A stretch of DNA of 42,052 nt from an uncultured Bacteroidales bacterium (GTDB taxonomy: Bacteria; Bacteroidota; Bacteroidia; Bacteroidales; Bacteroidaceae). The position numbers and the translations under genes are program-made. Positions 1-42,052 of this stretch are shown one piece after another. The notes under the pieces were generated by a model that made no database searches, was not told the origin of the DNA, and was given only the letters and a program-made list of their open reading frames with translations. The stretch spans positions 1 through 42,052 of the forward strand of contig CACZSQ010000102.1 of the NCBI GenBank assembly GCA_902783885.1. Reading direction: 5' to 3'. How positions within the stretch are numbered: position 1 is the stretch's first letter; each line of letters starts with the position of its first letter.

Positions 1-13
1 ACAAGCAGTTCAT

Positions 14-86
14 GCGATAGTAGCTCAGTTGGTAGAGCATTGGCTTCCCAAGCCGAGGGTCGCGGGTTCGAGTCCCGTCTATCGCT
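14..86 (+). tRNA. tRNA-Gly (anticodon CCC)
   Basis: A full cloverleaf can be drawn. The acceptor arms GCGATAG and CTATCGC pair, followed by discriminator T. The anticodon stem TTGGC/GCCGA encloses the seven-base loop TTCCCAA, giving anticodon CCC, which reads GGG (Gly). The T-arm has the GGTTCGAGTCC core. The 3' CCA is not encoded and would be added after transcription. rarA starts 11 bases downstream. Confidence 0.95.
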
Positions 87-97
87 CTGGACAAGTT

Positions 98-1369
98 ATG
101 AAGCCTTTAGCAGAGCGCATGAGACCTGTCACATTGGACGGGTATATAGGCCAGCAGCATTTGGTTGGCCCCGATGCGGTGTTGCGCAGGATGATTGACA
201 GTGGACGCATCTCCAGCTTTATCCTCTGGGGACCTCCAGGGGTGGGGAAGACGACGCTGGCGCAGATTATCGCGCACACGCTGGAGACTCCTTTCTACAC
301 ACTCTCGGCCGTGACGAGCGGCGTGAAGGACGTGCGCGACGTGATTGAGCGCGCGAAGGGCAACCGCTTCTTCGACCAGAAAAGCCCTATCTTGTTCATT
401 GATGAGATTCACCGCTTCTCCAAGTCGCAGCAGGACTCGCTGCTGGGCGCCGTGGAGCAGGGCGTGGTGACGCTCATCGGCGCCACAACGGAGAACCCCT
501 CGTTTGAGGTGATACGGCCGCTGCTCTCGCGCTGCGCCGTGTATGTGCTGAAGTCGCTGGGCAAGGATGACCTGCTGCAGCTGGCGGAGCGCGCCCTGCG
601 CGAAGATGTGGTGCTGCGCGAGAGGCAGGTGGAGCTGCGAGAGACGGAGGCGCTGCTGCGCTACAGCGGCGGCGATGCCCGCAAGCTGCTGAATATCCTG
701 GAGCTGGTGACGGACGCGGGGAGCGACGCGCAGCCCCTGGTGGTCACGGACAAGCTGGTGGCTGAGCGACTGCAGCAGAACCCGCTGGCCTACGACAAGG
801 GCGGCGAGTTGCACTATGACATCATATCGGCGTTCATCAAGAGCATCCGCGGCAGCGACCCCGACGGGGCTATCTACTGGCTGGCGCGCATGATCGAGGG
901 CGGCGAGGATCCGGCTTTCATCGCACGACGACTGGTGATCTCGGCCTCGGAGGACATCGGACTGGCAAACCCCAATGCGCTGCTGCTGGCCAACGCGGCC
1001 TTCGACGCGGTGCAGAAGCTGGGGTGGCCCGAGGGGCGCATCCCCCTGGCGGAGGCCACGGTTTATCTGGCCACATCGCCCAAGAGCAATTCGGCTTACA
1101 TGGCGGTGAACGATGCGATGGCCTACGTGCGGCAGACGGGTAACCTGCCGGTGCCGCTGCACCTGCGCAATGCGCCCACAGAGCTGATGGCGGAGCTGGG
1201 CTATGCCAAGGACTACAAATATGCCCACGACTACGAAGGTCACTTCGTGGAGCAGCAGTTCCTGCCCGACGGCGTCGCACAGCGCTTCTGGCACGCCCAG
1301 CCGAATGCCGCCGAGAGCAAGCTGCACGAGCGGATGATTCAGCTCTGGGGCGAGCGCTTCAAGAAATAA
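98..1369 (+). CDS. rarA: Replication-associated recombination protein A (RarA/MgsA), AAA+ ATPase
   Basis: This 423-residue cytosolic AAA+ ATPase of the RarA/MgsA/WRNIP1 family acts at stalled replication forks and is related to clamp-loader subunits. Visible are the N-terminal PLAERMRP and GQQHL segments, Walker A GPPGVGKT, Walker B LFIDEIHRF, the sensor segment GATTENPSFE, and the C-terminal family block with PKSNSAYMA and the late GYKYAHDY-like segment. The reading frame stays open upstream into the tRNA, so the start was set at the ATG at 98: it is the first one outside the tRNA and begins MKPLAERMRP as in homologues. It ends head-to-head with the minus-strand DUF2207 gene, with 16 bases between and no clear terminator. 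Family length is usual (about 420-450). Confidence 0.95.
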   Translation: MKPLAERMRPVTLDGYIGQQHLVGPDAVLRRMIDSGRISSFILWGPPGVGKTTLAQIIAHTLETPFYTLSAVTSGVKDVRDVIERAKGNRFFDQKSPILFIDEIHRFSKSQQDSLLGAVEQGVVTLIGATTENPSFEVIRPLLSRCAVYVLKSLGKDDLLQLAERALREDVVLRERQVELRETEALLRYSGGDARKLLNILELVTDAGSDAQPLVVTDKLVAERLQQNPLAYDKGGELHYDIISAFIKSIRGSDPDGAIYWLARMIEGGEDPAFIARRLVISASEDIGLANPNALLLANAAFDAVQKLGWPEGRIPLAEATVYLATSPKSNSAYMAVNDAMAYVRQTGNLPVPLHLRNAPTELMAELGYAKDYKYAHDYEGHFVEQQFLPDGVAQRFWHAQPNAAESKLHERMIQLWGERFKK

Positions 1370-1385
1370 TACTTCTCTTTATCGG

Positions 1386-3326
1386 TTAACGGAACCCGCT
1401 GCCACCGCCGCCGCTGTGGCCGCCGCCGCCGCTGTAGCTGCTGCTACCGCTGCCGCCGCCGCTGTCGCTGCTGCTGTGGCGCTCATAAATGTCATGTTGC
1501 TCCTGTTCCGTCTGGTAGGCGTAGGCGAAGATGACGGTGTTGAGAAGGGCCTGTGACAAGGGCTCGAAGTCGCTTATCAGTTCCTCGGTGGGCATGAGGT
1601 CGTCGAGGCGTGCAGCGTCGGGGGCAATCTTCTTCATGTCGCGGCGCACCTGTTCGGCGATGCCGTAGATGGAGGCATAGACGAGGTACTCCTTCCACAG
1701 GCTGGTCTCCTCGATGTTGTGCTCTGCCACGAGCGAGAAGTCCTGGAGATAGTGCAGGAAGCCCACGACCTGGAGGACATGGTCCTTGTTGACTTCTTTG
1801 GTCTTGATGGTCTCGGATGTCAGTTTGCTCATCAGGATGCCGAACGGGCGGAACTCCAGGGGATTGTTCTCCACGTATTCCTTCAGCTCGTCGGGCTGCA
1901 GGAGATGGTCGTCGCCGGCGGCATCGTAGAGGAGTTTCTGGAGGTGGTATTCGATGCCGGCATCGTTGATGTAGCCCTTGTACTGGTTCATGGCAGCATC
2001 TGTAACCTTGTAATCGATGGCTTCGTTGTCCTTCAGCTCGGATTTCTTGATGGCCTGGCTCTCCATGATGTCGGTGACGTCTTTTCCTGCGGCAGGCTTC
2101 ACGGGTTCGCTGATGCGGAAGAGCTTGCAGGGCTTGCCGTCCACCTCGTCGTAGGCCAGCTCGATGTTTTTCTTGTAGATCATCCGGAGGATGAAGGCAT
2201 CGTAAACCTGCTGCAGGCCGAATTTACTGCCAAAGCTTGCCCGGTCGATATAGGCCGCAAATCCCTCGAGTGAGCTCAGGGTGATGCCGGAGAGGAGGAG
2301 GTTGCCGCCGAGGGGGAGGTCGCGGTAGTAGGGGAGGTCGTCGTACTTGTCGCTGTCGAAGAGCTGACGGAACAGGGCTTTGAGGCGTCTCTTCGTCATG
2401 AAGACGGATATGATGGCAGCAATCAGGAAGATGACGAATGCGATGAATCCGATGATTACCAGGAAAATTAAGATGATGGAATCTGTTTCGAAATCGTCAA
2501 ACCAGCCGTCGTCGTCGGAACTGGCCTCGGCGCGCCTGAGCGCGGCCATGCGGGCTTGGCGGGTCTTCTGGACGGAGACATTCTCGCCGAGGCCTGCGTC
2601 CTCGAGATTGTAGTCGCTGTCCTCGAGGGCATCGCGCTTGACGGTCTGGGTGAAAGAATCGTGTACTTTCACGGCGGGGTCGAGGACGCCTTTCTCCAGC
2701 TGGAGGAGCACGATGATGTCCTCGCCGTTGTTCATGGCGCCTTCGGCAGCTGCATAGCACTTGCCTTCGGAGAATCCCTTTTCGCCGTGATAGCCGAAGG
2801 TCCAGATGGCGGCATTGTCCCTTGAGAGGGTGTCTTCCTCGAGGCTGATGGCCAGAAGCGCTTTCTGTGCGGGGCTGTTCTCAGCTTCGTAGAAGGAGTG
2901 GCAGAAGCCGTCGTAGTCGTCGTAGGCTTTCACGAGGTTCGTCAGCGTGTAGCGAATCACATATTTGCGATTGCCAGGCTCGCCGATGCCCCAGCAGATC
3001 TCCAGCCCCTCGTCGGTGGGGTGGTAGCCACAGCGCCCGGCTTTCTCGGCGCGCGAGCGGTCGATGTCCCAGTCGTCTTCGGTGACATAGGTGGTTTTCA
3101 GGTCGTCCCACACTTGCAGGTCGCGGACTTCGATGTCGCCCATGTCGTTGAAGGTGATGAAGCCCTCGGTGCCCTGGTCGCCGATCTGTGCCTGGCGCGT
3201 TTCGGTGACGGTGGCACTGCCGTCGCGGTGAAGCTGGACGTGCATGAAGAGCCGCTCCAGCGTAAACTGTGCCATGGCCGCAGAGGCGATGAGGCACAAA
3301 CTGATGAGTAAGATGGTTTTTCGCAT
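1386..3326 (-). CDS. DUF2207-family membrane protein, copy 1
   Basis: A 646-residue predicted cell-envelope protein of the DUF2207 family, whose function is not established. The order is a signal peptide (MRKTILLISLCLIASAAMAQ), an extracytoplasmic beta-rich domain to about residue 270, a hydrophobic segment at about 285-312 (IILIFLVIIGFIAFVIFL), a cytoplasmic domain with the DLPYYRDLPLGGNLL block, and a low-complexity tail ending GGGGHSGGGGSGFR, typical of the family. It is downstream of a close paralogue (copy 2) with an 8-bp repeat array between them. It is probably the last gene of a minus-strand run starting at the epimerase. I see no enzymatic motif. Family assignment is firm from the architecture; the role is unknown. 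Confidence 0.82.
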   Translation of the reverse strand: MRKTILLISLCLIASAAMAQFTLERLFMHVQLHRDGSATVTETRQAQIGDQGTEGFITFNDMGDIEVRDLQVWDDLKTTYVTEDDWDIDRSRAEKAGRCGYHPTDEGLEICWGIGEPGNRKYVIRYTLTNLVKAYDDYDGFCHSFYEAENSPAQKALLAISLEEDTLSRDNAAIWTFGYHGEKGFSEGKCYAAAEGAMNNGEDIIVLLQLEKGVLDPAVKVHDSFTQTVKRDALEDSDYNLEDAGLGENVSVQKTRQARMAALRRAEASSDDDGWFDDFETDSIILIFLVIIGFIAFVIFLIAAIISVFMTKRRLKALFRQLFDSDKYDDLPYYRDLPLGGNLLLSGITLSSLEGFAAYIDRASFGSKFGLQQVYDAFILRMIYKKNIELAYDEVDGKPCKLFRISEPVKPAAGKDVTDIMESQAIKKSELKDNEAIDYKVTDAAMNQYKGYINDAGIEYHLQKLLYDAAGDDHLLQPDELKEYVENNPLEFRPFGILMSKLTSETIKTKEVNKDHVLQVVGFLHYLQDFSLVAEHNIEETSLWKEYLVYASIYGIAEQVRRDMKKIAPDAARLDDLMPTEELISDFEPLSQALLNTVIFAYAYQTEQEQHDIYERHSSSDSGGGSGSSSYSGGGGHSGGGGSGFR

Positions 3327-3331
3327 AACGG

Positions 3332-3379
3332 GTCGTGAGGTTGTGAGGTTGTGAGGTTGTGAGGTTGAGAGGTTGTGAG
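3332..3379. repeat. 8-bp tandem repeat, 6 units, upstream of DUF2207 copy 1
   Basis: Six consecutive 8-base units, mostly GTTGTGAG on the plus strand, begin five bases upstream of the copy-1 start codon (read on the minus strand). They occupy most of the 72-base gap between the two DUF2207 genes. The same unit is expanded to 16 copies upstream of the paralogue. Confidence 0.9.
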
Positions 3380-3398
3380 GAATACTTCTCTTTATCGG

Positions 3399-5363
3399 TT
3401 AACGGAAACCGCTGCCACCGCCGCCGCTGTGGCCGCCACCTCCGCTGTAGCTGCTGCGACCGCTGCCGCCGCTGCTGCGCTCACGTTGGCGCTCCCGCTC
3501 CCATTCCGCTTCGGCGATTCTTGCCGCTTCCTGCGGAGTCTGGTAGGCGTAGGCATCTTTGACGGTCTCTTTGATGGCTTTCTTCAAGGGACGGAAGTCG
3601 TTGAGCATCTCTTCGGGCGGCAAGAGTTCGTTGAGGCGGGCAGCATCGGGGGCTACCTTCTTCATGTCGCTGCGCACCTGGTCGGCGATGCCGAAGAGCG
3701 AGGCATAGACGAGGTATTCCTTCCACAGCCCGGTCTCTTCGAGGCTGCGCTCTTTCACGAGCGAGAAGTCGCGGAGATAGTGGAGGAAACCGATGGCCTG
3801 GTGGACGTTGTCCTTGACGAGGAACTTCTCGGGGATGGTCTGCTCGGCGAGGATGGACAGCACCGTGGCCAGCTGCCTGCTTGCGAGGGGCGTCTGCTTG
3901 GCATACTCCTTGAGCTCGTCGGGCTGGAGGAGATGGTCGTCGCCGGCGGCATCGTAGAGGAGTTTCTGGAGCTGGTACTCGATGCCGGCATCGTTGATGT
4001 AGCCTCTGTAGCTTCTCTTGGCCTCACGGAGGATGCTGCCATCGATGGCTTTGTTCATATCTAATCCGGAGAACCTGAGACACTCGTCTGCGAGGATATC
4101 CGTGATGTCCATGCCTTTCGGGGGCTTCACGGGTTCGCTGATGCGGAAGAGCTTGCGCGGTTTGCGGCCGCTGTCGTCGTAGGCGAGCTGTATCTGATTC
4201 TTGTAGATCATGCGGAGAATGAAGGCATCGAAGAGCTGCTGGAGACCGTATTTGATGCCCAAGTTCTTGCGGCCGCAGTGGCGTGCAATGCCGTCCACGG
4301 TGCCCAGCGTGGCGCCGGTGAGGAGGAGGTTGCCGCCGAGAGGCAGGTCGCGGTAGTAGGGCAGGTCGTCGTATTTCTTGCCATCGAGGAGCTTGTCGAT
4401 GAGTGCTTTGCGCCTTTGCTTTTCCTTGTGCCCGTACCACAGGTCTTCTATGATGTCGCGGATGAAGCGTATCACCGGGCGCAGAATGAACCAGCAGCCG
4501 CCGAGAGCCACCAGGATGACCAGGATGCCGGCAATGATATTGGTCATGGCATCGTCCGCATCGTCAGCTTCTGTCGAGCCCAGGAGTCCGGTGGCGCGGG
4601 CTTTCTGCATTGACACATGGTGGTCGAGGCCGGCATCCTCGAGGTCGTAGTCGCTGCCTTCGAGGGCTTGGCGTTTGACGGTCTGGGTGAAGGAGTCGTG
4701 TATCTGCACGGCGGGGTCGAGGACACCTTTGTTCAGCTGCAGGAGCACGATGATGCTCTCGCCGTCGTGCATGATGCTGTCGGAGGCGGCATAGGCCAGT
4801 TCATCGACGAAGCCTTTGATGCCTTCGTAGCCGAAGGTCCAGATGGCGGCCTTGTCCCTGGTGAGGGAGTCGTCCTCCAGTTTGAAGGCCACGATGGCTT
4901 CGCGTGCGGGACTGTTGGCGGCCTCGTAGAAGGAGTGGCAGAAGCCGTCGTAGTCGTCGTAGGCTTTCACGAGGTTTGTCAGCGTGTAGCGGATCTTGTA
5001 CAGGCGCTGGCCGGCATCGCCGATGCCCCAGCACACCTCCACGCCGTCGCTGGTGCGGTTGTAGCCGCAGCGCCCGGCTTTCTCGGCGCGGGAGCGGTCA
5101 ACGTTCCACACCTCTTCGGTGACGTAGGCTGTCTCCTGGTCGTCCCACACCTGCAAGTCGCGGACTTCGATGTCGCCCATGTCGTTGAAGGTGATGTAGC
5201 CCTCGGTGCCTTCGTCGCCAATCTGTGCCTGGCGCGTCTCGGTGACGGTGGCGCTGCCGTCGTGGTGGAGCTGGACTTGAATGAAAACCTGCTCCAGAGT
5301 AAACTGTGCCATGGCCGCAGAGGCAATGAGGCACAAACTGAAGAGTAAGATGGTTTTTCGCAT
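3399..5363 (-). CDS. DUF2207-family membrane protein, copy 2
   Basis: A 654-residue paralogue of the adjacent downstream gene. The signal peptide (MRKTILLFSLCLIASAAMAQ), the roughly 90 residues that follow and the Gly-rich tail are almost identical to copy 1. The hydrophobic segment at about 275-300 (NIIAGILVILVALGGCWFIL) and the flanking linker have diverged. The soluble block DLPYYRDLPLGGNLL and the segment YINDAGIEYQLQKLLYDAAG are kept. No catalytic residues are recognisable and the family function is unknown. Its upstream gap consists almost wholly of an 8-bp tandem repeat that runs into the stop codon of the glycosyltransferase gene, so it probably either reads through from that gene or depends on a promoter inside the array. 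Confidence 0.82.
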   Translation of the reverse strand: MRKTILLFSLCLIASAAMAQFTLEQVFIQVQLHHDGSATVTETRQAQIGDEGTEGYITFNDMGDIEVRDLQVWDDQETAYVTEEVWNVDRSRAEKAGRCGYNRTSDGVEVCWGIGDAGQRLYKIRYTLTNLVKAYDDYDGFCHSFYEAANSPAREAIVAFKLEDDSLTRDKAAIWTFGYEGIKGFVDELAYAASDSIMHDGESIIVLLQLNKGVLDPAVQIHDSFTQTVKRQALEGSDYDLEDAGLDHHVSMQKARATGLLGSTEADDADDAMTNIIAGILVILVALGGCWFILRPVIRFIRDIIEDLWYGHKEKQRRKALIDKLLDGKKYDDLPYYRDLPLGGNLLLTGATLGTVDGIARHCGRKNLGIKYGLQQLFDAFILRMIYKNQIQLAYDDSGRKPRKLFRISEPVKPPKGMDITDILADECLRFSGLDMNKAIDGSILREAKRSYRGYINDAGIEYQLQKLLYDAAGDDHLLQPDELKEYAKQTPLASRQLATVLSILAEQTIPEKFLVKDNVHQAIGFLHYLRDFSLVKERSLEETGLWKEYLVYASLFGIADQVRSDMKKVAPDAARLNELLPPEEMLNDFRPLKKAIKETVKDAYAYQTPQEAARIAEAEWERERQRERSSGGSGRSSYSGGGGHSGGGGSGFR

Positions 5364-5368
5364 AACGG

Positions 5369-5496
5369 GTTGTTAGGTTGTGAGGTTGTTAGGTTGTGAG
5401 GTTGTTAGGTTGTGAGGTTGTTAGGTTGTTAGGTTGTTAGGTTGTGAGGTTGTTAGGTTGTGAGGTTAATAGGTTGTGAGGTTGTTAGGTTGTTAG
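5369..5496. repeat. 8-bp tandem repeat, 16 units, upstream of DUF2207 copy 2
   Basis: Sixteen contiguous 8-base units alternate between GTTGTTAG and GTTGTGAG, with one degenerate unit GTTAATAG at 5465-5472. The array starts five bases from the DUF2207 start codon and its far end encodes the last residues and stop codon of the glycosyltransferase on the minus strand. Because that stop lies in the outermost units, copy-number change would not alter the glycosyltransferase but would alter spacing to the DUF2207 start. Confidence 0.93.
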
Positions 5497-6357
5497 GTAG
5501 TAGCCGAGTTTGTAGAGCTTGAAGAGGGTGAGGCAGGGGCGCGGTCCTAAGAGGTTGCGGCGTATGGGCCGGTGGAAGAGTTTGTAGAACAGGCGCATGG
5601 CCCACGTGAGATGGCATCGCTGCAGCCGCTGGGCGGCTGTCGCCACGCCACTGTAGGTGTCCATCCGGCCTTGCAGACCACGGAGGGTGCGCAGGGCGGT
5701 CTCGGTCTTTGCGAGGAAGACGGCATTGGGTTCCAAATCCATGTGCAGCAGGGGGTTGTCGATGTGGAGGATGGGGATATGTCTGCGCTCCAGGTCTGCG
5801 CCGAAGAGGGCGTCCTCGTAGCCGTAGTCGCGGCATTGCTCGTCGAAGCGGACGGACAGGAAGAGGTCGCGCTGCACGAGGAGATTGAAGGCTGAGAGCT
5901 GGCGATGGGGATGGCGGCTGCGGTCACGGGCTGAGCGGTGGCGGTCGGCGGCGCGCTCGTAGGCATAGCGCAGCGTGGCCTCGGGGCAGGGGTTGACGAC
6001 CGGCGTCAGCAGTCCCCCGCAGACGACGGCGGCCTCGCGGGCGGCCTCGACATAGGCCTGCAGCGAGAAGGAGGGGGGCACCTCGGCATCGCAGTCGATG
6101 AACAGGAGCCACTGCCCACGGGCTTCTGCGGCCATGCGGTTGCGATGGGCGGCACGGCCGGCATTGGCGCTATAGCGGAGCACGCGCACAGAGGGCAGGC
6201 TTTCCACGGCCGTAAGCCAGGCGGCACCCGAGGGTGAGGCATCGTCGCCCACGAGGATCTCGGCTTCTACGCCCTCGCGCACAGCTAAGGCGTGGACATC
6301 TGCCACGAGGCGGCGGGCATCGTAGTCGAAGGTGGGGATGAGGACGGACAGCTTCAT
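5485..6357 (-). CDS. Glycosyltransferase family 2 protein
   Basis: This 290-residue cytosolic or membrane-associated glycosyltransferase has the GT-A fold of family GT2 and would transfer a sugar from a nucleotide-sugar donor. Seen are the N-terminal beta strand SVLIPTFDYD, the nucleotide-binding GDDASPSG, NAGRAAHRNRMA, the metal-binding DxD-type motif FIDCDAEV (about residues 90-97), and an acidic ED pair in RDYGYEDALFGADL that probably holds the catalytic base. There are no obvious transmembrane segments. The start codon overlaps the stop of the upstream epimerase by four bases (ATGA), so the two are translationally coupled. The C-terminus (GYYLTT) is encoded by an 8-bp repeat array. Acceptor and donor cannot be told from sequence. 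Confidence 0.85.
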   Translation of the reverse strand: MKLSVLIPTFDYDARRLVADVHALAVREGVEAEILVGDDASPSGAAWLTAVESLPSVRVLRYSANAGRAAHRNRMAAEARGQWLLFIDCDAEVPPSFSLQAYVEAAREAAVVCGGLLTPVVNPCPEATLRYAYERAADRHRSARDRSRHPHRQLSAFNLLVQRDLFLSVRFDEQCRDYGYEDALFGADLERRHIPILHIDNPLLHMDLEPNAVFLAKTETALRTLRGLQGRMDTYSGVATAAQRLQRCHLTWAMRLFYKLFHRPIRRNLLGPRPCLTLFKLYKLGYYLTT

Positions 6358-7229
6358 TCGATGATGATTTCGTAGGACGTGCCCCAGGTGTCGCCCGGTT
6401 CCACGCTCTCGATGTCGGGACGGCGCGAGAACTCGCCCGTGAAGCCGGCATCGTCGCAGCGACCGTGCCAGGGCTCAATGCACATGAAGGGGGCCTTGCC
6501 GCCGCAGGGCGACCAGAGCGCCGTGATGGGCATCTGATGGCGCACGGTGACGAGCGGGCGGCCCTGCTTGTCGTGGAGCGTCACGCGGCGCACACGGCCC
6601 GTGGCCTCGACGATGGTGTCGCACTCGAAGGTGCTGTTGGTGAGGGGCAGGAGACCGTCGGCGGGCAGCTCCACGGGGAAGGAGCCCGTGCCGGCAAAGC
6701 CGCCCGGCACCAGGTTGGAGCTGACGAGCGGCCCGGGGGCATCGAACGAGAGGAAGCCGTGGACGGCATCCTCGGCGCGGTAGTGGAGATACTGGAAGGC
6801 GGGGTGTGCACCAATCTGGAAGGGCATCGTGCGTGTGTCGCAATTGGTGACGCTCCAGCTCACGGTGATGACGTTGCGCAGGAGCGTGTAGTCGATGCGC
6901 AGCTCGAAGCGGAAAGGCCACAGCGACAGCGTCTGCTCGCTGCTGCGCAGGAGGAATGCCATGTGGCGGTCCTCATCGACAATCTTCTCGAATGTGCAGT
7001 CGCGGGCGAAGCCGTGCTGGGTGAGGGTATAGGGCTTGCCGTCGATATGGAAGGTGTTGTCCCACACTTTGCCCACGATGGGGAAGAGGACGGGGGCGCG
7101 GCGGTTCCAGAAGGCGGGGTCGCCTTGCCATAAGTACTCGTTGGGCGATGCTACGCGCTTGATGCTCTGCAGTTCTGCGCCTAAGGGCGCTATCTCGAGC
7201 TCGATGATTCCGTTGGACAAGTATTCCAT
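6354..7229 (-). CDS. Aldose 1-epimerase family protein (galactose mutarotase-like)
   Basis: A 291-residue protein of the galactose mutarotase-like superfamily, YeaD/LacX type, expected to interconvert the anomers of a sugar or sugar phosphate in the cytosol. Visible features are the N-terminal LGAELQSIKR, YLWQGDPAFWNRRAPVLFPIVGKV, the HGFARDCTF segment carrying a catalytic-type histidine, IGAHPAFQ with the second histidine, and the late CIEPWHGRCDDAG containing the glutamate position of this subfamily. A Bacteroidota promoter lies about 30 bases upstream. It heads a minus-strand run and overlaps the glycosyltransferase by four bases, so a role in sugar supply for that enzyme is possible but is inference. 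The exact substrate is unknown. Confidence 0.85.
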   Translation of the reverse strand: MEYLSNGIIELEIAPLGAELQSIKRVASPNEYLWQGDPAFWNRRAPVLFPIVGKVWDNTFHIDGKPYTLTQHGFARDCTFEKIVDEDRHMAFLLRSSEQTLSLWPFRFELRIDYTLLRNVITVSWSVTNCDTRTMPFQIGAHPAFQYLHYRAEDAVHGFLSFDAPGPLVSSNLVPGGFAGTGSFPVELPADGLLPLTNSTFECDTIVEATGRVRRVTLHDKQGRPLVTVRHQMPITALWSPCGGKAPFMCIEPWHGRCDDAGFTGEFSRRPDIESVEPGDTWGTSYEIIIE

Positions 7230-7257
7230 ATCCTTATGTTTTTAACGTTGTGCGCCG

Positions 7258-7286
7258 CAAATGTAACGATAATTTTCATAAGTCAA
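7258..7286 (-). promoter_or_regulatory. Predicted promoter of the epimerase operon
   Basis: On the minus strand TACATTTG (7258-7265) fits the Bacteroidota -7 consensus TAnnTTTG, with TTG 18 bases upstream as the -33 element. The base run after it, CGGCGCA, is shared with the CotH promoter. It is back to back with the ftsY promoter. Confidence 0.65.
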
Positions 7287-7322
7287 GCAAAAAACCGGAA
7301 AATATTAAAGATTCTAAAACGC

Positions 7323-7353
7323 TTGTTCCTTTTGGAATAGTTGCGTATCTTTG
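7323..7353 (+). promoter_or_regulatory. Predicted promoter of ftsY
   Basis: The -7 box TATCTTTG (7346-7353) lies 20 bases after TTG (7323-7325), which fits the Bacteroidota promoter layout. TTTGCAGCCGCAAA at the expected transcription start is a small inverted repeat (TTTGC/GCAAA). The ftsY start codon follows about 28 bases later, which supports the downstream start chosen for ftsY. Confidence 0.75.
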
Positions 7354-7381
7354 CAGCCGCAAATCAAAAAATACCGATAGA

Positions 7382-8344
7382 ATGGGATTTTTCAATATCT
7401 TCTCAAAGAATAAAGAACAACAGCGGGAGACGCTCGACAAAGGCTTGGAAAAGACAAAGGAGAGTTTCTTCGGCAAGCTGACGCGCGCCGTGGCCGGCAA
7501 GAGCAAGGTCGATGACGATGTGCTCGACGACCTCGAAGAGGTGCTGGTGACATCGGACGTTGGCGTGGATACAACCCTGAACATCATCAAGCGCATTGAG
7601 GAGCGCGCGGCCCGCGACAAATATGTGGGCACGGGCGAGCTCAACAGCATCCTGCGCGAAGAGATTGCCGCGCTGCTGACAGAGAACAACAGCGGCGACA
7701 CTGAGGGCTACCAGATTCCCGAGGGCAAGAAACCTTACGTGGTGATGGTCGTGGGCGTGAACGGTGTCGGCAAGACGACCACCATCGGCAAGCTGGCCTG
7801 GCAGTTCAAGCAGGCCGGACTGAAGGTGATGCTGGGCGCTGCGGACACGTTCCGTGCTGCCGCCGTGGAGCAGATTGCTATCTGGGGCGAGCGCGTGGGC
7901 GTTCCCGTGGTGAAGCAGCAGATGGGCAGCGACCCCGCGAGCGTGGCTTTCGACACGCTGTCGAGCGCCGTGGCCAACGACATCGATGTGGTGCTCATCG
8001 ACACCGCCGGGCGACTGCACAACAAGAAGGGCCTCATGGACGAGCTCTCCAAGATTAAACGCGTGATGCAGAAAGTGGTTCCCGATGCGCCGCACGACGT
8101 GATGCTGGTGCTCGACGGCTCCACCGGACAGAACGCCTTTGAGCAGGCCAAGCAGTTCACAGCTGCCACAGACGTCACGAGTATGGCCATCACCAAGCTC
8201 GACGGCACTGCCAAGGGTGGGGTGGTGCTGGGTATCTCGGACCAGTTCAAGATTCCCGTGCGCTACATCGGCCTCGGCGAGGGCATGGAAGATTTGCAGC
8301 CCTTCAACAGGAAAGAATTTGTCAACAGCCTCTTCGGCGAGTAA
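7382..8344 (+). CDS. ftsY: Signal recognition particle receptor FtsY
   Basis: A 320-residue SRP receptor GTPase that docks ribosome-SRP complexes at the inner membrane for co-translational insertion. The N domain runs over about residues 20-100 and the NG GTPase follows, with G1 GVNGVGKTTTIGKLA, AADTFRAAAVEQ, G3 DTAGRLHNK, G4 TKLDGTAKGG, and the C-terminal GLGEGMEDLQPF. The short N-terminus (MGFFNIFSKNK) lacks the long acidic A domain of the E. coli protein, which is usual for Bacteroidota. The frame is open upstream, but those residues lie across the promoter, so the ATG at 7382 is preferred. A REP-like element begins two bases after the stop codon. Confidence 0.97.
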   Translation: MGFFNIFSKNKEQQRETLDKGLEKTKESFFGKLTRAVAGKSKVDDDVLDDLEEVLVTSDVGVDTTLNIIKRIEERAARDKYVGTGELNSILREEIAALLTENNSGDTEGYQIPEGKKPYVVMVVGVNGVGKTTTIGKLAWQFKQAGLKVMLGAADTFRAAAVEQIAIWGERVGVPVVKQQMGSDPASVAFDTLSSAVANDIDVVLIDTAGRLHNKKGLMDELSKIKRVMQKVVPDAPHDVMLVLDGSTGQNAFEQAKQFTAATDVTSMAITKLDGTAKGGVVLGISDQFKIPVRYIGLGEGMEDLQPFNRKEFVNSLFGE

Positions 8345-8346
8345 AT

Positions 8347-8389
8347 AAGACTCTCCCTCCGCCCTCCATATCAGGGAGGGAGCGGTTAC
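8347..8389 (-). repeat. REP-like element, copy 1 (inverted, non-coding)
   Basis: Read on the minus strand, this 43-base segment matches the copy at 8478-8520 without gaps at 38 of 43 positions. It contains the CTCCCT stem arm and GC-rich tail GGCGGAGGGAGAGTCTT. It lies just after the ftsY stop and, with its partner, forms an inverted pair around the rimO start. Its short stem is weakened here (CTCCCT opposite TGGAG). Confidence 0.8.
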
Positions 8390-8447
8390 TGAACAAGAAA
8401 AGAACAAGAATGATTGTAATTTTCGCGAGAGTAATATACAACAGGAA

Positions 8448-9824
8448 ATGAAGCAAAAAGATAGCAGACAGCCACAAGTAACTGCTCCCTCCCTAACAGG
8501 GAGGGCGGGGGGAGAGTCTTCTGTTGGGCTCGAGTCTTCCATTGATTTGCTTACCCTGGGCTGTTCCAAGAACCTGGTCGATAGCGAGCGACTGATGGCG
8601 CAGCTGCGCCAGGCCGGATTCCGCGTGCAACATGATCCCGAGGTCGCGGAGGGGGACATCTGTGTGGTGAACACCTGCGGCTTCATCGGCGATGCCAAGG
8701 AAGAGAGCATCAACGTGATTCTGGAACAGGGACAACGCAAGGTGGATGGGAACTTGAAGAAGCTCTATGTAATGGGCTGTCTGTCACAACGCTATCTGAA
8801 AGAATTGCAGGACGAAATACCCGAGGTGGACGGCTGGTACGGCAAGTTCGACTGGCCAAGACTGCTCGAGGACCTCGGTCGGAAATGGGACGATAAGCTG
8901 GTGCCCGGCCGCACGATAACAACTCCCTCGCACTACGCTTACGTCAAGATCTCCGAGGGCTGCAACCGCCACTGTTCCTACTGTGCCATCCCCCTCATCA
9001 CGGGCGCACATGTCAGCCGCCCGATGGAGGAAATCCTGGAGGAGGTGCGCCAGTTGGTGGCCATCGGCGTGAAGGAGTTCAACGTGATTGCGCAGGAACT
9101 GACGTTCTATGGCGTGGACCTCTACCACCGCCGCGCGATAGCTGAGCTCATCGACCGCATGGCCGACATCGAGGGCGTGGAGTGGATTCGCCTCCACTAC
9201 GGCTATCCGGCAGACTTCCCCTGGGAGCTGCTGCCCGTCATGAACCGGCACAGCAACATCTGCCGCTACCTGGACATCGCACTACAGCACATCAGCGACA
9301 CGGTGCTCACGGCCATGCGCCGCCATATCACGAAGGAGGAAACTTATGCCTTTGTGGAACGCCTGCGAAAGGAGGTGCCCGGCATTCATCTGCGCACGAC
9401 GCTGATGGTGGGGCACCCGGGCGAGACAGAGGATGCTTTTGAGGAGCTGCTCGCCTTCACGCGGTGGGCCCGCTTCGAGCGCATGGGCGCCTTCGCCTAC
9501 AGCGAGGAGGAGGGAACTTACAGTGCAGAGGCTTACGCCGACGACATCCCCGACGAGGTGAAGCAGGCGCGCCTGTCGAAACTGATGCGGGTGCAGCAGC
9601 GCATCTCCTCGGAAGTTCAGGAGGCCAAGGTGGGCACCGTGCAGCGCGTCATCATTGACCGCACAGAAGGAGACTACTATGTGGGGCGCACGCAGTACGA
9701 CTCGCCCGAGGTGGACCCGGAGGTGCTCCTGCACACCGGCAGCAACACGCTGGAAGTAGGGCGCTTCTACGATGTGAGGATTGACAGCGCCGACGATTTC
9801 GACCTCTATGGAACAGCACTTTAA
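8448..9824 (+). CDS. rimO: Ribosomal protein S12 methylthiotransferase RimO
   Basis: This 458-residue radical-SAM enzyme adds a methylthio group to an aspartate of ribosomal protein S12. The order is the UPF0004 domain with cysteines in LGCSKNLVDSE, NTCGFIGDAKEES and MGCLSQRY; the radical-SAM cluster motif CNRHCSYC; and a C-terminal TRAM domain (from about VQRVIIDRTEGDYYVGR). The N-terminus is about 30 residues longer than homologues, which start close to IDLLTLGCSKN. The extra part includes TAPSLTGRAGGES, translated from a REP-like element. No other ATG, GTG or TTG precedes the conserved core usefully, so the ATG at 8448 is kept. An HU gene follows 30 bases later. Confidence 0.96.
   Translation: MKQKDSRQPQVTAPSLTGRAGGESSVGLESSIDLLTLGCSKNLVDSERLMAQLRQAGFRVQHDPEVAEGDICVVNTCGFIGDAKEESINVILEQGQRKVDGNLKKLYVMGCLSQRYLKELQDEIPEVDGWYGKFDWPRLLEDLGRKWDDKLVPGRTITTPSHYAYVKISEGCNRHCSYCAIPLITGAHVSRPMEEILEEVRQLVAIGVKEFNVIAQELTFYGVDLYHRRAIAELIDRMADIEGVEWIRLHYGYPADFPWELLPVMNRHSNICRYLDIALQHISDTVLTAMRRHITKEETYAFVERLRKEVPGIHLRTTLMVGHPGETEDAFEELLAFTRWARFERMGAFAYSEEEGTYSAEAYADDIPDEVKQARLSKLMRVQQRISSEVQEAKVGTVQRVIIDRTEGDYYVGRTQYDSPEVDPEVLLHTGSNTLEVGRFYDVRIDSADDFDLYGTAL
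8478..8520 (+). repeat. REP-like element, copy 2 (inside rimO)
   Basis: This 43-base element contains the hairpin CTCCCT-loop-AGGGAG and a GGCGGGGGGAG tail. It is in-frame within the rimO N-terminus, where it encodes APSLTGRAGGE. It is the inverted partner of 8347-8389 and is related to the copies in batD and batE. Confidence 0.85.
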
Positions 9825-9854
9825 CCAAAAAGAAATATACAAATACGGTAATCT

Positions 9855-10142
9855 ATGAATAACAAAGAGTTTATCTCAGCGTTGGCACAACAAGAGGGGC
9901 TCACGGCACGCGACACACAGATGCTGGTGAACCACCTTGTGGCTGAGCTGACCAGCCAGTTCGAGAGCGGCAATATCCTGACCGTGCAGAACTTTGGCCA
10001 GTTTGAAGTGAAGAAGAAGCTGGAGCGCGTGGTGGTGAACCCCTCATCGGGCCAGCGGATGCTTGTGCCGCCAAAATTGGTGCTCGGATTCAAAACCTCA
10101 GCTCAGTTGAAGAGCCGTCTGCAGAAAGGAGGTGAGGCATGA
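9855..10142 (+). CDS. HU/IHF-family DNA-binding protein
   Basis: A 95-residue protein of the HU/IHF fold, expected to dimerise and bend DNA in the nucleoid. Visible are the N-terminal helices (NNKEFISALAQQEGLTARDTQMLVNHLVAELTSQ), the beta-arm segment LTVQNFGQFEVKKKLERVVVNPSSGQRMLVP, and the C-terminal helix. NPSSGQRM corresponds to the usual NPxTG arm tip. The length matches the family (90-100). Its stop overlaps the start of the next gene, a larger HU-like protein, by four bases (ATGA), so the two are coupled and might form a heterodimer, which is inference. rimO ends 30 bases upstream, so transcription may continue from there. Confidence 0.92.
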   Translation: MNNKEFISALAQQEGLTARDTQMLVNHLVAELTSQFESGNILTVQNFGQFEVKKKLERVVVNPSSGQRMLVPPKLVLGFKTSAQLKSRLQKGGEA

Positions 10143-11296
10143 GCGAACAGAAACTGACTCCCGTTGACATCGCCAGCGGCCTCTCCCGCCGTGCGAGTGT
10201 CCCCTTGCGCTATTCCGAAGATTTCGTGCGCTCCTTCTTCAGAGCTATTGAAGAGGGACTTGTTCATGATAATGTGGTCAAAGTGAAGGGCTTTGGCACG
10301 TTCAAGACTGTGAGCGTTGATCCGCGTGAGAGCATCGATGTGAACACTGGTGCCCGCATAGAGATTGCGGGGCACGCGAAGGTGAGCTTCACGCCCGATG
10401 CTGCCCTGCGCGATGCTGTCAACAAACCCTTCCTGGAGTTTGAGACGGTCATCCTGGACGAGGCTACCGACACGGCTGCCATGGAGTCGCTCGATGAGAT
10501 TCCCGTAGCTGTCGTTGCCGAGCCCGTAGCCGAGAAGCCCGCAGCCGAGAAGCCCGTAGCCGAGAAGCCCGCAGCCGAGAAGCCTGCAGCCGAGCCTGCT
10601 CCCGTGAAGGCCGTAGCCGAGCCTGCAGCCGAGATACCCGCAGTCGAGAAACCCGTAGCCGAGAAGCCCGTAGCCGAGAAGCCCGTAGCCGAGAAGCCCG
10701 TAGTCGAGAAACCCGTAGCCGAAAAGCCCGCTGCCGAGCCTGCTCCCGCAAAGCCTGCCGAGAAGAAGACCGCAGCAGCCCTGGTAGCAGACAAGCCTGC
10801 CGCCACGACAAGCACGACTGCTCCCGTGGCCGAGAAGAAGACCGCAGGCGCCCAATCCGGAAAGAGCACCGCCCACGCGCTCTGCTATATCCTCACAGCC
10901 CTGCTCTTCATGCTCATCGGCTATATCATTGCCTACTACTGGCGCCCCGTGGAATTGCCCGACTTCAGCGTGAAAGAGAGTCAGGAGCAGGTAATTCCCG
11001 CCGAAGAGGAGCCGGAACCCGAGACACCGGCCGTGGAAGCACAGCCCGCGAAGCCCGCCATCCCCGCCGAGACCCGCGACTATCCGCAGGTGGAAGGCGG
11101 CGAGTACTGGATTGTTGGCGTTGAGGGTACAGAGGTGATGAGGCCCGGCAAGACATTGCTGAACTTCTCCCTGCAGTACTATAAGAGCAAGGACTTCGTG
11201 AACTATATCTGCACGATGAACGATATCAAGAATCCTGATATCGTGCCCCTTGACATGGAACTGAAGATGCCCAAACTGCTAAAGAAAGAGCAATAA
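10139..11296 (+). CDS. Membrane-anchored HU-like protein with LysM-like C-terminal domain
   Basis: A 385-residue protein with an unusual order. Residues 1-98 form a complete HU-type domain (VKVKGFGTFKTVSVDPRES, VNTGARIEIAGHAKVSF). Residues 124-232 are a linker of repeated AEKP(V/A) units. A single membrane helix lies at about 246-268 (LCYILTALLFMLIGYIIAYYW), an acidic proline-rich spacer follows, and residues 322-380 resemble LysM (GKTLLNFSLQYYKSKDF, NDIKNPDIVP, LKMPKL). With the HU part in the cytosol the C-terminus would face the periplasm, where LysM domains bind peptidoglycan. A chromosome-to-wall tether is therefore possible, but this is inference. It is coupled to the small HU gene upstream, and moxR follows after 33 bases. 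Confidence 0.85.
   Translation: MSEQKLTPVDIASGLSRRASVPLRYSEDFVRSFFRAIEEGLVHDNVVKVKGFGTFKTVSVDPRESIDVNTGARIEIAGHAKVSFTPDAALRDAVNKPFLEFETVILDEATDTAAMESLDEIPVAVVAEPVAEKPAAEKPVAEKPAAEKPAAEPAPVKAVAEPAAEIPAVEKPVAEKPVAEKPVAEKPVVEKPVAEKPAAEPAPAKPAEKKTAAALVADKPAATTSTTAPVAEKKTAGAQSGKSTAHALCYILTALLFMLIGYIIAYYWRPVELPDFSVKESQEQVIPAEEEPEPETPAVEAQPAKPAIPAETRDYPQVEGGEYWIVGVEGTEVMRPGKTLLNFSLQYYKSKDFVNYICTMNDIKNPDIVPLDMELKMPKLLKKEQ
10520..10753 (+). repeat. 15-bp coding repeat (AEKPV/AEKPA) in the HU-LysM linker
   Basis: About a dozen near-identical 15-base units of the type GCCGAGAAGCCCGTA, some degenerate, encode the AEKPV or AEKPA pentapeptide. Length variation between strains is expected because each unit keeps frame. 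The open frames on the opposite strand with GFSAT repeats are shadows of this array. Confidence 0.85.
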
Positions 11297-11329
11297 CAAG
11301 AATAGTAACCAAATAAATCAATAGAAGCA

Positions 11330-12325
11330 ATGGCAGAATCCATTGATATTCGCGCATTAAACGAACTTATCGAGCGCCAAAGCGCTTTCGTCACAAACCT
11401 GATGACGGGTATGGACCAGACGATTGTCGGCCAGCGTCATCTCGTAGAATCCCTGTTGATTGGCCTGCTCTCTGACGGCCACGTCCTTCTCGAAGGTGTG
11501 CCGGGCTTGGCCAAAACCCTCGCCATCAAAACCCTGGCTCAGCTGATTGACGCCAAGTTTAGCCGTATTCAGTTCACGCCCGACCTGTTGCCGGCCGATG
11601 TCACCGGAACCATGATCTATTCCCAGAAGGACGAGAAATTCATGGTGGAGCAGGGCCCCGTGTTCGCCAACTTTGTGCTGGCCGATGAGATCAACCGTGC
11701 CCCCGCCAAGGTGCAGAGTGCACTGCTCGAGGCAATGCAGGAGCGCGAGGTCACCATCGGCAAGCAGACCTTCCAGCTGCCGTCGCCCTTCCTCGTGCTG
11801 GCAACACAGAACCCCATCGAACAGGAGGGCACGTATCCACTGCCCGAAGCGCAGGTGGACCGCTTCATGCTGAAGGTGGTTATCGACTACCCGAAGCTCG
11901 ACGAGGAAATGAAGATTATCCGCCAGAACATCGGCGGCGAGAAAGTGGCCGTGCGCCCCGTGCTCTCCACGAAGGAGATTGTGGAGGCCCGCGAGGTGGT
12001 GCGTCAGGTCTATCTCGACGAGAAGATTGAGCGCTACATCGCCGACATCGTCTTCGCCACGCGCTATCCCGAGAAGTATGACCTGAAGGATATCAAGGAC
12101 TATATCGAGTTCGGCGGCTCACCCCGCGCCAGCATCAATCTGGCACTGGCAGCACGCGCCTACGCCTTCATCAAACGTCGCGGCTACGTCATCCCAGAGG
12201 ATGTGCGCGCTGTGGCCCACGATGTGCTGCGCCACCGCATCGGGCTCACCTACGAGGCCGAGGCCAACAATATCTCGAGCGAGGAAATCATCTCCAAGAT
12301 TCTCAACAAGGTGGAAGTGCCTTGA
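11330..12325 (+). CDS. MoxR-type AAA+ ATPase of the Bat operon
   Basis: A 331-residue cytosolic AAA+ ATPase of the MoxR subfamily, thought to act as a chaperone working with von Willebrand A (VWA) proteins. Visible are Walker A EGVPGLAKTLAIKTL, Walker B FVLADEINRAPAKVQSALLEAMQE, the sensor region ATQNPIEQEGTYPLPEAQVDRF typical of MoxR, and the C-terminal lid with GGSPRASINLALAARAYAF. Length is normal. The gene is followed 32 bases later by a DUF58 protein and then by Bat genes, the classic Bacteroidota order. It probably acts on the VWA proteins BatA and BatB or on the DUF58 protein, by analogy with characterised MoxR-VWA pairs. Confidence 0.95.
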   Translation: MAESIDIRALNELIERQSAFVTNLMTGMDQTIVGQRHLVESLLIGLLSDGHVLLEGVPGLAKTLAIKTLAQLIDAKFSRIQFTPDLLPADVTGTMIYSQKDEKFMVEQGPVFANFVLADEINRAPAKVQSALLEAMQEREVTIGKQTFQLPSPFLVLATQNPIEQEGTYPLPEAQVDRFMLKVVIDYPKLDEEMKIIRQNIGGEKVAVRPVLSTKEIVEAREVVRQVYLDEKIERYIADIVFATRYPEKYDLKDIKDYIEFGGSPRASINLALAARAYAFIKRRGYVIPEDVRAVAHDVLRHRIGLTYEAEANNISSEEIISKILNKVEVP

Positions 12326-12357
12326 TGGCCGTTTAACGTTTAGCGTTTCACGTTTCA

Positions 12358-13227
12358 ATGGAAACATCTGAGATTCTTAAGCGTGTCCGGCAGATAGAAA
12401 TCAAAACCCGAGGGCTCTCCAGCAATATCTTTGCGGGAGAGTACCACTCGGCGTTCAAAGGGCGTGGCATGGCCTTCAGCGAGGTGCGAGAGTACCAGTA
12501 CGGCGACGACATACGCGACATTGAATGGAACGTCACGGCCCGCTTCAACAAACCTTATATCAAGGTTTTCGAGGAGGAACGCGAGCTGACGGTGATGCTT
12601 CTGGTGGACGTCAGCGGTAGTCTGGATTTCGGCAGCGCCGTGCAGACTAAACGGGACATGGTCACTGAGATTGCCGCCACGTTGGCCTTCAGCGCCATTC
12701 AGAACAACGACAAGATCGGGGTCATCTTCTTCTCGGATCATATCGAGAAGTTTATCCCGCCCAAGAAGGGCCGCAAGCACATCCTCTACATCATACGCGA
12801 ACTGCTGGATTTCAAGCCCGAGAGCCAGCGGACGGATATCCGCCAGGCGGTGGAATATCTGACGCAGGTTATCAAGCGCCGCTGCACATGCTTTGTGCTC
12901 AGCGACTTCATTGACGAGCGCGACTTCCGCCAGGCGCTGACAATCGCCAACCGCAAGCACGATGTCGTGGCCATTCAGGTGTATGATCGCCGCATTGCTG
13001 AGTTGCCGAATGTGGGGCTGATGCGCGTGCAGGATGCTGAGACGGGCCATCTGCAGTGGGTCGATACGAGCAGCAGCGCTGTGCGCAAGGCTCACAGCCA
13101 GTGGTGGAACCAGCAGATGAATCATCTCAACGACACGTTTACCCGAAGCAATGTCGATTACGTGAGCGTCCGCACGGACCAGGATTATGTGGTCGCCCTG
13201 CGCAACCTGTTTGCACAGAGAACATAA
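12358..13227 (+). CDS. DUF58 domain-containing protein (VWA-like)
   Basis: A 289-residue DUF58 protein, the standard partner of MoxR ATPases. Seen are the family segment FAGEYHSAFKGRGMAFSEVREYQYGDDIRDIEWNVTAR (split over residues 22-60), then a VWA-like core with the metal-site motif LLVDVSGSLDFG at about 80-91 (DxSxS), and KIGVIFFS. No transmembrane helix is evident, so it is probably cytosolic, perhaps membrane-associated. It lies between moxR and a membrane protein of the Bat operon with small gaps. The biochemical role is not established. The conserved neighbourhood supports a complex with MoxR. Confidence 0.92.
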   Translation: METSEILKRVRQIEIKTRGLSSNIFAGEYHSAFKGRGMAFSEVREYQYGDDIRDIEWNVTARFNKPYIKVFEEERELTVMLLVDVSGSLDFGSAVQTKRDMVTEIAATLAFSAIQNNDKIGVIFFSDHIEKFIPPKKGRKHILYIIRELLDFKPESQRTDIRQAVEYLTQVIKRRCTCFVLSDFIDERDFRQALTIANRKHDVVAIQVYDRRIAELPNVGLMRVQDAETGHLQWVDTSSSAVRKAHSQWWNQQMNHLNDTFTRSNVDYVSVRTDQDYVVALRNLFAQRT

Positions 13228-13243
13228 ACGACTCGTTTGTTTT

Positions 13244-14341
13244 ATGAAAAGATTATTTGAGAATACAATCATAGGAGCGTTGCTTTTCATCTTGCTCGGC
13301 CTGTTCCCGTTGTCAGCCCTTGCACAAGTCGTCTTCGAGGCCCGTCTGGACACGATGGTGATGCTCGTGGGCGAGCAGCGAGAGCTGACGCTGGACGTCA
13401 CCTGCGGTGCCAAGCAGAAGCTGAAGATGCCCGACTTCCGTCCGGAACAGCCTCTGGCGGACGAGGTGGAAATCGTGGAGCTCTTAGCCACGGATACGAC
13501 GTTCCTGGACGAGGGAAACCGAATGCAAGTCCTGCAGCGATACACCATCACGGCATGGGATTCTGCCTTCGTGCTCCTGCCACCATTCTCGGTTGAAGTG
13601 GATGGTAAAGCGTATAAGTCTAAAGAGTTGGCTTTGAAAGTGCTAACGCTTGACGTGGACACGGTTCACACTGACCAGTTCTTCCCGAATAAGGACATCC
13701 AGAACAATCCTTTTTCGTGGGACGACTGGAAGCCTGTTCTGTGGTTCTTAGGCATTAATCAGCTGTTGGCTCTGATTCTGCTGTGGCTCTATAGTCATTG
13801 GCGCCAGAACAAGCCGCTGATACAAATCATACGACGCAAGCGTAAGTTGCCCCCTCACCAGGTGGCAATGAATGAGATTGAGCGTATCAAGGGCGAGCGC
13901 AAATGGGCCGAGGAGGACAGCAAGGAATACTATACCCAACTCACCGACACCCTGCGCAATTATATTCACGAGCGCTACGGCTTCAACGCGATGGAGATGA
14001 CTTCATCGGAAATCATTGAGCGGCTGCTGCAGGAACAGGACGAGACGGCGCTTGCCGAACTCCGCCAGCTGTTCCAGACCGCTGACCTCGTGAAGTTTGC
14101 CAAATATACGACGATGATCAACGAGAACGATGCGAACCTCGTCAGTGCCATAGATTTCATTAACCAGACGAAAGTGGAGGTGGACCCCAACCTGCCCGAG
14201 GAAGAGGTCATCATCCCCGAAGAGGTGAAGCAGATTCAGGCACGCTCGCTTACCGTGAAGATTGTCATGGGCGTGATGGCTGTCGTCGCGTTGGTGGCCA
14301 TCGGCTATGCTCTCTATCTCGCTGTTGACTTAATCCGATAA
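13244..14341 (+). CDS. Bat operon membrane protein (BatD/DUF4381-like)
   Basis: A 365-residue protein found at this position in Bacteroidota Bat operons. It has a signal peptide (ending about PLSALAQ, residue 28), a periplasmic beta-rich domain to about 165, a membrane helix at about 175-195 (VLWFLGINQLLALILLWLY), a cytoplasmic helical region (KLPPHQVAMNEIERIKGERKW, DTLRNYIHERYGFNAMEMTSSE) resembling DUF4381, and a second membrane helix at the C-terminus. The start was moved to the ATG at 13244, which gives a clean signal peptide; the longer frame overlaps the DUF58 gene. The exact role is unknown. It probably links the cytosolic MoxR/DUF58 pair to the BatA/B complex. batA starts four bases after its stop. 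Confidence 0.8.
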   Translation: MKRLFENTIIGALLFILLGLFPLSALAQVVFEARLDTMVMLVGEQRELTLDVTCGAKQKLKMPDFRPEQPLADEVEIVELLATDTTFLDEGNRMQVLQRYTITAWDSAFVLLPPFSVEVDGKAYKSKELALKVLTLDVDTVHTDQFFPNKDIQNNPFSWDDWKPVLWFLGINQLLALILLWLYSHWRQNKPLIQIIRRKRKLPPHQVAMNEIERIKGERKWAEEDSKEYYTQLTDTLRNYIHERYGFNAMEMTSSEIIERLLQEQDETALAELRQLFQTADLVKFAKYTTMINENDANLVSAIDFINQTKVEVDPNLPEEEVIIPEEVKQIQARSLTVKIVMGVMAVVALVAIGYALYLAVDLIR

Positions 14342-14345
14342 TAAT

Positions 14346-15344
14346 ATGCAATTAGCCAATCCATATTTCCTGCTCCTGCTCCTGCTGCTGATACCCTATG
14401 TGCTTTGGTATCTCTTGCGCAGTCAGGATAGCGAGCCGAGGCTGCAGGTGTCCTCGACGCTGGCATTTCGCCATGCGCCCACCACGTGGAAACTGTGGCT
14501 CATTCATGTGCCTTTCCTGTTGCGCTGCCTGGCCTACGTGATGATTGTCATCGTGCTCTGCCGTCCGCAGACCAGCAACTCGTGGAGCGACCGTACTGTC
14601 GAGGGCATTGATATTATGCTGTGTATGGATATCTCCACCTCGATGCTGGCCGAAGACCTGCGCCCCAACCGCATCGAGGCTGCCAAGAAAGTAGCATCGG
14701 AGTTCATATCAGGGCGACCCAACGACAACATCGGTTTGACGATATTCTCGGGCGAGAGTTTCACGCAATGCCCCATGACCACCGATCATGCCGTGCTGCT
14801 GAACCTGTTCAACAATGTAAGTTGTGCCATGGTGCAGCGCGGCATCATGGAGGACGGCACAGCCATCGGTATGGGACTGGCCAATGCCATCTCCCGCCTT
14901 AAGGACTCGAAGGCCAAGTCGAAAGTCATCATCCTGCTGACCGATGGCTCCAACAATGCGGGTGACATCAGTCCGCTCACTGCGGCAGAGATTGCAAAGA
15001 GTTTCGGCATCCGCGTCTATACCATTGGCGTCGGCACAAATGGGCAGGCCCGCTATCCCATGACGGTGGCAGGCCACGTTCAGTATGTCAACATCCCCGT
15101 GGAAATCGATACGAAGACGCTGGCCTCCATAGCCGGAACCACGAATGGTGAGTTCTACCGTGCCACCGACAACAGCAAGCTACGCGAGGTGTATCAGGAA
15201 ATCGACAAGCTGGAGAAAACGAAGATGAATGTGAAGGAGTACAGCAAGCGCTACGAGGCATTCCTGCCCTTTGCCTTGGCCGCCTGTCTGCTCCTGCTCG
15301 TAGAGCTCCTGCTGCGCGAAACCATCCTGAAAAAACTGCCCTAA
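14346..15344 (+). CDS. batA: BatA, von Willebrand factor A-domain membrane protein
   Basis: A 332-residue inner-membrane protein with a VWA domain. Two N-terminal hydrophobic segments (FLLLLLLLIPYVLWYLL and FLLRCLAYVMIVIVLC) precede the VWA domain (about residues 85-270), which carries the metal-ion site CMDISTSMLAEDL, TIFSGESF, and the TDGSNNAG loop. A final membrane helix (FALAACLLLLVELLL) lies near the C-terminus. BatA is one of the Bacteroides aerotolerance proteins; in B. fragilis mutation of this operon affects aerotolerance, but the biochemical activity is unsettled. It probably pairs with the following BatB VWA protein. Length and topology are typical. Confidence 0.93.
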   Translation: MQLANPYFLLLLLLLIPYVLWYLLRSQDSEPRLQVSSTLAFRHAPTTWKLWLIHVPFLLRCLAYVMIVIVLCRPQTSNSWSDRTVEGIDIMLCMDISTSMLAEDLRPNRIEAAKKVASEFISGRPNDNIGLTIFSGESFTQCPMTTDHAVLLNLFNNVSCAMVQRGIMEDGTAIGMGLANAISRLKDSKAKSKVIILLTDGSNNAGDISPLTAAEIAKSFGIRVYTIGVGTNGQARYPMTVAGHVQYVNIPVEIDTKTLASIAGTTNGEFYRATDNSKLREVYQEIDKLEKTKMNVKEYSKRYEAFLPFALAACLLLLVELLLRETILKKLP

Positions 15345-15378
15345 ATAATCATTGTTCATTCTTCATTAACATACTGCT

Positions 15379-17097
15379 GTGTTTAGATTCGAGAATCCCA
15401 TATATTTGTACTTCCTGGTCATTATTCCGCTGTTGGCCCTCTTGCACTACGGAACAGATCTTTTGCGACGCAGACGCCTCCGTGCTTATGGAGAAATAGC
15501 ACTGCTGAACCCCCTGATGCCCGATGTGTCGCGCTGGCGCCGCGAACTGAAGTTTTGGCTCGTGAACATCGCGCTGGCAATGATGATTGTCTGTCTGGCT
15601 CGGCCGCAGTACGGCACAAAGATAGATACTCGCACGCGCAAAGGCATCGAGGCTATCATCGCTGTAGATGTGTCGAACTCAATGTTGGCAGAAGACGTGT
15701 CGCCCAACCGTCTCATGAAAGCAAAGCTTTTGATTAGCAGCCTGGTGGATAATATGGTTGACGACAAAATCGGACTGATTGTCTTTGCCGGCGATGCCTA
15801 TACGCAGTTGCCTATCACCAGCGACTATGTATCGGCGAAGATGTTCCTCGACAATATAGACCCCAGCATGATTGCTGTTCAGGGAACTGATATCGCACGC
15901 GCCATCGGCCTGGCTACCCACAGCTTTACGCAACAGGAAGGCGTGGGACGTGCCATCTTCGTCATCACCGACGGCGAGGACAACGAGGGTGGGGCAGTGG
16001 AGGCTGCCCGTGAGGCTGTCAAGAAGGGGATGAAGGTTTATGTGCTTGGCATAGGCTCACCCGAGGGAAGCCCCATTCCTATGCCGGGAATGAACCGCTA
16101 CATCACCGACCGCGCCGGCAATACTGTCATCACGAAACTCAACGAAGATATGTGCCGCGAGATTGCCCAGGCTGGCGAGGGTGCTTATATCTATGTGGAC
16201 AACAGCTCTTCGGCGCAGTCGGCACTGCAGAAGCACGTGGACAAGCTGGCGAAAGCCGATATGGAACAGACGCTCTACAGTGAGTTCGACGAACATTTCC
16301 GCGACTTCGCGTGGGTGGCGCTGGTGCTGCTGCTTATCGATGTCCTGCTGCTGGCCCGCAAGAACCGCGTTCTCGATCGCGTGAAGCTGTTCCGCCCAAA
16401 GACGGAAACCGGGGGCGTGGCCGCCGTTGCTCTGCTGCTGCTGCTCTTCACCGTGGCTACGGCTGCACAGGCGCAGAACAAGAACGACCGCTATTTCGTC
16501 CGTCACGGCAATCGCTTCTACCGCGACAGCCTTTATACGAAGGCGCAGGTGGACTATCAGAAGGCCATCGAGAAGGACAATACGAATCCCGTGGCCCACT
16601 ACAACCTCGGCAATGCCCAACTGATGCAGGGCCAGCCTAAGGACGCGATGAAAAGCTATGAGACGGCCGCACGGATGCAGCGCGACAAGTTGCGTGGTTC
16701 ACAGATTTATCATAATATGGGCGTCATACTCCAGAGCCAGAAGCAGTACAAGGAGGCTATCGATTGCTACAAGAACGCTCTGCGACGCAACCCCAAGGAC
16801 GATGAAACGCGCTATAACCTGGCTCTCTGCCGCTATTTGCTCAAACAGAACCAAGACCAGCAGAACCAGGATCAGCAGAACCAGGATCAGCAACAGCAAG
16901 AACAACAGCAGCAACAACAACAGCAACAACAGGATCAACAAAATCAGCAACAACAGCAGCAGGAACAGCCCAAAATGTCACAGGAGAATGCCGAGCAGTT
17001 GCTGAAAGCTGCTCAGCAGGAAGAGAAGCAGACGCAGGATAAAATGCAACGCGCTCAACAGCAGCCGCAAAAGAGACAACTTGAGAAACAGTGGTAG
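15379..17097 (+). CDS. batB: BatB-BatC fusion (VWA domain plus TPR and Gln-rich tail)
   Basis: A 572-residue protein joining two normally separate Bat proteins. Residues 1-335 are BatB: two membrane segments, the VWA domain with AVDVSNSMLAEDVSPNR and TDGEDNEGG, and a membrane helix (VALVLLLIDVLLLA). A second hydrophobic segment, about 346-367 (AVALLLLLFTVATAAQAQ), looks like the former BatC signal peptide. It is followed by TPR repeats (AHYNLGNAQLMQGQPKDAMKSYE and the next two) and a Gln-rich region to a conserved-looking C-terminal tryptophan. The start is GTG at 15379: MFRFENPIYLY matches BatB N-termini and no ATG fits. The frame is open throughout, with no stop or restart at the junction. 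Confidence 0.9.
   Translation: MFRFENPIYLYFLVIIPLLALLHYGTDLLRRRRLRAYGEIALLNPLMPDVSRWRRELKFWLVNIALAMMIVCLARPQYGTKIDTRTRKGIEAIIAVDVSNSMLAEDVSPNRLMKAKLLISSLVDNMVDDKIGLIVFAGDAYTQLPITSDYVSAKMFLDNIDPSMIAVQGTDIARAIGLATHSFTQQEGVGRAIFVITDGEDNEGGAVEAAREAVKKGMKVYVLGIGSPEGSPIPMPGMNRYITDRAGNTVITKLNEDMCREIAQAGEGAYIYVDNSSSAQSALQKHVDKLAKADMEQTLYSEFDEHFRDFAWVALVLLLIDVLLLARKNRVLDRVKLFRPKTETGGVAAVALLLLLFTVATAAQAQNKNDRYFVRHGNRFYRDSLYTKAQVDYQKAIEKDNTNPVAHYNLGNAQLMQGQPKDAMKSYETAARMQRDKLRGSQIYHNMGVILQSQKQYKEAIDCYKNALRRNPKDDETRYNLALCRYLLKQNQDQQNQDQQNQDQQQQEQQQQQQQQQQDQQNQQQQQQEQPKMSQENAEQLLKAAQQEEKQTQDKMQRAQQQPQKRQLEKQW
16846..16968 (+). repeat. CAG/CAA glutamine-codon repeat in batB-batC
   Basis: A run of CAG and CAA codons, with AAC and GAT interspersed, encodes a Gln/Asn/Asp tract (about residues 490-530). 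It separates the TPR domain from the C-terminal helix. BatC proteins often have charged or polar low-complexity tails here. Confidence 0.85.
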
Positions 17098-17134
17098 AGC
17101 TCTATCACCCGTCTTTACCAATTCTTCAAATACA

Positions 17135-19015
17135 ATGAGAACGATATATAAAATTCTATTAGCGCTAATACTAACCGCACCCTCACTGATAGGGTGGGCT
17201 GGGGGAGAGGTGGTCAACATCCGTGTGATGGCGCCCTCTGAGGTGATTCAAGGAGACCGCTTCCGCGTGTCCTACGAAGTGAATACGGCTGATATCGATG
17301 ATTTCAAGGTCGGCTCTTTCGAAGGACTTGTTGAGCTGTACGGTCCCAGTCGCAGTCAGTCATCGAATATATCGATTGTCAATGGCCGTACAACATCGTC
17401 CAGCTCCGTCACCTTCACCTATACGCTGACGACCGATCAGGCCGGCACTTTCCATATCCCAGCTGCTACGGTCGTCGTGGACGGTAAGGCCGTGAAGTCC
17501 TCATCGCCTAAGATTACGGTTCTACCCGGAGGCAGCGCTTCAGGAGGCCAGGGAGGCTCACAGGCTCATGGACAGAACCCCGCGCAGAGCCATAGCCAGC
17601 AGGCAGACCGTATGAGGACACAGGACAGCGGTGACAGGATTACCAGCAAGGATATCTTCATTGCTGTGACAGCGTCCAAGAAAAGGGTCTTTGAACAGGA
17701 AGCCGTGCTGCTGACCTACAAACTCTATACGCTTGTCAACGTCAGTGAGATGTCGGGTAAGATGCCCGAGCTCGACGGCTTCCACGTGCAGGAAATCAAC
17801 CGCCAGCGCCAGCCAGAGCTGAAGATGGAACATTACAACGGGCGCAACTACGGCACTGTTGTCTGGAGCCAGTATGTGGTATTCCCGCAGCAGACGGGCG
17901 AGCTGAAGATTCCAGAAATCAAGTTCGAAGCCGTGGTGGTGCAGCAGAATCGCAATATAGACCCGTTCGATGCTTTCTTCCGCGGTGCCTCTATGCTGAC
18001 CGAGGTCAAGAAAGTGGTTATGGCCCCCGCTGTGGTGCTGCATGTTGATCCGCTGCCGACGCCCAAACCCGCGAACTTCTCAGGAGCTGTGGGCAAGTTT
18101 ACGGTTGCATCTTCTCTCACGCCTCAGCAGCTGAAGGCAAACGATGCCACAACGCTGCGCCTCACTGTCAGCGGAACGGGTAATATGAAACTGATGAATG
18201 CTCCCGAGGTGCAGTGGCCGAAAGATTTTGAGCGCTACGATCCCAAGAGCGAGGACCAGACAAAAATCGGTGCCAGCGGCTCCAGCGGCTCCATGGTCTT
18301 CGACTATATTGCCGTGCCGCGTCATCAGGGCAAGTTTGAACTGCCGTCCGTGGAGTTCTGCTATTTCGACCCTGACGCACGTGAGTATAAGACGGTATCC
18401 TCCGATGCTTACACCATTGAAGTGGAGAAAGGTAAGGGCGGAAACTCTGTAGCCTCCCAAAATTATACAAAGGAGGAGATAGAGATGCTCAACTCGGATA
18501 TTCGCTACATCAAGACTGGCAAGGCGGATTTCATCAATGCTGATGAGGCCTCCCTGCTTGGCACTTCACGAATATGGGCGCTCTATGTGGCTGCGCTGGG
18601 CATCTTCCTTGTCCTGGTGGTGGCTTTCCGCCGCTTCGTCTCGGCTCAGGCTGATGTCGCCGGACGCCGTGGACGCAAGGCCAACAAGGCGGCAACCAAA
18701 CGTCTGAAGACCGCCCGCAAGCTGATGCACAGCGGTGATGCCAATTCCTTCTACGACGAGACGGCACGCGCTCTCTGGGGCTATGTCAGCGACCGTCTGA
18801 ATATGGCTGTGAGCGAGCTCACTCGTGACAATGTGCGTGAGAAACTGGCAGAGCGCGGGGCTACAGCTGAGCTCACGGACCGCTTCATCGGAGCTCTTGA
18901 CGAGTGTGAGTTTGCCCGCTATGCCCCCGGCGATGCTGCTCAGACGATGGACAAGGTCTATTCCGCCGCTGAAGAGGTCATCAACCAAATGGAGGGTGAG
19001 CTGAAAAAGAAATAG
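17135..19015 (+). CDS. batD: BatD, oxygen-tolerance membrane protein
   Basis: A 627-residue protein with a signal peptide, a long periplasmic region of several beta-sandwich domains (from VVNIRVMAPSEVIQGDRF through the repeated PKITVLPGG and VASSLTPQQLKANDATTL segments), one membrane helix at about 480-502 (ALYVAALGIFLVLVVAFRRF), and a cytoplasmic helical C-terminus of about 120 residues. This is the BatD architecture. The ATG at 17135 gives MRTIYKILLALILT as the hydrophobic core. The stretch right after it, APSLIGWAGGE, comes from a REP-like DNA element, so the signal-peptide cleavage region differs from what the ancestral gene probably had. batE follows with a short gap. Confidence 0.92.
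   Translation: MRTIYKILLALILTAPSLIGWAGGEVVNIRVMAPSEVIQGDRFRVSYEVNTADIDDFKVGSFEGLVELYGPSRSQSSNISIVNGRTTSSSSVTFTYTLTTDQAGTFHIPAATVVVDGKAVKSSSPKITVLPGGSASGGQGGSQAHGQNPAQSHSQQADRMRTQDSGDRITSKDIFIAVTASKKRVFEQEAVLLTYKLYTLVNVSEMSGKMPELDGFHVQEINRQRQPELKMEHYNGRNYGTVVWSQYVVFPQQTGELKIPEIKFEAVVVQQNRNIDPFDAFFRGASMLTEVKKVVMAPAVVLHVDPLPTPKPANFSGAVGKFTVASSLTPQQLKANDATTLRLTVSGTGNMKLMNAPEVQWPKDFERYDPKSEDQTKIGASGSSGSMVFDYIAVPRHQGKFELPSVEFCYFDPDAREYKTVSSDAYTIEVEKGKGGNSVASQNYTKEEIEMLNSDIRYIKTGKADFINADEASLLGTSRIWALYVAALGIFLVLVVAFRRFVSAQADVAGRRGRKANKAATKRLKTARKLMHSGDANSFYDETARALWGYVSDRLNMAVSELTRDNVREKLAERGATAELTDRFIGALDECEFARYAPGDAAQTMDKVYSAAEEVINQMEGELKKK
17171..17210 (+). repeat. REP-like element, copy 3 (inside batD signal-peptide region)
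   Basis: This 40-base segment aligns with the rimO copy without gaps. The hairpin here is CACCCT/AGGGTG instead of CTCCCT/AGGGAG: both sides of one pair changed, so pairing is kept. It encodes APSLIGWAGGE in the same reading frame as in rimO. Confidence 0.8.
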
Positions 19016-19046
19016 GGGAGAGTTCATGATTCAACACTTTATTGCA

Positions 19047-19859
19047 ATGAAACTTACAGATAAACTGATACTGGCAATAAGCCTCACCATAGCCCAGGCA
19101 TTTGCACCTTCTCTGATAGGGGCGGGGGGAGCTTCTTCCCTTTGCGCTCAGAATAGGGAGGCGGAGGAAATCTCCAAGGCTGCAGCTGATTCTGCCTATG
19201 CTCAGGAGAACTATTCTGAAGCGGCGCAGATTTACCAGACGCTCATCGATTCTCTCGGAGAGAGCGCCGTGCTCTACTACAACCTCGGCAACTGCTACTT
19301 CCGTCAGGATTCCATTGCCCGCGCCATTCTCAACTACGAGCGAGCCCGGCTCCTGGACCCCACGGATGATGACCTGGCCTTCAATCTCGAGATGGCTCGC
19401 ACGAAAACCGTTGACAAGGTCGCGCCTGCCAATGATATGTTCTTTGTGACCCTCTTCCGCTCACTGGTGCTCTCCATGACCGTGCGCGGATGGAAGATAC
19501 TCGGCATCAGCGCTTTCGTGCTGATGCTCCTTGGCGCTGCTGTCTATCTCTTTGCTCCTGTGCTCACCGCTAAGAAGATGGGTTTCACAGCTGCTGTCCT
19601 TCTGCTCATTATCTGTATATTTGCTAATATAGCTGCTGCCCAGCAACGCAGCCAGGTACAGCATCGCACGGGCGCTATTCTGATGGCGCCCAGCGCCGTG
19701 GTCAAGAGCACACCCAGCGCTTCCGGCACAGACCTTTTCATCCTTCACGAAGGGACACATGTTCAGATTGTTGATGACTCAATGCGCGAATGGGTGGAAG
19801 TGCGGATGAGCGACGGCAAGGAAGGCTGGCTCCAGCGTAACGAAATCGAAGTGATCTGA
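19047..19859 (+). CDS. batE: BatE, TPR and SH3-like membrane protein
   Basis: A 270-residue protein: signal peptide (MKLTDKLILAISLTIAQAFA), TPR motifs (about residues 50-120, YSEAAQIYQTLIDSLGESAVLYYNLGNCYF and the next), two membrane helices (about ILGISAFVLMLLGAAVYLFA and MGFTAAVLLLIICIFANIAA), and a C-terminal SH3-like domain (STPSASGTDLFILHEGTHVQ, EGWLQRNEIEVI). This is the usual BatE layout. An ATG at 19026 would add seven residues; 19047 is preferred because it gives a compact signal peptide, but the choice is open. A REP-like element lies in the cleavage region (APSLIGAGGAS). The stop overlaps the next start by one base (TGATG), coupling it to the PAP2 gene. Confidence 0.9.
   Translation: MKLTDKLILAISLTIAQAFAPSLIGAGGASSLCAQNREAEEISKAAADSAYAQENYSEAAQIYQTLIDSLGESAVLYYNLGNCYFRQDSIARAILNYERARLLDPTDDDLAFNLEMARTKTVDKVAPANDMFFVTLFRSLVLSMTVRGWKILGISAFVLMLLGAAVYLFAPVLTAKKMGFTAAVLLLIICIFANIAAAQQRSQVQHRTGAILMAPSAVVKSTPSASGTDLFILHEGTHVQIVDDSMREWVEVRMSDGKEGWLQRNEIEVI
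19104..19131 (+). repeat. REP-like element, copy 4 (shortened, inside batE signal-peptide region)
   Basis: The bases GCACCTTCTCTGATAGGGG followed by a GC-rich CGGGGGGAG tail match the batD copy, with a three-base (one-codon) deletion. They encode APSLIGAGGA in the same frame as the other coding copies. The hairpin arm is partly degraded. Confidence 0.65.
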
Positions 19860-20563
19860 TGGACGAGTTAATCCGTTTTGACCAACAACTGCTGCTGACC
19901 TTGAATGGTAGCGAGAGCGAGTTTCTGGACCATTTCTTCACGTTTGTGACGCGGACAGGCACTTGGATTCCGATGCTTTTGGCGCTGCTCTATGTGCTAC
20001 TGAAGAACCGTCCCTGGCGAGAGGTGTTGTTCTTTGTCATTGGCATGGCATTGGTCGTTCTCGTTGCCGACCGCTTCGCCAGCGGCTTGTGTAAGCCTTT
20101 CTTCGAGCGCTTCCGCCCAAGTCATGAGCCTGCGCTGGAGGGACTCGTGGACCTGGTTGACGATCACCGTGGAGGGCTTTACGGATTCATCTCCAGTCAC
20201 GCAGCCAACACGTTTGGCGTATGGGCGTTTGTCTCTTTGTATATGCGCCGCCGTGCGGCCACGTGGACTATCTTGCTTTGGGCTTGTCTCAGTAGCTATT
20301 CGCGCATTTATCTCGGCCTCCACTATCCAGGTGATATTCTTGCGGGAGCCCTCTTTGGAACCCTAACTGGATGCACGTTCCATGTTCTCTTGTGCCTCGC
20401 CTGTGCACGTTGGCTTTCACCTTTGCGTCCCGAATGGCCCGTTGAACCGACAATCCTCGGCTATCACGCCAATCCGGATGGTATTCTGCCTAGTGATGCC
20501 AATAGACTTGCTTACTTCTTTCTCCTCACCATCGGCGTGATTATCCTCTTGTCCATCGTCTAA
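19859..20563 (+). CDS. PAP2-family phosphatase (membrane)
   Basis: A 234-residue membrane protein of the PAP2/phosphatidic acid phosphatase superfamily, which includes undecaprenyl-pyrophosphate and phosphatidylglycerophosphate phosphatases. The three phosphatase motifs are visible: KPFFERFRPSHEP (KxxxxxxRP), YGFISSHAANTF (in place of PSGH), and SRIYLGLHYPGDILAG (SRxxxxxHxxxD). Several hydrophobic helices surround them (MLLALLYVLLK, VLFFVIGMALVVLVA, FHVLLCLACARW, and FLLTIGVIILLSIV at the end). It is the last gene of the Bat run, overlapping batE by one base and followed by a strong terminator. A role in recycling the lipid carrier fits the envelope context, but the substrate cannot be told from sequence. 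Confidence 0.9.
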   Translation: MDELIRFDQQLLLTLNGSESEFLDHFFTFVTRTGTWIPMLLALLYVLLKNRPWREVLFFVIGMALVVLVADRFASGLCKPFFERFRPSHEPALEGLVDLVDDHRGGLYGFISSHAANTFGVWAFVSLYMRRRAATWTILLWACLSSYSRIYLGLHYPGDILAGALFGTLTGCTFHVLLCLACARWLSPLRPEWPVEPTILGYHANPDGILPSDANRLAYFFLLTIGVIILLSIV

Positions 20564-20574
20564 TCTGCTGTCTG

Positions 20575-20630
20575 TCGCTTATTCTTAGCTTATTCCAAAG
20601 GGCCAATCGTTTATTCTTAGCTTATTACAA
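20575..20630. repeat. Two 24-bp direct repeats after the Bat operon
   Basis: TCGCTTATTCTTAGCTTATT plus CCAA (20575-20598) recurs at 20607-20630 with two differences, a period of 32 bases. It lies between the PAP2 stop and the terminator. The function is unknown. Confidence 0.8.
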
Positions 20631-20652
20631 TTATTAGCGGACAGCTATAAAT

Positions 20653-20699
20653 TCAAAAAGTCCGTGGAGCCTGCTCACAACGCTCCACGGACTTTTTGA
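20653..20699. terminator. Strong bidirectional terminator of the Bat operon
   Basis: A perfect 18-bp stem (arms containing AAAAAGTCCGTGGAGC and GCTCCACGGACTTTTT) encloses an 11-base loop. The T-run forms the 3' side of the stem on both strands, so it can act in either direction. It closes the plus-strand run that began at or before the HU genes. Confidence 0.9.
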
Positions 20700-20742
20700 T
20701 GATGACGCGTGCCCATCGCAATTTGCTGAAGCTACTAACCAT

Positions 20743-20783
20743 ACTACTACTGCTGCTACTACTACTACTACTACTACTGCTAC
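20743..20783. repeat. ACT trinucleotide microsatellite
   Basis: About thirteen ACT triplets, interrupted by CTGCTG and ending in GCTAC. It is not inside a recognisable gene. Confidence 0.9.
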
Positions 20784-20814
20784 AACGTGTATTTCTACGA
20801 ATGCTTACCTTATG

Positions 20815-20880
20815 CTCCTAAGACCTGTGTCTTCAGCCCATAAGACCTGTGTCTTCAGCTCCTAAGACCTGCATCTTCTG
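20815..20880. repeat. Three contiguous 22-bp tandem units with internal dyad
   Basis: Units at 20815-20836, 20837-20858 and 20859-20880 share the core TAAGACCTGTGTCTTC. Each of the first two contains the dyad AAGAC-CTGT-GTCTT. The third has CTGCATCTT, which breaks one base pair. The period of 22 is not a multiple of three, and no frame runs through, so it is not a protein repeat. Confidence 0.88.
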
Positions 20881-20994
20881 AACATAATATGTCGCATTGG
20901 CGCTTCAGCATTATGGCTTTATTTGTCTCATCCTATGGGGTGAGAGCTTCTGTTTTTGGATGTAAAGTCAATCCTGTCGCATAATAGTTGGAAA

Positions 20995-21033
20995 ACAAAA
21001 GAGGCCGTGTCTCTTAACACAGCCTCTTTTTGG
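20995..21033 (-). terminator. Terminator of the small lipoprotein gene
   Basis: AAAAGAGGC and GCCTCTTTT form a nine-bp stem, with inner GTGT/ACAC pairs, flanked by T-runs on both strands. It lies about 20 bases past the stop codon of the minus-strand lipoprotein gene. Confidence 0.82.
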
Positions 21034-21051
21034 GATTTTTAACTCTGCAAA

Positions 21052-21489
21052 TTAGTTACCTGCAGTTGAACTATTGTGTGGATCAATAACAACAGGAGCT
21101 GGAGTATTCCATTGGATATCCATGTGACCAGTCTTAGGATTGCCACGCTGGGGAATGTTATAGGTGACGGTAGTCTTTTGACCAGCAGCAGGAACAGTAC
21201 CTGTGATAGAACCATTCTTCTTGCCATTGGGGGTAGCAGCCTCAACATCAACGTTGACAGAAGAACCAGCGGGGGTAGCAACCAAAGCCTGAACTAAATC
21301 TTCAACTGTTGTGTAGGACTTACCTCCGACCTTAAAGGTGTATGTGCAAGAGGGATCCAGCAATGAAGAAATGGCATTGAGCATCGTCTCGTAGTTTGAC
21401 ACGTTGTCATCTTCGTCCTTGCAAGATGTCATGAATACGCATACGCTTGCTACAGCTAATACGCAGAGAGAAAGAAGAAATTTTTTCAT
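21052..21489 (-). CDS. Small predicted lipoprotein of unknown function
   Basis: A 145-residue protein with a lipoprotein signal peptide: a basic start (MKKFLLSLCVLAVASV), then the lipobox FMTSC with cysteine at about residue 23, followed by an acidic stretch KDEDDN. Acidic residues just after the lipid-bearing cysteine fit Bacteroidota surface-lipoprotein export signals, so exposure at the outer surface is possible. The rest is Thr/Gly/Pro-rich with predicted beta strands (CTYTFKVGGKSYTTVEDLVQ) and a disordered end. I recognise no family. It is the last gene of its run, 60 bases after the YjbH-like gene and followed by a terminator. Confidence 0.75.
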   Translation of the reverse strand: MKKFLLSLCVLAVASVCVFMTSCKDEDDNVSNYETMLNAISSLLDPSCTYTFKVGGKSYTTVEDLVQALVATPAGSSVNVDVEAATPNGKKNGSITGTVPAAGQKTTVTYNIPQRGNPKTGHMDIQWNTPAPVVIDPHNSSTAGN

Positions 21490-21549
21490 GTAAGTAAAAA
21501 TTTAAAAAGTTTAATAATTGATTTTGATGTTGTCTAAATTTAATTGTTT

Positions 21550-22797
21550 TTATTGGAAGATCCCGTTGAGTGTCCGTTCTATGTACTCTTCCACAAAAGC
21601 GGGTTCCCAGTAGTGTGCGGAGTGGTTTTGGTCAGGTTGGGTGACATAGGTTTTACCCATATTATCATTCGCGTACTTGTAATACGCCTTCTCACTGTAG
21701 TTCCAGGTGAAGTATTCTGGTAAACGTACTCTGACAAAACTGTCGCGCTTTTGGCGCTTTCCGCCGAAGGGGATGGCAAAATGAAAACCGAAATTGTGTT
21801 CACCCTCTATGAGGATTCCATATACTCCGATGGCATATTCTGCGAAGTGACGTGTCACATCCACGCGTCCGCCATAGTCTCCGTATGTAAATCTGCCGCC
21901 TTGCAATTCCACTTGCACCTTGCTCCATGGTTCGTAGTAACTGGCATGAGCCATGAAGTTAAATTTCTGAGAGCCGTCAGTAGGCCTAAACCCATTATCC
22001 ACCGTGTATTTAAATTCCCACGTGTAGCCGCCTTCGAGATAGAGATCCAAATTGCGGAGGGCATGGAAGGTGATGTTTGAGTGAACACCGGCGCGCCCGG
22101 GATGGAAAAATCCGACGGCTGCTGTAGCCTTCCAGCGTTTCGTGGAGAAAAACTGCTGACTCAGGTTGGTGTTGCCCAGTTGAATATATCTGTCCGGATT
22201 CTCGTCATAGTCTTTCAGATTGTTGAAGAGTGGGAGAATCGGTTGGATTGTCAGCCTGGACCCTTTCCAAAGAGTGATTGCAGCAGCTGGGGCAATTCTA
22301 AAGACGTAATCTAACACACGATCCAACTTGTGGTTAACCCAAGTTATTTGCGGAAAGAACGTAATGTCGATTTTGCCGGTTGAAGCTGCCTGAGGCGTCA
22401 CGCCCTTGAGCTTCTGCAAGGCTTCTTTCATTTGCCTGTCCACGCTCACGTCCCAGATTCCTCCACGCTTGGAGGCGTGCACGATGAGCTGTGGCATTTT
22501 ATAGTCTGTGAGCACCAGTTCGAAGTTCTCGACTTCGGGGTGGGCTTCGTTGACTTTCTTGATGGCTGTCGCAGCGCCTCGGAACGTCCCGCGATAGGAT
22601 TGATCCTCAAAAGCTGCAAACAGGGTGTCTTCCACCATTTTTGTCTGAATGTCTTCGAATCCTTCTTGCGCAAGCAGGGCGTCAATATCCTTGATTTCCT
22701 GTGCTTGAGAAGTCATGATTGAAACTACGATACAGGCACAAATACCAATGACTCGTTTGATTGCATTTCGATTTTTCGCCTGTTTTATCTCTCTCAT
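21550..22797 (-). CDS. Probable YjbH/GfcD-like outer-membrane beta-barrel protein
   Basis: A 415-residue secreted protein: the signal segment VIGICACIVVSIMTSQAQ ends at about residue 33, and the rest is rich in alternating aromatic/polar strands of barrel type (RWKATAAVGFFHPGRAGVHS, LDLYLEGGYTWEFKYTVDNG, KVQVELQGGRFTYGDYGGRV, EHNFGFHFAIPFGGKRQKRD). The N-terminal part (DIQTKMVEDTLFAAFEDQSYRGTF) and the IPFGG segment resemble the YjbH/GfcD exopolysaccharide-associated barrels. No polysaccharide genes lie next to it. An internal start (MTSQAQ...) would destroy the signal peptide, so the long start is kept. A promoter box lies about 27 bases upstream. The family call is tentative. Confidence 0.6.
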   Translation of the reverse strand: MREIKQAKNRNAIKRVIGICACIVVSIMTSQAQEIKDIDALLAQEGFEDIQTKMVEDTLFAAFEDQSYRGTFRGAATAIKKVNEAHPEVENFELVLTDYKMPQLIVHASKRGGIWDVSVDRQMKEALQKLKGVTPQAASTGKIDITFFPQITWVNHKLDRVLDYVFRIAPAAAITLWKGSRLTIQPILPLFNNLKDYDENPDRYIQLGNTNLSQQFFSTKRWKATAAVGFFHPGRAGVHSNITFHALRNLDLYLEGGYTWEFKYTVDNGFRPTDGSQKFNFMAHASYYEPWSKVQVELQGGRFTYGDYGGRVDVTRHFAEYAIGVYGILIEGEHNFGFHFAIPFGGKRQKRDSFVRVRLPEYFTWNYSEKAYYKYANDNMGKTYVTQPDQNHSAHYWEPAFVEEYIERTLNGIFQ

Positions 22798-22823
22798 GAG
22801 ACTCTTGACATCATTAAACGCCG

Positions 22824-22831
22824 CAAAGATA
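22824..22831 (-). promoter_or_regulatory. Predicted -7 box of the YjbH-like gene
   Basis: Minus-strand TATCTTTG followed by CGGCG matches the Bacteroidota -7 consensus and the extension seen in other promoters here. No clear TTTG lies at the -33 distance. Confidence 0.55.
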
Positions 22832-22905
22832 GTTCAATTCTATTAAACTATGGCCTTATTTTACTTTTTTAACATTTATTTTTTTACTTTTTCTTGCTTT
22901 TAGGA

Positions 22906-23514
22906 CTAAACAGCCATGTTTTTGTCCTCTAACAGCAGTTTTTTGACGAGGGGAAGCACCGTTTTCTTTAGAACTTGGTCGTTCAAGTAGTGTTCTCCCT
23001 CGAAGAGGGCGAAATGTTCGCTTCCGTAGTGCTTCTTGAATTCAGGCTGGCAATTGACGCGCTTGTCATGATTGCCGAAGAGCCCATATACGAGTGCTTT
23101 ATCCTCGGGCGTGATCCCCTTGAAGCTTTGGCGCTCCACCTCGCGGAACTGTGCAATCATCTCTTTATCAACCTTGAAGTCGATGGCTCCGTCCTGTCGG
23201 GAATTGCGGAAGGGCTTACGCCCCATTCCTCCGAAGGTGAGGAGGCGGGCCATTGAAAACGAGGGGTTGACGAGCAGGCGCAGATGGCCCCGGATCTGTT
23301 CAGCGTACATTGCGCCCATAGACGTGGCTACGATGAGTTGCGGCTGAATCTCTTCCACCTCCCTGTGCAGGAATGCCATAGCTTCCGTCGGCATGACGGG
23401 GATGTCGGGCGCAATCACCTGTATCCCACACTCATAGAGAGCATTCCGCATACTTGTGGCGGTGCCGCTGGCACCGCTGCCCGCAAAGCCGTGAAGATAG
23501 AGAATCGTCTGCAT
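22906..23514 (-). CDS. YqiA-type alpha/beta-hydrolase (esterase)
   Basis: A 202-residue cytosolic alpha/beta-hydrolase of the YqiA/UPF0227 esterase type. Seen are the oxyanion region LYLHGFAGSGASGTA, the nucleophile elbow VATSMGAMYA (Ser in TSMG), the NHD segment FGNHDKRVNC that would supply the acid, and EGEHYLND with the catalytic histidine. There is no signal peptide. It begins six bases after the CotH gene stops, so the two are probably co-transcribed, though one product is secreted and the other is cytosolic. The substrate is unknown. Length matches the family (about 190-200). Confidence 0.82.
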   Translation of the reverse strand: MQTILYLHGFAGSGASGTATSMRNALYECGIQVIAPDIPVMPTEAMAFLHREVEEIQPQLIVATSMGAMYAEQIRGHLRLLVNPSFSMARLLTFGGMGRKPFRNSRQDGAIDFKVDKEMIAQFREVERQSFKGITPEDKALVYGLFGNHDKRVNCQPEFKKHYGSEHFALFEGEHYLNDQVLKKTVLPLVKKLLLEDKNMAV

Positions 23515-23520
23515 CTTCTT

Positions 23521-26500
23521 TTATTGTACGTTGAACTTGAGGCTGTACTGGTCGTCGTCTGTCGTGGCAGTAGCGATATAGACGCCCTGCGGCAATGAGC
23601 TCAGGCTACGTGGCGTGTCGGCTTTCAGGCGCATGGTCATGCGTAGGCGGCCGGCGGTATCGTAAATATCGACACGGGCGTAGTCTGCACCGACGAGGGT
23701 GAGTGCTCCGGACTTGTAGTTGAGTTCAAGGCCTTCCTCTGTCCTGGTCTCTTGAATGCCGACAATCGGCTGCGGCTCAATCTTTGGCTCGTCATAAGCG
23801 AGAGCTGTGGTGGTGACGACATTGCTCTTGCCGATGGTCGGACGATCCATAACGTACAAGTTGCTGCTTCCATCGGGAAAGAGGCCTACGGTCTGGAAAC
23901 CGGTGTGGACGCAATAGGTGAGCGTGTCGGCCCAGCTCTTGTCCGCAGCTGTCAGGATGACGCTTGTCCCCTTCTTGTCTGAATCTTTGGCGTTGGAAAG
24001 TTTGAAAGGAGCGTGGAGTTGAGTGAGTTGACTGCTTGCCCCTGGCTCGTCGCACCAGATGATGAGATGTCCGTGGGCAGGGATGACAGTGGAAGCAGAG
24101 CCGTCATCGATAATCTGGTATTTCTCAGGATTACCGAGGTAGTCCGAGAAGAACATGCCATTAATGTCGTACGGCTCATCGGTGGTGTTATAGAGCTCTA
24201 CCCAGTCTCCTTTCTTGTTGAGGTCATTGATGTAGATATCGTTGCTGGCGCTCACCTCGTTGATTTTGACGGGATGAGCATCCCACGCATCGTCGGCACT
24301 GTCGTTCAGCTTTTCATAGACGGCTGTGTACTTGACGTTGTTGACGGACTCGGGAATGGTGAACGTTTCATCTGTTGAGGCATAGCCGTCGGTGCTGGAC
24401 TTTGTATAAAGCAGGGCGGCATCCCAATAGATATCGGTAGATTTGCTGTCGTTGTTGTGAACTTCAACAGCGATGATATTCTCGCCCTTCTGGAAGAGGG
24501 TGGGTTCGAGCGTCATCTGTCCGGCATCGGGATTGTCGTGGGCATAGGTTGTCGCGTAAGAACTGAAAGTGACGCTGCCCGATGGCATCAGATAGCGTCC
24601 TGCTTCTGTGCCGTTAACATAGATGATGAAGCCGTCGTCGGCAGTCCAGTCGAGAGTCATTGTCTCCTCGGCCTTGGGCGCGGCGCTTAGGTTGACCTTC
24701 TTGCGGAAGTAGTATGTCGGGTATTTGTTGTTGGCGTTGCCTCCGTAATTGAGAGTAGTCTGATAGCCGCGAGCATTGCTGGCATCGCTGGTGAAATAGC
24801 CGAGCGGCGCGTTGCCGCTGTTCCAGGAGCCGCTATAGTTCTTGGCGCTCCAACTTGTGCCGTCCAAGGAGCCTTGATCGTAGTAGCTCCAGTTGCTTCC
24901 TCTGCCGAAGAGGGTTGTGGTTGTTGAGGTCCCCTTGTCGCTCTGCCAACCCATAAACTGATAGCCGGCAGGAGCAGAGGCCTTCAGCGTGATGGGGGTA
25001 AAGAGTTTGCCGGAGAATTTGTTTGTTGGCACTGTCAGGTCGTTGACCAGGATTCTGGCTTCTTCAATATTGGTGCCCAGCGTCACCTGAAGAGGGCTGT
25101 TGAGGCCCAGGAAGTTTCGCAGATTGCTGGCAGAATTGGTTTGTCGTGAACTGCTTAGGTTGCTGGTGAGGTGGCTGGCAGTGCTGTTGGTTGACCTGCC
25201 TTCAAGGCTCATGGCGGGATTGACGTAGTCTCTGATCTCGTTGATGATGGCCGTAGAGCGTGTGGGCTCGAAGACACTGCCTGCTACAAGGCAGAACTGA
25301 TCGATGAACTGCTTCTTGAACGATTCATTCTGAAGCATATTCAGGAAGATGGTGACGAACTCGATTTCTCCGTATATCCTTTCACCGTATTTCGCTATCA
25401 CCTGATCGCCATAGAGACGGTCGTAGGTCCAATATTGAGTGCTTGTGAACCAGTTGAAGTCGGCAGAGCTGGCGCTGAAGGCTGCGTCGAGGTCAAAGAG
25501 CACGAAACGGAAACGGCTGTTGCTGCCCGCATTGACGTTGTCGCGGAAGGCCTTGATATTGTTCTTGGGCCAGTCGTGACCGGCCAGGTAAATTTCAATG
25601 GCCATGTAATTGATGTACTCTTCTATGTCAACGATTTCTTTGATGCGCTCATAGGAGAGGCCTTCATAGGATGTCTTGGCGAGTGTGTACCACTCGTTGA
25701 AGATTTCCTTAGTTCCTTCCTGCTGCACATAGCCGCTGTCGGGCGACATCTTCCACTGGTCCTGTTCGTCGGTATCAATGGCATAGTTGGCATAGCCGTA
25801 GTGCTTGCTATTGGGCTCGCGGAGGTTCTCCACGCCGATATATTTCCCGTTATGGAATAGATGTACGGGTTGGTAGCTCTGTGTCTCAGCGTAGAGCCCG
25901 CTGGTGGAGATGATTCTCTGTATGGTCGCATCTTTTGTGCGCCCGGCGCCGTTGTCCTGAACGTTGTTGCCGCCGTTGCGCACTTTCAGTCCCTTGTGAC
26001 GGAGATAGGGCTTCTCCTGGAAGAAGGGATAATTCATTCTGTTCATCCCTTCGTAAATCTTATTGGCTTTAATGTTAAAGGAATGAGGATACCATGCGCG
26101 GCTCCATCCGCCTGAGGCTTCGACGCTCACTTCCTGATTGAAGCCGGGCTGTCCGTTCTCAGTGAAGTACTCGATGTTGGCGGGGCGGTCCCAGTCCATG
26201 TTCCAGTTGCAGGGATATGACTTGCCGTTGCCGGGGCGTCCGTTGCTTCCTTCGACAAAGATTCCTAACTGATCGCCGTAGAGGTGCTCGTTGTCAGAGA
26301 CGAGTGAGAGCACGGGCAGCGTGTAGTCCTTATCCTTATATATATAGGAGCGTGTGACTACGGGGCTGGAGAGGTAGCCTTCCTGGAAGAAGCGTACGCG
26401 AAGGACTGTGGTTTTGTTGAAGGAGAAGGAACCATTGGCGCTTGTCAATCCGTTTTTGAGCGTCGGGGTGCTGCCGTCAAGTGTATAAATCAAGGAGGCG

Positions 26501-28923
26501 CCACTGGGGAGGTTGCTGACCTTTACATTGATTGTTCCTGTGAAGAGGCAGCCGTCGGTATCTATTTCGGGCGTTTCCAAACGGATGTCAGCAAAGGCCG
26601 AGGTATTGTTCGAGGCTCCGGGCGTGGGCTGGTCGGTGAAGCTCCACTCGCTTGCGCCATCACTGATGCGGGCATAGGAAGTGCGGCTGATGGCGGGGTC
26701 GTAGTCGCACTCAGCGAGGATATCGCCAGCCTCATTGGAGATATAGATGGACGCGCCGTCGCAGTCGAGCTTGAGATCAATCATCTTGGGAGCCCACCAG
26801 GAATAATGGTCGAACCACAGGACTAGATAGCCGTTTGCAGGCACAGAACCGTGCACGGAACTATTGAGGGCAAACTTCTTTAGGTTGTCGGGGTCATCGG
26901 AGATGTAGAGACCGTCCAGGGATGCACTCTTACTGGTTTTGTTGTATAATTCAATCCAACCGCCGTAGTTGGAACTGGGGTCAACAAACATATCCAGGTT
27001 TGCGGGCTGTACCTCGTTGATGATGACGGCGTCAGCAGTGGCTGGATTGGCCTCCACGGTGACGAGGCAGGTGGCTTTCACGCTCTCGTCGTGGGTCGCA
27101 AAGGCTGTGATGGTGGACATGCCGGGCTTGAGCGCTTTCACAAGTCCGTTCTGGTCCACGGTGGCGCACTTCTCGTTGCTGCTGGAGAAACTGATTCCTT
27201 TGAAGGTGGCGTTGGCCGGAAGAAGTGTTGCCTCCAATTGCAGCAGTTCTCCTTGACTCAGCATAGCTGATGTTTGGTTGAGCGTCACCTGAGTAGCTTT
27301 CACCTCGGTACCATACAAAGACAGCTTCACATTATCCATTGCCAACCAATTGGCCGTCGTACTTTCCGTGCGAATGCCAATCATCAGGCTGCCAGCTAAA
27401 TAATCAAATTCCACAGAGAAGTGCTGCGGCCCAACGGTGGAGGTGGACACAGCCTCTGTTGATTCGTTGTTATTGTCGCTCATGAAGAGCAAAACACCTG
27501 TCACGGGAGTGCTCTCATCGTATTTCTGAGACTTGGCAATGATGTCGGCCTCCAGCTTGTAGTGTCCGGCGGGCAGTCCGTCAAGAACCTGATAAATAGA
27601 GCCATTGCCGAGCGGGTTTCTGTAGTAGGATTCTTGCGGCCTCCAGGCTTCCACGAACTGGTTGATAACCACGTCGCCGTTCTCATACTTGGCTGACTGG
27701 AATCCGTAATTCTGTGCGGTGCTTCCGTTGTAATTGACAACCCATCCGTTTGTGCTGTTGTCGAAAGACGGGTTTTCAACATATTCATTCGTCATGTCGA
27801 GCCACTCCTGCGCGGGTCCGTCTGTTACACTGATGTCGCAGGTGGCTGTAAGTGAGGTGTTAGCCTTCAAGGTTGCAGTGATGATTGCCGTGCCTGCTTT
27901 CTTAGCCGTTACGACACCCGTGGTGGCGTTCACGGAAGCCACTGTGGTATTGCTGCTATTCCATGTTACTGCTGGACTATCGGTGGAGTTGCTGGGCAGA
28001 ATGGAAGAAGTGAGCGTCACCGTGTCATCAACCCTCATGGCAACATAAGTTTTGTTGAGTTTGATGCCCGTTGCAGGCTCAGAAACGGTGATTGGAATGA
28101 CAGCTTTTACATTGGGATTCGCAATGCTGGTGATGGTGATATTGGTACTCCCGCCAGCCTTTCCCCAAACATAAATATATTTGTCAGACTCATATACCGT
28201 ACACTCTGCTATGGACCAGTCGTCTATCGTGACGTCCACCGATTGATTGGTGGTGTTGCTGGGCTCGAAGTGGTATTCCAGATATTGTAAGTTCGTCAGA
28301 TTCAGAGATAGCGACGACGTGCTGGTAGAGATTTTTGTGGGCAGAACTTCCGTGCCATACCAGTAGAGCTTCACGTTGTCGATAGCTATCCAGTTGGCGT
28401 TAGTGCTTTCTGTGCGCAGGCCTATGGTGACACTGCTTTTCGCGTTATTGAACTCCACGCTGAAGTGTTGGGGCTTCCCGTTGTCTGTCGCGACTTCCGT
28501 GGTCGCTTCCTGTACTCCGTCGGAGATGAAGAGATATACGCCAGAGACGGGGTTGTTGCCGAGGTTCTGGTCAACAGCTATGATATCCGCTTCCAGACGC
28601 AGCTTGCCAGACGTGAGGTTGCTCAGAGTCTGTGAGATAGCGCCGTTGCCTAAGTTATATTTTCCTGGCCAGTAAGGGTCGTTGGTGTTATTGTTGACCC
28701 ATGCCTCAAAGAATTGGTAAACGTATGAATCGCCATTCTGGTAATAAGCATTTTGGTAGCCTTTGTTCTCGGCTGCGTTATCGTCGAAGGAGACAGTCCA
28801 ACCATATGTACTGCCGTCGAAGGACGGAGATTGTATGGCAGAATTGGTAATGTCAACCCAGTTTTGTGCAAAAAGGGCTGTTGTCAGTGCAATAAGAAAA
28901 ACGCTGATAGAAAGTCGTTTCAT
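23521..28923 (-). CDS. Large secreted CotH-domain protein with lamin-tail, Big2 and T9SS-like C-terminus
   Basis: An 1800-residue secreted multidomain protein. Signal peptide 1-20; a carbohydrate-binding-like module at 22-193, repeated at 373-540 (shared SPSFDxSTxGW, QHFSVEF, IGxRTEST and NWxAxDNVKL); Big2 domains at about 285-367 and 541-624; lamin-tail domain 630-770 (INEVQPANLD, WIELYNKT); a chitobiase C-terminal-like domain 790-865 (IYTLDGSTPT); CotH domain about 868-1240 (HDWPKNNIKAFRD, FRFVLFDLDAAFS); a beta-sandwich module 1340-1508; a second lamin-tail 1550-1700 (INEVSASNDIYIND); and residues 1720-1800 like a type IX secretion sorting domain (VDIYDTAGRLRMTM, LPQGVYIATA). CotH of spore-formers is a protein kinase; here only the fold-like core is seen. 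Probably cell-surface. Confidence 0.9.
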   Translation of the reverse strand: MKRLSISVFLIALTTALFAQNWVDITNSAIQSPSFDGSTYGWTVSFDDNAAENKGYQNAYYQNGDSYVYQFFEAWVNNNTNDPYWPGKYNLGNGAISQTLSNLTSGKLRLEADIIAVDQNLGNNPVSGVYLFISDGVQEATTEVATDNGKPQHFSVEFNNAKSSVTIGLRTESTNANWIAIDNVKLYWYGTEVLPTKISTSTSSLSLNLTNLQYLEYHFEPSNTTNQSVDVTIDDWSIAECTVYESDKYIYVWGKAGGSTNITITSIANPNVKAVIPITVSEPATGIKLNKTYVAMRVDDTVTLTSSILPSNSTDSPAVTWNSSNTTVASVNATTGVVTAKKAGTAIITATLKANTSLTATCDISVTDGPAQEWLDMTNEYVENPSFDNSTNGWVVNYNGSTAQNYGFQSAKYENGDVVINQFVEAWRPQESYYRNPLGNGSIYQVLDGLPAGHYKLEADIIAKSQKYDESTPVTGVLLFMSDNNNESTEAVSTSTVGPQHFSVEFDYLAGSLMIGIRTESTTANWLAMDNVKLSLYGTEVKATQVTLNQTSAMLSQGELLQLEATLLPANATFKGISFSSSNEKCATVDQNGLVKALKPGMSTITAFATHDESVKATCLVTVEANPATADAVIINEVQPANLDMFVDPSSNYGGWIELYNKTSKSASLDGLYISDDPDNLKKFALNSSVHGSVPANGYLVLWFDHYSWWAPKMIDLKLDCDGASIYISNEAGDILAECDYDPAISRTSYARISDGASEWSFTDQPTPGASNNTSAFADIRLETPEIDTDGCLFTGTINVKVSNLPSGASLIYTLDGSTPTLKNGLTSANGSFSFNKTTVLRVRFFQEGYLSSPVVTRSYIYKDKDYTLPVLSLVSDNEHLYGDQLGIFVEGSNGRPGNGKSYPCNWNMDWDRPANIEYFTENGQPGFNQEVSVEASGGWSRAWYPHSFNIKANKIYEGMNRMNYPFFQEKPYLRHKGLKVRNGGNNVQDNGAGRTKDATIQRIISTSGLYAETQSYQPVHLFHNGKYIGVENLREPNSKHYGYANYAIDTDEQDQWKMSPDSGYVQQEGTKEIFNEWYTLAKTSYEGLSYERIKEIVDIEEYINYMAIEIYLAGHDWPKNNIKAFRDNVNAGSNSRFRFVLFDLDAAFSASSADFNWFTSTQYWTYDRLYGDQVIAKYGERIYGEIEFVTIFLNMLQNESFKKQFIDQFCLVAGSVFEPTRSTAIINEIRDYVNPAMSLEGRSTNSTASHLTSNLSSSRQTNSASNLRNFLGLNSPLQVTLGTNIEEARILVNDLTVPTNKFSGKLFTPITLKASAPAGYQFMGWQSDKGTSTTTTLFGRGSNWSYYDQGSLDGTSWSAKNYSGSWNSGNAPLGYFTSDASNARGYQTTLNYGGNANNKYPTYYFRKKVNLSAAPKAEETMTLDWTADDGFIIYVNGTEAGRYLMPSGSVTFSSYATTYAHDNPDAGQMTLEPTLFQKGENIIAVEVHNNDSKSTDIYWDAALLYTKSSTDGYASTDETFTIPESVNNVKYTAVYEKLNDSADDAWDAHPVKINEVSASNDIYINDLNKKGDWVELYNTTDEPYDINGMFFSDYLGNPEKYQIIDDGSASTVIPAHGHLIIWCDEPGASSQLTQLHAPFKLSNAKDSDKKGTSVILTAADKSWADTLTYCVHTGFQTVGLFPDGSSNLYVMDRPTIGKSNVVTTTALAYDEPKIEPQPIVGIQETRTEEGLELNYKSGALTLVGADYARVDIYDTAGRLRMTMRLKADTPRSLSSLPQGVYIATATTDDDQYSLKFNVQ

Positions 28924-28962
28924 ATCTCTGTCTGTTGTTCGTTACTTTTGGGTCAATATACA

Positions 28963-29001
28963 ATTTGCGGCGCAAGGGTTCAATCCTGCGCCGCAAATGT
29001 A
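28963..29001 (-). promoter_or_regulatory. Predicted CotH promoter with overlapping inverted repeat
   Basis: Minus-strand TACATTTG (28994-29001) fits the -7 consensus. TTTC at 29022-29025 could serve as the -33 element with a 20-base spacer. A perfect 12-bp inverted repeat (ATTTGCGGCGCA at 28963-28974 and its complement at 28987-28998, 12-base loop) starts within the -7 box and spans the expected transcription start, so the early transcript would fold into a hairpin. Confidence 0.7.
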
Positions 29002-29021
29002 CGTTTAATTTTAATTAAACG
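29002..29021. promoter_or_regulatory. 20-bp palindrome in the CotH promoter spacer
   Basis: CGTTTAATT, two T, then AATTAAACG: a perfect 9-bp inverted repeat around two bases. It lies exactly between the -7 and -33 elements, so it could be an operator. No matching second copy is seen in the window. Confidence 0.55.
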
Positions 29022-29054
29022 AAAGTTCTGTAGGAAATTTTTTCTTTTAGGGGC

Positions 29055-30677
29055 CTATTCCTTGATGTTGGGCTCTTCGAGACCAATCCCTTTCTTTTTG
29101 TCAACAACCTTCAAAACCAGTCCTAACACGAGCGCTGCCACGCCTAAGGATGCCAGCATCACCAGCGGAGCGGTGTAGTCGAGTTGTGTGGCGTCTGTAA
29201 CGCCTTCGTTGGTATTCTCAAGCACCTTTCCGATGAGCAGCGGGAACAGCCAGAGACCGATGTTCTGAATCCAGAAGATGAGGGCATAGGCAGAGCCGAT
29301 GACCTTGGCATCCACGAGCTTAGGAACGCTGGGCCACAGGCTGGCAGGAACGAGTGAGAAAGATGAGCCAAGTACCAGGATTGTCAGATAGGCAACGACC
29401 ACTCCGCCTACATCGTTGCCCTTGAAGGCGGGGAGTACGAAGGCAAAGGTCAGGTGGCAGGCGATGAGCAAAAGTGAACCGAGGATGAGCATCGTCGCAG
29501 CTTTGCCCTTATGGTCAACATAGCTGCCCAGGATGGGCGTGATAAGCACGGCAAGCAACGGGAAAACAGCAAAGATGGCTTCTGCGCTCTGTCGCATATA
29601 ACCCATATAACAGTAAGTGATTAGAGAGAGAATACTCAGCAAGAGCAGCCCATATTTGGTTGCGGCTTTCTTCTGGAAGTTGCTGGCGAAGCCAGCTGCT
29701 GCAACGACAAGCATGATGACGTACTGAACAATCGTAACCGAGTTGCTGGCCCAGTAGGAATCAGCGTCGGGTGCTGTCAGCGAGAGATTGCACTGCAGCA
29801 TATTAACGGCGTATTTCTGAAAGGGGAAGATTGCGCTGTAGTAGAGCACGCAGAGCAGAGCCACGAGCCAAAAGCCACTGTCGGTGAGAATCTTGCCCAG
29901 GTCACTGACTTTGAAGGGGTCGTCTTTCTCTTCGGCCTCACCCGTCTGAGCATCGAGCTTTTTATCCATTACGAAATAGACGATGGTCATAATCAGTGCG
30001 ATACACATCAACACAACACCGAAGGCTACGCTGCGACTCACGCTGACAACGCCGCCCAGTCGTGCGAAGAATGGCGAGAATATCATACAAGTGGCAACGC
30101 CCAGACGGGCCAGCGCCATCTCAGAGCCCATGGCCAGCGCCATCTCTCGTCCCTTGAACCACTTGACGATACCGCGCGACACGGTGATGCCGGCCATTTC
30201 ACAGCCACAGCCGAAAATCATGAAACCGCAAGCGGCGAACTTGGCAGAGGCGGGCATCCCCTCGTAGAAAGGTGAAACGCCCAACTCGTCGAAGAGGGGA
30301 ATATAGTTCAGGTTGTTCGTGAACCAGGTGTCGAGGCTGCTGCCGATGAAAGTTTCGCTGACGGCATACCACTTGATGATAGCTCCCACGAGCATCACCA
30401 CTGCCGAGAGCACCGCGGTGAAGCGGACACCCATTTTGTCGAGGATGATTCCAGCGAAGATGAGGAAGAAAGCAAAAACATTGAGGAAAACCTCAGAGCC
30501 TTGCATCGTACCGAAGGCCAGAGAGTCCCATCCGCGTGTATCCTGCATCAGGTCCTTGATGGGGGATAGAATGTCCATGAAAATGTAGCTGCAAAACATG
30601 GCCAGTGCCAGCAGCAGCAGCGCTGTCCAGCGCATAGCGGCGCTGTCGCGAAGGGTCTTTTGAATAGCTTGTGTCAT
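29055..30677 (-). CDS. MFS transporter
   Basis: A 540-residue inner-membrane protein with about 12 hydrophobic helices, of the major facilitator superfamily. The first helices (TALLLLALAMFCSYIFMDIL, VFLNVFAFFLIFAGIILDKMGVRF) include the loop-2/3 pattern DKMGVRF, close to the GxLaDrxGrk signature. A central loop (WFKGREMALAMGSEMALARLG) resembles oxalate/nitrate-type and MFSD1-like members. The C-terminal half has IFPFQKYAVNML and GSYVDHKGKAATMLILGSLLL. The substrate is not determinable from sequence. The mscS gene ends 45 bases before its start and no strong promoter is seen, so co-transcription with mscS is likely. Length is somewhat above the usual 400-500. Confidence 0.85.
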   Translation of the reverse strand: MTQAIQKTLRDSAAMRWTALLLLALAMFCSYIFMDILSPIKDLMQDTRGWDSLAFGTMQGSEVFLNVFAFFLIFAGIILDKMGVRFTAVLSAVVMLVGAIIKWYAVSETFIGSSLDTWFTNNLNYIPLFDELGVSPFYEGMPASAKFAACGFMIFGCGCEMAGITVSRGIVKWFKGREMALAMGSEMALARLGVATCMIFSPFFARLGGVVSVSRSVAFGVVLMCIALIMTIVYFVMDKKLDAQTGEAEEKDDPFKVSDLGKILTDSGFWLVALLCVLYYSAIFPFQKYAVNMLQCNLSLTAPDADSYWASNSVTIVQYVIMLVVAAAGFASNFQKKAATKYGLLLLSILSLITYCYMGYMRQSAEAIFAVFPLLAVLITPILGSYVDHKGKAATMLILGSLLLIACHLTFAFVLPAFKGNDVGGVVVAYLTILVLGSSFSLVPASLWPSVPKLVDAKVIGSAYALIFWIQNIGLWLFPLLIGKVLENTNEGVTDATQLDYTAPLVMLASLGVAALVLGLVLKVVDKKKGIGLEEPNIKE

Positions 30678-30722
30678 TATTTGAAATTTGTTGTTATTCT
30701 CAAAGGATTCTCTTTTAATCTC

Positions 30723-32516
30723 TTACTTTTTATTCAGGAACTCCTCGGGCATCTGTGTATCGATGCCGTCGCGGCGGGCGTAGATGTGCGGCGACATGAT
30801 TTCTACGCCAGCCTCAAAGAAGCGTTGCAGCAGGTTCTGGTGCAGTTCGGAGTAGATGCGAGGCAGGTTCTTGGAATCGTTCGTGAAAGCGTTGATCTCG
30901 TATTCCACATAGAAGTCGTCCAGTGCAGTTGTCATCATGAAAGGTTTGGGTATTTTCTTGATACCCGGCGTGTCGGCGGCTGCAGATTCCATGATCTGTT
31001 TGATAAGCTGCCAGGGTACATCGTAGCCGATAGTGACTTTTGTGTGGACAATAATTCCGAAGTTTTTGGCCGCCTCGCTGTAATTAGAAGTCTGAGAGCC
31101 TAAGAGACTGGAATTCTGGATAGTTACCACTTCGTTCTTGCGTGTGCGGATACGCGTCACGAGCACGGTTTTCTCAATCACTTCGCCCACAGTGTCGCCG
31201 ACCTTTATATAGTCGCCAATGTGGAAGGGGCGCATATATGTAAGAACCATTCCGGCCATCACGTTGCCGATGATGCTTGTTGAACCCAGGGACACAATGA
31301 CACCGATGAATACGGACACGCCCTGAAACACCTCAGAGTTGGAGCTTGGCAGCAGCGGCCATATCATCACAAACATCAGCGAGTATAGCAACGCGCGCAG
31401 GATAAAATAGGTCGGCATTGCCCAATCAGGGTAGAAACCGTTGATTTTCAGATTTCCGGCCTCAATCTCGCTGGCCAGGTAGCGTACACCGCGCACCAGA
31501 TATTTGAAGCAGAGGAAGATGACTGCAATCTTAAACAGGTTGGGCAAATAATTGATGACCGAGAAAATGATATCCTTGAACGGATCCCAAATATAACCAA
31601 AGAGTTTGTAAATGATTCTCTTTGTCTCCGGGAAAATGGAAAACAACAGGGGTACGGAGATGAATAGCTGCAGCACGATGGCTATATAGCGTGCAATGTT
31701 GTAAGCCCCTAAGAGGAGAATGCCTTGCTGGTGGACGTTCATGAACTCATAGTCTTTGATGACTATCGGCTTGAGGAATGTCTTGACGGTGAGGATGAAG
31801 CGTCGGCGCCAATGGCGGAATAGTCTGTTCGTAAGTATGATAAACAGGACCTGAATGATGATAATCAGACCTGCAAACATCAGTCCCCAAAGCTTGCTTT
31901 TGAGTCCATAGGTCTCATGAAGTTCGTTGACTTTGTCCTGTATGATTCTCGCATATTCCTCAGCCAGCTCCTGTCGGCTCTTGCCCTGCCACATCGCATC
32001 AGTGTCGGTGATAGTCATTAACACCTCTTCTTCGGCCATGATGTCAGAGAAGAAGTCGCTCTCAAAGACAAAGATTGAGTCGGGGCGGAGTGTGAGTTGA
32101 CGCCCGACCTCCTCGATCTTTTCTGCAGCAGCTCCCACACGGGCTTCAGCCGTCATGCCACCCTTTTTGGCATAAAGCACCAGCAGAGTGTCATCGTCAA
32201 CAATGAGGGGAGCACCTTTCGTGATGAGGCGCAGAGAATCTATGCGGTGGCGCCGTTGCTCATTCAGTATAGAGTCTTTCTGTGCGCTTTTGCCCGCTTG
32301 GTCAAGGGCTTCTTCCAGAAGCATCTGCTGGAGCCGCATTTCTTGCAGCTGGTTCTGCAGTGCTATGATGAGCGAGTCGTGAACAGCAGCCGCAGCCACA
32401 GAGTCAACCGCTTGCGAGTCAACGTCCAGAATATCGATCGCTTCCGTCTGTGACCATGCGGGTTGAAGCAGAGCACAGAGGCAGGTCAAAAGCGTCAGAA
32501 TAGCCTTTCGTTTCAT
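30723..32516 (-). CDS. MscS-family mechanosensitive channel, large type
   Basis: A 597-residue channel protein. The signal peptide MKRKAILTLLTCLCALLQPAWS is followed by a periplasmic region of about 180 residues with a coiled coil (ALQNQLQEMRLQQMLLEEAL), then about five membrane helices starting near LWGLMFAGLIIIIQVLFIIL, and the MscS domain with the pore-like segment IIGNVMAGMVLTYMRPFHIGDYIKV, the beta domain GEVIEKTVLVTRIRTRKNEVVTIQNSSL, and a C-terminal alpha/beta domain. It would act as a pressure-release channel in the inner membrane. The start is set at 32516, where a signal peptide begins and a promoter lies 34 bases upstream; the longer frame crosses that promoter. The MFS gene follows. 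Confidence 0.9.
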   Translation of the reverse strand: MKRKAILTLLTCLCALLQPAWSQTEAIDILDVDSQAVDSVAAAAVHDSLIIALQNQLQEMRLQQMLLEEALDQAGKSAQKDSILNEQRRHRIDSLRLITKGAPLIVDDDTLLVLYAKKGGMTAEARVGAAAEKIEEVGRQLTLRPDSIFVFESDFFSDIMAEEEVLMTITDTDAMWQGKSRQELAEEYARIIQDKVNELHETYGLKSKLWGLMFAGLIIIIQVLFIILTNRLFRHWRRRFILTVKTFLKPIVIKDYEFMNVHQQGILLLGAYNIARYIAIVLQLFISVPLLFSIFPETKRIIYKLFGYIWDPFKDIIFSVINYLPNLFKIAVIFLCFKYLVRGVRYLASEIEAGNLKINGFYPDWAMPTYFILRALLYSLMFVMIWPLLPSSNSEVFQGVSVFIGVIVSLGSTSIIGNVMAGMVLTYMRPFHIGDYIKVGDTVGEVIEKTVLVTRIRTRKNEVVTIQNSSLLGSQTSNYSEAAKNFGIIVHTKVTIGYDVPWQLIKQIMESAAADTPGIKKIPKPFMMTTALDDFYVEYEINAFTNDSKNLPRIYSELHQNLLQRFFEAGVEIMSPHIYARRDGIDTQMPEEFLNKK

Positions 32517-32549
32517 CTTGTAAGATGTTTTGATTTTAGATTCTGTGTG

Positions 32550-32557
32550 CAAAGATA
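32550..32557 (-). promoter_or_regulatory. Predicted -7 box of mscS
   Basis: Minus-strand TATCTTTG followed by C matches the Bacteroidota -7 consensus. It lies 34 bases upstream of the chosen start and between mscS and the stop of the FAD oxidoreductase gene. Confidence 0.6.
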
Positions 32558-32599
32558 CAACATTTTTATTCAACACCTACTGCACATCGCACTTTTTTT

Positions 32600-33778
32600 C
32601 TATGATGATTTTGCGATAGCCTGAGCAACGGTGTATGCTGTGGTCCAGGCTGCCTGGAAGTTAAATCCTCCTGTGATGCCGTCTATATCGAGCAGTTCTC
32701 CTGCGAAGAAGAGGCGGGGCCTGTGTTTGCTTTCCAGCGTTACGGGATTGACACTATTGAGCGCGATGCCGCCGCAAGTGACAAACTCATCTTTGAAGGG
32801 AGCTCGTGAGGCTATGGTGTAGTGGTCTGCTGTCAGCCGGTTCACGAGCTTGTTGAATGACTTCTTTGGGAGGGCATTGGGGGTGAGGGTAGGTGGTGCA
32901 GCTTCTTTCTCTAACAGGTAGAGCCACAGCCGTGTAGGTAAATCAAACGGGCGCAAGGAACTGAGTTGTTTCTTGGGATGGGTGGCGAAGAGAGCCTGCA
33001 GTTCCTGCCGTGTCTCTTCTTCGTTGTGCCCTGTCCAGTTGATGGCCAATGGCGCCTGATAGTCCGACTCGGCAAGATAGCGTGCGGTATAGCTTGACAG
33101 CCTGAGGATAGCAGGCCCGCTCATTCCCCAGTGTGTCACGAGTAGGGGGCCGCAGGCGCTGAAGCCTGTAGCTGGAATCGACGCTGTTACGTGTTCTACG
33201 ACGGTTCCCATCAATTCAAGGAGGGCCTGGTCGTTGATGCTGAAGGTGAAAAGCGATGGCACGGGGGCTACAATCTCGTGACCCAATTCCTCAAGCCATG
33301 TCAGCCCTTCCTGTCGAGGCTGTCCGCCCGTTGTGAGAGCGATGAAATCGTAGTCTTGGAGTGTGCTTAAACTGTTGATGATTGTGTTCAGGCACAGACG
33401 GACACCTAATCGTTGGCAGTGACTGATGAAGCAGTCGATGATGACTTGCGAGTTCTGAGCAGCGGGGAATACGCATTGGTCATCCTGCACGGTCAGTGGC
33501 ACGCCGTGACGCTCAAACCAATGGTAGGCGTCGCGCTGGTCGAAACCTTTCATGAGCCGTTTCATGAGCCGGTGGCCGCGTGGATATACCGCACTAAGGT
33601 CACGCACATCGGCAAAAGTGTTTGTGCAGTTGCAGCGCCCGCCCCCGGACACTTTCACTTTGCGGAGAACGCGGCTACTGCGCTCGAAGATGGTTACGTC
33701 CATCTGCGGGCACTGCTCCTTGAGAGTGATGGCGAGAAAGAAACCTGCGGCGCCACCTCCGACGATAGCCGTTTTCAC
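32600..33778 (-). CDS. NAD(P)/FAD-dependent oxidoreductase, HI0933/BaiN family
   Basis: A 392-residue cytosolic flavoprotein of the HI0933/YhiN/BaiN family. The N-terminal dinucleotide-binding motif is AIVGGGAAGFFLAITLKE, followed by the family hallmark KVSGGGRCNCTN and, near the C-terminus, DEFVTCGGIALNSVN and FAGELLDIDGITGGFNFQAAWTTAY. The reaction of most members is unknown. One stretch, AAPPTLTPNALPKK (about residues 290-305), is Pro-rich and may derive from a second repeat type. It overlaps prmA by four bases and is the last gene of the operon that starts at 35507. mscS has its own promoter downstream. Confidence 0.92.
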   Translation of the reverse strand: MKTAIVGGGAAGFFLAITLKEQCPQMDVTIFERSSRVLRKVKVSGGGRCNCTNTFADVRDLSAVYPRGHRLMKRLMKGFDQRDAYHWFERHGVPLTVQDDQCVFPAAQNSQVIIDCFISHCQRLGVRLCLNTIINSLSTLQDYDFIALTTGGQPRQEGLTWLEELGHEIVAPVPSLFTFSINDQALLELMGTVVEHVTASIPATGFSACGPLLVTHWGMSGPAILRLSSYTARYLAESDYQAPLAINWTGHNEEETRQELQALFATHPKKQLSSLRPFDLPTRLWLYLLEKEAAPPTLTPNALPKKSFNKLVNRLTADHYTIASRAPFKDEFVTCGGIALNSVNPVTLESKHRPRLFFAGELLDIDGITGGFNFQAAWTTAYTVAQAIAKSS

Positions 33779-34629
33779 GCGCGCGTGTGAACATTATTTA
33801 ATAATAATGCTCTCCAGTCGCCGTCAGCGTACGTCGCCGTCAACTTCAGTCCGAGAGCCTCAGCACGTTGTGTTAGAGGCGCAATGTCTGCCTCGTAGAA
33901 CCCAGAGAGTACCAACTGGGCAGCATTCTTCATTGCTTTGACGAATGCTGGCATATCGGCAAGCAGAATGTTACGATTAATATTTGCCATCACGACATCA
34001 GCCTTAGGGGCCTGATCGAGCACGGAGGCATCGCCAAGCACAATCTCGGCAGCTTCAGCGTCGAGTACCCCGTTCAGACTGTAGTTTTCTTCTGCGTTGA
34101 GCGTGCTCCACTCGTCAATGTCGTAAGCGAATACGTGGGCGGCTCCCATCTTCAGGGCTGCTATGCCGAGGATGCCGGTCCCACAGCCGGCGTCAATGAC
34201 GGTGGCGTGGGTGAGTGGCACTTCGGCCAGCAACTTCAGAATCATCCGTGTGGTGGCGTGCTCTCCGCTCCCGAAGGCTTGACGCGGCAGAATCCGTATC
34301 TGCTGCCCGTCTGGCAGGGTGATGGGCTCGAAGTGGTGTTCAGCTTCCCAGCAGGCGTTCCAGTTCTCATCCGGTGCTGTCTCAGCCGTGAAGGTGATGG
34401 CCAGTTCCTCACCAGAGGTTCCACCGCAGGCGAAGGTGCTGATTGTAGTGGTGACAGCCTCTTTGATGGCATCCTCGTTGAAGCTGCTCTGCAGAATGTA
34501 GGCTGTGAGCCCGTTGTCTGTGGGCTCGAAGGTGTCGCACCCCGAATCAGCTAACAAGGCGGCCAGCACATCGGCCGCCGCCTCGTTGTATGGTGAAATA
34601 GTGAAGTGGATTTCCGTGTATCTCATCAC
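33775..34629 (-). CDS. prmA: Ribosomal protein L11 methyltransferase PrmA
   Basis: A 284-residue SAM-dependent methyltransferase that methylates ribosomal protein L11. Its N-terminal substrate-binding domain (MRYTEIHFTISPYNEAAADVL) is followed by a Rossmann methyltransferase domain with AFGSGEHATTRMIL, motif I DAGCGTGILGIAALKMGA, motif II YDIDEWSTLNAEEN, and VVMANINRNILLADM as motif IV. Length fits the family (about 280-295). It overlaps both neighbours by four bases (ATGA), between ompH upstream and the FAD oxidoreductase downstream, so translation is coupled. Confidence 0.94.
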   Translation of the reverse strand: MMRYTEIHFTISPYNEAAADVLAALLADSGCDTFEPTDNGLTAYILQSSFNEDAIKEAVTTTISTFACGGTSGEELAITFTAETAPDENWNACWEAEHHFEPITLPDGQQIRILPRQAFGSGEHATTRMILKLLAEVPLTHATVIDAGCGTGILGIAALKMGAAHVFAYDIDEWSTLNAEENYSLNGVLDAEAAEIVLGDASVLDQAPKADVVMANINRNILLADMPAFVKAMKNAAQLVLSGFYEADIAPLTQRAEALGLKLTATYADGDWRALLLNNVHTRA

Positions 34630-35252
34630 TTTTCTTTCTTCTCTCCTTTGGCTTCAGGCTCGGTGCTTTTCACCTCTGGCTTTGCCTTGTAACGCTTGTT
34701 CAGACCGGCCACAACTTCCTTGGTGATGTCGTATTTCTTGTTTGCCAACAGGATGTTGTCGCCTTGCTTGGAGAGGATATAATCGTATTTCTTAGCTTGG
34801 TTATATACCTTCAGAAAGGCTTGGATGGAGTCGCGCAGTTCAGCATTGAGCTTCGCGTTCTCCATGGCCAGCTCGTTGGTGAGGCGTTGGTCTAATTCTG
34901 CCAAATCCTGTTGCTCCTTGGCCAGCTGATTCTGGGCGCGTTCCAGCTCGTCGCGAGTTGTAAAGCCGTTGTTCTCGTACTTCTTCTGCAGGGCTGCTGC
35001 GTGCTGCTGCAGTGCGCGTTGCTTCTGCTGGAGCACGTTGGCTGCGTTCTCGCCCTTCTTGTTCAACAGAATGTTGTAGTCAGTGCAGAACTGATATTGA
35101 CTCATGAGGCTATCGACTTCCACAAAGGCGATTTTCAGGCCTGTGGGCTCAGCGCTCTCGGTTTCGTTCTCTGTCGCTTCTGCTTCCTGGGTTTTGTTGC
35201 ATGCGCTGAGGCCTACGAGGGCGATGAGCGCAAGTGTCATCATTTTCTTCAT
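34626..35252 (-). CDS. OmpH/Skp-family lipoprotein
   Basis: A 208-residue OmpH/Skp-like protein. Unlike the soluble periplasmic Skp chaperone, it has a lipoprotein signal (MKKMMTLALIALVGLSAC, lipobox LSAC), an acidic linker (TQEAEATENETESAEP), then the start of the OmpH domain KIAFVEVDSLMSQYQFC. A long charged coiled coil (about residues 70-150) and the distal segment AKKYDYILSKQGDNILLANKKYDIT follow. Skp helps outer-membrane proteins through the periplasm by clamping with coiled-coil arms. The lipid anchor would place this one at a membrane. It is coupled to prmA (four-base overlap) and follows a 74-residue membrane protein gene by 30 bases. Confidence 0.9.
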   Translation of the reverse strand: MKKMMTLALIALVGLSACNKTQEAEATENETESAEPTGLKIAFVEVDSLMSQYQFCTDYNILLNKKGENAANVLQQKQRALQQHAAALQKKYENNGFTTRDELERAQNQLAKEQQDLAELDQRLTNELAMENAKLNAELRDSIQAFLKVYNQAKKYDYILSKQGDNILLANKKYDITKEVVAGLNKRYKAKPEVKSTEPEAKGEKKEK

Positions 35253-35282
35253 GTCTAATATTTTATTATAATTTCCAATGTT

Positions 35283-35507
35283 TTAATCTTTCAATTTTGT
35301 TTCCTCAGCGTGTGGCCTGTGCGCCAATTGATACCGCTCGATGCTGTCCATGCTCTCCACACAGTGGATGCCGCGTTGACGCATGGCTTTCGAGGCTCCG
35401 ATATGAGTCATAGGACCACGCGCATCGCCCTTGAGTAGTAGCTTAAGGGCTAAGAGCAGTACGGCTAATCCTACGATTCCTGTTGTGAAAAGCAATAATT
35501 TCAGCAT
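35283..35507 (-). CDS. Small membrane protein, conserved in Bacteroidales, function unknown
   Basis: A 74-residue protein with one N-terminal membrane helix (LLLFTTGIVGLAVLLLALKLLL, about residues 4-25) and a short cytoplasmic tail with the segment RQRGIHCVESMD, which I recall from small Bacteroidales proteins of unknown function. The open frame extends to 35879, but the extra residues cross the promoter and the divergent pepD, so the ATG at 35507 is the start. A -7 box lies 76 bases upstream. It heads the operon with ompH, prmA and the FAD oxidoreductase. Confidence 0.78.
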   Translation of the reverse strand: MLKLLLFTTGIVGLAVLLLALKLLLKGDARGPMTHIGASKAMRQRGIHCVESMDSIERYQLAHRPHAEETKLKD

Positions 35508-35533
35508 GATGAACGTTCTTTTTCTAGAGTTTG

Positions 35534-35565
35534 TTTGCTCAGAAACAGGGTTTCTTGTACCTTTG
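35534..35565 (+). promoter_or_regulatory. Predicted pepD promoter
   Basis: TTTG at 35534-35537, a 20-base spacer, then TACCTTTG at 35558-35565: the best full match to the Bacteroidota promoter layout in the window. The pepD start codon is 88 bases further on. The same stretch contains the divergent promoter of the ompH operon. Confidence 0.78.
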
Positions 35566-35582
35566 TCGCTGTTAAAACGGGG

Positions 35583-35590
35583 CAAAGATA
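35583..35590 (-). promoter_or_regulatory. Predicted -7 box of the small-membrane-protein-ompH-prmA operon
   Basis: Minus-strand TATCTTTG matches the -7 consensus. The expected transcription start is a few bases from that of the plus-strand pepD promoter, so the two promoters share sequence. Confidence 0.62.
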
Positions 35591-35652
35591 CATTAAACTT
35601 ATCAGCCAAACGTCTTTCACAACAGACTTTAACCAAAATTAGCAATATAAAA

Positions 35653-37098
35653 ATGGAGAAAATCGAATTAAAACCCGCCATCGTCTTTGAGATGTTTGCC
35701 AAAATCAACGCTGTTCCCCGCCCCTCGAAGCGCGAGGAAAAGATGATTGCTTTTCTCAAGTCTTTCGGTGAGAGCTTAGGCCTTGAGACGATGGTGGATG
35801 AAACTGGTAACGTCCTGATTCGCAAGCCCGCAAGCGCAGGTATGGAGTCTCGCCCCACGGTGATTCTGCAGAGCCACATGGATATGGTTTGCGAGAAGAA
35901 TAACGATGTTGATTTCGACTTCGACCGCGATGCAATTCAAACCTATATCGATGGCGAATGGATGAAGGCCAAGGGCACGACCCTCGGTGCAGATGACGGC
36001 ATCGGTTGTGCCATGGAAATGGCCATCCTGACAGACAACAGACTGCGTCACGGCCCTTTGGAGTGTGTGTTCACACGTGACGAGGAAACAGGCCTCACAG
36101 GGGCTGAAGGGATGCAACCAGGCTTCATGACGGGTTCGATGCTCATTAATCTCGACAGCGAGGATGAGGGTGAACTCTTTGTCAGCTGCGCCGGCGGCTG
36201 CCGCACAACAGCCACTTTCCGCTTCACGCCCGAGGCAGCGCCTACGGGTTCCTTCTTCCTCACGCTGGCCATCAAAGGCCTCACGGGCGGCCACAGCGGC
36301 GACGACATTGAGAAAAAACGCGCCAATGCCAACAAACTCTTAGCCCGTTTCCTTTATGATGGGATGAAGAAGTACGGTCTGCGCCTGAGCGATATCCAAG
36401 CCGGAGGACTCCACAACGCTATCCCCCGCGAGGCCTCGTGCTTAGTGGCTATTCCAGTGAAATACAAGGAGCAGGTGCGCGTCGATTGGAATGTCTTTGC
36501 TGCAGATGTCGAGGAAGAGTTCAGCGTCACAGAGCCTTCCATGCAGTTCCTGCTGGAGAGCGCCGAAGTAGCCCCCACCGTCTTTCCCGAGGACGTCAGC
36601 TGCCGCCTGATCACAGCATTACAGGCTGTTGACAACGGAGTCTATGCAATGTGTCAGGACATCTCTCTCGTGGAGACCAGCTCCAATTTAGCCAGCATCC
36701 GCCAGACAGAGCCCGGAACTGTCCTCGTAACCACGAGTCAGCGCAGCTCGCTGATGAGCAACCGCCACAATATGGCCCATACGATAGCAGCTGTCTTTGA
36801 ACTTGCGGGAGCCGAAGTGGAGACGGGCGAGGGTTACCCTGGCTGGGCAATGAATCCCAAGAGTGAGATCCTCCGCATCGCTCGTGAGCAGTATGTGAAG
36901 CTGTTCCATAAGGAACCTGTCGTGCGGGGCATTCATGCCGGTCTGGAGTGTGGTCTTTTCTCCGAGAAGTACCCGGGTCTGGACATGGTCAGCTTTGGTC
37001 CTACGCTGCGCGGTGTCCACTCTCCTGACGAACGCCTGCTCATCCCCACCGTGGATATGGTGTGGCGTCATCTGCTTGCCATTTTGGAGAACGTGTAA
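35653..37098 (+). CDS. pepD: Aminoacyl-histidine dipeptidase (PepD family)
   Basis: A 482-residue cytosolic metallopeptidase of the M20 family that cleaves Xaa-His and related dipeptides. Metal-site motifs are seen in order: QSHMDMVCEKN (His and Asp ligands), TLGADDGIG (bridging Asp), RDEETGLTGA (catalytic Glu pair), NLDSEDEGELF, and IHAGLECGLF near the C-terminus with the final His ligand. The dimerisation insert lies between (GLTGGHSGDDIEKKRANANK). The start is the ATG at 35653, which matches the family N-terminus (EKIELKPAIVFEMFAKINAVPRPSKREE split over residues 2-29); the longer frame runs through the promoter. Length is typical (480-490). Confidence 0.94.
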   Translation: MEKIELKPAIVFEMFAKINAVPRPSKREEKMIAFLKSFGESLGLETMVDETGNVLIRKPASAGMESRPTVILQSHMDMVCEKNNDVDFDFDRDAIQTYIDGEWMKAKGTTLGADDGIGCAMEMAILTDNRLRHGPLECVFTRDEETGLTGAEGMQPGFMTGSMLINLDSEDEGELFVSCAGGCRTTATFRFTPEAAPTGSFFLTLAIKGLTGGHSGDDIEKKRANANKLLARFLYDGMKKYGLRLSDIQAGGLHNAIPREASCLVAIPVKYKEQVRVDWNVFAADVEEEFSVTEPSMQFLLESAEVAPTVFPEDVSCRLITALQAVDNGVYAMCQDISLVETSSNLASIRQTEPGTVLVTTSQRSSLMSNRHNMAHTIAAVFELAGAEVETGEGYPGWAMNPKSEILRIAREQYVKLFHKEPVVRGIHAGLECGLFSEKYPGLDMVSFGPTLRGVHSPDERLLIPTVDMVWRHLLAILENV

Positions 37099-37174
37099 TC
37101 TCTCGACTGGTCGCGTGACATTCGTGGTAATATGCATTCACGCAAAACTACTTATATTATTGTAGGATATCATC

Positions 37175-38698
37175 ATGAAGAGGCTGTTTGCCACAGAGCT
37201 TATTCCCGTGAAGACGGGTCCGGTATCTGTTTTATTGCTTCTTTTCTTCTTCTTCAGTCTCGGCTTCCTTAGCTGCGACGATGTTGAGGACTTCACCACT
37301 GATCGTTCTGCTGTGCTACAGTTCAGCCGCGACAAGGTGGAGTTCGACTCCGTCATCACAACCGTGCCTTCCAGCACTCAGACGCTCATCGTTTATAATC
37401 GCGGAAGCAAAGGGCTGCGCATCGCCAGTGTTCACCTTGATAAAGGTAGCGCGAGTCCTTTCCGTGTGAACGTGACGGGACAGGATCTCAGCCAGACGCC
37501 AGACAACTACGCTACCGATTTCGAGGTGTGGCGTCGCGACAGCATCATTGTGCGTATGGAGGTTACGCTGCCCTTTACCGATTCGGATGTGCCGCACCGC
37601 GTCAGCGACAACCTCGTCTTTACCCTCGAAAGCGGGGTGCAGCAGCGCATCGGCCTCACGGTCGTGGGGCGTGATGCACACTTCTTGCGTAATGCAACGC
37701 TGACCTCTGATGTCACCATCACAGGCCAGCGCCCCACCGTTGTCTATGGTCCGCTCATTGTGGACAAGGGCGTCACACTGACACTCGCTGAGGGCACCGA
37801 GTTGCTTTTCCACGAGGGTGCCGGCCTTCAAGTGAAGGGAACACTGAAAGCTACGGGCTCTTTGGAAAAACCCGTTGTCCTGCGCGGTGACCGTCTGGAT
37901 CACATGTTCGATTATCTGCCTTACGATCGCCTGCCGGGTCGATGGGGCGGGGTGGAGTTGGCTGCCACCAGCACCGGCAACGACTTGCAGTACGTTGATA
38001 TTCACGGTGCCAAGTTCGGCTTACTCTGCTTGGCATCGTCCTTGGAGACCTCCAAGCTCAAGCTCGTCAACTCGCGCCTTCACAGTATTGCAGGCGATGG
38101 CATCGCAGCCACTGATTGTCAGATTGAAGTAATTAATACCGAGATCTCCAACACTTTGGGTCACTGCGTAAGCCTGTTGGGCGGTGACTCACGTTTTGTC
38201 CACTGCACACTTGCCCAGTTTTATCCCCTCGATGCGAACCGTGGCAACGCCCTCGCTATTGCCGCTATGGAGAACAAAACCTACCATTCCCTTGTGCGCG
38301 CCGACTTCGTCAACTGCGTCATCACCGGTTATGCAGATGATGTTGTGCTGATACCCTCCCTTGATAAGAACTTGTCAGCCGACATTGCCAATCAACAGCG
38401 CAACTACCAGTTCTCAAATTGCTTTATGGCCACCGTGGTGCCGCCAGGTGACGTCTATGTTCCTCGTTTCCAGAATATAGTATTCGATAACGAGAATCGC
38501 AGTGCCGGCGGCCACGAGAACAACTTCGCCCTCATGGATACTCACGCCATGGTTTATCGCTTCACGCCCGTGGCTGGTTCCGCCATCCGCGGTGCTGCCG
38601 ACCCTGCCGTGGCGCTTGACTACCCCCTCGACCGTATGGGTCACAGCCGTACCGAAGACAATGCGCCCGATGCTGGCTGCTACGAATATGTGCAGTGA
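37175..38698 (+). CDS. Predicted lipoprotein with right-handed beta-helix domain
   Basis: A 507-residue secreted protein with a long lipoprotein signal (hydrophobic SVLLLLFFFFSLGFLSC, lipobox FLSC at about residues 31-34, followed by acidic DDVEDF). Residues 45-170 form a beta-sandwich-like domain (LQFSRDKVEFDSVITTVPSS, TLIVYNRGSKGLRI). From about 185 to 440 there are short repeats of right-handed beta-helix type (YGPLIVDKGVTLTLAEGTEL, LKLVNSRLHSIAGDGIAATD, IEVINTEISNTLGHCVSLLG). The C-terminus ends APDAGCYEYVQ, like other Bacteroidota proteins with this fold. No catalytic residues are clear, so carbohydrate binding or a structural role is possible. The N-region before the hydrophobic core is unusually long, and an internal start cannot be excluded. 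Confidence 0.78.
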   Translation: MKRLFATELIPVKTGPVSVLLLLFFFFSLGFLSCDDVEDFTTDRSAVLQFSRDKVEFDSVITTVPSSTQTLIVYNRGSKGLRIASVHLDKGSASPFRVNVTGQDLSQTPDNYATDFEVWRRDSIIVRMEVTLPFTDSDVPHRVSDNLVFTLESGVQQRIGLTVVGRDAHFLRNATLTSDVTITGQRPTVVYGPLIVDKGVTLTLAEGTELLFHEGAGLQVKGTLKATGSLEKPVVLRGDRLDHMFDYLPYDRLPGRWGGVELAATSTGNDLQYVDIHGAKFGLLCLASSLETSKLKLVNSRLHSIAGDGIAATDCQIEVINTEISNTLGHCVSLLGGDSRFVHCTLAQFYPLDANRGNALAIAAMENKTYHSLVRADFVNCVITGYADDVVLIPSLDKNLSADIANQQRNYQFSNCFMATVVPPGDVYVPRFQNIVFDNENRSAGGHENNFALMDTHAMVYRFTPVAGSAIRGAADPAVALDYPLDRMGHSRTEDNAPDAGCYEYVQ

Positions 38699-38750
38699 CC
38701 CCCAAAAAACAGGGTAAAAACGTTTGGCTTGTGAAAAACATGAGTCATTC

Positions 38751-38783
38751 TTGCGATTGTTCGGAAATATTGTTGTACTTTTG
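38751..38783 (+). promoter_or_regulatory. Predicted thrS promoter
   Basis: TACTTTTG (38776-38783) fits TAnnTTTG and is followed by CAGCCG as at ftsY. TTG at 38751-38753 could be the -33 element, with a 22-base spacer that is slightly long. The thrS start codon lies 41 bases downstream. Confidence 0.65.
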
Positions 38784-38824
38784 CAGCCGTATTCTGAAAA
38801 TCAAAAAGAAAACATAAATCCATC

Positions 38825-40777
38825 ATGATTAAAATTACACTCCCCGACGGGTCTGTCCTCGAACGTGAGGCTGGCGTGACGGGTTATGAAATTGCCGAGA
38901 GTATCTCACCTCGTATGGCTGCCGATGTGCTGGCCTGTGGCGTGAACGGTGAGACCGTGGAACTCAACCGCCCCATTACTGAAGATGCTGAACTGGTGCT
39001 CTATAAATGGGACGATGAGCAAGCTAAACACACCTTCTGGCACACCAGCGCACACCTGCTTGCAGAGGCGCTGCAGGAGCTCTATCCCGGCATCCAGTTC
39101 GGCTTCGGTCCTGCTATCGAGAATGGTTTCTACTACGATGTACTCCTGCCCGACGGCAAGCAGATCAGCGAGGCCGACTTTGCAACCATCGAAGAGAAGA
39201 TGAAGGAACTCGCCGCCAAGAAGGAGCCTGTGGTTCGCCGCGATATTTCCAAGGCTGAGGCTCTCAAGGCCTTCGCCGCCGACGGGCAGACCTTCAAATG
39301 TGAGCATATAGACCAGGACCTCGAGGACGGCACCATCACCACTTACACGCAGGGACGCTTCACCGACCTCTGCCGTGGCCCTCACCTCGTCAATACGGGC
39401 GACATCAAGGTCGTTAAACTCACCAGTGTGGCCGGTTGCTTCTGGCGCGGTGATGCTGCTCGCGAGAGTATGCAGCGTCTCTACGGCATCAGTTTCCCCA
39501 AGAAGAAGATGCTCGACGAGTACCTCCTCATGCTCGAGGAAGCCAAGAAACGCGACCACCGCAAGATTGGCAAGGAGATGGAGCTCTTCATGTTCTCCGA
39601 GCGCGTCGGCAAGGGACTCCCCATCTGGCTCCCCAAAGGCACAGACCTGCGCCTGCGGCTTCAAGAAATGCTCCGCAAGATTCAGAAGCAGTATGGTTAC
39701 CAGGAAGTCATCACCCCCAACATCGGTGGCAAGAACCTTTACATGACATCTGGTCACTGGGACCACTACGGCAAGGACAGTTTCCAGCCCATTCAGACAC
39801 CAGAGGAGGGCGAGGAATACCTGCTCAAGCCCATGAACTGCCCCCACCACTGCGAGATTTTCGCTAACCGCCCTCGTTCCTACAAGGAGTTGCCCTTCCG
39901 CTGTGCTGAATTCGGAACGGTTTATCGCTACGAGATGAGCGGCGAGCTTCACGGACTCACCCGTGTTCGTTGCTTCACGCAGGACGATGCCCACATCTTC
40001 TGCCGTCCCGATCAGGTGAAGAAAGAGTTCACCAATGTGATAGATATCATCCAGCGTGTATTCTCCACCTTCAATTTCAGCGACGACAATGTTGAGGTGC
40101 AGATATCCCTGCGCGACCCAAAGGACACAGAGAAGTACATCGGCTCCGACGAGGATTGGGCCAACGCCGAGCAGGCCATTATCGATGCTTGTGCCGAGAA
40201 AGGCATGAAAGCCCGTAAGGAAATCGGTGAGGCAGCCTTCTACGGCCCCAAACTCGACTTTATGGTCAAGGATGCCATCGGCCGCCGCTGGCAGCTTGGC
40301 ACCATACAGGTTGACTACCAGCTCCCCCAGCGCTTCCAGCTTGAGTACACAGGCGAGGACAACCAGAAGCACCGCCCCGTGATGATTCACCGCGCTCCCT
40401 TCGGTTCCATGGAGCGCTTCGTTGCAGTGCTCATCGAGCACACCGCAGGACAGTTCCCTCTCTGGCTCACACCCGACCAGGTCGTTGTGCTCCCCATTTC
40501 TGAAAAGTTCAATGATTACGCACAGCGCGTGAAGGAAACCCTCGTCCAGACTGACGTCCGCACCATCGTCGATGACCGCGCTGAGAAGATTGGCCGCAAG
40601 ATCCGCGACAACGAGATGAAACATATCCCCTATCTCCTCATCGTAGGCGAAAAAGAAGCCGCTGATGGCCTTGTGAGCGTACGCCGACAGGGTCAGGGAG
40701 ACCAGGGAAGCATGAAAATCGAGGATTTTGCAAAGAAAATCAACGAAGAAGTGCGTCAAATGACAGAAAAGTATTAA
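38825..40777 (+). CDS. thrS: Threonyl-tRNA synthetase
   Basis: A 650-residue class II synthetase that charges tRNA-Thr. The TGS domain (about residues 1-62), the editing domain with [11 protein letters not shown] (HxxxH) and the SAD motif segment, motif 1 around [29 protein letters not shown] with the zinc-binding Cys, motif 2 [11 protein letters not shown] and [14 protein letters not shown], and motif 3 [18 protein letters not shown] are visible. The C-terminal anticodon-binding domain includes [14 protein letters not shown]. Length is standard. A -7 box lies 41 bases upstream of the ATG. infC follows after only 14 bases. Confidence 0.98.
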
Positions 40778-40782
40778 TTTTG
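40775..40782 (+). promoter_or_regulatory. Candidate internal promoter of infC
   Basis: TAATTTTG begins at the thrS stop codon and matches the -7 consensus. TTTGC-GCCC-GCAAA, a small inverted repeat like that at ftsY, runs up to the infC ATG. No good -33 element is present, so this is weaker than the other promoters. If used, the infC message would have almost no leader. Confidence 0.45.
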
Positions 40783-40791
40783 CGCCCGCAA

Positions 40792-41475
40792 ATGAAGAAA
40801 GACAACCTGAAGAATCAGTATCGCGTCAACGAGCAGATTCGTGCCCGTGACGTCCGCATCGTAGGCGACGACATCGAGTCAACTGTCCTGCCCCTTCGCG
40901 ATGCCATCCGCTTGGCAGAACAGCAGGGCGTGGACCTTGTTGAGATTTCGCCCAATGCAGAGCCCCCTGTGTGCCGCCTCATTGACTACTCCAAGTTCAT
41001 CTATCAGCAGAAGAAACGCCAGAAGGAGATGAAGGCTAAGCAGGTGAAAGTCGAGGTCAAGGAAATTCGTTTCGGACCCCAGACCGACGACCATGATTAC
41101 AACTTCAAGCTCAAGCACGCCATGGGCTTCCTCGCTGACGGCGACAAAGTCAAGGCTTATGTCTTCTTCCGCGGACGTAGCATCCTCTTCAAGGAGCAGG
41201 GCGAAGTCCTCCTCCTGCGCTTCGCTCAGGATCTGGAAGAATACGGCAAGGTAGAGTCTATGCCTGTTCTCGAAGGCAAGCGCATGACAATGTTCATTGC
41301 CCCTAAGAAGGTAACTCCCAAGAAACCTGTCGTTGAAGAACCTCTTGTGGACGAAGACGACTTCGAGGACGATGACGAGCGCCCCGTAGTGGAAACAGCC
41401 CGCAAGAAACCCCAGCAGAAGGCCCCCAAGGATTATACGGGTCCCAAGGTGGAAGGCGAGAACTGGGACGACTAA
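40792..41475 (+). CDS. infC: Translation initiation factor IF-3
   Basis: A 227-residue initiation factor that binds the 30S subunit and checks the start codon and initiator tRNA. The N domain ([20 protein letters not shown]), the linker region, and the C domain ([40 protein letters not shown]) are all seen. An acidic C-terminal extension of about 40 residues ([20 protein letters not shown]) goes past the usual end. The start is set at ATG 40792. A TTG at 40780 would add four residues and overlaps the candidate promoter, so it is less likely. E. coli infC uses a rare start codon, but here an ordinary ATG fits homologues ([14 protein letters not shown]). Confidence 0.95.
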
Positions 41476-41551
41476 AAAAAGGACCGCGCGCTGCGCCCGG
41501 TATATGCGTAGCCGCGTCTGTTAATTAATAACAATTTTAAACAACAAAAAA

Positions 41552-41749
41552 ATGCCAAAAGTAAAGACTAATTCCGGAGCCAAGAAGCGTTTTGTGCTCA
41601 CTGGAACGGGTAAGATCAAGCGTCACCACGCTTATCACAGCCACATCCTGACAAAGAAAGGTAAGAAACAGAAGCGCAACCTCCAGCGTGCAGACCTCGT
41701 AGAGACTGCAAACCGTAAGCAGGTTCGCGAACTCCTCCTTCTTCGCTAA
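41552..41749 (+). CDS. rpmI: 50S ribosomal protein L35
   Basis: A 65-residue, highly basic ribosomal protein, complete. [40 protein letters not shown] and the C-terminal RKQVRELL are typical of bacterial L35. It lies between infC and rplT in the conserved infC-rpmI-rplT order. The 76-base gap upstream contains an AT-rich stretch before the ATG. Confidence 0.97.
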
Positions 41750-41844
41750 TCCATCAGGATAGAGAGTTAACAAGTATTTCTGAACAAGAAATCACCCAAA
41801 GTCATTAACCGAACGACGGGCCGCAAAAGTCCAACTTCATAACG

Positions 41845-41864
41845 GCCATCAGCCTGCTGTTGGC
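41845..41864 (+). promoter_or_regulatory. Candidate leader hairpin ahead of rplT
   Basis: GCCATCAG-CCTG-CTGTTGGC forms an eight-position stem with one T-T mismatch and a four-base loop, in the 141-base rpmI-rplT gap. In several bacteria L20 represses its own operon by binding leader RNA. Whether this stem is such a site cannot be told from one sequence. Confidence 0.35.
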
Positions 41865-41890
41865 GCCTGCGTTCAAAAACAAACAAAATT

Positions 41891-42052
41891 ATGCCAAGAT
41901 CAGTAAATCACGTCGCTTCACGTGCAAAGAGAAAGAGAATCCTGAAGCTCACCCGCGGCTACTTCGGTGCCCGCAAGAACGTCTGGACCGTTGCCAAGAA
42001 CACTTGGGAGAAGGGTCTGACCTATGCTTATCGCGACCGTAAGAACAAGAAG
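41891..42052 (+). CDS. rplT: 50S ribosomal protein L20 (3' end beyond window)
   Basis: The first 54 codons of L20: [40 protein letters not shown] and [14 protein letters not shown] match the conserved N-terminal half of the protein, which binds 23S rRNA early in 50S assembly. The frame is open to the last base of the window, so the gene is cut by the window edge, not broken. The ATG at 41891 is the only sensible start. An overlapping 60-residue frame from 41860 is in another phase and is not real. Confidence 0.95.

Follow-up and report, generated by a model that had tools for sequence, protein, structure and literature searches.

Dispersed palindromic repeats that lie in frame within many protein genes are described for Rickettsia (RPEs) and Wolbachia, and in the portions of PMC2229807 and PMC10969869 used here the RPEs are presented as single elements of 105-146 bp. 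For enterobacteria, the part of PMC2759123 on which we draw counts 24 annotated loci for RU-2/YPAL and RU-1/ERIC, and it describes a mobile repeat of Yersinia that forms part of a signal peptide. REP, BIME and REPIN elements are characterised, in extracts of PMC3733652 and PMC6006769, as palindromes of 20-40 nt that occur in inverted pairs and in families that differ by species; the REPs so described lie mainly between ORFs, and the extract of PMC3733652 also places them within genes of several species.

We analysed a window of 42,052 nucleotides from an uncultured Bacteroidales bacterium, in which a REP-like element had been noticed in three protein genes, and followed the element through the rest of that genome (G000, a 2.2-Mb draft in 124 contigs, 84.6% complete) and through its relatives.

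Coding repeat copies at rimO, batD and batE

A sequence-only reading of the window had claimed that rimO, batD and batE contain related elements in the same frame. Translation of the three copies confirmed the peptides and their positions, all in one frame, and the copies scored 73 (rimO), 56 (batD) and 36 (batE) against the arm consensus, compared with a maximum of 20 over 4136 other 70-nt stretches on both strands of the window; in shuffled strands (n=20), the score never exceeded 27. Since 36 lies above both the window background and the shuffles, the weak batE copy is also real. Its alignment to the consensus has a gap of exactly 3 nt, as expected from the claim that it lost one codon. The batE frame has a second in-frame ATG at 19047, which opens a signal-peptide-like leader.

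At the rimO locus, we found a further, inverted copy that the sequence-only reading had missed. It is 89% complementary to the coding copy and lies 86 nt from it, so that the two copies form the arms of a doublet (Table 1). Upstream of the batD arm of the window some bases line up with a left arm in the alignment, and with a score of 12 we do not claim one there.

Table 1. Positions and supporting evidence for the repeat arms, cassettes and host genes of the window
Feature	Position	Strand	Evidence
ftsY; stop adjoins left arm	7379..8344	+	Pfam SRP54, SRP54_N
Left non-coding arm of rimO doublet, 44 nt	8347..8390	-	inverted repeat; consensus score 76
Interior of rimO doublet: 5' region, ATG 8448, first leader codons	8391..8476	+	sequence; insert absent from 29 relatives
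Right coding arm of rimO doublet, read ...VTAPSLTGRAGGESS in RimO	8477..8520	+	sequence, inverted repeat, score
rimO, REP-supplied N-terminus	8448..9824	+	Pfam UPF0004 from residue 34, Radical_SAM, TRAM_2
batD cassette: 5' leader, ATG 17135, signal-peptide codons MRTIYKILLALILT	17115..17170	+	aligns with batD and NanM-like cassettes of other species
Diverged coding arm of batD (TAPSLIGWAGGE)	17171..17210	+	score 56
batD	17135..19015	+	Pfam BatD
Decayed coding arm of batE, 3 nt shorter (APSLIGAGGA)	19104..19138	+	score 36
batE	19026..19859	+	Pfam TPR_2 over cut-off

The window also holds tandem arrays of 8-nt units (GGTTGTGA/GGTTGTTA) at 3299-3402 and 5336-5527, which stand on the 5' side of two related minus-strand genes (1386-3326 and 3399-5363).

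An abundant repeat arranged as inverted doublets

The element had been taken for a mobile repeat, and further copies of it exist in the genome: the core of the repeat, with up to 2 mismatches, matched G000 at 102 places, compared with 6 for a reversed control. Within the stretches fetched around these core matches, we counted 116 distinct arms (left half required, up to 3 mismatches allowed); the two at L084 2496/2498 probably match by chance. Close arm pairs were divergent in 43 of 46 cases, the inverted, close-together arrangement by which REPINs are recognised. The arms are flanked by two kinds of shoulder; judged from the consensus, the letters commonest beside the stem are GGT[GA]ACCGC... 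and ...GAGAGTC, and these differ from the GTAG or CGTC tetranucleotide that tagged REPs have at the foot of the hairpin. Extra tail pieces, for example GGGGGGAGAGTCTT, stand next to complete arms in L022, L024 and L027.

Across the genus, 56 of 61 genomes (G000 included) had at least one core match, many of them no more than the control, and others stood well above it, for example G027 (97 vs 5), G023 (69 vs 5), G055 (67 vs 19) and G024 (52 vs 6). Named genomes were scanned as well: of 80 candidate stretches, 41 encoded a BatD relative, and the titles of these stretches were mostly Bacteroidaceae, Prevotellaceae, Prevotella or Bacteroidales, many from ruminants. The bacterial group carrying the repeat is known mainly from the rumen.

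Arms appear to be translated mostly in one frame

We called the direction of the 116 arms relative to the gene behind them with a codon-usage score trained on the genes of the window, which gave 48 sense, 53 antisense and 14 unclear arms, with 1 too near a contig end. Two phases of the arm are stop-free, and 43 of the 48 sense arms used the one that ends in GGES (binomial test against one half, p 1.4e-8). The reading is xPSLxGRAGGES or similar in 38 of these; the other 5 keep the end phase but read PLPxREGxGGES or similar, and belong to a +3-nt variant. The remaining 5 are off-frame (L025-1535, L070-1618, L076-1738, which has a stop, L078-1601 and L096-1604). Outside the sense set, the other open phase is also used by one arm in L013, before a frame that by eye resembles a glycosyltransferase. 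The frame is open across 47 of the 48 sense arms, a different picture from the mainly extragenic location of REPINs. Judged by these open frames, arm translation appears to run in mostly one fixed frame, and the predicted arm-encoded peptide, for example APSLTGRAGGESS, would be joined to RimO, ValS or ProC.

The position of the start codon was then scored in the 43 doublets. An ATG lies between the arms in 15, a GTG or TTG only in 1, and no start in 4; 17 are open throughout and 6 are unassigned. The open-through doublets divide into 5 at a gene border (L016, L077, L082, L088, L089), 10 within one gene and 2 whose upstream side is unclassified. About 20 of the 43 doublets thus contain the start codon of the next gene, ProC, ValS, PurH, PyrI and Pth among them, and in 17 of 23 scorable gene-border doublets the left arm lies at most 5 nt from the upstream stop. 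The proposal of a mobile repeat that becomes coding at N-termini is therefore well supported by the 102 matches, the peptide-free relatives described below and the one dominant frame, with two amendments: the element is often an inverted doublet rather than a single unit, and, while many arms stand at gene starts, often with the start codon inside the doublet, 10 of the 43 doublets lie inside one gene.

Genes that carry the peptide

We scanned 20 proteins headed by the peptide against NCBIfam and Pfam, and 19 matched; the exception, an HslR-like protein by eye, had no Pfam match at threshold. The NCBIfam matches (E <=1e-10) were ProC, PyrI, IlvN/H, ValS, PurH, GlnS, RfbB, Lgt, a citramalate or isopropylmalate synthase and Ddl, several with scores below the curated cut-off, where for some at least the frame is cut by the end of the stretch. 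The Pfam matches were a subunit of a POR-type oxidoreductase, a protein resembling AIR synthase, Pth, a HAD hydrolase, GH92, GH43, a response regulator that also has PglZ, a protein with PD40 repeats and an MFS transporter. The family domains start directly after the peptide, at residue 22 in ProC, 25 in PyrI, 26 in ValS, 24 in PurH, 31 in GlnS, 27 in Ddl and 37 in Pth. No left arm was recognised for GlnS, Lgt and Ddl in the G000 stretches.

Among proteins with an arm inside the gene, 9 of the 10 given had a domain match. The arms lie between domains in MutS2-, FeoA-FeoB-, MiaB- (single arm), acyl-ACP-thioesterase- and Mfd-like proteins, and one sits behind an ABC domain. In L003:680-2716:-, a single open frame encodes both CbiG and a tetrapyrrole methylase and passes through a doublet.

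Occupied and empty sites in relatives

RimO matched in all 61 genus genomes, and loci were obtained for G000 and 29 relatives (L040-L068). None of these 29 relatives has the insert or the peptide, and in most of them the rimO start touches, overlaps or lies just behind the ftsY stop. Of the 35 rimO loci of a second set, 7 carry lineage-specific versions of the repeat (L230, L233, L234, L235, L239, L243, L249). All 8 REP-bearing rimO loci, the window included, have by eye both arms at the ftsY-rimO junction, with the left arm decayed in L239 and L249. After 10 rows of the second set that duplicate first-set rows were dropped from 65, a tree of 55 RimO rows was obtained, on which 6 changes are required to account for the 8 REP rows; starred branches force 3 or more of them. 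The REP label is somewhat clustered on this tree, because only 20 of 500 label shuffles needed as few changes.

The Bat proteins were compared in two sets that have some species in common: for BatD the peptide is present in 2 of 14 relatives of one set and 5 of 41 loci of the other, and for BatE in 1 of 13 and 3 of 38, respectively. Relatives of 27 more genes were looked for in G048, G027, G010 and G055, and 60 loci were read; matches without a locus, among others ProC, SecX, GH92, IorB and lipoproteins, were left out of the comparison. Among the matches listed, relatives of PyrI, PurH, PurM, RfbB, CimA and the response regulator have native N-termini free of the peptide, and in G055 arms lie ahead of the CimA start. 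In at least one relative, the corresponding place in ValS, GlnS, GH43, HAD, HslR, Pth, Lgt and certain further proteins carries a repeat of this family or of a different one. These are in-frame insertions in conserved proteins that are absent from orthologues, as in RPEs. The comparison of N-termini proposed from the window thus found empty sites in many relatives. Further copies in the genome and peptide-free homologues, the two points on which the idea of a mobile coding repeat had been made to depend, were both found.

Other additions were seen at N-termini of this group. Different repeat families, with TSRQPLPS..GG.. peptides, stand in L158, L146 (G048) and L155 (G055) at the same N-termini (HslR-like, IlvN) as in the genome of the window. 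A KduI-like protein of L278 (G146) and L298 (G114) has the leader MKKILLLAVLIAPSLTGRAGGESS or similar, which looks added to a normally leaderless enzyme because the shared region starts at residue 7-11 in solved KduI chains.

Cassettes common to unrelated genes

The matches listed for 139 genomes contain the full-length leader MRTIYK-LLALILTAPSLIGRAGG, somewhat varied, at 7 places: in front of batD (G000, G121, G073), batE (G048, G121, G114) and a NanM-like gene (G086; Pfam NANM, E 1.4e-22). Six of these 7 sites belong to two neighbouring genes. The NanM-like cassette and two batD cassettes also have the left arm and the 5' leader in common, save for a 29-nt insertion in the NanM-like left arm, and over 49 nt the window's batD leader matches the batE leader of G048 at 96% identity. 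Within G000, Ddl and an IorB-like gene have 36 nt in common (94%) over the start codon and leader. A strict pattern for a second signal-peptide leader proved too narrow, with 1 match in 61 genomes. The shared leaders suggest that, in at least some cases, a cassette was copied as a unit between unrelated genes.

Other loci speak to the history of the single arms. ValS has only the right (coding) arm in G027 and both arms in G000. GH43 of G027 has a single arm behind the signal peptide, and in G000 the GH43 signal peptide may be native, because it is like that of the repeat-free G010. Loop triplets agree between the two arms of one doublet in 16 of the 40 parsed (of 43), with 6.3 expected (p 5e-5); the loops of the rimO doublet of the window differ between its arms. 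The loop agreement could stem from correction between arms.

The interiors of REPINs are conserved between copies. The interiors of the 43 doublets do not follow this rule: they have only 12-23-nt matches, mostly in the shoulders beside the arms, and are otherwise unrelated, unlike copies of one element. The rimO interior in turn is new relative to most relatives, in which ftsY and rimO are separated by little 5' region or none, and would therefore have come with the insert.

Hairpin folding and candidate movers

The whole rimO doublet is predicted to fold at -88.9 kcal/mol, compared with -43.3 kcal/mol for shuffles (z -10), and single arms fold no better than shuffles (z -0.22, -0.81, -0.34 and +0.15). 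One compensatory change in the batD stem had been read as a sign of selection on the hairpin. That reading rested on one copy and is not clearly borne out across copies: the column pair concerned has 3 double changes that still pair, with a shuffle p of 0.10 (134 rows, some off-register), and the best of 14 tested stem column pairs reached p 0.006. Two of six outer column pairs co-vary (p <0.0002 and 0.0006), with T-G and C-A as their commonest letters, a covariation that may reflect subfamilies such as the +3-nt variant.

REPINs have a cognate RAYT in their genome, often next to a REP. A search for a REP-associated tyrosine transposase had been suggested, and the Y1 transposase family PF01797 had no match in the G000 draft. 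This absence is weak evidence, because PF01797 covers RAYTs only partly, according to the relevant section of PMC6006769. A first scan of 21 genomes gave weak matches in 3 of 12 same-genus relatives, and a second gave a match in 12 of 19 genomes, four nearly full length and the others partial. The strong matches belong to four genus members, G000 not among them. Two nearly full-length proteins were compared with NCBIfam; one was over the IS200 cut-off and one just under. Several partial matches lie in long RAYT-like proteins of about 370-510 aa with a large C-terminal part (L306, L307, L308, L309, L304, L038); three that were tested scored 33-49 bits for NF047646, against a cut-off of 80. By eye the long proteins show the HuH, WQ and Y..NP motifs given in a section of PMC6006769. 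A tblastn search with five of these proteins found no relatives in the fetched G000 stretches, and a strict pattern found no arm of this type at 11 PF01797 loci (10 from the second scan and L038 from the first). The long RAYT-like proteins of relatives are thus only candidates for the mover.

How the doublets may have arisen

With a probability of roughly 0.6, we propose that the elements are a species-specific, REPIN-like doublet family adapted to coding, in which some cassettes were copied as a unit and the doublets often supply gene starts. REP-like repeats, often as inverted doublets of REPIN/BIME build, would have become compatible with translation. In about 20 of the 43 doublets, the interior would provide a 5' leader, an ATG and then either a signal peptide or a leader that is short and hydrophilic. 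The left arm would usually follow the upstream stop codon immediately, and the right arm, joined in frame to the body of the following gene, would add xAPSLxGRAGGES. Doublets that lie inside genes would be read through. Because cassettes consisting of left arm, 5' leader, start codon, signal peptide and right arm appear to have been copied between unrelated genes, the element could swap the N-terminus of a protein. Direct observation covers the copy number, the doublet arrangement, the frame bias, the empty sites and the cassettes common to unrelated genes; that the arms are translated, that doublets generally insert as units and that an enzyme moves them is inferred. A bolder version, which we think less likely than not, would make the doublets genome-wide mobile N-terminal cassettes, each with its own 5' leader, start codon and cytosolic leader or signal peptide, that insert at stop/start borders, replace native starts, and pass protein starts and export signals back and forth among unrelated genes and among species.

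If instead the two arms inserted separately around a native start, one behind the start codon or signal peptide and an inverted upstream copy later, perhaps by template switching, then hairpin correction would keep the arms alike, the interior would be native and shared leaders would result from ordinary recombination. The unrelated interiors and the single arms at ValS and GH43 in G027 fit such a history, and the loop agreement would also follow from correction; the near-absence of an ftsY-rimO 5' region in most relatives, implying an interior that came with the insert, and the occurrence of one left arm, 5' leader and signal peptide in front of both NanM-like and batD genes make it unlikely, and we regard copying as a unit as the better reading of the two, short of proof. 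An ordinary non-coding REP/REPIN family with a RAYT, whose coding copies are leftovers of purifying selection and whose frame is an accident of stop codons, would explain the doublet build, the inverted arms and the two shoulder kinds, and long RAYT-like proteins do occur in several relatives. We consider it improbable, given the use of one of two stop-free phases by 43 of 48 sense arms, the start codons inside doublets, and a G000 in which neither PF01797 nor, in the fetched stretches, a relative of the long RAYT-like proteins was found. Lower still do we place the idea that the doublet is kept for its RNA, with the arms paired in a stem of about 40 bp that encloses the start region of the following cistron and serves as an insulator or processing site, and the peptide as a by-product. 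The very stable fold of the one doublet examined and the left arm next to the upstream stop fit this idea, but stem covariation is weak, single-arm loci exist and in-gene doublets have no cistron border, and we regard it as very improbable. We also considered an invertible promoter (phase switch) and set it aside as improbable, since the start regions flanked by arms include those of valS and pth, presumably essential genes that could hardly be turned off.

If the doublet family is indeed adapted to coding, a tiny repeat has, in one bacterium, rewritten the starts of twenty or so conserved genes, or more, and seems to have left these genes functional. The repeat could then bring an export signal to a new gene, a testable route for the gain and swap of signal peptides, and predicted gene starts in this bacterial group may be partly repeat-derived.

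Comparison with known systems

Searches confined to open-licence PMC papers listed none whose title or opening abstract lines report this element for Prevotella or Bacteroidales. As far as our searches show, what is new is that many start codons lie within doublets, that one frame dominates genome-wide and that a signal-peptide cassette stands on unrelated genes. The doublet build is common to the REP/BIME/REPIN elements as described in the extract of PMC6006769, whereas in the present family many arms are coding in a single frame, the interiors show no conservation and no RAYT has been tied to the repeat. Compared with RU-2/YPAL and RU-1/ERIC, as the cited part of PMC2759123 presents them, there are here dozens of arms in a single genome, mostly in one frame and in conserved genes, and one cassette occurs on unrelated genes. 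By the portions of the literature cited above, the closest precedents are the protein-coding palindromes of Rickettsia: in both cases a dispersed palindromic repeat lies in frame within many protein genes. Compared by description, the arms of the present family are short, form inverted doublets and often lie at gene junctions, and, in contrast to RPEs, they hold start codons and can form the signal-peptide end of the protein.
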